Virus record (IMG/VR): IMGVR_UViG_3300028829_000356
Location: 1 to 37,748 of that record
Length of the DNA stretch: 37,748 nt
Origin: a virus
Direction: 5' to 3' (one strand)
How positions within the stretch are numbered: the stretch's first letter is position 1; each line of letters begins with the position of its first letter. Below are positions 1-37,748 of this stretch, piece by piece. A program made the position numbers and the translations under genes. The notes beneath the pieces are model-generated. The model was not told where the DNA came from, did not search any database, and saw only the letters and a program-made list of their open reading frames with translations.

Positions 1-1669
1 TGAAAACCCTTATGATACATTTAGAGATTGGTATACAAAAGACTATCAATCATTTATTGATTACAACATTAAAGACGTTGAGATAGTTGATGGTTTAGAA
101 GATAAACTAAAACTAATTGAACTAGTCTTAACTATGGCGTATGAGGCCAAAGTAAATTATACAGATGTATTCTCACAAGTAAGAATGTGGGATATGTTAA
201 TTTACAATTATCTAAAAAAAGATAATATTATGATACCACCAAAGGAAGATAATATTAAAGAAGATAAGTACGAAGGTGCTTATGTAAAAGACCCAATCAC
301 TGGTATGCATAACTGGATTGTTTCTTTCGATATAAATTCTCTATATCCACATTTAATTATGCAGTATAATATCTCACCAGAAAAAATCATTGGTGTAAAA
401 CCATCAGGCATTTCAGTTGATAGATTGTTAAATCATGCGACACCGTTGACGCATCTAAAAACTGAAGGCGCCTGTATTACACCAAATGGTGCTATGTTTA
501 AAACAGATAGTCCAGGGTTTCTACCTAGACTTATGGAAAGTATGTATAATGATAGAGTTAAGTTTAAAACTCTTGCGTTTCAAGCAAAGAAAGAATATCA
601 AAAAACAAAAGACCCAAAGACAGCAAAAGAAATATCACGTTGTCATAATATACAATGGGCAAAGAAGATTGCTCTTAACTCGGCTTATGGTGCTATTGGT
701 AATCAATACTTTAGATATTATGATGTAAGACAAGCAACTGCTATTACATCATCTGGTCAATTTGTAATTAGATTTATTGAAAAGAATGTAAATGAATATA
801 TGAATAAGATATTAAAGACACACGATAAGGTTGATTATATTGTTGCGTCAGATACAGATTCAATTTATCTTACGTTAGATAAACTAGTTGAAGCAACTTG
901 TAAAGATAAATCAAAAGCTGATACATTAAAGTTTTTAAACAAAGTTGTTAATAGTAGAATAGAACCTTTTATAGATAAGTGTTTCGCAGAACTTGCTGAA
1001 TACACAAACGCCATTAGTCAAAAAATGGTTATGAAAAGAGAAGTGATCGCTGACAAAGGTATATGGACTGCGAAAAAAAGATATATGTTAAATGTATTAG
1101 ACGAAGAAGGTATTACATTTGAAGAACCTAAACTAAAGATTATGGGTATTGAGGCTGTGAAGTCATCTACACCTGAAGTTTGTAGAGGAAAGATTAAAGA
1201 AGCTATCAAACTTATAATGACTAAAGACGAAGATACACTACAAAAGTTTATCGCAGAATTTAAGAACGAGTTTTATCAAATGACAGCAGAACAAATATCT
1301 TTTCCAAGGTCTTGTAATAACTTAAAGAAATATATGCATGGTAGTAATATCTTTATTAAGGGAACACCTATTCATGTTAAAGGTGCGTTAATATATAATC
1401 ATCAATTAAAACAATTCAAGTTACATAGAAAGTATCCAATAATACAAGAAGGTGATAAGATTAAATTTCTAAAACTAAAAGAAGCTAATCCATTTAAGTT
1501 TGATGTAATAAGTTATGTATCTAAACTACCTAGTGAATTTAAACTACAAGATTATATCGACTATGATATAATGTTTGAAAAAACATTTGTAGACCCTATG
1601 AGTTTTATACTTAATTCTATTGGTTGGTCTACCGAGAAGACAGCTAGTTTGGAGGACTTCTTTGTCTAG
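1..1669 (+). CDS. 43: DNA polymerase, T4 gp43-like family B (5' truncated by window)
   Basis: Replicative DNA polymerase of the T4 gp43 family; the reading frame is open from base 2, so the start and most of the exonuclease domain lie upstream of the window. The visible part opens in the Exo III region (YNIKDVEIVD near bases 59-88). It then shows polymerase motif A (FDINSLYP, catalytic Asp codon 329-331), motif B (KKIALNSAYGAIGNQY) and motif C (ASDTDSIYL, Asp codons 851-853 and 857-859). All three are intact, so the enzyme looks active. The C-terminus ends SLEDFFV, which resembles the sliding-clamp-binding tail of T4/RB69 gp43. About 556 residues are visible, and the family is near 900. An internal ATG at 134 is not the true start. 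The 3' end overlaps the next small gene. Confidence 0.96.
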   Translation, partial: ENPYDTFRDWYTKDYQSFIDYNIKDVEIVDGLEDKLKLIELVLTMAYEAKVNYTDVFSQVRMWDMLIYNYLKKDNIMIPPKEDNIKEDKYEGAYVKDPITGMHNWIVSFDINSLYPHLIMQYNISPEKIIGVKPSGISVDRLLNHATPLTHLKTEGACITPNGAMFKTDSPGFLPRLMESMYNDRVKFKTLAFQAKKEYQKTKDPKTAKEISRCHNIQWAKKIALNSAYGAIGNQYFRYYDVRQATAITSSGQFVIRFIEKNVNEYMNKILKTHDKVDYIVASDTDSIYLTLDKLVEATCKDKSKADTLKFLNKVVNSRIEPFIDKCFAELAEYTNAISQKMVMKREVIADKGIWTAKKRYMLNVLDEEGITFEEPKLKIMGIEAVKSSTPEVCRGKIKEAIKLIMTKDEDTLQKFIAEFKNEFYQMTAEQISFPRSCNNLKKYMHGSNIFIKGTPIHVKGALIYNHQLKQFKLHRKYPIIQEGDKIKFLKLKEANPFKFDVISYVSKLPSEFKLQDYIDYDIMFEKTFVDPMSFILNSIGWSTEKTASLEDFFV

Positions 1670-1808
1670 TTTTTTCATAGCAATAATCTGCGCACATTGG
1701 GGATTCGCCACTGGTAATCTTCTTGCGATAAAAACAGATTGGACTATACCTAGATTTTTAATAATAATTTTATTGATAAGATATTTTTTTTTAACTTATG
1801 GAATTTAA
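1662..1808 (+). CDS. Small membrane protein, TTG start inside the end of gene 43
   Basis: A 48-residue protein of unknown function, overlapping the last codons of gene 43 in another frame. The longer frame has an ATG at 1620, but I prefer TTG at 1662 because a GGAGGA ribosome-binding site (1651-1656) lies 5 bases upstream of it, while the ATG has none. From the TTG it begins SSFFIAIICAHWGF and ends with IPRFLIIILLIRYFF, giving two short hydrophobic stretches and very little else. Its end overlaps the start of the MT-A70 gene at 1798. The ideal ribosome-binding site supports translation, but I recognise no homologue. Confidence 0.6.
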   Translation: MSSFFIAIICAHWGFATGNLLAIKTDWTIPRFLIIILLIRYFFLTYGI

Positions 1809-2334
1809 CACAAACAAAAAACATGGAGTAATATATGCTGACCCACCTTGGTATTTTAAAACGTTTAGTAACAAAGGAAAGGATAAAAGTCCTGAAAGAC
1901 ATTATCCTTGTATGTCTCTCACTGACATTATTCGGTTACCTGTTGGTGACCTTGCTAAGGACGATGCAGTCCTTTTAATGTGGGTAGTTGATCCACTATT
2001 AGACCAGGCGTTTAAGGTTATAGACGCCTGGGGTTTTAAGTATAAGACAGTAGGTTTTACATGGGCGAAAACGAATCGAACTAAAATGGGTTTCTTTACG
2101 GGTCTAGGTTACTGGACTAGAGGTAATCCAGAAATGTGTTTACTCGCTACAAGGGGTAAACCTAAAAGGCTAAATAAGAGTATACCACAATTAGTGGTTG
2201 ATCAAAGACGAGAACACAGTAGAAAACCAGATATAGTATATGACCATATTGAGAAGATGTTACCAGGACCTTATATTGAACTATTTGCGAGAAGAACAAG
2301 ACCTGGTTGGACAAGTTGGGGGAATGAAGTTTGA
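1798..2334 (+). CDS. MT-A70 family N6-adenine DNA methyltransferase
   Basis: Predicted S-adenosylmethionine-dependent N6-adenine methyltransferase of the MT-A70 family. The catalytic DPPW motif is at residues 15-18 (YADPPWYF), followed by the family's WGFKYKT region, a GLGYWTRGNPE segment and a C-terminal EKMLPGPYIELFARR block. At 178 residues it is a compact, single-domain member without a target-recognition extension. Phages commonly use such enzymes to modify their own DNA against restriction; that role is inferred. It is the first of three methyltransferases in a row (with the genes at 2413 and 3569). Its start overlaps the preceding small membrane protein by 11 bases. Confidence 0.93.
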   Translation: MEFNTNKKHGVIYADPPWYFKTFSNKGKDKSPERHYPCMSLTDIIRLPVGDLAKDDAVLLMWVVDPLLDQAFKVIDAWGFKYKTVGFTWAKTNRTKMGFFTGLGYWTRGNPEMCLLATRGKPKRLNKSIPQLVVDQRREHSRKPDIVYDHIEKMLPGPYIELFARRTRPGWTSWGNEV

Positions 2335-2342
2335 TCTTACAC

Positions 2343-2371
2343 TTGACATTAGTCTTATTATATGTTATACT
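2343..2371 (+). promoter_or_regulatory. Sigma70-type promoter upstream of the cytosine methyltransferase
   Basis: A TTGACA box (2343-2348) and TATACT box (2366-2371) are separated by exactly 17 bases, in the 78-base gap before the gene at 2413. Expected transcription start is near 2378. The same arrangement recurs before uvsX, the HAD nucleotidase and the primase, so it is probably the early, host-polymerase promoter class. Confidence 0.75.
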
Positions 2372-2412
2372 AGGGTATAGTTTTGTCATATGGCTACTAA
2401 TAAAATGGAATA

Positions 2413-3576
2413 ATGAACAATTATAAAAGATATACTTTACAAGATACATTAGATAGTGAGAAAAGATCACTATTCAATGTGTTATCAACTTTCGCTGGTG
2501 GTGGTGGTTCATCAACTGGTTATAGATTGGCTGGTGGTAAGATACTTGCGATCAATGAATTTGTACCAGAGGCGCAAAACACTTATAAAGAAAACTATCC
2601 TGACACTACAATTGTGCCAGGCGATATTAAAAAATTGACAGGCACGTTTCTTATGGAACAGGCTGGGATTAAAGTTGGTGAGTTAGACTTATTAGATGGC
2701 TCTCCTCCTTGTTCAGCGTTCAGTATGGCGGGTTCAGTATCACATGGTAAGGGTAATACACATGAAGATGCGTTTGGTAAAAAGAAAAAGTATTCAGATA
2801 TAGAAGGTGTAGAGAATGTCGAAGATTTATTCTTTGAATTTTTAAGAGTGGCTAAAGATATAAAACCAAAAGTTATTATTGGTGAGAATGTTGAAGGTTT
2901 GACAATGGGTGAAGCCAAAGAGTATTTTCACAAGATACAAAATACATTTGAAGCAATTGGTTATCATATAGTTGCTGATGTATTAGACTCAAGTTATTTT
3001 GGTGTACCACAATCTCGTAAAAGATGTTTCTTCATAGGTGTAAGAGAAGATGTTGCTGAGAAAGTTGGTATAAACTTTATGACTATGTATCAATTGTATC
3101 CTGATAAGAATGATTTTAGAACTACACTTGGTGAAGCGATTAGTGATATTACAAACACAGATGAAGAAGAACTAAAACTTTTGAGAGATGCTCTAGGTCC
3201 AGAAAAGGCTGTTGGTAAAACATTGGCAAAAATGCCACTTGATCCTGACAAAGTATTAACAGGTATGGATTACCACGAGAAAGGTCATCACTTTAATTTA
3301 AAGAGAAGTAGTTTAAGAAAACCTTGTCCAACAATTACTGCGATGGGTAATTTACCAGGTGTTGCTGGTACTTGTCACCCACTAGATAATAGAAAGTTTA
3401 CTATAAAAGAATTGAAAAGAATTATGTCATTACCTGAAGACTTTAAATTGACAGGTAAACATAAACAACAATCAGAACGGATAGGTCGTATGGTTCCACC
3501 GTTAATGATGAAGGCTCTCGCAGAGAGTGTATATAACAAAGTGTTAAAGCCATACAAGGAGTTAAACAATGACTAA
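2413..3576 (+). CDS. C5-cytosine DNA methyltransferase (Dcm-like)
   Basis: S-adenosylmethionine-dependent 5-methylcytosine DNA methyltransferase, 387 residues. Motifs appear in canonical order: motif I FAGGGGSSTGY, catalytic motif IV GSPPCSAFS with Cys100, motif VI GENVEGL, motif VIII QSRKRCFFIGVR, and a C-terminal motif X (RMVPPLMMKALAESVYN). Residues between VIII and the C-terminus (about 215-290) form the likely target-recognition region; its sequence specificity cannot be read. No restriction endonuclease partner is visible, so it looks like an orphan enzyme, plausibly for protection of phage DNA. The gene follows a strong TTGACA/TATACT promoter and overlaps the next gene by 8 bases. A clear Shine-Dalgarno sequence is not evident before the ATG. 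Confidence 0.95.
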   Translation: MNNYKRYTLQDTLDSEKRSLFNVLSTFAGGGGSSTGYRLAGGKILAINEFVPEAQNTYKENYPDTTIVPGDIKKLTGTFLMEQAGIKVGELDLLDGSPPCSAFSMAGSVSHGKGNTHEDAFGKKKKYSDIEGVENVEDLFFEFLRVAKDIKPKVIIGENVEGLTMGEAKEYFHKIQNTFEAIGYHIVADVLDSSYFGVPQSRKRCFFIGVREDVAEKVGINFMTMYQLYPDKNDFRTTLGEAISDITNTDEEELKLLRDALGPEKAVGKTLAKMPLDPDKVLTGMDYHEKGHHFNLKRSSLRKPCPTITAMGNLPGVAGTCHPLDNRKFTIKELKRIMSLPEDFKLTGKHKQQSERIGRMVPPLMMKALAESVYNKVLKPYKELNND

Positions 3577-4246
3577 ATTTACTTTTGCTACAAGTAAAGA
3601 AGGCTTCGATAATCACATAGATAAATCTGTTCGTGGTTATAGTCACTTATGGGGCGATATACTTAACCTATCAAAATACTTTGTAGAAGACTATACACAA
3701 GTTGTTGATATGGGTTGTTCATCAGGTAAACTATTAAAAGGCATGATAGATCAAAACAATAAGAATATTCCTCACGCACAATATACAGGTATAGAAATAG
3801 AAGAAGATTTTTTTGGTGACTATCCACATGACGAGGAGAAGTATCATCAACTAAATTATTTCAGAGGTGATGTAAGAGAGTTTGATTTTCAAAACTGTTC
3901 TTTGGTTACTTCTATATTTACTTTACAATTTATGTCACCTAAAGACAGACAAGAGATTATTAATAAAATCTACAAAGGTCTTAACACAGGTGGTGCGTTT
4001 ATCTTTTCAGAAAAAACTTTTAGTTGTAATCCAAGGGTACAAGACATGATGACCTTTATGTTTTACGATTATAAAAGACAACACTTTTCTGATAAAGAAA
4101 TACTTGACAAAGAAGTAACTTTAAGACACATGATGAAACCAAATACAAAAACTGAATTGTATAAAATGGTACAAGATGCTGGCTTTGAAATACATACTTT
4201 TTGGCAGAACTTTAATTTCGTTGGTATTGTTGCGTTAAAGAAATAA
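3569..4246 (+). CDS. CmoA-like SAM-dependent methyltransferase-fold protein
   Basis: A 225-residue class I Rossmann methyltransferase-fold protein that resembles CmoA (carboxy-SAM synthase for wobble-uridine tRNA modification) along its whole length. CmoA-like blocks include SVRGYSHL, the SAM-binding VVDMGCSSGKL, FTLQFMSPKDRQ, KIYKGLNTGGAFIFSEK, and the C-terminal FNFVGIVALKK. From memory of E. coli CmoA, the residue matching Arg199, which contacts the extra carboxylate of carboxy-SAM, appears to be Glu182 here. Substrate use may therefore differ. No CmoB partner is present in the window, so it could serve a host CmoB, use plain SAM, or do something else. It overlaps dcm by 8 bases and is probably co-transcribed with it. 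Confidence 0.85.
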   Translation: MTKFTFATSKEGFDNHIDKSVRGYSHLWGDILNLSKYFVEDYTQVVDMGCSSGKLLKGMIDQNNKNIPHAQYTGIEIEEDFFGDYPHDEEKYHQLNYFRGDVREFDFQNCSLVTSIFTLQFMSPKDRQEIINKIYKGLNTGGAFIFSEKTFSCNPRVQDMMTFMFYDYKRQHFSDKEILDKEVTLRHMMKPNTKTELYKMVQDAGFEIHTFWQNFNFVGIVALKK

Positions 4247-4252
4247 TAAATA
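4245..4252 (+). promoter_or_regulatory. Possible T4-type late promoter (AATAAATA)
   Basis: AATAAATA ends 5 bases before the ATG at 4258 and overlaps the stop of the previous gene. It differs from the consensus TATAAATA at the first base. The spacing to the start codon matches the stronger late boxes at 21889 and 26587, which would give an almost leaderless transcript. In DNA this AT-rich a chance match is quite possible. Confidence 0.35.
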
Positions 4253-4257
4253 TTTCT

Positions 4258-4575
4258 ATGGCAATACCAAAAACGAAATACGAAGAACTAAAAGAGTATT
4301 ACGACTATCAAAGAAAGATAGCATATAACAAAGAACTAATTTATCACATGGCTGATAGATTTCAAAACAGAGTATATAATGACTTTGGTATGGTTTCGTT
4401 AGAGAAGTTAAAAGAAATATTATGGACAAGAGTACAACCTGAAGACTATGAAGAGCCTAGAAAAGGTTATGTACCAGTGGATCCAAAATTAAGAATTGAG
4501 GGTGAGACTAAACCACACTTACCAACACTATATTATGATAAAGAAATGGACAATGACACCGACTTTAAGACTTGA
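4258..4575 (+). CDS. Hypothetical protein, 105 residues
   Basis: Unknown function. The protein is hydrophilic and tyrosine-rich, with no signal peptide or membrane segment. It starts MAIPKTKYEELKEYYDYQ, has a central helical KLKEILWTRVQPEDYEEP stretch, and ends in an acidic tail. It shares the short string LWTRV with the C-terminus of the unrelated small gene at 7309, which may be chance. It sits between the methyltransferase block and uvsX, and its last bases overlap the -35 box of the uvsX promoter. There is no Shine-Dalgarno sequence; a late-type box lies immediately upstream. Confidence 0.75.
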   Translation: MAIPKTKYEELKEYYDYQRKIAYNKELIYHMADRFQNRVYNDFGMVSLEKLKEILWTRVQPEDYEEPRKGYVPVDPKLRIEGETKPHLPTLYYDKEMDNDTDFKT

Positions 4576-4600
4576 CATTTTAAGAAGAATGATATATAAT
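4572..4600 (+). promoter_or_regulatory. Consensus sigma70 promoter for uvsX
   Basis: TTGACA (4572-4577), a 17-base spacer and TATAAT (4595-4600) form a perfect consensus promoter. Transcription would begin near 4607, followed by GGAGGA (4617-4622) and the uvsX ATG at 4629. This is the strongest promoter I can see in the window and fits early, high-level expression of the recombinase and downstream helicase. Confidence 0.88.
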
Positions 4601-4628
4601 AAGAACAATAATTTATGGAGGAATTGAA

Positions 4629-5660
4629 ATGAGTGATTTTTTAAAAGATATAATTAAAGAAACTGGCAACGAATATGCTGGTTTAGTAAGTGATGGTATT
4701 GACAGTGCTGATGTAACAAGTTTTATAGACACTGGTTCATATTCTTTCAACGCATTACTATCTGGTAGTATCTATGGTGGTATGCCAGGAAACAAGATTA
4801 CAGCAATCGCTGGTGAAGCCGCAACAGGTAAAACATTTTTCGCACTAGGTATATGTAAAGCATTTTTAGATAAGGATCCTGATGCAGGTATTATTTACTT
4901 TGAATCAGAAAGTGCCATCTCAAAAGAAATGATTGAGAGTAGAGGTATTGATTCTAAAAGAATGGTTATCGTGCCAGTTGCCACAGTACAAGAATTTAGA
5001 AGTCAATCAATAAAAATATTAGACAAGTATATAGAACAAGCAGAGAAGACTAGAAAACCTTTGATGTTTGTACTAGACAGTTTAGGTATGTTATCGACTA
5101 CAAAAGAAATGGAAGATACTGCCGCTGGTAAAGAAACAAGAGATATGACTAGATCACAAATAGTCAAGTCAACATTTAGAGTATTAACATTGAAACTTGG
5201 TAAAGCAAACATACCAATGATTATGACTAACCACACATATGATGTCATAGGTTCAATGTTCCCTCAAAAAGAAATGGGCGGTGGTAGTGGTTTAAAATAC
5301 GCAGCCTCATCAATCATCTATCTTGGTAAAAGAAAAGACAAAGAAGGCACCGAGGTCGTTGGAAACATTATACATTGTAAAAATTTTAAATCTAGGTTAA
5401 CAAAAGAAAACGCACAAATAGATGTAAAACTTACTTACAAAAAAGGTTTAGACAAATATTATGGTCTTATAGAACTCGGTGAAGAAGCTGGTATCTTTAA
5501 GAAAGTATCTACAAGATATGAAATGCCAGATGGGTCTAAAGTCTTTGGTAAGAACATCAACGATAATCCAGAGAAATATTTTACAAAGGAAGTGTTAGAC
5601 AAAATAGATGAACAAGCAAAACGAAAATTCCAATACGGATCAGACGAAGAAGACGAATAA
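4629..5660 (+). CDS. uvsX: UvsX-like RecA-family recombinase
   Basis: RecA/RAD51-family strand-exchange protein of the T4 UvsX type, 343 residues, used for recombination-dependent replication and repair. It shows Walker A GEAATGKT (residues 62-69), an [13 protein letters not shown] strand carrying the catalytic Glu region, Walker [12 protein letters not shown], and an [10 protein letters not shown] segment followed by a glycine-rich [11 protein letters not shown] loop. The C-terminus is acidic (GSDEEDE), typical of UvsX/RecA. It has an ideal promoter and ribosome-binding site. The downstream gene begins inside its last 53 bases in another frame, and the gp41 helicase follows, the order I expect in marine T4-like phages. 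Confidence 0.95.
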
Positions 5661-5937
5661 ACGATACGCCTTTGCTCAAAGAAAAGGCGATGACTTTAGT
5701 TGCTTAAAAATACTTGACGGACAATACGAAGGTATTATCTACAAGTATAATGAAGTAAAGTTTTCTCAAACTGAAAATGCGAATGGTGAAATACCTTTAA
5801 AGTTTACCTATGATGTTATGACTAATCCTAATGAGGAAGATGTTAATTCAGAAGACTTTAGAAATTACATAGGCGATATATTAGTTGAATGTGTTGATGA
5901 ACAATTACAAAGTGGAAAGTTACAAATAAATGAATGA
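5608..5937 (+). CDS. Conserved hypothetical protein between uvsX and gp41
   Basis: Unknown function, 109 residues. The body (from about residue 18, [20 protein letters not shown]) looks like a small alpha/beta domain with an acidic C-terminal half; there is no signal peptide or membrane span. The first 17 residues are low-complexity N/Q/K/T and overlap the end of uvsX in another frame, so the true start is uncertain. Its position between recombinase and helicase suggests a replication or recombination accessory role, possibly analogous to UvsY or a helicase loader. I see no motif that proves this. Confidence 0.75.
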
Positions 5938-7309
5938 TAGAATAGAAAATACAATATTAAATAATCTTTTCTTTAATGAAGCATTTACAAGAAAGACTAT
6001 TCCATTTCTTAAAGAATTATACTTTACTAAACGTGAAGAAAAAATATTGTTCTCAGAAATACATAAATTTCTACACACATATAATAATCTTCCTACAAAA
6101 GAAGCTATCTTAATTGAACTTAATAATAGAAAAGATTTAAACGAAGAAGAATACAAGATCACAAAAGAGTTAGTTAATAGTATTACACAAGAAGATGTGG
6201 ATTTAAAATGGTTAACAGATACGACAGAAAAGTTTTGTAAAGATAGAGCTGTTCATAATGCTGTATTAGAAGGTATCAAAATTTTAGATGGTAAAGATAA
6301 AACAAGATCGCCAGAAGCGTTACCTAGTTTATTAGGCGATGCGTTAGGGGTAAGTTTTGATAAACACGTTGGACATGATTACATAGAAGATGCTCAAGCT
6401 AGATTTGATTGGTACCATACTAAAGAAAAAAGATATCCATTTGATTTATCATACTTCAATAGAATTACAAAAGGTGGTATACCAAGTAAGACTTTGAATA
6501 TCGCATTGGCTGGTACTGGTGTTGGTAAGTCTTTGTTTATGTGTCATGCCGCATCAGCATTCTTAACACAAGGTCTTAATGTATTATACATCACACTAGA
6601 GATGGCTGAAGAACGTATCGCTGAAAGAATAGACGCAAATCTATTTGACATATCAATGGACGATATTAGAAGTATGCCAAAAGAATTATACGAAAACAAA
6701 GTTAAGAAATTAGAAAACAAAACAAATGGTAGATTAGTTATTAAAGAATATCCTACGGCGTCAGCTCATAGTGGTCATTTCAAAGCATTAATAAATGAAC
6801 TAGCATTAAAGAAAAGTTTTAAACCACAAGTGATCTTCATTGATTATCTAAACATCTGTGCTAGTGCAAGGTTTAAAGGTGGTAACATATCATCTTATTT
6901 TTATATCAAAGCAATCGCTGAAGAATTAAGAGGTCTTGCTGTTGAACATGATGTGCCTATATTTAGTGCGACACAAACAACAAGAACTGGGTTTGTAAGT
7001 ACAGATATTGGTTTAGAAGATACATCAGAGTCGTTTGGTTTACCAGCGACTGCTGACTTTATGTTTGCGCTTATGTCAAATGAAGAACTAGAGGGTCTAG
7101 GTCAAATGAAAATAAAACAATTAAAGAATAGATACAATGACCCTGGTATTAATAGATCATTTATTATAGGTGTTGATAGAGCTAAGATGAGACTATATGA
7201 TACTGAAAATTCAGCACAAAATATAGTTGGTGGTAAAGAACTAAAAGAAAAAGAAGATTACCCTACACCTGAGGAAACTTATGAAAAGTTTTCTGATTTT
7301 AAATTATAA
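5930..7309 (+). CDS. 41: Replicative DNA helicase, T4 gp41 / DnaB-like
   Basis: Hexameric 5'-3' replicative helicase of the DnaB/gp41 family, 459 residues. The N-terminal helical domain (about 1-150) precedes a RecA-like motor domain. Walker A is GTGVGKS (195-201), preceded by the T4-like RITKGGIPSKTLNIALAG, then LNVLYITLEMAEERIAER (motif H1a with catalytic Glu). Walker B is VIFIDYLNIC and motif H3 contains FSATQTTRTG; a C-terminal KNRYNDPG stretch follows. It overlaps the preceding gene by 8 bases and is probably in the uvsX operon. With the gp61-like primase at 32540 it would form the primosome. Confidence 0.96.
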   Translation: MNDRIENTILNNLFFNEAFTRKTIPFLKELYFTKREEKILFSEIHKFLHTYNNLPTKEAILIELNNRKDLNEEEYKITKELVNSITQEDVDLKWLTDTTEKFCKDRAVHNAVLEGIKILDGKDKTRSPEALPSLLGDALGVSFDKHVGHDYIEDAQARFDWYHTKEKRYPFDLSYFNRITKGGIPSKTLNIALAGTGVGKSLFMCHAASAFLTQGLNVLYITLEMAEERIAERIDANLFDISMDDIRSMPKELYENKVKKLENKTNGRLVIKEYPTASAHSGHFKALINELALKKSFKPQVIFIDYLNICASARFKGGNISSYFYIKAIAEELRGLAVEHDVPIFSATQTTRTGFVSTDIGLEDTSESFGLPATADFMFALMSNEELEGLGQMKIKQLKNRYNDPGINRSFIIGVDRAKMRLYDTENSAQNIVGGKELKEKEDYPTPEETYEKFSDFKL

Positions 7310-7566
7310 TGGTAAAAAAACAAAAAGTAAGATTTCATAAAGGCGATAGACGACCTAATAATGAACAACCTAATCTATCTTATACAAAGAAGATGGTAAA
7401 GAAAGGTAAGGATATTATATGGCAAGTCATTGAAAGACCAACAAAGAACGTCATAAGCGAGTGCTTCTTTGAAGAAGACGCCCATAAATTAGTTAAGTTT
7501 CAAAACAAACATAAAACATGGCAACCCAATGGTGGCGTACCTAAATTCTTATGGACAAGAGTTTAG
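7309..7566 (+). CDS. Small basic hypothetical protein
   Basis: Unknown function, 85 residues, strongly basic at the N-terminus (VKKQKVRFHKGDRRPNN), then DIIWQVIERPTKNVISECFF and a C-terminal PKFLWTRV. It has no membrane segment. It begins on the last base of the gp41 stop (TAATG), so translation is probably coupled to the helicase. Basic character and position suggest a nucleic-acid-binding accessory of replication, but this is only inference. Confidence 0.75.
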   Translation: MVKKQKVRFHKGDRRPNNEQPNLSYTKKMVKKGKDIIWQVIERPTKNVISECFFEEDAHKLVKFQNKHKTWQPNGGVPKFLWTRV

Positions 7567-7569
7567 TCT

Positions 7570-7577
7570 TATAAATA
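7570..7577 (+). promoter_or_regulatory. T4-type late promoter (TATAAATA)
   Basis: An exact TATAAATA lies just after the end of the replication block, in a 73-base gap, and precedes a long run of tightly packed genes of capsid-protein character (7640-15290). It matches the T4 gp55-dependent late consensus, so it probably marks the switch from early to late transcription. Confidence 0.7.
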
Positions 7578-7639
7578 TAATAAACAAGATTGATTTATAT
7601 GGAAACCGTGAATAGACTTATGGATAAAATGAGAGAGAA

Positions 7640-8857
7640 ATGTTTAGTTTTAAAGGATTTACAACACAAGATAGAAATACACATTTAGAACACCTAGAAG
7701 ACGATATAATAAATCGTGGAACAAAGGGTGGAGAAAATGCGTTAAACTTTTTAAGATCGGTGAGAGATATGCTCGCTGGTTCTTCAAATAAAAAAGTTAA
7801 TATGACAGTTAAATGGGATGGCGCTCCAGCTATCATCTGTGGTATTAATCCAGAAAATGGCAAATTCTTTGTCGGCACAAAATCAGTATTCAATAAAAAT
7901 CCTAAAGTAAATTACACTAACGCAGATATAAGTAAAAATCACTCTGGCGAATTAGCGTCTAAATTATCAATCGCATTAAAAGAATTAAAACGTCTAGGTA
8001 TTAAAGGTGTATTACAAGGTGACTTTCTATTCGCACAATCAGATTTAAAAAAGATTAGTTTAGATGGAGAAGATATGATTTCATTTACACCTAATACAAT
8101 TACATATGCTGTTCAATCTTCATCTGCTGTAGGCAGACAGATTAGTAGAGCAAGAATGGGAATTGTTTTTCACACAAAATATTCAGGTAAGACTTTAGAT
8201 AGTATGACTGCTGGATTTGGTACAGTTAGAGGTAGAGCAACTAATGTATTTCTAGCGAGTGCTGGTTACAAAGATGTATCTGGTTCTGCGAAACTTACAA
8301 GAAACGAACTAGCACAATTCAACGCAAAATTAAGAATGGCAGAAGGTTCATTATCAAAGGCAGCACCTTTGTTAGATGAAATGAGTAAGTCTTCTGCTGA
8401 TGGTTTAGGTGTAGGGTTTAGATTAAAAACTTTCTTCAATCATCACATAAGAGGATCGCAAGGTCATATGGCTAAAGTTAGAACTCTAGTAGATATGTTT
8501 AGAGATTACTATATCAATATTGTTCAAGCAGAGATTGATAGTAAGAAGACAGATAAAGGAAAACAAAAGTATAAAGATATACTAGCAACAAATTTAAAAT
8601 TTATAGATAGAAATAAGAATGCTTTAGTAATGGCTGTTGCATCTCACGTTACTTTACAAAATGCGAAAGACTTTTTGATTAAGAAGATGAGTGAGATACA
8701 AAGCATAGGACATTTTTTAAAAACTTCTACAGGTTATAAAGTTACAAGTCCAGAAGGATATGTAGCCGTAGATAAAGTAGCAGGAGCAATCAAGTTAGTT
8801 GATAGAATGGAATTCAGTAGAGCTAACTTTACAATGCCAAAAGGATGGAGTAATTAA
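7640..8857 (+). CDS. KxDG-motif protein, possible ligase-like covalent nucleotidyltransferase
   Basis: A 405-residue conserved phage protein of a family I know only as uncharacterised in marine T4-like phages. What catches the eye is VKWDGAPAI with Lys58-Trp-Asp-Gly61, matching motif I (KxDG) of the DNA/RNA ligase and capping-enzyme superfamily. After it come GKFFVGTKS, then VLQGDFLF (about 124-131), resembling motif III, and GIVFHTKYSG (about 174-183), which could be motif IV. That order and spacing are plausible for a ligase core, but motifs V and VI are not obvious. The N-terminus (MFSFKGF) resembles capsid-targeting peptides of the neighbouring genes. It follows the late promoter at 7570 and a GAGAGA ribosome-binding site, and abuts the next gene at TAATG. 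Confidence 0.8.
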   Translation: MFSFKGFTTQDRNTHLEHLEDDIINRGTKGGENALNFLRSVRDMLAGSSNKKVNMTVKWDGAPAIICGINPENGKFFVGTKSVFNKNPKVNYTNADISKNHSGELASKLSIALKELKRLGIKGVLQGDFLFAQSDLKKISLDGEDMISFTPNTITYAVQSSSAVGRQISRARMGIVFHTKYSGKTLDSMTAGFGTVRGRATNVFLASAGYKDVSGSAKLTRNELAQFNAKLRMAEGSLSKAAPLLDEMSKSSADGLGVGFRLKTFFNHHIRGSQGHMAKVRTLVDMFRDYYINIVQAEIDSKKTDKGKQKYKDILATNLKFIDRNKNALVMAVASHVTLQNAKDFLIKKMSEIQSIGHFLKTSTGYKVTSPEGYVAVDKVAGAIKLVDRMEFSRANFTMPKGWSN

Positions 8858-9204
8858 TGACAAAGACATTTAAACAATTTGAAGATTATGATATACAGTG
8901 TGAAGAAGTAATATTCGAACACGAAAGTGAGCCTTTACAAGAGGCAGAGTATCAAGGTAAGACAGTAAAATTAAACGACCCAGTTAGAGGTGGTTCTAAA
9001 AAGTTTTATGTGTATGTAAAAGATGGCGACAAGGTTAAGAAAGTATCATTTGGTGATACAACTGGTCTATCTATTAAGAGAGATAACCCAGCGAGAAGAA
9101 AGTCATTTAGAGCAAGACACAATTGCGCTGATCCAGGACCAAAAACTATGGCGAGATATTGGTCGTGTTATCAATGGAGAGCTGGAGCGAAAGTAAACGA
9201 TTAA
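8857..9204 (+). CDS. Small Cys/Arg-rich protein with capsid-targeting-like N-terminus
   Basis: Unknown function, 115 residues, two parts. The N-terminus MTKTFKQFEDYD resembles the T4 head-targeting peptide, and an LQE-A site (EPLQEAEYQG, about residues 27-36) fits the known gp21 protease consensus (L/I)xE|A/G. The C-terminal domain (about 33-115) has GGSKKFYVYVKDGDKVKKVS, RDNPARRKSFRARHNC and ARYWSCYQWR, with two cysteines that could bind metal or pair. I recall this C-terminal domain from other phage proteins but cannot name its function. Start overlaps the preceding stop and end overlaps the next start (both TAATG). Confidence 0.8.
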   Translation: MTKTFKQFEDYDIQCEEVIFEHESEPLQEAEYQGKTVKLNDPVRGGSKKFYVYVKDGDKVKKVSFGDTTGLSIKRDNPARRKSFRARHNCADPGPKTMARYWSCYQWRAGAKVND

Positions 9205-9887
9205 TGAAAAAACTAAATCAAATATTGCGAGAGGGTGTTTACGACCCAGGTATATTTAAAGCTTTCTTTTTAGCTGGTGGGCCTGGAAGTGGTAAGTCAT
9301 TTGTAACGGCTGGGGCCTTTGGTGGCACTGGTTTAAAACTTGTGAACTCTGACGCTTCATTTGAAAGAGGTTTAAGAAAAGGTAATCTATCATTAAAGAT
9401 GCCTGACGAAGAAGAATATTTTAGAAACATTGTAAGAGCTAAAGCAAAGATGACTACTGCTACTCAATTAGATACTTACATACAAGGTAGATTAGGTTTA
9501 GTCATAGACGCAACTGGTAGAGATAAAAGTGTTATTAATAATCAAAAGAAACAATTAGACCTTATAGGTTATGATAGTTATATGATTTTTGTTAATACAA
9601 GTTTAGAAGTAGCGTTAGAAAGAAATAAGAATAGACCTAGAACTGTACCAGATTATGTCGTACAGAATAGTTGGAATCAGGTACAATCTAACATTGGTCA
9701 GTTTCAAAGAATTTTTAGTCCTGGTAGAATGTTAATTGTAGATAACAATAGAAGTGAAAAAGAATTAGTAACACTAACACTTAACACAGCTGCGAGATAT
9801 ATACGAAGTCAATTAAGAGCTAGTCCTCAAAATCTAACAGCGAAACAGTGGATAGCAAACGAATTAAAAGCTAAAAAAAGAATATGA
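9204..9887 (+). CDS. P-loop kinase (zeta-toxin / polynucleotide-kinase-like)
   Basis: A 227-residue P-loop phosphotransferase. Walker A is GGPGSGKS (residues 25-32), followed by LVNSDASFERGLRK, a helical linker, Walker B-like GLVIDATGRD, and a lid region VALERNKNRPRTVPDYVV. This layout matches the zeta toxin and polynucleotide/AAA-kinase group; the substrate could be a nucleic-acid 5' end, a sugar nucleotide or another small molecule. The ATG at 9204 is preferred to one 45 bases upstream because it overlaps the previous stop (TAATG) and gives an N-terminus MKKLNQILREG like the capsid-targeting peptides next door (LRE-G fits a gp21 cleavage site). It overlaps the 908-residue gene by 4 bases. 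Confidence 0.85.
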   Translation: MKKLNQILREGVYDPGIFKAFFLAGGPGSGKSFVTAGAFGGTGLKLVNSDASFERGLRKGNLSLKMPDEEEYFRNIVRAKAKMTTATQLDTYIQGRLGLVIDATGRDKSVINNQKKQLDLIGYDSYMIFVNTSLEVALERNKNRPRTVPDYVVQNSWNQVQSNIGQFQRIFSPGRMLIVDNNRSEKELVTLTLNTAARYIRSQLRASPQNLTAKQWIANELKAKKRI

Positions 9888-12610
9888 GATTTAAAGATTT
9901 TATAAAGGAAAGTATCATAGATATACCTAGACAAAGATATGCGCCAGGTGTATTTGATGACGCTGATACTAATAATCCAAAATTAAAACCTGTTGTTGTT
10001 AAACTTATCAAAGATCAAATTAAAGAATTTGAGAAGTATCACCCAGTAAAAAAATATTCATTGATTGGTTCTATACTTACAAAAAAATATAGAGACGATG
10101 CTGATTTAGATATGAACATCTTATTTGATGTTCCAGAAAAAGATAGAGAAGAAGTTAGAATAGCATTAGCTAAAAATTTAAGAAATATAAACGGTAAACT
10201 TGTTCCAGGAACTAAACACCCAATTAACTATTATGTAATCACAGACCCAGAGTTAAAGAAAAAGAATGACGCTATGGCTGATGGTGTATTTGATATTGAT
10301 GAGAATGAGTTTGTAAGAAGACCTACCGAAGATACTTTCGACTCTGAAAAATATGAAGCAGACTTCCAAGCAAAAGTAAAAGAAATAGATGTAGTCAAAG
10401 GCGAACTTGCTAGAGATATAATTGATTACGAAGAACTAAAAGGTTTGACAGCAGATGATGTATTGAACTTACAAGCGAGAGTTAATAGTAAACTAGACGA
10501 GATAGAAGACAGTATAGAGGTATTAGTTGATATAGGTGATGATGTAGTCAAACAAAGACAAAGTGCTTTCAATGACGATATGACACCAGAAGAAATTAGA
10601 CAGTTTGGTAAGAAACATAAACTACCTAAAAATATTATTTACAAGTACCTAGAAAAATATCACTACTTAAAATTTTATAAGAAGTGTAAAGATATTTTAG
10701 AAGATGGTAAAGTTACAGATAAAGAAATTGATAGTTTAAAAACTGAAGCAAATAATGGTCCACCAAGGGTTATGGCATTTACATTTGGTAGATTTAATCC
10801 ACCAACAATAGGTCATCAAAAGTTGATGGACAAAGTTAAAACACAAGCTAGAGATTACAAAATTTATTTAAGTAGAAGTGAAGACCCTAAAAAGAATCCA
10901 CTAGACGTTAGATATAAAGAAAGATTAATGAAACAAATGTTTCGTTCTCATAGTAGAAACATAGAGATCAATCCATCAAACAATGTATTAGATATTTTAG
11001 TAAAACTATATGATGATTACAATAGAGTTGTTATGGTTGTTGGTAGTGATAGAGTTAGAGAGTTTGATACTTTACTAAAGAGATATAACAATGTAAAATC
11101 CAGACACGGATACTATTACTTTGAAGATATAAAAGTTGTATCTGCTGGAGCTCGTGATCCTGATGCCGAAGGCGCAGAAGGTATGAGTGCTAGTAAGATG
11201 AGAGCCGCGGCTGCTAAAGGTGACCTAGAAGCATTTAAAAAAGGATTACCTGGAAGTAGTAGAGGCACTAATGATGCTGAAACAATTATGAAAAATGTTA
11301 GAGTAGGTATGAAACTTCCCTCTAGTTATAAAATGGAAAATTACAAACCAATACCAACAGTTAAAGGGTTTGAACAAGAACAAGTAAGAGATTTATATGT
11401 TAGAGATATGATTTTTAACATTAACGATAAAGTAGATTATATAAAAGAAGATGTACAAGGTATAGTAAAAAGACGAGGTACTAACTATATCGTAATAGAA
11501 GATAATAATAACAATTTACACAAAGCATGGATATGGGATTGTCTTCCTGTAGCCGCAGATAGAGAAATAGAAGTAAGAGAATATGATACAAATATAGACT
11601 ATGGCTTTGAAGCAGTATCAGAAATGAAAGAAAATAAGATATCACAATCTGAAATAAATAATTTAGAAAGATTTGCTGATAGAATACTTAATAAGTATGG
11701 TGTTGATGTAGAATTTACAAGACACTTTGTTGATAGATTGAATGACACTAGAAACAATCCATCAATCAAAGTTGCTGAATTACAAAAGTTTTTTAAGAAA
11801 ATACAAAGAAATAAAGCACGTAATATTGTAAAACAGAATGATCAAACGGATGCTGTATTAAAAGATATGGAAACAAATCTAAACTTACCTGTAAAGATTA
11901 TTAAAAAAGGTAACGAATTCGAGGTAATCAATAAAACAATTATGAGAAAAAAAAATTTCCACGTAGGTTCTAGTAAAACCATTAGATACGAAGATAAAAC
12001 ACAACAGGATAAAGATGTCGAAAAGAAAGACGGAACACAACCTAAAAAATACTACTCTGGATTATCAAAAGATGTCAAAGATAAAAGAGCAGATTACTTC
12101 AAAAAGAACGATAGTAATAAACCAGCGCCAGGTGACGCAGATGCTAAAACGGAACCGTCTAAGCATACTAAAAAGTTTAGACAAATGTATGGTGAAACAA
12201 AGAAAGATTTACAAGACGCTTGTTGGGTAGGTTACAAACAAGTGGGTATGAAGAAGAAGGGTAATAAACAAGTACCTAACTGTGTACCAGAGAGTATGAG
12301 TTTAGAAGACGCACAACAAGTTGAGGGTTATGTATCAGAATCTTATGAGATAGGCGCTGATTATGCTAATCACACTAAAGAAATGACACCAGGACAAACA
12401 CCAAACGCCCCAGCAGTTGACGCTAAACAAAGAGGACCACAAGAATATAGTAAATTTAAACTAGATATTGAGACAAATGAAGTAAAAGAAAAAGATGTAA
12501 AAGAATGGGCAATGTCGGATTCTGTTTTAGATAAATATAAGGAAAGATACAAAGAATTATGGCGAGAAAAACTAGACGAAGTGGTGAAACGAATGATGGA
12601 CAAGATTTAG
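9884..12610 (+). CDS. Multidomain protein: Pol-beta-type nucleotidyltransferase + NMN adenylyltransferase-like
   Basis: A 908-residue chimaera. The N-terminus MRFKDFIKES is capsid-targeting-like. Next is a Pol-beta-superfamily nucleotidyltransferase: IGS (61-63) then DDADLD with Asp74 and Asp76. After an acidic helical linker comes a nucleotidylyltransferase of the NMNAT/cytidylyltransferase fold: AFTFGRFNPPTIGH with T308-x-G-H311, VVMVVGSDRVREF, and the SASKMR signature at 435-440. A small SH3-like beta domain follows (about 525-560), then an alpha/beta segment HFVDRLNDTRNNPSIKV (about 610-695), a lysine-rich linker, and a motif ACWVGYKQVGMKKKGNKQV with a second Cys, which I know from many T4-like cyanophage proteins. 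Both catalytic domains keep key residues. It could act in NAD or cofactor metabolism or RNA end processing. It may also be a polyprotein cut by the prohead protease. Confidence 0.85.
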   Translation: MRFKDFIKESIIDIPRQRYAPGVFDDADTNNPKLKPVVVKLIKDQIKEFEKYHPVKKYSLIGSILTKKYRDDADLDMNILFDVPEKDREEVRIALAKNLRNINGKLVPGTKHPINYYVITDPELKKKNDAMADGVFDIDENEFVRRPTEDTFDSEKYEADFQAKVKEIDVVKGELARDIIDYEELKGLTADDVLNLQARVNSKLDEIEDSIEVLVDIGDDVVKQRQSAFNDDMTPEEIRQFGKKHKLPKNIIYKYLEKYHYLKFYKKCKDILEDGKVTDKEIDSLKTEANNGPPRVMAFTFGRFNPPTIGHQKLMDKVKTQARDYKIYLSRSEDPKKNPLDVRYKERLMKQMFRSHSRNIEINPSNNVLDILVKLYDDYNRVVMVVGSDRVREFDTLLKRYNNVKSRHGYYYFEDIKVVSAGARDPDAEGAEGMSASKMRAAAAKGDLEAFKKGLPGSSRGTNDAETIMKNVRVGMKLPSSYKMENYKPIPTVKGFEQEQVRDLYVRDMIFNINDKVDYIKEDVQGIVKRRGTNYIVIEDNNNNLHKAWIWDCLPVAADREIEVREYDTNIDYGFEAVSEMKENKISQSEINNLERFADRILNKYGVDVEFTRHFVDRLNDTRNNPSIKVAELQKFFKKIQRNKARNIVKQNDQTDAVLKDMETNLNLPVKIIKKGNEFEVINKTIMRKKNFHVGSSKTIRYEDKTQQDKDVEKKDGTQPKKYYSGLSKDVKDKRADYFKKNDSNKPAPGDADAKTEPSKHTKKFRQMYGETKKDLQDACWVGYKQVGMKKKGNKQVPNCVPESMSLEDAQQVEGYVSESYEIGADYANHTKEMTPGQTPNAPAVDAKQRGPQEYSKFKLDIETNEVKEKDVKEWAMSDSVLDKYKERYKELWREKLDEVVKRMMDKI

Positions 12611-12612
12611 AG

Positions 12613-12687
12613 ATGGAAAAGTTTATCAAAGATTTGTCAGAAAATACACCAAACGAAGAACAATTTAGGGAGAAAGAAGATGAGTAA
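12613..12687 (+). CDS. Possible 24-residue peptide
   Basis: A short frame MEKFIKDLSENTPNEEQF followed by an acidic end, bridging the 69-base gap between the 908-residue gene and the next one; its stop overlaps the ATG at 12680. Its start echoes the FKxF-x-E N-termini of neighbouring genes (MEKFIKDLSE). It could be a real minigene or only a spacer that keeps ribosomes coupled. Confidence 0.35.
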   Translation: MEKFIKDLSENTPNEEQFREKEDE

Positions 12688-12997
12688 ATCATTTAGACAA
12701 TTTAAAAAAGGCGACTATGGATTATTAGAAGCCAAAGCGAGTGAGACTCATCTGCAGTATCTACGAGCTAAAACAGCGAGAAACGATCACTTTGAAACAA
12801 GAAGATATATCGCTGACAAGATATTAAACGACAAGAAACTAGCAGACGCCTATTCATCACTAGAGAAGATACACAATGACTTTGGTAAATTGATAGGGAA
12901 TGACGCAATAACAATTAGACAAAGATTGGAAACAACTTTGAAAGCTCAATTAAAGAAGAAAGTAATTAATTGGGACAACGTATGGAGCTCACTATAA
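12680..12997 (+). CDS. Small helical protein with capsid-targeting-like N-terminus
   Basis: Unknown function, 105 residues. It begins MSKSFRQFKKGDYGLLEAKA: the FRQF start and the LLE-A site at residues 15-18 match a T4 capsid-targeting peptide followed by a gp21 protease site. The rest is highly charged and helical (AKTARNDHFETRRYIADKIL; SLEKIHNDFGKLIG). A GGGAGAAAGAAG ribosome-binding region precedes the ATG. Its stop overlaps the next start (TAATG). It may be an internal head or prohead-core component, by inference. Confidence 0.75.
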   Translation: MSKSFRQFKKGDYGLLEAKASETHLQYLRAKTARNDHFETRRYIADKILNDKKLADAYSSLEKIHNDFGKLIGNDAITIRQRLETTLKAQLKKKVINWDNVWSSL

Positions 12998-14883
12998 TGA
13001 CATACAGAAAATCAATGTCTGAGGCAATCAGAGAAGTACAAGAATCAACTATCAAACCATATGTCTCAATGTCAATGGGTGGTCAATACAATGTATTAGA
13101 TAAAGATAGTAAAGTGGTTTATTCAACAAGAGATAAAACACTAGCATACGATAAGTTAAAAGAAGAACTACAAGAAACTCCTCAAGGTTTTGCCTTAGTT
13201 TCAAAAGCAAAAGAAATTGCTAAAAAGTTTGCCAACAATATGTCTAAGGCTGTGGCAGAAATAGAAAAATTAGAAAAAGGTTTATCAAATAATTCTTCAG
13301 TAAAAGACGCTTTACAAAAAGCAAATGAAAGTTTAGAAATAGACGAAGAAGTATCTTTACAAGAAGTATCAGATAAACTTAAACTAGCTGTACTAAAGAA
13401 AAAAATTAAACAATACAAAGACAAAGTATTTAAGAAAACTATGTCAACTGTCAAGTCACCATTGTTCGCAGGTTACGAAGAAATGGAAGAGGGTAGAATG
13501 AAAGACATATTTACAGCGGACCAAGAAGGTAAGAGTGCTGAAGAAATAGCTAAACTTATGAAGTTACCTTTGAAGACTGTAAAAAATATTCTAGGTGAAG
13601 AAGTATTTGAAGAACAAATTTTAGAATTTACTTCTGATATGATTAAGAGATTACAAAAATCATATTCTACAATGCCTAAGAAAATTTCACCAGAACAAGC
13701 GACAGCTCTTTCAAAACATTTAGATAGACTTGACTTGGCTTCATTAAAACAATTAACTAAAGCAAAAATACCATTTGTTACTACACTTGCTAGAAACAAA
13801 GTTTATAAGAAGACAGGTAAGTTTGAAGCAGTTGAAGAGCCTAAAAAAGATGTATCAAAAGAAACAGATACAGATAAGATTAAACTTGCTAAAGAAAAAG
13901 ATACAGACGCATTAGAGAAACAACTAATCGCTGCTCAAGGTCAAATCAATATTCTAAAAACAAAATTAGAAAACGAAAAGAATAAAGTTGTTAAACCTGA
14001 GCCAAATCCAAAGACTGGCGAAGTACCATTAACAGTTGGTGTTGCTTACAAACACTTCAAAGATGATGAAGATAAAGAAAAAAAAGAAGTTAAAAAAGAA
14101 GAAACAATTAATGAGTTTAAAAAGATGACTGTTACTTTTAAAAATATGAATGATATGTCAAAGGCTTCAACTGATTTAGCAAAACAAGGTTTCACTATTA
14201 ATGCTAAAGGTACTGTTATGAAAGTTGATGGTAAAGGTGATGACCTTAATAAGTACGCTACAGACCTTAAAAACTTTTATGGTGCAAAAATTGTAGCAGA
14301 GGAAAATTTAAAAGAGTTATCAAAGGCAGAAAGAGATAAAAGAATACAAAGAGCAAAAGATATGATTAAGTATTATGACGCTCAAAAGAAAGCTGCTCTT
14401 AAAGGTCCTAATAAAGCTTTAGCAAAGAAGATGTTAAAGAATGATAGTGAAGATGAACCAAGAGAAAAGAAGAAAGAAACTCCACCTTTGGATACAACGG
14501 GTGTAGTTGAGATGGCTAAAGATTCATCTGCTCACGCTATTGGTATGTCTCAAGCGATGAAGTCAACAGGTGACAAACCACCTTTAGATAAATCGACTAT
14601 AAAAAAAGGACATAAGATTGCTAAAGCAATTTTAAACACAGAAGAAAAAAGAGTATATGTTGAGTCAATGGCAGGATTAAGAAAAAAGGCTGACAAGTCT
14701 GGTATGTCATATTCAATATTAAAAAAAGTTTTCGATAGAGGTATGGCTGCTTGGAAAAGTGGACATAGACCTGGCGCAAGTCAACAACAGTGGGCTTACG
14801 CTAGAGTAAACTCTTTCATAACAAAATCCTCAGGTACCTGGGGTGGCGCTGACAAAGATTTAGCGAAACAAGTAAAAGGATAA
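12997..14883 (+). CDS. Large lysine-rich protein with DUF5824-like C-terminus
   Basis: A 628-residue, very lysine/glutamate-rich protein with long predicted helices and coiled coils, as in scaffold or internal head proteins. The ATG at 12997 (TAATG with the previous gene) gives MTYRKSMSEAIREVQES, again like a capsid-targeting peptide; a start 27 bases upstream is possible but loses this. An RLQKSYSTMPKKISPEQATALSK segment lies near residue 210. The C-terminal domain (about 555-628) contains GMSYSILKKVFDRGMAAW and HRPGASQQQWAYARV, the signature of a phage domain I recall as DUF5824; function unknown. LxE sites such as SLQE and ILEF are scattered through it, so proteolytic maturation is possible. 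Confidence 0.82.
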   Translation: MTYRKSMSEAIREVQESTIKPYVSMSMGGQYNVLDKDSKVVYSTRDKTLAYDKLKEELQETPQGFALVSKAKEIAKKFANNMSKAVAEIEKLEKGLSNNSSVKDALQKANESLEIDEEVSLQEVSDKLKLAVLKKKIKQYKDKVFKKTMSTVKSPLFAGYEEMEEGRMKDIFTADQEGKSAEEIAKLMKLPLKTVKNILGEEVFEEQILEFTSDMIKRLQKSYSTMPKKISPEQATALSKHLDRLDLASLKQLTKAKIPFVTTLARNKVYKKTGKFEAVEEPKKDVSKETDTDKIKLAKEKDTDALEKQLIAAQGQINILKTKLENEKNKVVKPEPNPKTGEVPLTVGVAYKHFKDDEDKEKKEVKKEETINEFKKMTVTFKNMNDMSKASTDLAKQGFTINAKGTVMKVDGKGDDLNKYATDLKNFYGAKIVAEENLKELSKAERDKRIQRAKDMIKYYDAQKKAALKGPNKALAKKMLKNDSEDEPREKKKETPPLDTTGVVEMAKDSSAHAIGMSQAMKSTGDKPPLDKSTIKKGHKIAKAILNTEEKRVYVESMAGLRKKADKSGMSYSILKKVFDRGMAAWKSGHRPGASQQQWAYARVNSFITKSSGTWGGADKDLAKQVKG

Positions 14884-14888
14884 AAACA

Positions 14889-15290
14889 ATGAGTTATTTA
14901 AAACACAAACCAGGTAGCATAGAAGAATTAATGGCGAATGAAGCATCAAAATTAAACGATAATGCTTACCAAGATATGTTCAAAAAAGAACTAGACAAAG
15001 CTGGTAAAGGTATCGGCGGTATGTCACCAAAAGAAAAAAAAGATTTCTTTAATAAAATTGACGACAAGTATAAAGCAAAGACTGAAGAATTATCAGCAGG
15101 TCAAAAGAAATTACCAGACGCTTTGAAAAAAGTAATAATGAAAAAGATGAGTGGTAAAGACGAAGCGAATGACGTTGATAATGGTGATGAAAAACACCCT
15201 ACATCTGCGAAACAAGTTAAGAGAGTTGCTGATTCAGGATCAAAATTGACAAAAGTTGAAACTGAACCTAAAGCGGATTTCAAAAACTAG
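14889..15290 (+). CDS. Charged hypothetical protein, possible prohead component
   Basis: Unknown function, 133 residues, rich in Lys, Asp and Glu. It starts MSYLKHKPGSIEELMANEASK, an opening I associate with hypothetical proteins of marine T4-like phages, then helical KKEKKDFFNKIDDKYKAKTEE-type sequence and a disordered C-terminus. It has no signal peptide or membrane segment. It lies 5 bases after the preceding gene and closes the capsid-type cassette; the following gene has its own promoter. Confidence 0.75.
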   Translation: MSYLKHKPGSIEELMANEASKLNDNAYQDMFKKELDKAGKGIGGMSPKEKKDFFNKIDDKYKAKTEELSAGQKKLPDALKKVIMKKMSGKDEANDVDNGDEKHPTSAKQVKRVADSGSKLTKVETEPKADFKN

Positions 15291-15320
15291 AACAAACCAA
15301 GAACATAGACCATTTTTTAG

Positions 15321-15349
15321 TTGACAAAAGACTAAAAGTATGGTATATT
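15321..15349 (+). promoter_or_regulatory. Sigma70-type promoter giving a near-leaderless mRNA
   Basis: TTGACA (15321-15326), 17-base spacer, TATATT (15344-15349). The expected transcription start (about 15356) falls only a few bases before the ATG at 15359, so there is no room for a ribosome-binding site. Confidence 0.8.
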
Positions 15350-15358
15350 AATGTATAT

Positions 15359-15856
15359 ATGAAAAAAGAATTACCAAGAATATACCTAGACATGGACGGC
15401 GTTCTATGTGATTTCGGAAAACAAATTGAAAAGGCGACAGGTAAGTCTAAGGCCGAATGGTTGAAGATACCTAGTAGTAGAAAATGGGATACTGTATTAG
15501 ACTATCCTAATTTCTGGGCTAACATGCCTTGGCTAGGTCAAGGTAAAGTCATGTATAACTTTGTTAAGAAATACAATCCTCATATTCTATCAGCGTATAT
15601 GGAAAAGACCCATGACCCAAATTGTATCCCTGGTAAATCAGCGTGGGTTAGAAAGAACTTGGGTATGTCAGGTGGTAGAGTTAATCTAGTAAGAAGACGA
15701 GAGAAACAAAACTTTGCTACAAATCAAGGACAACCTTGTATTCTTATAGATGATTACGACAAAAACACGTCACAATTCACGGCTAGAGGTGGTATAGGTA
15801 TCACTTTCAGATCAGCCTCTCAAACAATATCTCAGCTTAAAAAACTAGGCTTCTAA
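15359..15856 (+). CDS. HAD-family 5'-nucleotidase-like hydrolase
   Basis: A 165-residue haloacid-dehalogenase-fold phosphatase, most like 5'(3')-deoxyribonucleotidases. Motif I is YLDMDGVLCDF with nucleophile Asp11 and acid/base Asp13; the C-terminal part has PCILIDDYDKNTSQF, the motif IV acidic pair, preceded by a VNLVRRREKQNFA segment likely to carry the motif III lysine. A nucleotide-pool role alongside NrdA/NrdB is likely. It has its own consensus promoter, with the start codon almost at the transcription start, so the message appears leaderless. This makes it an early-type gene placed between late cassettes. Confidence 0.88.
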   Translation: MKKELPRIYLDMDGVLCDFGKQIEKATGKSKAEWLKIPSSRKWDTVLDYPNFWANMPWLGQGKVMYNFVKKYNPHILSAYMEKTHDPNCIPGKSAWVRKNLGMSGGRVNLVRRREKQNFATNQGQPCILIDDYDKNTSQFTARGGIGITFRSASQTISQLKKLGF

Positions 15857-15859
15857 TCT

Positions 15860-15867
15860 TATAAATA
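15860..15867 (+). promoter_or_regulatory. T4-type late promoter (TATAAATA)
   Basis: Exact TATAAATA just after the HAD gene, followed by a 65-base leader containing an AGTCG/CGACT inverted repeat and an AAAGGAGAGA ribosome-binding site before the virion-type gene at 15932. Confidence 0.75.
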
Positions 15868-15931
15868 TATACGTTAATTAACAATCAAACAGTCGTAGAT
15901 TTAAAGCGACTAGATTTTAAAGGAGAGACAT

Positions 15932-16504
15932 ATGTCACTATGGGGATTAGATATTGCACCCAAAAACTTGACTGACGCAGAGAAAAAAGAAGTATTTGTG
16001 AACGAAAAAGGTTGGGTAAGAAAAGCGGGTTCAATATTATCAGGAAACGGAAATGCGAATGCAGATCCAGAAGTATTAGTAGCAGTTGGTGGATTACCAA
16101 CAGCAATGGGTACAGCAAATATTACATCATTTAGTTTTGTAAACGAAACTTATGACGTATCTGCTGGATACGTAATGTCTGTAACAGCAAACTTCAACGA
16201 AGCAGTTGACGTTACAGGAACACCACAACTTTCACTTACAAATGGTAACCAAGGTTCAGGTTCAGGAAGAGGACCACACGTACTATCTTATGCAAGTGGA
16301 ACAGGAAGTAACGAATTATTATTTACATTAACAATAGCGGCGGCTAACGCAGCTACAGCTGCTGATGATGTAATAACAATCGGCGCAAACGCAGTGTCAC
16401 TAAACGGTGGAACAATTAAAGATGCAGGTACATCAGTTGTATCTACTATCACTACCGCTGCATCTGTTGGTACTGGAGCTGGTTCAGTTACAGTAGTAGC
16501 GTAA
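15932..16504 (+). CDS. Virion-type protein with Ig-like (SwmB-like) beta domain
   Basis: A 190-residue probable structural protein. The N-terminus MSLWGLDIAPKNLTDAEKKE resembles small virion proteins of marine T4-like phages. From about residue 60 to the end it is an Ala/Gly/Thr/Val-rich beta-sandwich with FNEAVDVTGTPQLSL, LLFTLTIAAAN and VSLNGGTIKDAG, the pattern of repeats in large bacterial surface proteins such as SwmB. Codon use is unusually GC-richer than its neighbours because of the alanine/glycine content. It has a late promoter and a strong ribosome-binding site upstream and an intrinsic terminator downstream, so it is an isolated, probably highly expressed transcription unit. A decoration or tail-surface role is inferred. 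Confidence 0.82.
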   Translation: MSLWGLDIAPKNLTDAEKKEVFVNEKGWVRKAGSILSGNGNANADPEVLVAVGGLPTAMGTANITSFSFVNETYDVSAGYVMSVTANFNEAVDVTGTPQLSLTNGNQGSGSGRGPHVLSYASGTGSNELLFTLTIAAANAATAADDVITIGANAVSLNGGTIKDAGTSVVSTITTAASVGTGAGSVTVVA

Positions 16505-16520
16505 TAATTAAATATTTTAT

Positions 16521-16542
16521 AGGGGCGCTCTGGCGCCCTTAT
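16521..16542 (+). terminator. Rho-independent terminator
   Basis: GGGCGC (16523-16528), loop TCTG, GCGCCC (16533-16538), followed by TTATATATA. This is a conspicuous GC-rich stem in AT-rich DNA directly after the virion-protein gene. The 3' tract is not pure T but is suitable for intrinsic termination. Confidence 0.8.
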
Positions 16543-16564
16543 ATATACTATATGAACAAATTGA

Positions 16565-16600
16565 TCTAGGTGTATGCCTAGAGTAACATTCCCGAAAGGG
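16565..16600 (+). promoter_or_regulatory. Leader hairpins upstream of the gene at 16618
   Basis: TCTAGG/CCTAGA form a 6-bp stem with a TGTATG loop (16565-16582), followed by CCC-GAAA-GGG (16591-16600), a small stem with a GNRA-type loop, just before the CAGGAG ribosome-binding site. They may stabilise the message or affect translation. The second stem is only three pairs. Confidence 0.4.
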
Positions 16601-16617
16601 TTAACAGGAGAAAACAA

Positions 16618-17079
16618 ATGGCAGACAAGAAAATAACAGCGCTATCTGATCTAGGTAACGCAATCGCAAGTGACGATTTATTTCATGTGGTTGATGATCC
16701 AAGTGGAACACCAATCAACAAAAAGATTTCATCACAAAATGTATTCAATAACATTCCAACTTACTTAGGTTTAAAACAAACTTCTCAAGTTATTGTAGCT
16801 GATGGTTCAGCAACAACCCAAGTAGATGTAATTTCTGCAGTGACAGAAATAAATGCTTCGGCAGGAACTCACTCATGTATAATTGCTGACGGAACTGAAG
16901 GTCAAGTTAAAATAATCATTAACACATCTACATCAGGAACAAACGCTGTAACAATTACACCTACAAACTTTAGAGGATATAGTACAATAGTATTAAATGC
17001 TCAAGGTGAAACAGCAACATTGATGTTTAAAAACTCAAATTGGAATGTAATTTCACACCATGGAGCTACAATATCATAA
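16618..17079 (+). CDS. Virion / tail-associated protein
   Basis: A 153-residue protein of a type I recognise from marine T4-like phages by its opening [20 protein letters not shown] and [18 protein letters not shown]. The N-terminal half is a short conserved module often found at the start of phage fibre proteins, where it probably docks onto the virion. The C-terminal half (about 60-153) is Thr/Ala/Ile-rich with beta-strand character. It has a CAGGAG ribosome-binding site after a structured leader. Its stop overlaps the next ATG. The exact position in the virion is unknown. Confidence 0.8.
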
Positions 17080-17288
17080 TGACTATTGACAAAACTATAT
17101 TAGAAGCTGAAAGAGAAAAGCTTAAAACTGATTTTGATAATGTAACAACATCAATAAATTCACTTGAAAAGAATTTAATAACTATGAGAGGTAACTTAAA
17201 TGCTTTAAACGGAGCAATCCAACAAGTAGATAAGTTATTGTTAATGGTAGAAACAAAAACAGAAACAAATAAAGATGAAAACATTTAA
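17079..17288 (+). CDS. Small coiled-coil protein
   Basis: Unknown function, 69 residues. The ATG at 17079 overlaps the preceding stop (TAATG) and begins [20 protein letters not shown]; a longer frame starting at 17040 inside the upstream gene is less likely. Nearly the whole protein is a predicted coiled coil with regular leucines and an acidic tail. It could be a bundling or assembly factor for the upstream virion protein, by position only. Confidence 0.7.
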   Translation: MTIDKTILEAEREKLKTDFDNVTTSINSLEKNLITMRGNLNALNGAIQQVDKLLLMVETKTETNKDENI

Positions 17289-17409
17289 AACTTTTAATAA
17301 AGAAAAAGATTTAGAGGATTTTGAAGAAGATATAGCAGCAACACCTGAAAAGGAAACTGATAAGTCTTCAGAAAAAGAAACACAAGAGGAAAAAAATGAA
17401 AACGTTTAA
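17275..17409 (+). CDS. 44-residue acidic peptide with FKTF start
   Basis: A short frame overlapping both neighbours by 14 bases: MKTFKTFNKEKDLEDFEEDI, then a Glu/Lys/Thr-rich disordered tail. It fills the gap between 17288 and 17396 exactly, and the MKTFKTF start copies that of the next gene (MKTFKTH), as well as T4-type capsid-targeting peptides. Coding status is likely but not certain. Confidence 0.6.
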   Translation: MKTFKTFNKEKDLEDFEEDIAATPEKETDKSSEKETQEEKNENV

Positions 17410-17830
17410 GACACACTTAAAAGAACAAAGTTATGATGGTGGCCAAATGGGCAGTCAAACAGCTGATGGTGTAGAAGATGGTAACATTGGAGCACATAAT
17501 ATCCACGATGCTGACGTACTAAAAAGAGTTAATGCTTTTGTTGGTTCAGTAGCAGATTGTGAATATTTAAAACCTCAATTCGCAGTTGACAAGTTAAAAG
17601 AAAAACTTGAAAGAATAGGTTTAACAGTTGCTGATGTAAAATTAGAAGGCGACAACGGTAAAGTAAATGCTGAAGTGAAACAGTTTGGTGGAAGATTTGG
17701 TAAAGACACAGACGGTTCTGATATAAATGATGACGGTATATCTCATAAAAAAGAGGGCGGATTAAAGTTAGAAATATCTTATGAAACTCTTAAAAACGGA
17801 ACTTCAAAGGTCTACGCTAAATTAGTGTAG
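17396..17830 (+). CDS. Hypothetical protein with capsid-targeting-like N-terminus
   Basis: Unknown function, 144 residues. It begins MKTFKTHLKEQSYDGG, matching the MKTYQEF-type head-targeting peptides of T4 in shape, and continues with a helical segment DADVLKRVNAFVGSVADCEY and an alpha/beta domain VDKLKEKLERIGLTVADVK. A GAGGAAAAAA ribosome-binding region precedes the start. The acidic DTDGSDINDDG loop could bind a metal. It may be an internal head protein, by inference. Confidence 0.78.
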   Translation: MKTFKTHLKEQSYDGGQMGSQTADGVEDGNIGAHNIHDADVLKRVNAFVGSVADCEYLKPQFAVDKLKEKLERIGLTVADVKLEGDNGKVNAEVKQFGGRFGKDTDGSDINDDGISHKKEGGLKLEISYETLKNGTSKVYAKLV

Positions 17831-17833
17831 TTA

Positions 17834-18196
17834 ATGTTTAGAGAGATTACGAAAGATAATTGGTTATTGTTTGCGCAACATCATTACGATAAACCAGTTT
17901 TGAATAGTGAACAGGAATTTTATGATGATCTTAAAAGATTTAAATATCTTAAAAGACTCTTTCGTAAATACAAGATAACTGGTAATATTAAAGTAAGATT
18001 GGCAGTCAATCATATCATAGTATTACAGAATGTTTTTGGAGTAGAAGCCGCTGTGACTTTATTACTATACAAAGTAGATAAAAGTTATTGGTCTTCATTG
18101 AAAACAATATTAGATTATCTTGGTTACCTATATCCACATGAACTAGATTCGATTAATACGGATAGTAATATACAGGAACTTATAAGAGAACTATAA
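17834..18196 (+). CDS. Conserved T4-like hypothetical protein (helical)
   Basis: A 120-residue helical, basic protein of unknown function: MFREITKDNWLLFAQHHYDK, then FYDDLKRFKYLKRLFRKY and a hydrophobic HIIVLQNVFGVEAAVTLLLY. I recall similar small proteins beside the next gene in marine T4-like phages. It starts 3 bases after the preceding stop and its own stop overlaps the next ATG. Confidence 0.8.
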   Translation: MFREITKDNWLLFAQHHYDKPVLNSEQEFYDDLKRFKYLKRLFRKYKITGNIKVRLAVNHIIVLQNVFGVEAAVTLLLYKVDKSYWSSLKTILDYLGYLYPHELDSINTDSNIQELIREL

Positions 18197-18675
18197 TGGC
18201 AAACAGAGCAGTAGATTTAGTTATAACATATAGAGTAGTAAAACTACTTGTGACACCTTTTGAAAAACAAGATGCGTTTAAACAAGGTATCATTGATAAA
18301 GATGGTAATGTATTAAAAAAATACAAGACACTACAAACTAGAGCCGAGAAAAAATCTTATACTATTCTTCATAGGTTTGTATTCAATCTAAAACGAATAC
18401 TTAAAAGAGTTGGTCTAGGTGGCAAACTAGGAACGTTTGCTGTCGCTCTTGCTACGTTATTAAGAGAAGATAAGAATTATGTTGAACATAAAAGTTTAAT
18501 TGAAAGTGCTGTTATTAGTTACCTAAAAGAAACAAAACAATATGATGATTTATTAAATGAACAAGGTGAAGTAATATCTATTGATGAAGAACCAATTACA
18601 AATTGTTTCGGAGTTGATGTTTATGAAGTTGACAATAAATTAGTATCGGAGAACGAATATGCCAAAACATTATAA
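18196..18675 (+). CDS. Conserved T4-like hypothetical protein (helical, basic)
   Basis: A 159-residue protein of unknown function, paired with the preceding gene. Helical core: AVDLVITYRVVKLLVTPFEK, then HRFVFNLKRILKRVGLGGKL and GTFAVALATLLREDKN, with an acidic C-terminus. It has no signal peptide. The paired arrangement, TAATG coupling and position in the late region suggest assembly-related work. I cannot assign more. Confidence 0.8.
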   Translation: MANRAVDLVITYRVVKLLVTPFEKQDAFKQGIIDKDGNVLKKYKTLQTRAEKKSYTILHRFVFNLKRILKRVGLGGKLGTFAVALATLLREDKNYVEHKSLIESAVISYLKETKQYDDLLNEQGEVISIDEEPITNCFGVDVYEVDNKLVSENEYAKTL

Positions 18676-19012
18676 AGATATGATAGATGAGTTGATCAAT
18701 AAGATTGACGAAGACGCACCAGCGAATAATACTGGTGGTACAGATATGAATCCTACTGGCGCTAGAATGTCACCAAAGATGACGAAAAGAAAAAAAGAAC
18801 AAGGTGATGAACAAGACACAATCTCAAACAAGATTAGTAAGATGGTTAAAGCTAATGAAGATAATAATAATGTTATCTTAAAACAAGTTAATGAGAGTTT
18901 AGAAAAAGTAGAAGATAAATCAGACGAAAAATTAGGTCTTAAACAAGACATAGAATTTGTTGAAGACAAACCAGAAGAATATAAAACTTTCAAGGATAAA
19001 TACAATGGCTAA
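18659..19012 (+). CDS. Acidic, disordered hypothetical protein
   Basis: Unknown function, 117 residues, overlapping the preceding gene by 17 bases. It starts MPKHYKDMIDELINKIDED, is followed by a low-complexity Asn/Gly/Thr region, a basic patch (MSPKMTKRKKEQG), and a long charged coiled-coil-like tail. The C-terminus overlaps the next start by 8 bases. Composition fits a scaffold or linker protein rather than an enzyme. Confidence 0.75.
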   Translation: MPKHYKDMIDELINKIDEDAPANNTGGTDMNPTGARMSPKMTKRKKEQGDEQDTISNKISKMVKANEDNNNVILKQVNESLEKVEDKSDEKLGLKQDIEFVEDKPEEYKTFKDKYNG

Positions 19013-19241
19013 AATTAAAACACTTAAAGAGTATATGCGAAGTGGTGGTATGGGCGCAGCGGGAGTAGGTGTCGCTCATATAGTACCTATGGCTAGTCTA
19101 GGAGACTCGCCACCAAAAGGTCAAGGAACACCAAGAGGTAGATTACAAGCGAGCACTAAAAATCCTAAAAAGGCAAAAGAAAAAATTAAAGAATCTAGTT
19201 TATACAAGTATATGGTAAAATTAGATAATACAAAGGAGTAA
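19005..19241 (+). CDS. Small basic hypothetical protein
   Basis: Unknown function, 78 residues. The ATG at 19005 is preferred over a frame-internal one at 18957 because it gives a compact overlap with the preceding gene and the N-terminus MAKIKTLKEYMRSGGMGAAG, which again has a KTLKEY capsid-targeting flavour. The middle is Gly/Ala/Pro-rich and the end is Lys-rich (KNPKKAKEKIKES). The next gene follows directly after an AAAGGAG ribosome-binding site. Confidence 0.72.
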   Translation: MAKIKTLKEYMRSGGMGAAGVGVAHIVPMASLGDSPPKGQGTPRGRLQASTKNPKKAKEKIKESSLYKYMVKLDNTKE

Positions 19242-19242
19242 T

Positions 19243-19824
19243 ATGGAATTAGATATAATAGCTATAGCAACTAAATTTTGGCAGTGGTCACTTTTAATTG
19301 TATTAGTAATAGTTGGTTATGTAATTAACTTATTAGATAAAAAGAAAAGTGATTTAAAATTTTCTTATGAAGAACTACCAAACTTAAAACCACTTCCTAT
19401 CAAAACAAAAGGAAAAGGTTTTTGGAAAGGTATTCTTATGTGGTTAACTTCAACAAGAAATTGGGAAATAACTAAAGACTGGAAATACAACATAAACGGT
19501 AAAAATTATGTTATACCAGCAGGCTTTCAATTTGATGGCGCTAGTATTCCTAAATTTTTAAGAACGTTTTTCTCGCCAGTTGGTGTTTTACTAATGGGTG
19601 GTTTAGTACATGACTATATGTACAAATACACAGCATGTAAACCAGCGAGACCAAACAAAGCACTTCTAATAGTAGATCAAAAAAGAGCAGATCAAATCTT
19701 TAGAGATATTAATATAGAAGTAAATGGTTTTTATTTTATGAATTATTTAGCATACTGGTCATTAAGAATAGGTGGCTTCGTTGCGTGGAATGGTCATAGA
19801 AAAAGAAACGCTAAAATAAAATAG
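19243..19824 (+). CDS. DUF1353 membrane-anchored protein
   Basis: A 193-residue protein with an N-terminal membrane segment (about residues 13-31, WSLLIVLVIVGYVINLL) and a C-terminal DUF1353-type domain: NYVIPAGFQFDGASIPKFL, LMGGLVHDYMYKY, then KRADQIFRDI and YLAYWSLRIGG. The conserved DGASIP and HDYMY blocks define the family; they hint at a hydrolase-like active site, but the function is unknown to me. This is the first of a run of small membrane genes leading to the spanin-like pair and holin-like genes, so an envelope or lysis-associated role is likely. Confidence 0.85.
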   Translation: MELDIIAIATKFWQWSLLIVLVIVGYVINLLDKKKSDLKFSYEELPNLKPLPIKTKGKGFWKGILMWLTSTRNWEITKDWKYNINGKNYVIPAGFQFDGASIPKFLRTFFSPVGVLLMGGLVHDYMYKYTACKPARPNKALLIVDQKRADQIFRDINIEVNGFYFMNYLAYWSLRIGGFVAWNGHRKRNAKIK

Positions 19825-19832
19825 GAGACAAT

Positions 19833-19931
19833 ATGTTTTTAACTATAGGTTTAATAATAGGTTTTATACTAGGTTGGTTCTGTAACGATAAGTGGGACTG
19901 GATCAAAGATAGAGCAGTATTCTGGAAATAA
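19833..19931 (+). CDS. 32-residue membrane peptide
   Basis: A frame in the gap between the DUF1353 and spanin genes: MFLTIGLIIGFILGWFCNDK then a charged WDWIKDRAVFWK tail. One membrane segment is followed by a cytoplasmic or periplasmic tryptophan-rich end. AGGAG lies 5 bases upstream of the ATG. Good spacing, ribosome-binding site and clean membrane topology support it as a real minigene; function unknown. Confidence 0.72.
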   Translation: MFLTIGLIIGFILGWFCNDKWDWIKDRAVFWK

Positions 19932-19935
19932 TAAA

Positions 19936-20394
19936 ATGAGATTATTTTTAATAGGCATTATCATCACGTCTTTACTTGGTGCTGGTGCCTATGTGATAAA
20001 ACTACAAAGAGATAACGGTATTCTAAAAGCGAATGCTGAGAAATTAGAGTCTGCAGTCGCAGAACAACAAAGTCTTATAAAAAATCAACAAGAAGATTTT
20101 AAAGATATACTAGAGGCTAACCAAAAGATGAATGAGTTAGTAGGTGTGTTAAAAAAAGATTTAGAAAATTTAGACAAAAGATTCAATAAAAAAAATAGAG
20201 ATGTTGGAAAATTAGCTATCGCCAAAACAGAAGCGATAGAGAGAATAACAAACGGTGCTTCAAAACTAGCGACAAGATGTATAGAGATTGCTAGTGGATC
20301 ACCATTAACTGAAAGTGAAAAAAATGCTACGAAGAAGTCAGAAATTAATAGTGAGTGCCCTGGTCTCGCTAATCCTTCTTATATTCCTTACTAG
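19936..20394 (+). CDS. Probable inner-membrane spanin (Rz-like)
   Basis: A 152-residue protein with one N-terminal membrane anchor (LFLIGIIITSLLGAGAYVI, residues 3-21) and a long periplasmic coiled coil (about 25-115, KLESAVAEQQSLIKNQQ and LKKDLENLDKRFNKK). This is the layout of an i-spanin, which spans the periplasm and joins an outer-membrane lipoprotein to disrupt the outer membrane at lysis. A lipoprotein gene starts inside it in another frame, the classic Rz/Rz1 arrangement. The assignment rests on architecture and overlap rather than a specific sequence signature. Confidence 0.75.
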   Translation: MRLFLIGIIITSLLGAGAYVIKLQRDNGILKANAEKLESAVAEQQSLIKNQQEDFKDILEANQKMNELVGVLKKDLENLDKRFNKKNRDVGKLAIAKTEAIERITNGASKLATRCIEIASGSPLTESEKNATKKSEINSECPGLANPSYIPY

Positions 20395-20701
20395 TTGTGC
20401 CGGCGTAAAACAATTAGAGATATTTAAACAAGAAGTCCCGAGAGCGGAACTCAATTTGAACACCCCAAAAGCATTAGAATTAGAAAATCTACGATGGATT
20501 ATTATAACTAGTAAGAACGCTGATGAAGTGTTTAAAAGACTAGAAGAAGCAGGTATTGATCCTGTATTATGGGGACTAACTGATAAAGACTTTGAACTAT
20601 TAGCAAAGAACTTTGCTCAAATAAGAAATCAACTAGCGATTACAAATGATTTATTAGATAAATACAAAGAGTATTACGAACCAAAAGAAGATGAAAAATA
20701 G
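20324..20701 (+). CDS. Probable outer-membrane spanin lipoprotein (Rz1-like)
   Basis: A lipoprotein of about 125 residues. After a basic start (MLRRSQK) and hydrophobic stretch comes the lipobox LTSC, so the mature protein begins at the Cys as CAGVKQLEIF. No Asp follows the Cys, which fits outer-membrane sorting. The mature part has LRWIIITSKNADEVFKRLEE and a helical AQIRNQLAITNDLLDKYK. It overlaps the i-spanin-like gene by 71 bases in another frame. A GTG at 20315 could extend it by three residues. It is longer than lambda Rz1, so a non-spanin lipoprotein is the alternative. Confidence 0.72.
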   Translation: MLRRSQKLIVSALVSLILLIFLTSCAGVKQLEIFKQEVPRAELNLNTPKALELENLRWIIITSKNADEVFKRLEEAGIDPVLWGLTDKDFELLAKNFAQIRNQLAITNDLLDKYKEYYEPKEDEK

Positions 20702-21131
20702 ACTAGACATATCTGAAAACACAGCAATAAGCATGCCAATGAAGAACTTAATTTCCATTGTGGCAGCAGTGGCTGTTGGCGTGTGGGCTTACTTCGGTGT
20801 GTTAGAACGTATAACCATGTTAGAAACAAAGTCTCAACTATCTGAAAAAGATTTAAACCAGCACGTAGAAAGAATAGGTGGTGAGTTAGAAAAGAATAGT
20901 GAGTTTAGAATTAAATGGCCAAGAGGAGAAATGGGTACATTACCTGCTGACTCGGAACAATACATGTTGATCGAGGACATCTATGGTTCATTAGAAAAAA
21001 TAGAAAAGCAACTTAACAATATGATGGACAATAAAATTAACATACAGTTTTTACAGAAACAAGTAGAAAAAATGTTAAGTGATATTGAGAAATTAAAGGA
21101 TGCTGATAGAGAAATAAAGAACGGAAACTAA
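20691..21131 (+). CDS. Membrane-anchored coiled-coil protein
   Basis: Unknown function, 146 residues. A cytoplasmic N-terminus precedes one membrane segment (LISIVAAVAVGVWAYFGVL, about 20-38) and a long coiled coil (LEKIEKQLNNMMDNKINIQF and onward). The middle contains RIKWPRGEMGTLPADSEQ, a conserved-looking turn. It overlaps the lipoprotein gene by 11 bases. It sits among spanin- and holin-like genes, so an accessory lysis or envelope role is likely. Confidence 0.75.
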   Translation: MKNRLDISENTAISMPMKNLISIVAAVAVGVWAYFGVLERITMLETKSQLSEKDLNQHVERIGGELEKNSEFRIKWPRGEMGTLPADSEQYMLIEDIYGSLEKIEKQLNNMMDNKINIQFLQKQVEKMLSDIEKLKDADREIKNGN

Positions 21132-21132
21132 C

Positions 21133-21345
21133 ATGATAGAAACAATAGTAGCTTTATTAATGATAGTCAATTCTGAAATCAAGGAGCACAGAATACAAGT
21201 TGACCTAAAATCTTGCTTAAAAGGTAAGAGAGTAGCAGAAAGACAGTATTCAGAGGGCGTTAGGTACCAGTGCATAAAAAGTACAGCAGAATTGGAAGAA
21301 AACATAGACGGATCAAAAAGTATAAAGTCTTTAATAATGGAATAA
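21133..21345 (+). CDS. Small exported or membrane-tethered protein
   Basis: Unknown function, 70 residues. A short hydrophobic N-terminus (IETIVALLMIV) could be a signal peptide or anchor; the remainder is hydrophilic with two cysteines (LKSCLKGK and YQCIKSTAE) that could form a disulfide in the periplasm. It begins 1 base after the preceding stop. The lysis-type neighbourhood suggests an envelope role. Confidence 0.65.
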   Translation: MIETIVALLMIVNSEIKEHRIQVDLKSCLKGKRVAERQYSEGVRYQCIKSTAELEENIDGSKSIKSLIME

Positions 21346-21351
21346 AACATA

Positions 21352-21633
21352 ATGGAAATATTCTTTGAAATTTTAACAAAGTTTGGACTACCCGTAGCGG
21401 CTTCAGTCACCATGGGTGGCTTCATTTATATTATTTTAAAGTATATTTTAGGTGGAGTTGTAGGTTCAGTAAAAAGTTTACATGGTATTATTATGGGTTT
21501 AGAAAATAGAATAGATACAATGAATAATGATCTGATACATATTGACACTTTAATATCAGCAGCTCTACATTTGAAACCAGATTTAGATAGGATTGCCAGA
21601 TCAGATGGCAAGAATGACGCAAGAAAAGACTGA
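21352..21633 (+). CDS. Holin-like small membrane protein A
   Basis: A 93-residue protein with one, possibly two, N-terminal membrane segments (GLPVAASVTMGGFIYIILKY) and an amphipathic charged C-terminal helix (MGLENRIDTMNNDLIHIDTL). It is a paralogue of the next gene: both share the pattern GxxxAAxxxMGxFI, followed by an NDLIHI/NDLIRI block. Size, topology and position beside spanin-like genes fit a holin or antiholin. Its stop overlaps the next start (TGATG). Confidence 0.7.
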   Translation: MEIFFEILTKFGLPVAASVTMGGFIYIILKYILGGVVGSVKSLHGIIMGLENRIDTMNNDLIHIDTLISAALHLKPDLDRIARSDGKNDARKD

Positions 21634-21887
21634 TGCCAATTTTAGAAATACTTAATCAATACGGTTTTGCGACACTGGCCGCTATTGCTATGGGATGGTT
21701 CATTTGGTTTATCTATACTTTCATCACACAAGAAGTTACAAAGAAATTAAGTGAAGCTTCAGGTGCTCTAATTGTCTTACTAGATAAAATAAGAAGACTA
21801 GACAATGATCTTATTCGAATTAAGTCTAAATTGAACACAGTCCTTACACTCCGAGAACAAGAAAAGAAGAAATCCAAAGACGATTGA
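21633..21887 (+). CDS. Holin-like small membrane protein B
   Basis: An 84-residue paralogue of the preceding gene, with a membrane segment GFATLAAIAMGWFIWFIYTF and a C-terminal amphipathic and then basic tail (IRRLDNDLIRIKSKLN, ending EKKKSKDD). Translation is coupled by a TGATG junction. A pair of unequal holin-like paralogues is typical of a holin/antiholin timing system, but which would be which is not readable. Its end abuts the late promoter of csgF. Confidence 0.7.
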   Translation: MPILEILNQYGFATLAAIAMGWFIWFIYTFITQEVTKKLSEASGALIVLLDKIRRLDNDLIRIKSKLNTVLTLREQEKKKSKDD

Positions 21888-21888
21888 T

Positions 21889-21896
21889 TATAAATA
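21889..21896 (+). promoter_or_regulatory. T4-type late promoter directly upstream of csgF
   Basis: Exact TATAAATA ending 5 bases before the ATG at 21902. T4 late transcription starts about 6 bases after this box, so the csgF mRNA would begin at or next to its start codon. This places the curli-type genes under late control. Confidence 0.72.
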
Positions 21897-21901
21897 GTAG
21901 T

Positions 21902-22390
21902 ATGAAAACATCATTTAGAACAATGGTGTTGGTACTGACTACACTTATACTCACACTTGACTACAACTTACTAGCATCTGAATTGACACAAGAGTTCAAA
22001 AACCCTGCCTTTAGTGGTAACGGTTACTCGTCTCATGTGCTATCTATTAATCAATTAGAAGTACAAAGAGAACAAAAAGTATTTGATGACCTTAAATCAG
22101 CAAAGGCAGCTGCCGAAAGAGCAGAAAAAAATAAGACGGTAAATAAATTTATAGCCAATGTTGAGAGTAGAATATATGCTAACCTTTCTAAACAACTGGT
22201 TGATAATATGTTCGGTACAAGTTGCGATAGTAGTACAACTACTTGTCCTACATCTGGTACTTCAACGATTGAAGGTGCTCAAATAGCGTGGGTCAAAGAT
22301 AATACTACTGAAATAATTACATTAACAATAACAGCTGATGATGGAACAGTTACGACAATGGCAGTTCCAATTGGTGACTTTAAATTTTAA
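21902..22390 (+). CDS. csgF: CsgF-like curli assembly factor
   Basis: A 162-residue exported protein homologous to CsgF, which caps the CsgG channel on the outside and couples curlin secretion to surface assembly. After a signal peptide ending near NLLAS it begins ELTQEFKNPAFSGNGYS, matching the CsgF N-terminus that inserts into the CsgG pore (E. coli FQFRNPNFGGNP). A helix follows (FIANVESRIYANLSKQLVDN), then a beta-rich end finishing GDFKF, like CsgF's DF end. It carries a Cys108-x6-Cys115 pair absent from my recollection of E. coli CsgF. The ATG at 21902 is chosen over an upstream TTG at 21884 because the late promoter lies between them. Confidence 0.88.
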   Translation: MKTSFRTMVLVLTTLILTLDYNLLASELTQEFKNPAFSGNGYSSHVLSINQLEVQREQKVFDDLKSAKAAAERAEKNKTVNKFIANVESRIYANLSKQLVDNMFGTSCDSSTTTCPTSGTSTIEGAQIAWVKDNTTEIITLTITADDGTVTTMAVPIGDFKF

Positions 22391-22396
22391 AAGAAA

Positions 22397-23221
22397 ATGA
22401 AAACATTATTGATTTTACTACTAGGAATAATACTGACTGGTTGTAACGCAGGTAAAGACGTTGAAATATACAAAGGTAAAGGTCCTTTTATTGAAGGATC
22501 TACTACCAAACAAAGATTAAACTCTATACCAAAGTTAGACGGACAACCTAAAATTACAATTGCGGTTTATAGATTTGTTGATAAGACAGGTCAAAGAAAA
22601 CCAAGTACAAAGTTTTCTCAATTGTCAACTGCTGTAACACAAGGTGGTAGTTCGTTTGTCATAGATGCTCTAAAAGAAGTATCAAATGGAGATTGGTTTC
22701 AAGTTTTAGAACGAGAAGGTTTAGATAATCTAATTAAAGAAAGACAATTAATTAGAAGTACAAGAACTGAATATGATGGTGAAGCAAATGTAGGTAACAT
22801 TTTAAAACCATTAACATTTGCTGGTCTTATCATAGAGGGTAGTATCGTAGGTTATGATAGTAATATACAGACAGGTGGTAACGGTGCTAGATATTTAGGT
22901 ATTGGAATTAGTGAGCAATATAGAGTAGATCAAGTTACTGTATCAATGAGAATTGTAGCAGTACAAACGGGAGAAATTTTATTAACTACCAATGTGACTA
23001 AAACAATTGCTAGTCATAGTAAAGGTGGTGATGTATTCACTTTTTTAGATATGAATACAAAGGCTTTAGAATTAGAAACAGGAGTGGCTGTAAATGAACC
23101 AGTAACTTACGCCATAAGAACTGCTATTGAATTTGCTATATTAGATTTAATATATTGTGGAGAACAAGATGGTTACTGGAAATTTAAACAAGAAAAAGAA
23201 GAAAGATTTAACAGAAAATGA
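22397..23221 (+). CDS. csgG: CsgG-like curli secretion channel lipoprotein
   Basis: A 274-residue homologue of CsgG, the nonameric outer-membrane lipoprotein channel that exports curlin subunits. The lipobox is LTGC with lipidated Cys16. CsgG blocks follow: ITIAVYRFVDKTGQRKPS, LEREGLDNLIKERQLIRS, AGLIIEGSIVGYDSNIQTGG, ARYLGIGISEQYRVDQV, TGEILLTTNVTKTI, and NEPVTYAIRTAIEFAILDL. Length equals the family norm. The eyelet loop that narrows the E. coli pore (Tyr51, Asn55, Phe56) is changed: here PSTKFSQLSTAV (from Pro69), one residue longer. CsgE, CsgB-type nucleator and CsgD are not in the window. It sits between csgF and a curlin-repeat gene, with which it overlaps (ATGA). Confidence 0.95.
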   Translation: MKTLLILLLGIILTGCNAGKDVEIYKGKGPFIEGSTTKQRLNSIPKLDGQPKITIAVYRFVDKTGQRKPSTKFSQLSTAVTQGGSSFVIDALKEVSNGDWFQVLEREGLDNLIKERQLIRSTRTEYDGEANVGNILKPLTFAGLIIEGSIVGYDSNIQTGGNGARYLGIGISEQYRVDQVTVSMRIVAVQTGEILLTTNVTKTIASHSKGGDVFTFLDMNTKALELETGVAVNEPVTYAIRTAIEFAILDLIYCGEQDGYWKFKQEKEERFNRK

Positions 23222-23901
23222 AAACAATAATTAGTGTTATTATGTTCTTAATGATGACAGTTTTGTCATACTCTAACGACATATATGTTACTCAATCAGG
23301 TGCTTCACTTGATTTAGATATAACACAAGACGGAGAAAACAACACAGTTGGTAATAGTACAACAGCTTCAGCTTCTGCTGGTGCTACAACAATATTAAAC
23401 ATAGATCAGGTTGGTGATTCAAACGTAATCACATATCAGATCGCTGGTGCTACATACACTGGTGTTATTAACCTAGTTGGTAACTCAAACAATGTTGACT
23501 TAAATTGTGATAGTGGTGGAAGTAATTCATCATGTGGATCAGCAAATGCTGTAATTAACTTTACAGGTTCATCAAATGATATTGATTTAGATATAGGTCA
23601 AACTTCATCAGCTACTTCAGCAGATGTAGATTTAGTTGGTCAATCAGGATCAGACAGTAACGTAATTGCTGCTACAGTTGATGGTAACAGTGCGATCTTA
23701 ACAATCACAGTAAATGGCGACACAAACAATTACTTAATTGACATAGATGGTAATGGTGACGCTAACGGTCACACTCTAATACACTCACACACAGGTGGTA
23801 TTGCTGATGTTGATATTACACAATCAGGTGTTAATGACAATATGATTACTTTAACAACAAGTGGAGATAATGCTGATATTGATATAAGCCAAACAGACTA
23901 A
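23218..23901 (+). CDS. Curlin-repeat (CsgA/CsgB-like) secreted protein
   Basis: A 227-residue protein with a signal peptide (MKTIISVIMFLMMTVLSYS) and a body of imperfect curlin-type repeats: IYVTQSG, LDITQDGENNTVGNS, LNIDQVGDSNVIT, INLVGNSNNVDL, VDITQSGVNDNMITL and the final ADIDISQT. The alternating hydrophobic/Ser-Asn-Gln pattern (I/V-x-I/V-x-Q-x-G-x-x-N) is that of amyloid-forming CsgA and CsgB, with Asp much more frequent. A Cys97-x8-Cys106 pair sits mid-sequence. It is the likely cargo of the adjacent CsgG/CsgF channel. Translation is coupled to csgG by an ATGA overlap. Whether it nucleates, polymerises or decorates the virion is not readable. Confidence 0.87.
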   Translation: MKTIISVIMFLMMTVLSYSNDIYVTQSGASLDLDITQDGENNTVGNSTTASASAGATTILNIDQVGDSNVITYQIAGATYTGVINLVGNSNNVDLNCDSGGSNSSCGSANAVINFTGSSNDIDLDIGQTSSATSADVDLVGQSGSDSNVIAATVDGNSAILTITVNGDTNNYLIDIDGNGDANGHTLIHSHTGGIADVDITQSGVNDNMITLTTSGDNADIDISQTD

Positions 23902-23930
23902 TAAAAACACTACACTCACAAGGACACACT

Positions 23931-24032
23931 ATGACTACACTACTATTATTCACAGGATTAATAATATATGCGTGCTATAAATTTTACAATTGGGTTCATA
24001 CTTTTAACCCTTACGACTTTAGTAACAAATAG
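23931..24032 (+). CDS. Possible 33-residue membrane peptide
   Basis: A short frame MTTLLLFTGLIIYACYKFYN ending FNPYDFSNK, with AAGGA 7 bases before the ATG and one membrane segment. It overlaps the FecR gene's signal peptide in another frame by 65 bases, so it might serve as a translational lead-in for that gene. A long overlap lowers confidence. Confidence 0.5.
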   Translation: MTTLLLFTGLIIYACYKFYNWVHTFNPYDFSNK

Positions 24033-25077
24033 TTTTGCTACTATTGGTGAAGTATCTATCATATCTGGTAGTGCTGTCATTGATAGACAAGACGGAGATA
24101 AAGGTATAACAGTAAAGAAAGAGTTAGATGTTCTTTCTTACGATACTGTTAAGACCGGCAATGGTAAAGTTGGTATAGAGTTTATAGATGATACCAGAGT
24201 TGATGTAACTGAACATAGTAAGTTAGTCATTGACGAATTTGTTTATGACCCTAATACAAAGACAGGTTCATTATCACTAAAGGCTTCATTAGGAACAGTT
24301 CGATATGCTTCAGGTCAGATCGCTAAAAATTCAAAACAAAATGTAAAGATTAGTACACCCACAGCTACAATTGCTGTTAGAGGAACTGACTTTGCTATGA
24401 CTGTAAATGAAATAGGTGGATCAACAATTGTTTTATTACCTAGTTGCGATGGTAATGGTAATTGTTATGTAGGAGAAATCGAAGTACAAACAGACGCCGG
24501 TTTTGTTATAATGAACCAAGCCTTTCAAGCTACAATAGTTGATACAATGGAATCAAAACCTTTGAAACCTGTATTACTTGATTTAGATATAGATATGATT
24601 AACAACTTATTGATTGTATCTCAACCAAAAGAAATAGAAGCTGGTATAGAAGAAGAAAGAAAATTAAAAGCAGTTGCGAATGCTTTAGATATTGACTTTT
24701 TAAAATTTGATGATTTAGAAGTTGATCTATTAGAACCAGAAGATGAAGAATTTGCTGAATTAGATATAGACTTTTTAGATAACGATTTTCTTGTAGATAT
24801 TTTAGAACAATTAAATAAACAACTTGCTGTACAGATGCAAAGTGAGTTTGACAAAAAATCAAAAACTAAAACTGGTAAAGATGAATTTGGTGTAATACTA
24901 TTAGATGAAGACCCACAGTGGGTATGGAAAAGAACAGATGAGAGTAATAATAATATAGAGTTAAGATTAGACCAAGAGTATGGTTATAATATAAATGTAA
25001 CTCAAGGTGACATAGAAATTATAGATTATGAACTAGGTGATAGTCCAACAAATCAAATAACAATTAATCAACAGTAA
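23968..25077 (+). CDS. FecR-domain exported protein with curlin-like C-terminal tail
   Basis: A 369-residue exported protein. A signal peptide (ending near VTNSFA) precedes a FecR domain (about 30-165): VGIEFIDDTRVDVTEHSKLV, GTVRYASGQIAKNSKQNVK and the hallmark ISTPTATIAVRGTDF. FecR domains act in periplasmic signalling or surface anchoring. A Cys160-x5-Cys166 pair (PSCDGNGNCYV) follows. Next is a long acidic region with repeated DIDFL-like units (about 230-275). The last 30 residues look like curlin half-repeats (YNINVTQG and NQITINQQ), suggesting it could join the fibre. It is coupled by TAATG to the next gene. A sensor for export state or a fibre anchor are both possible. Confidence 0.85.
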   Translation: MRAINFTIGFILLTLTTLVTNSFATIGEVSIISGSAVIDRQDGDKGITVKKELDVLSYDTVKTGNGKVGIEFIDDTRVDVTEHSKLVIDEFVYDPNTKTGSLSLKASLGTVRYASGQIAKNSKQNVKISTPTATIAVRGTDFAMTVNEIGGSTIVLLPSCDGNGNCYVGEIEVQTDAGFVIMNQAFQATIVDTMESKPLKPVLLDLDIDMINNLLIVSQPKEIEAGIEEERKLKAVANALDIDFLKFDDLEVDLLEPEDEEFAELDIDFLDNDFLVDILEQLNKQLAVQMQSEFDKKSKTKTGKDEFGVILLDEDPQWVWKRTDESNNNIELRLDQEYGYNINVTQGDIEIIDYELGDSPTNQITINQQ

Positions 25078-26489
25078 TGTATAAATTTTTAAAAAGATTA
25101 ACAATTTTTATATTCATATGGATAGTGTTTTTTTCTATCGTAGATAAGTTAAAAGCTGATACTGCCTTTATATATTATAAAAATAGTGGTACTTATAATA
25201 CTAGCTCTCAATACACAAATCTTAAAAGTGAATTAGAAGATTTAGGTTATACTGTATCTAGTAGTACAAGTGGTACAATTAGCTCTAATGATATATCAGG
25301 TAAAGATTTTGTCATTGACATAACTGGTTCATCAAATTGTGGTAGTACCTGTAAATCAGTGTATGACAGTTACGTGAGTGGTGGTGGTAAATTACTTATA
25401 GCAGGTGCTAACGGAGCAACCAACAGAAATAGCAGTATAGAAGCACTGATCGAAAGCAAGATGAGTGTGGGAAGTTTCACTCAAGGTGGTAGTAGTAATG
25501 GTGGTTATCAAAATATAGCCAGAGGCGATTATGCCAGTAGCACATCAAGTGAAAATATTTTACCAGGCACAGACAAATTTATGTACAACGTATCTGGTGG
25601 TGAAATGGTTTCTGCTAATAGTACCACATCTACATATGAAATGATGCACAAATGGGATTATGGTTCAAATGGTGGTTCAGTTTATGTAACATTTGGTTAT
25701 AATCAGTTTCTTTCAACTCATCAATATGCGTCTAACATGAATGCCTTTTTAACTAGAATAATGATAGAAGAAGGATTATATTCAACAACAGTATTATCAA
25801 GTATAACTTCAAATCAAACAACAGAGTTTAACACATTTAGAAATAAATCTGTAAGTGGTAATCAAATTTATATTACACAGACTGGAGATAACAATACACT
25901 AAACATAGTACAAGACGGTGACGACAACTTAATTATTGGTACAGACTTAACATCATCTGGTGTAATAAACGGTGATAATAATAATGTAGATATAGACCAA
26001 TTAGGTAGTGATAATGTATTAGGTTTAGATATCGTTGGTTCTTCAAATGATGTAGATGTAATACAAAACCAAGACCAAAGGGCAAAGTTAAGTATTACAG
26101 GTAATTCAAATACGACAAACTTAAATCAGTCAGCAATCAGTAATGTTGGTGAGCATTATATGTCGGTCACAGTAGCAGGTAATAGTAACACACTTGATTT
26201 AGACCAGACTGAAACAGGTAATAAGAAATTGTTTTTAGATATAGATGGTTCAAATAATGTTACAGTAGACCAAAAAGGTACAGGTAATCACTATTCAGAA
26301 ATAACATTGACTGATAGTCATACTGTAGATGTAACACAAGACGGAAGTGGTGACCACAATGCCACAATTAATTTAAGTGGAAACAATACATCAATAACAT
26401 TAACGCAAGATAGTAGTACAAATCAAAACTATTATTTACAACAAAACTGTGCTTCTACTAGTTGTTCAGCTACAGTCACACAGAATTAA
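25077..26489 (+). CDS. Exported protein: Rossmann-like N-domain + curlin repeats
   Basis: A 470-residue protein with a signal peptide (to about LKA, residue 28). The N-terminal domain (about 29-255) has DTAFIYYKNSGTYN, DLGYTVSSS, KDFVIDITGSS and GGGKLLIAGANGATNRNSS, the pattern of a ThuA/class-I-amidotransferase-like alpha/beta fold; no catalytic Cys-His pair is evident. From about residue 265 to the end are curlin repeats such as IYITQTGDNNTLNIVQDGDD, VDIDQLGSDNVLG, LDLDQTETGNK and VDVTQDGSGDHN. Two short Cys pairs occur (Cys88-x3-Cys92 and Cys458-x4-Cys463). It is probably a large minor or modified curlin-type subunit exported through CsgG. A strong alternative is a surface adhesin with its own route. 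Confidence 0.82.
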   Translation: MYKFLKRLTIFIFIWIVFFSIVDKLKADTAFIYYKNSGTYNTSSQYTNLKSELEDLGYTVSSSTSGTISSNDISGKDFVIDITGSSNCGSTCKSVYDSYVSGGGKLLIAGANGATNRNSSIEALIESKMSVGSFTQGGSSNGGYQNIARGDYASSTSSENILPGTDKFMYNVSGGEMVSANSTTSTYEMMHKWDYGSNGGSVYVTFGYNQFLSTHQYASNMNAFLTRIMIEEGLYSTTVLSSITSNQTTEFNTFRNKSVSGNQIYITQTGDNNTLNIVQDGDDNLIIGTDLTSSGVINGDNNNVDIDQLGSDNVLGLDIVGSSNDVDVIQNQDQRAKLSITGNSNTTNLNQSAISNVGEHYMSVTVAGNSNTLDLDQTETGNKKLFLDIDGSNNVTVDQKGTGNHYSEITLTDSHTVDVTQDGSGDHNATINLSGNNTSITLTQDSSTNQNYYLQQNCASTSCSATVTQN

Positions 26490-26491
26490 GA

Positions 26492-26499
26492 GATAAATA
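26492..26499 (+). promoter_or_regulatory. Possible T4-type late promoter (GATAAATA)
   Basis: GATAAATA overlapping the end of the curlin-repeat gene, 21 bases before a minigene with a GGAGG ribosome-binding site. It differs from consensus at the first base. Confidence 0.45.
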
Positions 26500-26519
26500 G
26501 GATAATGGAGGTAATTAAA

Positions 26520-26591
26520 ATGGCACCAAATAGATACACTTTGTTATTACTAGTATTACTATTCTTATTTGCTATTTTAGTACAGATATAA
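26520..26591 (+). CDS. 23-residue hydrophobic peptide
   Basis: Minigene encoding MAPNRYTLLLLVLLFLFAIL-VQI: four polar residues then one membrane helix. A perfect GGAGG sits 8 bases upstream, and a late-type box lies just before that. Its stop codon is inside the TATAAATA box of the next gene. The strong ribosome-binding site argues that it is translated. It may be a membrane modulator, for example of the holin-like or cyclase proteins. Confidence 0.65.
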   Translation: MAPNRYTLLLLVLLFLFAILVQI

Positions 26592-26594
26592 ATA
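26587..26594 (+). promoter_or_regulatory. T4-type late promoter directly upstream of the adhesin gene
   Basis: Exact TATAAATA ending 5 bases before the ATG at 26600, the same spacing as at csgF. The predicted transcript begins at the start codon, and no Shine-Dalgarno sequence is present for this gene. Confidence 0.72.
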
Positions 26595-26599
26595 TAAAC

Positions 26600-29500
26600 A
26601 TGAATGATGAATTAAAAGATTTCTTTTCTAAAGTAAGTTTAGAGAAAAAGAAAATCAAATTAAAAGAGATTGAAGAACAAAAAAAAGAAGACGAATATCT
26701 ATCAGGATTAGTTAGTAAGCCTGACTTATCAAACTTCTTTTCTTCACTAGCTGAGGAAAAAAGAAAAATACAAGAACAAAACGCATTAGATAAAAAGAAA
26801 TTAGATTTACTAGAAGATTTATTATACAGTAGATCAGAGAAAAAAGAAGAAAAACCAAAACCAATTATTCCACCAATCGTTGAAGAAATTATTGAAGAGC
26901 CTAAAGAAGAAATAATTGAAGAGCCTAAAATAGTAGAAGAAGATACAAAAGAATTAGTAATAGAAGAATTAAATAAGATATCTAAAAATACAGGTATTGA
27001 ATTCAACGAACAAGTAAAAGATGTTGATGGTTTAAAAGTAGAGTTTAAAAGATTTAAAGATTTAGTTACAAGACAACTAGGAAGTATAGGTGGAGGTGGT
27101 GCTGTTAATATCCGTGATATGGACGATGTTGCTTCTTCCGCATTTGTAGAAGGTAAAGCATTAATCTATCAAGCAAGTACAGGTAAGTTTATTGGTGGCG
27201 AATCTGGTTCAGCTAATATTAGTAGATTAGGTTCATCTGACATTATAGATTTCTCACTTGACGCTACAAATACATCTATCTTATTAAGTAATGGTGATAG
27301 CTTTGGCGTCAATACAATTATCGCTGTAGCAAATTCTGATGGTCATATTGATATTAAAACACATGCTAATGATGTTATTAAAATTGAAGATTTAAGATTG
27401 AATAAAGCGAAGATAGATACTACTTTAGTAACTCAAACTTTAGCAACTGCTGTTAATGAATTAAACTCTTTGTTTAGTGGTTCAGGTCAAGGTTTATTAG
27501 ATACAACAAATTACAGATATCAAAGAACAAATGCAACTATGAGTGCTACACAAGATTACTCATTGGGACCTGTTTTCTTTGGAACACAATTACAAAAAGG
27601 TGACGAGATTGTATTCACTTGTCCATCTGCTGCGACACATGTAGGTCTTTGGGGTGGAGGTGATGGTACTTCTGATCCTGAAAGAAAAACTAACTGGACA
27701 CATAAATGGTGGTTTGATGGTACTAATATAAAAGGTGTAAATACTGACGTTAAATCATCTATTGGTGTTCAACTAGGTAAAGATGTTCCTTTAGCAACAA
27801 GTGGTACATATGCTGTTCGTTGGGGTCATACATCAAATCGTTTAGAACTACACGAAATCAAAGAAGGATATAGTTGGCATATAGATACAGCCAATTCTGA
27901 ATTAGTTAGCGGCACAACAGATATCTATATTCATTTTACAAGAGAGAGTGATGGCTCTTTACCAACAGTTAGTGAAGTAAGACCATCAGAATGGAAATTA
28001 ATTAACACAACATTATCTAGTAGAAATGTTGAAACAAATATCCGTGATGGATTTTCTAGTGATGATGTATATAAAAATCGAAAAGGTTTTGTACAAGGAA
28101 CAAAATTAGTATTTCAATCTAAAGCACAACACAAAAATGTATATTGGGGAAGTCAATGGAATCATGCAATATCTTTAGGTAATGGTACAACGGATCCATT
28201 AGGTGAAATTGTCAATTCGTGGAGATACTCTGCAGGTGAGCAACTAAAAGAAGATAATAACTCTAGTGTAAATCCAAACTATACGTTTGTAGATGGAAAC
28301 GGATCTCTTTCTATTCCATCAGGTAGAACTTTCTCTTGGAGATATCATACAGATAACTCTTGGGATATTTTTGATGAAGATATTGAAGATGTGGTTATAA
28401 CAGGTGATAATCCAATAACAAGTGATGGCAGTACTGTATTTCATACTGTTGTCATACAAGCAAATGATACAGATACTAATGATATATCTTTGATAGATAA
28501 TACTTATGATTGGAATGCTAAACTTTGGTTCTTCGAACACAGAGATGATTTTATTGGAATATCAGCAGATAACGGATTAAGATCATATGCAAATGCATAT
28601 CCTCTAACTAGGTTTTCTAGTATAAATTCCGATGATTATTTAAGAGATGCTGAAGATAAAATGACTTGGGGTGAACATATGAGACCTGGTTCAGAATTTA
28701 TATGGACACAGCTACAAGATACCACAAATGGAACCAATCAACACAATATGGTTATTGGTGTTTTAAACGATTCAGACAAAACACAATTTTTAGCTGGTTT
28801 AAGATTTTATGGCTCAAGATCAGGACATGGTGGTGCAGTTCAAGCAAAAGAACAAAGTGTGCAAGATCAAGGATTTACTGTTCATAATTCAACAGTAGAT
28901 ACAAGAGGTAAATCTATGAGATTGAGATATGAGTTTGGAACCAATAAACTTAAATGTGAAGTTTTAGAAAATGGTGTGAGAACATTAATTGGTGAATCAA
29001 CAAATGCTTTAAATGGTGAACCAGTTTACATTACAATTGGTGGGTTCTCAACAAAAATGCCAACTGCACAAGGTGTTGAAGTTTATGGTTGGTCATTTAG
29101 ACACAAAGCAACTGGTCATTATAATCCTTGGGAAGTATGGAGACAAGATACGTTTCCTGAAACAAAGGTAGATGAAATTAACGGATCAGGAACATCTAAT
29201 AAGAATACAATAAAAGCAAAATCAGTATTAGAACATAAAGATGGGCTGGCGCCAGGATATAAAATGGTTTGGAATCAAGGATTTTCATATGAGAGTAGAA
29301 TAAATATCGGTCAAGTTAATACTAATATGCCTGCTTCAGGTGAAGCATCACCCTTTAATGTTCAGTATTGGCATTGGCAATTTTCATTTAACACAGGTGA
29401 AGATATTGATACACTACACAATATGAGTTTTAATACAAGCAATTCAAATTTTGCTAATTCTAAATGGAATGGTACTGGTCCAAGTAAAGAAATTTCTATA

Positions 29501-29686
29501 AGATATTCTTCAAGTAATGTAATTACTTTACATGATGAAGCAGAAGATGAAGTAATATTAACAGGACCAACATTAGATGGTAGTGTTGTAAATATTGGAT
29601 ATACTTATAGAACTGATATTATTAATTCAACTCAACAGGCTGATGAATTTATGGGTGGTGGTGATGTGACCATCTCTGCTATTTAA
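26600..29686 (+). CDS. Large virion fibre / adhesin-type protein
   Basis: A 1028-residue protein, probably a receptor-binding or tail-associated structural protein. Residues 1-135 are charged coiled coil with acidic PKEEIIEEPK-type repeats (DELKDFFSKVSLEKKKIKLK). Then comes the fibre-type segment GGGGAVNIRDMDDVASSAF and EGKALIYQASTGKFIGG, common in marine T4-like phage fibres. From about residue 300 there are roughly four divergent beta-rich modules sharing a theme of G-(D/S/Y)-x-(I/F/M)-(V/I)-(F/W), aromatic-rich WxW strands, and a closing E-(D/N)-x-V-I-x-(T)-G. They resemble concanavalin- or SPRY-like carbohydrate-binding sandwiches. It has its own late promoter, and the TAATG end couples to the next gene. 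Confidence 0.82.
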   Translation: MNDELKDFFSKVSLEKKKIKLKEIEEQKKEDEYLSGLVSKPDLSNFFSSLAEEKRKIQEQNALDKKKLDLLEDLLYSRSEKKEEKPKPIIPPIVEEIIEEPKEEIIEEPKIVEEDTKELVIEELNKISKNTGIEFNEQVKDVDGLKVEFKRFKDLVTRQLGSIGGGGAVNIRDMDDVASSAFVEGKALIYQASTGKFIGGESGSANISRLGSSDIIDFSLDATNTSILLSNGDSFGVNTIIAVANSDGHIDIKTHANDVIKIEDLRLNKAKIDTTLVTQTLATAVNELNSLFSGSGQGLLDTTNYRYQRTNATMSATQDYSLGPVFFGTQLQKGDEIVFTCPSAATHVGLWGGGDGTSDPERKTNWTHKWWFDGTNIKGVNTDVKSSIGVQLGKDVPLATSGTYAVRWGHTSNRLELHEIKEGYSWHIDTANSELVSGTTDIYIHFTRESDGSLPTVSEVRPSEWKLINTTLSSRNVETNIRDGFSSDDVYKNRKGFVQGTKLVFQSKAQHKNVYWGSQWNHAISLGNGTTDPLGEIVNSWRYSAGEQLKEDNNSSVNPNYTFVDGNGSLSIPSGRTFSWRYHTDNSWDIFDEDIEDVVITGDNPITSDGSTVFHTVVIQANDTDTNDISLIDNTYDWNAKLWFFEHRDDFIGISADNGLRSYANAYPLTRFSSINSDDYLRDAEDKMTWGEHMRPGSEFIWTQLQDTTNGTNQHNMVIGVLNDSDKTQFLAGLRFYGSRSGHGGAVQAKEQSVQDQGFTVHNSTVDTRGKSMRLRYEFGTNKLKCEVLENGVRTLIGESTNALNGEPVYITIGGFSTKMPTAQGVEVYGWSFRHKATGHYNPWEVWRQDTFPETKVDEINGSGTSNKNTIKAKSVLEHKDGLAPGYKMVWNQGFSYESRINIGQVNTNMPASGEASPFNVQYWHWQFSFNTGEDIDTLHNMSFNTSNSNFANSKWNGTGPSKEISIRYSSSNVITLHDEAEDEVILTGPTLDGSVVNIGYTYRTDIINSTQQADEFMGGGDVTISAI

Positions 29687-29886
29687 TGAAGAAACCAAAA
29701 CTAGATTTCGGACCTACTAAAGAAGAACATGGTTGGTTTTATTATGTTTGGAACTGGAAGACATATGTATTTTATGCTTTACTAATTGTAGGTTCTATAT
29801 TAGGATTTATAGACCAAGGTATTACAGGTGTTCTTTCTGTTATAGGTATATTATATGGACTTAAACTATTAGGTAAACTATTTTAA
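29686..29886 (+). CDS. Small membrane protein
   Basis: Unknown function, 66 residues with two hydrophobic stretches (YVFYALLIVGSILGFID and GITGVLSVIGILYGLKLLG) after a polar, aromatic N-terminus (FGPTKEEHGWFYYVWNW). It is coupled by TAATG to the adhesin gene and abuts the cyclase gene with no gap. Possible roles are a holin-type protein or a membrane partner of the cyclase; neither is provable from sequence. Confidence 0.75.
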   Translation: MKKPKLDFGPTKEEHGWFYYVWNWKTYVFYALLIVGSILGFIDQGITGVLSVIGILYGLKLLGKLF

Positions 29887-31800
29887 ATGAAAAAAATATT
29901 AACACATTGGACAATAGCATTTGTTACTTTGTTTGTGTTAATGTATATTGGTTTCAAAGACCCACAAGTAAAAGAGATATTAAGACTAAAAGGTTTTGAT
30001 TTACTTTTACAATCAGAAGAACGAACACAATCACAAGATATAGGTATAGTTACAATAGATGAAAAGTCTATTGAGAAGTATGGTCAATGGCCATGGAAAA
30101 GAGATATACTCGCTGATCTTATAATCAAGTTAAGAGAACAAGGCGCTGGCATTATAGTAATACCAATACTCTTTAGTGAAGAAGATAGACTAGGTGGCGA
30201 TGATGCCTTGACAAGTGTATTAGAATATGGTATAGTGATAGCACAAGTAGGAACTAATAACATAAACAAGAATTCTGTGCCAAGAGGTGTTGCGAAAATC
30301 AATGACCCTTTACCTTTCTTATTTGAGTGGGGTGGAATGTTAGGACCAATTAAAGAGTTTCATAATGCTAGTGGTGTAGGTGTGTCTAACACAGCGCCTG
30401 AAATAGATGGTGTAACTAGAAGAATACCACTACTTATGAAGATAGAAGATAGCATCTATCCAGCGTTGTCTATGGAAGTCATACGGGTGGCTGTGGGCGC
30501 CCCTAGTTATCAAGTTAAGTCAGGACCCTCAGGTATCATAGCTATGAGAGTGCCTGGTTTTGAGACAATAAAGACAGATGCTAATAGTAGAATATGGTTA
30601 AGATGGAACAAAGATTACGAAACTATATCAGCGAGTGAAGATGACTTTAGTAAGTTTGAAGGTAGAACTGTTATTATTGGAATGAGTGCTGAAGGACTTG
30701 CTGGAATTATCGCTACACCTATTGGTGAGAGATATGGTTATGAACTTACAGCCTCAACTTTAGATACAGTATTACAAGGAAAGAATATAGAAAGAATAGA
30801 TGTTAGTTTGTTATTAGAACTTGTAGCGTCATTTGTCTTAGGTATAATATTAATATTGATTACAAGATTTTTACCTTATTGGTTTATAGGAGTAAAACTT
30901 TTATCTTGGTATATTATATCAGTATGGTTAAGTCATTATTTTTTTACAACACGTTTAATGTTAATAGATGTAAGTTGGATTTTAGTTACAATAACTATCG
31001 TAGGATTTCATAGTGTATTCTTACGTTTCATATTAGAGTTTAATTTAAAACAACAAATAAGAAAACAGTTTGAGAAGTATCTGGATCCTAGACAAGTTGC
31101 TATACTTGTAAAGAATCCTGAGAAGTTAAAACTTGGTGGCGACAGAAAAGAAATGAGTTTCTTGTTTATGGACATTGTAGGTTTCACACCTATATCTGAA
31201 TACTATAAAAACAAAGATGACCCAGAAGGTTTAGTTGCTGTGATTAATGATTACTTAAATCGTATGAGTAAAATAGTTATGAAGAACGGTGGAACGATTG
31301 ACAAGTATATGGGAGATTGTATTATGGCTTTTTGGAACGCACCATTAGATTGTCACAATCACGCAGAGATGGCTGTGAAGACAGGAATAGAATGTGCGTT
31401 AGAAACTGATAAGTTAAAAAAAGAATTTAGGGAGAAAGGTCTTCCTGATATAAACATAGGTTCTGGTGTCAATACTGGAACTTGTATTGTCGGTAATATG
31501 GGTAGTGAAAACCGATTAGATTATTCTGTTATAGGTGACTCGGTAAACTTGGCAGCTAGACTTGAGGCTGCTACAAGAAATTATAGAGATAAGGACGGTA
31601 AGGTAACTCCTTTGATTTATTCTTCTTACACAAAAGAACACCTGAAAGATATTAAGTCAATTGAACTAGATAGAATCAAAGTAAAAGGTAAAGAGGAGTT
31701 AATTACAATTTATAAACCAGTAATCAACTTAATGGAGGGTTATGACTTTACTTCAAAAGAGAAAGTTACGACTAATAGTAAAAAGGATAATAAGAAATGA
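29887..31800 (+). CDS. CHASE2-domain class III adenylate cyclase
   Basis: A 637-residue inner-membrane sensor cyclase. After one N-terminal membrane helix comes a periplasmic CHASE2 domain (about 25-305; IGIVTIDEKSIEKYGQWPWK, GVSNTAPEIDGVTRRIPLL), three membrane helices (about 310-375), and a cytoplasmic class III cyclase domain (about 420-625). Catalytic residues are complete: metal-binding Asp429 (FMDIVGFT) and Asp477 (YMGD), ATP-selecting Lys473 and Asp545 (LDYSVIGD), and transition-state Asn554 and Arg558 (NLAAR). The Lys/Asp pair argues for cAMP rather than cGMP. CHASE2-cyclases in bacteria often accompany FecR-domain proteins, as here. It is presumably late-expressed with the adhesin. 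A phage carrying a full transmembrane cyclase is unusual. Confidence 0.95.
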   Translation: MKKILTHWTIAFVTLFVLMYIGFKDPQVKEILRLKGFDLLLQSEERTQSQDIGIVTIDEKSIEKYGQWPWKRDILADLIIKLREQGAGIIVIPILFSEEDRLGGDDALTSVLEYGIVIAQVGTNNINKNSVPRGVAKINDPLPFLFEWGGMLGPIKEFHNASGVGVSNTAPEIDGVTRRIPLLMKIEDSIYPALSMEVIRVAVGAPSYQVKSGPSGIIAMRVPGFETIKTDANSRIWLRWNKDYETISASEDDFSKFEGRTVIIGMSAEGLAGIIATPIGERYGYELTASTLDTVLQGKNIERIDVSLLLELVASFVLGIILILITRFLPYWFIGVKLLSWYIISVWLSHYFFTTRLMLIDVSWILVTITIVGFHSVFLRFILEFNLKQQIRKQFEKYLDPRQVAILVKNPEKLKLGGDRKEMSFLFMDIVGFTPISEYYKNKDDPEGLVAVINDYLNRMSKIVMKNGGTIDKYMGDCIMAFWNAPLDCHNHAEMAVKTGIECALETDKLKKEFREKGLPDINIGSGVNTGTCIVGNMGSENRLDYSVIGDSVNLAARLEAATRNYRDKDGKVTPLIYSSYTKEHLKDIKSIELDRIKVKGKEELITIYKPVINLMEGYDFTSKEKVTTNSKKDNKK

Positions 31801-31886
31801 TAAACAAAGAAAACTATACATACTCAATACACATTGGCTCAAAATTAAGAAACAAAAACTGCGAAGAAGAAAGAGAACATTTGTAA
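31797..31886 (+). CDS. Possible 29-residue peptide after the cyclase
   Basis: Short frame overlapping the cyclase stop (ATGA), starting MINKENYTYSIHIGSKLRNK. A competing 66-residue, very basic frame covers 31742-31942. Both are weakly supported; the stretch 31801-31945 may be a decayed gene or spacer. No ribosome-binding site beyond coupling is visible. Confidence 0.3.
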   Translation: MINKENYTYSIHIGSKLRNKNCEEEREHL

Positions 31887-31947
31887 AACTCTGGAAACTA
31901 AAAAGACTAAATACATTGAAAAGATACCAACAAGCTTCATAATAAAC

Positions 31948-31975
31948 TTGACTTTCACAAAAAAATAAATATAAT
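31948..31975 (+). promoter_or_regulatory. Overlapping sigma70-type and late-type promoter
   Basis: TTGACT (31948-31953), 16-base spacer and TATAAT (31970-31975) form a host-type promoter. AATAAATA (31964-31971), a late-type box, overlaps its -10. The gene at 32069 could therefore be expressed in both phases. Confidence 0.6.
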
Positions 31976-31994
31976 AGAGTTAATATATTAATTA

Positions 31995-32055
31995 ATGCAT
32001 TACTGCATATGACCCACTGGGTAATAGAAACTCTATAAACCGTCTCGTAAGAGAT
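31995..32055 (+). promoter_or_regulatory. Structured leader RNA with three small hairpins
   Basis: Three consecutive inverted repeats lie in the leader of the gene at 32069: ATGCA-TTAC-TGCAT (31995-32008), ACCC-ACT-GGGT (32012-32022) and TCTC-GTAA-GAGA (32043-32054, a GNRA-type loop). An ATTAC/GTAAT pairing could compete with the first two. No known riboswitch fold is recognised. This leader is the largest intergenic region of the window. Confidence 0.4.
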
Positions 32056-32068
32056 AGAAGACAAAGAT

Positions 32069-32497
32069 ATGCCAGATACAACAGAAATAAAAGTAGATTT
32101 AGAATCATTAAGAAAAGACATTGAAAATGTCAATACTATTAATGGCAGAATAGATACTGCAATTGATAAGTTGACAGATGTATCTACTTCTATTAAATCT
32201 ATGTTAGCTGTCCATGAAGAAAAGATTACTAGGCAAGAAAAACTTGACGAAATAATCTTTGATAAATTGAGAGAAAGACAAGTAGAAATTACTGAAGTTT
32301 ATAGAGAGTTAAAGAAAGACGTGGAATTGAGTGAAAAGAGATTACTCATTGAAATCAAGTCATTAAAGAACGATATAGGCGCTAGAGTTGGTGTTTTAGA
32401 AAAATACAGGTGGATTATCATAGGTGGGGCGATTGTCATAGGGTGGATACTATCAAAGAACTTTATGCCAATAGTACACATGATGGCCTCAAATTAG
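32069..32497 (+). CDS. Coiled-coil protein with C-terminal membrane anchor (XhlA-like)
   Basis: A 142-residue protein: about 115 residues of charged coiled coil (TEIKVDLESLRKDIENVN; VHEEKITRQEKLDEIIFDKL), then LEKYRWIIIGGAIVIGWILS, a single C-terminal membrane helix, and a short tail. The architecture equals XhlA-type holin-associated proteins of phages. It is preceded by its own promoter and a structured leader rather than being in an operon. A lysis-related or membrane-scaffold role is inferred. Confidence 0.7.
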   Translation: MPDTTEIKVDLESLRKDIENVNTINGRIDTAIDKLTDVSTSIKSMLAVHEEKITRQEKLDEIIFDKLRERQVEITEVYRELKKDVELSEKRLLIEIKSLKNDIGARVGVLEKYRWIIIGGAIVIGWILSKNFMPIVHMMASN

Positions 32498-32499
32498 GG

Positions 32500-32528
32500 T
32501 TGACATTTTTGATGTTTTGTGATATTAT
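32500..32528 (+). promoter_or_regulatory. Sigma70-type promoter for the primase gene
   Basis: TTGACA (32500-32505), 17-base spacer, TATTAT (32523-32528). Expected start near 32535, 5 bases before the ATG at 32540, leaving no room for a ribosome-binding site. Confidence 0.8.
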
Positions 32529-32539
32529 GTTTGAGTGTT

Positions 32540-33535
32540 ATGTCAAGTTATATAGATTTAAAGTATATCTCTAATTTAAAGAGTCGTTTACCAGGATTTA
32601 AACAGAAGAATGATTATCTGTTTAACTTCAGGTGTCCACATTGTGGCGATTCAAAAAAATCAAAAATTAAAACAAGAGCATATTTGTATCGTGTAAAAAA
32701 TGATATGTTCTTCAAGTGCCACAATTGTGGTATGGGTCAAAACTTATCTAACTTTATTAAGTTTGTTGATCCACAAATGTATTCTGAATATCTATTAGAA
32801 AGATATAAGAAAGGGGCACCAGCGACACCGAAGCCTCAGTTCGATTTCAAACCAGCGTTTGAAGATAGAACTATACTTGACAATTTGAAAAGTATAAAAC
32901 AATTAGATGATAAACACCCAGCGAGACAATATTGTTTAAAGAGAAAATTACCTAGTGAATTTTTTGACAAGTTATTTTTCGCTGATAAGTTTGGCGCCTT
33001 AGTAAATAAAGTGAAACCAAAAACCTATGGGGAAAAAGATCACCCTAGGTTAGTAATACCATTTTATGATACGACAGGAAAGTTATTCGCTTTTCAAGGT
33101 CGTGCTTTTGGAAATGAACAACCAAAGTATCTTACGGTAAAACTAGATGAAAACAAACAAAAAGTTTACGGCCTTGAAAGAGTTAATTTTCAAAGACCTA
33201 TCTTCATCACAGAAGGCCCACTTGATAGCCTTTTTGTTGATAATTGTCTTGCTGCTGCTGGAGCTGATTTAATTCTAAAGAACAAAATTAAGAACGAAGA
33301 AGTTACATACATATTTGATAACGAACCAAGAAACAAAGAAATTGTAAAACGTATGTATGATGTGGTTGAGAAAGATTACAACTTGGTCGTGTGGCCTGAA
33401 GATATGCGACATAAAGACATTAATGATATGATTGTAGCAGGGTTGACAAAGACCGAAGTTTGTGATATTCTAAATAGAAACACTTACTCAAAACTTTCAG
33501 CACTAACAAAATTAAACGAATATAAAAAGATATAG
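32540..33535 (+). CDS. 61: DNA primase, T4 gp61-like
   Basis: A 331-residue primase of the T4 gp61 type, making RNA primers with the gp41 helicase. The N-terminal zinc-binding domain has FRCPHCGDSKK and FFKCHNCG (Cys-x2-Cys pairs). The catalytic TOPRIM-containing part has HPRLVIPFYDTTGKLFAFQG, KYLTVKLDENKQKVYGLERV, ITEGPLDSLFVDN (acidic TOPRIM Glu) and TYIFDNEPRNKEIVKRMYD, closing with KDINDMIVAG. Length and blocks match T4 gp61 closely. I choose ATG 32540 and not the GTG at 32519, because the latter lies inside the promoter, upstream of the predicted transcription start. The mRNA appears almost leaderless. Confidence 0.95.
   Translation: MSSYIDLKYISNLKSRLPGFKQKNDYLFNFRCPHCGDSKKSKIKTRAYLYRVKNDMFFKCHNCGMGQNLSNFIKFVDPQMYSEYLLERYKKGAPATPKPQFDFKPAFEDRTILDNLKSIKQLDDKHPARQYCLKRKLPSEFFDKLFFADKFGALVNKVKPKTYGEKDHPRLVIPFYDTTGKLFAFQGRAFGNEQPKYLTVKLDENKQKVYGLERVNFQRPIFITEGPLDSLFVDNCLAAAGADLILKNKIKNEEVTYIFDNEPRNKEIVKRMYDVVEKDYNLVVWPEDMRHKDINDMIVAGLTKTEVCDILNRNTYSKLSALTKLNEYKKI
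33443..33471 (+). promoter_or_regulatory. Possible internal promoter upstream of nrdA
   Basis: TTGACA (33443-33448), 17-base spacer, TATTCT (33466-33471), within the last codons of the primase gene and about 70 bases before nrdA. Exact -35 and spacing agree with the other promoters, but it is inside coding sequence and could be fortuitous. Confidence 0.5.
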
Positions 33536-33542
33536 GAGATAC

Positions 33543-35849
33543 ATGGAAAATATAAATGTAGTAAAACGAGGTAGTCGTGGCAAAGAACCATTAAACATTG
33601 AGAAGATACATGAAATGGTTGAGTATGCTTGCGAAAACGTAAATGGTGTCTCATCATCTCAGGTTGAGATGAAATCTGGATTACAATTTACAGATGGTAT
33701 TACTACAAATGATATTCAACAAATCCTTATCAAATCAGCAGCAGATTTAATTTCATTAGATAGTCCTAACTATCAATATGTTGCGGCAAGATTATTACTT
33801 TATAGTTTGAGAAAACAATTTATGGGAAAACTTTGGGACCACCCACATTTGTTTGACCATGTTAGTAGAGCTGTAGAAAAAAATGTTTATGATCATACTA
33901 TATTAGAAAAGTATCAAAGAAAAGATTTTGATAGAATGGAAAACTGGATTAACCACGAGAGAGATTATACTTTCACATATGCTGGGTTAAGACAAGTTAT
34001 TGACAAATACCTAGTACAAGATAGAAGTAACGGTGACATATTTGAAACACCACAATTTATGTACATGATGATTAGTGCTACTATGTTCGCTGATTATCCA
34101 AAAGAAAAGAGAATGACTTATGTTAAAAAATACTATGACGCAATTTCACAATTTAAAATTAATATTCCAACTCCAGTTATGGCAGGTGTTAGAACGCCTC
34201 TCAAACAGTATGCTAGTTGTGTTCTGGTTGATACTGATGACACTTTACCTAGTATCTTTTCTAGCGATATGGCTATTGGACGTTATGTTGCGCAGCGTGC
34301 TGGCATTGGTATTAATGCTGGTAGAATACGAGGTATCAATGCGAGGATACGAGGAGGTGAAGTACAACACACCGGCGTTATTCCTTTCCTTAAAAAGTTT
34401 GAAGCAACAGTTAAGTGTTGTACTCAAAACGGAGTTAGAGGCGGTTCGGCTACTGTTCACTTTCCAATTTGGCACCAAGAGATAGAAGATATAATCGTAT
34501 TAAAAAATAACAAAGGTAGTGAAGATAACAGAGTTAGAAAATTAGATTACTCTATACAAATATCAAAACTATTCTATGAAAGATTTATCAACGAAGAAGA
34601 AATAACTTTATTCTCACCACACGAAGTACCTGAACTATATGAAGCTTGGGGAACACCAGAGTTTGACGATCTGTATATAAAAGCTGAAAGAAAATTAAGT
34701 ATTAAGAAAAAGAAAATAGGAGCACAAGAATTATTTTTTGACATACTAAAAGAGAGAGCAGAGACTGGTAGAATTTATATAATGAATATAGATCACTGTA
34801 ATACTCACTCATCATTTAAAGACTTGATTAGAATGTCAAACTTATGCCAAGAGATCACTCTCCCAACTGATCCAATCCAACACATAGATGGCGAAGGTGA
34901 GATTGCCCTTTGTATTCTATCAGCCATCAATGTTGGTAAGATTGATAAAAGAGACGAGTTAGAAGAACTATGCGATCTAGCAGTTAGAAGTTTAGATGAA
35001 ATAATAGATCATCAAAAGTATCCTGTAAGAGCAGCAGAAATATCTACAAAGGCTAGAAGAAGTTTGGGTATAGGTTATATCGGTCTTGCTCACTATCTAG
35101 CAAAGAAAGGTTATTCTTACGAACAAAAATTAGGTTGGCGTCAAGTTGATAAACTGACAGAAGCATTTCAATATTATCTATTAAAGGCAAGTAATGATTT
35201 GGCCAAAGAAAAAGGTCAATGTGAATTCTTTAATAGAACAAAGTATTCTGATGGTATCTTACCAATAGACACTTACAAGAAAGAGGTAGACGAGGTTGTA
35301 ACCAGAAATCTAACTTATGATTGGGAGTTTCTAAGGAAAGAAATTAAAGAGCATGGACTCAGACATAGCACACTCTCTGCTCAAATGCCATCAGAATCTT
35401 CTAGTGTGGTTTCTAATGCTACTAACGGCATTGAACCACCTAGAGATTATTTAAGTATTAAGAAAAGTAAAAAAGGTCCATTGAAACAAGTGGTACCAGA
35501 TTACAAAAAATTAAAATCAAACTATACTTTACTATGGGATATGAAATCAAACGAAGGTTATATCAATGTAGTAGCAGTAATGCAGAAGTATTTTGATCAA
35601 GCGATAAGTGGTAACTGGTCATACAATCCAGATCACTTTGAAGAAAACCAAGTACCATTGTCACAAATGGCGCAAGACTTATTAACGACATATAGATTAG
35701 GTTGGAAGACTTCTTACTACCAAAATACATATGACGCTAAGAAAGACGTTGACGAACCAGCACACCCGATTGGTTTCACAGATAATGTACCAGAAGAACC
35801 AATCAACAATGACGAGGATCCAGAGAACTGTGATTCTTGTACAATTTAA
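33543..35849 (+). CDS. nrdA: Ribonucleotide reductase class Ia, large subunit
   Basis: The 768-residue catalytic alpha subunit of aerobic ribonucleotide reductase, making deoxynucleotides for phage DNA synthesis. It aligns along its whole length with E. coli NrdA: an N-terminal ATP-cone region (VVKRGSRGKEPLNIEKIHEM), QYASCVLVDTDD with the substrate-reducing Cys, RAGIGINAGRIRG, NIDHCNTHSSF, the SNLCQEITLPT thiyl-radical Cys, ALCILSAINVGKI with the third active-site Cys, and PSESSSVVSNATNGIEPPR. The tail ends NCDSCTI, so the swinging pair is Cys-x2-Cys rather than the Cys-x4-Cys of E. coli. It has an AGGAGA ribosome-binding site. nrdB follows 21 bases later. Confidence 0.97.
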   Translation: MENINVVKRGSRGKEPLNIEKIHEMVEYACENVNGVSSSQVEMKSGLQFTDGITTNDIQQILIKSAADLISLDSPNYQYVAARLLLYSLRKQFMGKLWDHPHLFDHVSRAVEKNVYDHTILEKYQRKDFDRMENWINHERDYTFTYAGLRQVIDKYLVQDRSNGDIFETPQFMYMMISATMFADYPKEKRMTYVKKYYDAISQFKINIPTPVMAGVRTPLKQYASCVLVDTDDTLPSIFSSDMAIGRYVAQRAGIGINAGRIRGINARIRGGEVQHTGVIPFLKKFEATVKCCTQNGVRGGSATVHFPIWHQEIEDIIVLKNNKGSEDNRVRKLDYSIQISKLFYERFINEEEITLFSPHEVPELYEAWGTPEFDDLYIKAERKLSIKKKKIGAQELFFDILKERAETGRIYIMNIDHCNTHSSFKDLIRMSNLCQEITLPTDPIQHIDGEGEIALCILSAINVGKIDKRDELEELCDLAVRSLDEIIDHQKYPVRAAEISTKARRSLGIGYIGLAHYLAKKGYSYEQKLGWRQVDKLTEAFQYYLLKASNDLAKEKGQCEFFNRTKYSDGILPIDTYKKEVDEVVTRNLTYDWEFLRKEIKEHGLRHSTLSAQMPSESSSVVSNATNGIEPPRDYLSIKKSKKGPLKQVVPDYKKLKSNYTLLWDMKSNEGYINVVAVMQKYFDQAISGNWSYNPDHFEENQVPLSQMAQDLLTTYRLGWKTSYYQNTYDAKKDVDEPAHPIGFTDNVPEEPINNDEDPENCDSCTI

Positions 35850-35855
35850 GAAAGT

Positions 35856-35863
35856 AATAAATA
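35856..35863 (+). promoter_or_regulatory. Possible late-type box upstream of nrdB
   Basis: AATAAATA ends 7 bases before the nrdB ATG. It differs from consensus at one base, and nrdB is normally an early gene, so it may be chance in AT-rich DNA. Confidence 0.25.
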
Positions 35864-35870
35864 AAACGCT

Positions 35871-36974
35871 ATGGCAAAATCAGTTTTTAATAAAGGAAAA
35901 AATGTCAATTTTTTAAAACAACCAATGTTCTTTGGCGAGGACCTGGCTGTTCAAAGATACGACACTATGAAATATCCTATATTTGATAAATTAACTCAAC
36001 AACAACTTGGTTACTTTTGGAGACCAGAAGAAGTTTCTTTACAAAAAGATAGAAACGATTACCAAGAGTTAAGACCAGAGCAAAAAGATATCTTTACTTC
36101 TAATCTAAAGTATCAAACTATGTTAGATAGTGTTCAAGGTCGTGGTCCTTGTTTAGCATTCTTACCATTTGTATCATTACCAGAACTAGAAGGCTGTATT
36201 GTGACTTGGGACTTTATGGAAACAATCCATAGTAGAAGTTATACATACATCATAAAGAACTTGTATTCTAATCCTAGTGATGTATTTGATACCATTATTA
36301 AAGATGAGAAGATTGAAAAGAGAGCGAATTCTGTAACACAATGTTATGATGATTTAATCTTAACAGGTTACAAATATCAACTAGATAAAACTAAAGTTGA
36401 TGAATACGAATTAAAGAAAAAATTATGGAAGGCTTTGATTACAGTAAACATACTAGAGGGTTTAAGATTTTATGTATCGTTTGCTTGTAGTTTTGCTTTT
36501 GGTGAACTTAAATTATTAGAAGGATCAGCAAAGATTATTTCATTTATCGCAAGAGACGAAAGTCAACATCTAGCAGTATCACAAAGAATTATAAACAATT
36601 TTAGAGACATAGAACGAGACAAAGTTATGGACAAAGTAATTAAAGATACTGAAAAAGAAGTCTATACAATGTATGATGACGCAGTACAAGAAGAAAAAAG
36701 ATGGGCGACTTATCTTTTCTCAAAAGGTTCTATGATAGGTCTATCAGAAAAATTATTACATCAATTTGTAGAGTACACAGCTAATAGAAGAATGAAATCT
36801 ATTGGACTAACTCCTGCTTATGATACCAAAACAAATCCATTACCATGGACAGATCATTGGTTGAATAGTAGAGGAACGCAGAATGCTCCACAAGAAACAG
36901 AAATAGAAAGTTATGTTATTGGTGGAATAAAACAAGACGTTAAAAAAGATCAATTTAAAAAGTTTAAATTATAA
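35871..36974 (+). CDS. nrdB: Ribonucleotide reductase class Ia, small subunit
   Basis: The 367-residue beta subunit that carries the di-iron/tyrosyl-radical cofactor. Iron ligands and radical residue are visible: WDFMETIHSRSYTYI contains the Glu and His ligands and the radical Tyr (residue 124), LEGLRFYVSFACSFAFGE gives the second half, and ARDESQHLAV the last Glu/His pair. This marks it as a tyrosyl-radical type (NrdB), not the Phe-containing manganese/iron type. Its length matches E. coli NrdB. It lies directly after nrdA; the stop overlaps the next ATG (TAATG). Confidence 0.97.
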   Translation: MAKSVFNKGKNVNFLKQPMFFGEDLAVQRYDTMKYPIFDKLTQQQLGYFWRPEEVSLQKDRNDYQELRPEQKDIFTSNLKYQTMLDSVQGRGPCLAFLPFVSLPELEGCIVTWDFMETIHSRSYTYIIKNLYSNPSDVFDTIIKDEKIEKRANSVTQCYDDLILTGYKYQLDKTKVDEYELKKKLWKALITVNILEGLRFYVSFACSFAFGELKLLEGSAKIISFIARDESQHLAVSQRIINNFRDIERDKVMDKVIKDTEKEVYTMYDDAVQEEKRWATYLFSKGSMIGLSEKLLHQFVEYTANRRMKSIGLTPAYDTKTNPLPWTDHWLNSRGTQNAPQETEIESYVIGGIKQDVKKDQFKKFKL

Positions 36975-37162
36975 TGATAGAAAAACGAGAAAAGACCTGT
37001 TCTAGTTGCGAGACTAAATACTCTATACAATGGGACATTGAGGTACAAGACCTTGAGCCATTGACTTGTCCATTTTGTGGACATGAAGTAGAGGAAGTAC
37101 CAAATGACGATGGAGAAGACACAATCTGGACAAACGAATCCGAAGACGATAATTGGAATTGA
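36974..37162 (+). CDS. Small zinc-ribbon protein
   Basis: A 62-residue protein with two Cys-x2-Cys knuckles (KTCSSCETKYSIQWDIE and LTCPFCGHEVEEV), the pattern of a rubredoxin-like zinc ribbon, and an acidic tail. It is coupled to nrdB by TAATG and overlaps the nuclease gene by 59 bases. It may be a redox or nucleic-acid accessory; no glutaredoxin-type CPYC is present, so it is not an NrdC. Confidence 0.8.
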   Translation: MIEKREKTCSSCETKYSIQWDIEVQDLEPLTCPFCGHEVEEVPNDDGEDTIWTNESEDDNWN

Positions 37163-37700
37163 TTATAGTTTAACAAGTCCAGCCATTTGTATTACAACAG
37201 ATTTCGTATTTAAGAATAGTAAGTTTTATTACTTGACAAATAAGAAAAAGTACATTGGTAAAATGTCAAACAATATTATTGGATTTGAACATAAAGAATA
37301 CGACACACCTATTAGACGATTTAGTCAAATATCCGATTGGGTATATGAACTAATGGAAGATACTATACACACAGAACAATTAGTTTTCATAGAAGGTTAC
37401 TCTTTTGGATCAAAGGGTCAAGCAGTATTTCAGATTGCTGAGAACTGTGGTATTCTAAAGTATAGATTACAACAAATGATGATAGATTATGACACTGTTG
37501 TTCCTAGTGTAGTAAAAAAGGGCGCCACTGGAAAAGGTAATGCTGATAAAGATATGATGTATGAATTCTTTTCTAAAGAAACAAAGACAGATTTAAAGAA
37601 AATATTTGATACTCAAAAGGTCGGAAACCCTATATCAGATATTGTTGATAGTTATTATATAGCGAAAATTGGCTACGAATCGTCACAAAAACCCCTATAA
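37104..37700 (+). CDS. RuvC-like resolvase / RNase H-fold nuclease
   Basis: A 198-residue nuclease of the RuvC/RNase H fold, of a type common in marine T4-like phages and likely to act on Holliday junctions or branched replication DNA. Acidic active-site residues are in the expected order: Asp20 (IIGIDYSLTSPA), Glu97 (LVFIEGYSFGSKGQ), and the C-terminal ISDIVDSYYIAKIG with Asp179/Asp182. The GKGNADKDMM stretch resembles the RuvC loop before the last motif. The first codons overlap the zinc-ribbon gene by 59 bases, and an ATG two codons later is an alternative start. Nothing recognisable follows it to the window end. Confidence 0.88.
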   Translation: MTMEKTQSGQTNPKTIIGIDYSLTSPAICITTDFVFKNSKFYYLTNKKKYIGKMSNNIIGFEHKEYDTPIRRFSQISDWVYELMEDTIHTEQLVFIEGYSFGSKGQAVFQIAENCGILKYRLQQMMIDYDTVVPSVVKKGATGKGNADKDMMYEFFSKETKTDLKKIFDTQKVGNPISDIVDSYYIAKIGYESSQKPL

Positions 37701-37748
37701 AACCACCATTTTAATCAAAAAACCTAGTAAAATCAACACTTTTTAACC

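Follow-up and report, generated by a model that had tools for sequence, protein, structure and literature searches.

The window analysed here, a 37,748-bp IMG/VR virus fragment of a T4-like phage, carries a gene block beginning at position 7640 that likely constitutes a late unit supplying the phage head with enzyme cargo through T4-type capsid-targeting sequences (CTS) cut by the prohead protease gp21. The evidence comprises the N-terminal motif itself, its conservation behind a variable lead peptide, homologues reported in virions, and a conserved late-promoter element. An earlier note had proposed that nine genes of the block encode proteins loaded into the head and injected with the DNA; the tagged gene set is real, but it is smaller than that note held.

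In the mechanism that we propose, the block from 7640 would be a late transcription unit, and at the least the 9204, 9884 and 12680 products (genes are named by their first coordinate) would have a functioning T4-type CTS in their first ~10 residues; the 8857, 12997 and 17396 products are probably weaker cases of the same peptide. Hydrophobic or aromatic residues near positions 4 and 7 would bind the prohead core, gp21 would cleave after (L/I/M)xE, and the mature enzymes would stay in the head and be delivered with the DNA. For the window phage, we infer from motif and homology that the proteins bind the core, are cleaved, reside within the head and are injected. Enzymes are probably injected along with the DNA, because several unrelated enzymes appear to share the removable tag by which T4 loads its head, and relatives of one enzyme are found in purified virions. 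The sorting mechanism is already known from T4, and a review has suggested that CTS may serve T4-like phages for loading varied proteins (PMC9026906). In our literature search, which covered papers available without subscription, ‘capsid targeting’ and ‘cyanophage’ co-occurred only in that review. What would be new is that marine T4-like phages use a T4-type CTS for the enzyme genes of a conserved late block.

Features of the 7640 block (↓, putative gp21-type cleavage point)
Feature	Position	Strand	Evidence
T4-type late promoter element TATAAATA, head of block	7570..7577	+	Position and conservation
DUF6267 protein, start MFSFKGF	7640..8857	+	Pfam DUF6267 E 9e-121
Small protein, FRARHNC module, split peptide MTKTFKQF...LQE29↓A30	8857..9204	+	Site in 76% of relatives
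Polynucleotide-kinase/zeta-like P-loop kinase (predicted), LRE10↓G11, peptide codons 9204-9233	9204..9887	+	AAA_33 E 4e-9
Nucleotidyltransferase + NMNAT/cytidylyltransferase-like, IKE9↓S10, peptide codons 9884-9910	9884..12610	+	Pfam/PHROG
24-aa ORF MEKFIKDLSEN...	12613..12687	+	Conserved in close relatives, e.g. MEKFMKDLLDN
Small protein MSKSFRQF...LLE17↓A18	12680..12997	+	14/15 distinct relatives keep site
DUF5824-containing protein, MTYRKSMSE9↓A10	12997..14883	+	Relatives MSRYRKTFKE↓A, MTRYTKTMAE↓A
44-aa protein, targeting-like start MKTFKTFNKEK without canonical site	17275..17409	+	N-terminus
144-aa protein MKTFKTHLKE10↓Q, targeting-like	17396..17830	+	Relatives MKTFKQHIKE↓x, Melnitz MKNFKNHIAE↓E

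Targeting-type N-termini of the block

Window translations confirmed that all nine N-termini quoted in the earlier note are encoded where it placed them; two positions need a small correction, as the gene for MTYRKSMSEA begins at 12997 and that for the MEKF ORF at 12613. Each of the cleavage sites that it quoted, in 8857, 9204 and 12680, is present, and further gp21-type sites lie in 9884 and 12997. A contiguous form, like the MKTYQEFIAE↓A start of T4 IPII and IPIII, is found in 9204 (MKKLNQILRE↓G), 9884 (MRFKDFIKE↓S), 12997 (MTYRKSMSE↓A) and 17396 (MKTFKTHLKE↓Q). A split form occurs in 8857 and 12680 and resembles T4 ipI, in which MKTFKEF is followed by a distant site at ITE19↓A (MKTFKEFTSTTTPVSTITE↓A). 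The 7640 and 17275 products (MFSFKGF and MKTFKTF) possess the aromatics only.

The hydrophobic or aromatic pair near positions 4 and 7 is L4/I7 in 9204, F3/F6 (one residue shorter) in 9884, F5/F8 in 8857 and 12680 and F4/F7 in 7640, and is partial in 17396 (F4/H7) and 12997 (Y3/S6). The (L/I)xE motif followed by A, G or S is present and conserved in 9204, 9884, 12680 and 8857; 12997 deviates by M at −3 and 17396 by Q at +1, and the motif is lacking in 7640 and 12613. What stands best of the predicted set is 9204, 9884 and 12680, with T4-type N-termini and conserved gp21-type sites. Its extension to all nine genes is not supported, as 7640 has no site, the 12613 match is not kept in relatives, and 17275 and 17396 lack the canonical +1 residue.

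The T4 internal proteins IPI, IPII and IPIII resemble the block products in a CTS-type peptide of ~10 residues at the N-terminus, in aromatics at positions 4 and 7, and in the (L/I)xE after which the T4 proteins are cut, and mutagenesis of IPIII assigned residues 4 and 7 mainly to targeting and residues 8 and 10 to processing (PMC9026906). A strict motif scan over 50 kb of T4 returned two ORFs only, ipII and ipIII. The T4 proteins are small and basic, whereas the putative cargo of the block includes enzymes of 200-900 residues encoded in one late block beside gp41. The injected ADP-ribosyltransferase Alt of T4 is a head-packaged enzyme processed by gp21 (PMC9026906), but it possesses another propeptide, belongs to another enzyme class, and has a known target, the host RNA polymerase.

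The 9204 product possesses a Walker A P-loop (GGPGSGKS) and matches zeta toxin (hmmsearch 2e-5). The fold closest to its structural model (mean pLDDT 87.5) is the kinase of Clostridium thermocellum Pnkp (CthPnkp; Foldseek 4mde, E 8e-7, TMt 0.73, 24% identity). P-loop and modelled fold point to a polynucleotide kinase or zeta-type P-loop kinase as the predicted activity. Differing from the Pnkp kinase domain and zeta toxin, whose fold it shares, in its add-on, 9204 is, relative to Pnkp, a stand-alone kinase bearing a targeting peptide. In the model, the first core strand starts at residue 19, and residues 2-10 form a separate helix that ends at E10↓G11, with pLDDT of about 65 vs about 90 in the core. 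The 9884 product joins a polbeta-type nucleotidyltransferase to an NMNAT/cytidylyltransferase-like domain; in a PADLOC search, the polbeta-type domain matched a candidate defence family only weakly.

The DUF6267 protein encoded by 7640 is doubtful as head cargo because it keeps the aromatics at 4 and 7 but has no gp21-type site. Among its relatives, F2/F4 are invariant and F7 nearly so. The S-SZBM1 counterpart (141) is without a targeting peptide and is absent from the virion list reported for that phage (PMC9146016). An invariant KWDGAPA motif raised the idea of a nucleic-acid ligase, which was rejected: hhalign to T4 RnlB gave a probability of 0.3, a PDB sequence search offered no support for an RNA/DNA ligase, and the poor structural model gave no significant fold match. 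The 12613 ORF was rejected as cargo since E10 of its 10-residue match is not kept (one relative, L012, has D10). The nucleotidase 15359 and genes 14889, 15932 and 16618 were rejected as well, the motif being absent from their families. The nucleotidase gp134 of Pelagibacter phage HTVC008M has a tag-like extension.

Enzymes with the same start in cyanophage virions

The prediction that this start marks head-loaded enzymes is supported for a homologue of 9884, which appears with such an N-terminus in published virion proteomes of related phages. They list the putative cytidylyltransferase T4-GC190 in S-SM1 virions (PMC3037559), cytidylyltransferase 140 in S-SZBM1 virions (PMC9146016), and, in S-CREM2 virions, the cytidylyltransferase ORF154 together with a SAM hydrolase, an APH/ChoK-like kinase, Cas9 and several unknowns (PMC10665884). 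NMNAT-like proteins are likewise given for virions of S-SCSM1 (ORF91) and, as cited in the S-SCSM1 report, of S-CBWM1. The catalytic domain of these cytidylyltransferases/NMNAT-like proteins is homologous to 9884, which differs by a polbeta-type domain added in front and by extra C-terminal modules. The three inspected carry CTS-type starts: MKKFSAFLNE↓A in S-SM1 T4-GC190, MKNFSSFLTE↓A in S-CREM2 ORF154 and MRFRQFIIE↓A in S-SZBM1_140. Homologues of the S-SM1 enzyme have F4, F7, L8, E10 and A11 fixed in 80/80 cyanophage sequences while residue 9 varies; fixed residues 4, 7, 8 and 10 are the positions that mattered in the T4 IPIII mutagenesis. The consulted portions of the virion papers that treat these cytidylyltransferases do not point out the tag. 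We regard the cyanophage virion enzymes, as reported there, as strong independent support.

Could the shared N-termini instead be docking peptides for another late complex, such as one for scaffold or tail assembly, or an intracellular enzyme complex? Motif and homology are what is known for the window phage, and DUF6267 retains F4/F7 without a cut site, as a docking peptide would allow. However, conservation extends beyond F4/F7 to the protease residues L8/E10, and homologous enzymes are reported in CsCl-purified virions of several cyanophages; we consider docking unlikely.

A related concern is that the virion enzymes are highly expressed contaminants and the proteomic support spurious, and the proteome authors themselves raised co-purification. 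Against this, detection was repeated in several phages and studies, and the non-structural enzymes detected in S-CREM2 are bearers of the head-targeting motif rather than random abundant proteins. Further S-CREM2 starts are MKDFDSFLEE in the SAM hydrolase, MKDLHSFLTE↓Q in gp13 and MKRFDAFLTE↓E in the kinase gp14; in Cas9 the motif is slightly internal, LRFASFMAE↓A from residue 17 of the annotated protein. In S-CREM2, a T4-derived motif was present in 5/52 virion-detected vs 2/167 undetected proteins (p = 0.009), and in 5/28 non-structural virion proteins vs the same 2/167 (p = 7e-4), p-values that are indicative, as the regex was written after some N-termini had been seen. The tag shared by the virion enzymes argues against contamination, which we judge very unlikely, and cargo loading would provide a physical explanation for enzymes that are repeatedly found in cyanophage virions and were left open as possible contaminants.

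The Caulobacter phage Cr30 cytidylyltransferase has no targeting-type start, which counts against the cargo reading.

Conservation of the putative cleavage site and of a late-promoter element

We scored N-termini with a position-specific scoring matrix (PSSM) trained solely on proteins that other phages, namely S-CREM2, S-SM1, S-SZBM1 and T4, package in their heads. Block genes outranked the remaining window genes (Mann-Whitney p = 0.0033), the block holds the top five of 48 window genes, and none of 5000 trials with shuffled block N-termini reached the observed score. We then compared 80 related IMG/VR loci with DUF6267, counting [LIVMF]xE[AGS] within residues 2-30 over the distinct N-termini of each family. 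The site is kept in 100% of the 9204 kinase family (n=39), 93% of the 12680 family (n=15), 81% of the 9884 family (n=31), 76% of the 8857 family (n=34) and 45% of the 12997 family (n=20), relative to 6-16% (about 10%) in shuffles. Among the controls, uvsX, gp41, primase and most other families have it in 0-17%, and nrdA in 25% of a set of only four sequences; the DUF6267 family has it in 2%.

The peptides leading up to the site differ in length and sequence among relatives while the site stays. Every one of the 39 distinct kinase N-termini has an xE↓G site, and an alignment of 9204 with 25 homologues shows E10 and G11 invariant behind a variable peptide; the 12680 relatives nearly all have xE↓A, again after variable leads. 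The E↓G and E↓S residues adjoin conserved domains, and folding might explain their retention.

Several relatives show the tag as an add-on: their gene following DUF6267 encodes an adenylate kinase with a leading peptide such as MKSFKNFITE↓A (PF00406 E 3e-45). Because NCBIfam adenylate-kinase models start at about residue 14-16, the enzyme is complete and the tag extends it.

A chance resemblance, with AT-rich genomes favouring MK(T/S)(F/L) starts and E plus G/S kept for enzyme folding, is already disfavoured and seems to us highly improbable: MK starts are indeed common in these genomes, a uvs protein is superficially similar and the HTVC008M enrichment (below) is weak, but control families stay at shuffled levels vs 76-100% in four block families, the PSSM separates the block from other window genes, the site persists while lead peptides change in length and sequence, and the tagged adenylate kinase of relatives is complete even without the extra tag.

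The late promoter element at 7570 divides the block from the preceding replication genes. The 150 bp that precede the DUF6267 start contain NATAAATA in 73/74 related loci, mostly at about −68, compared with 55/1480 (3.7%) random 150-bp windows. Over the whole window TATAAATA is not over-represented (4 seen vs 7.1 expected); the late-promoter argument is accordingly one of position and conservation, not abundance. The T4-type late element is also found upstream of many HTVC008M structural genes.

Lineage and possible roles of the putative cargo

The window virus appears to infect marine bacteria. A DNA search against named phages gave no near match to the window; its DUF6267 protein and the HTVC008M counterpart share 51% identity, and the order DNA polymerase, UvsX, gp41 and 7640 block is like that of HTVC008M gp121-gp134. 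No gp21 or capsid genes lie within the 37,748-bp window; a prohead protease is annotated as HTVC008M gp088, S-CREM2 gp143 and S-SZBM1_178. Three results from HTVC008M count against the cargo reading. The first 90 residues of its major capsid protein contain no canonical gp21-type site, a strict motif scan gave 0 gene-start matches, and whole-genome enrichment of block genes by PSSM is a trend only (p = 0.065). The tags of HTVC008M itself are degenerate, and the lack of a canonical site in its major capsid protein suggests that the protease of this lineage may have another specificity.

The roles of the cargo in the cell can only be guessed at: polynucleotide or nucleotide phosphorylation, NMN or nucleotidyl transfer, and perhaps nucleic-acid repair or NAD replenishment. 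Speculatively, 9204 and 9884 would suit quick repair of nucleic acids or replenishment of NAD as infection starts. More broadly, and as a tentative proposal that falls somewhat short of probable, a portable head-import tag may be in wide use among marine T4-like phages, loading a variable toolkit of entire enzymes that would enter the cell as infection begins, to act against defences or in nucleic-acid repair. That toolkit could, with the same reserve, comprise kinases, cytidylyl/nucleotidyltransferases, adenylate kinase, SAM lyase and even the Cas9 of S-CREM2. The CTS would provide a sequence rule for predicting packaged and injected gene products of abundant marine T4-like phages, and the new N-termini that it predicts would make many unknown genes testable through existing mass-spectrometry data.

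A second packaging code in shared accessory modules was also considered and set aside, the instances being too few to test. The modules themselves (CWxGYKQVG, YARVNSF, FRARHNC and GYGRYAD) are shared mostly among cytidylyltransferases and their neighbours.

Nucleotide enzymes with tag-like N-termini in related phages

Across the whole genome of the Pelagibacter phage HTVC008M, the profile trained on capsid-targeting peptides of head-packaged proteins from other phages scored highest on the N-terminal extension of gp134, a 5'-nucleotidase whose extra stretch begins MKYSAFKAE; the homologue in the window lacks this extension. In a related locus (L039), the gene immediately after DUF6267 encodes an adenylate kinase with an extra capsid-targeting peptide, similar tagged kinases follow DUF6267 in L034, L060, L061, L068, L073, L085 and L087, and the window is without this gene.

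Candidate cargo in cyanophages

The hypothetical proteins S-SZBM1_191 and 192, which begin MKSFKSFLSE|S and MKTFKQYITE|A, are predicted head cargo; both are missing from the published S-SZBM1 virion list. A virion structural gene adjoins them. In S-CREM2, neighbouring genes encode Cas9, an APH-like kinase and two small proteins, all virion-reported and each with a capsid-targeting-like motif at its start or inside it, as has the nearby SAM hydrolase gp6. Cas9 is a candidate for delivery via the phage head.

Other genes of the window

DUF5824 is apparently split, its N-terminal half weakly matched by the 9884 protein and its C-terminal half present in the 12997 protein.

Coordinates of the features
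Locus	Position	Feature
HTVC008M (L004)	13129-13719	gp134
L039	1977-2549	tagged adenylate kinase
S-SZBM1 (L098)	10912-11726	S-SZBM1_191 and 192
S-CREM2 (L091)	7704-13331	Cas9 neighbourhood
Window	9884-14883	split DUF5824; small cysteine modules, also in other phage proteins
Window	21889	TATAAATA, ahead of first curli-like gene
Window	21899-26489	curli-like genes (CsgF, CsgG, CsgB-like), similar to HTVC008M gp14-gp18
Window	29887-31800	phage-encoded adenylate/guanylate cyclase-like protein; HTVC008M gp019 annotated likewise
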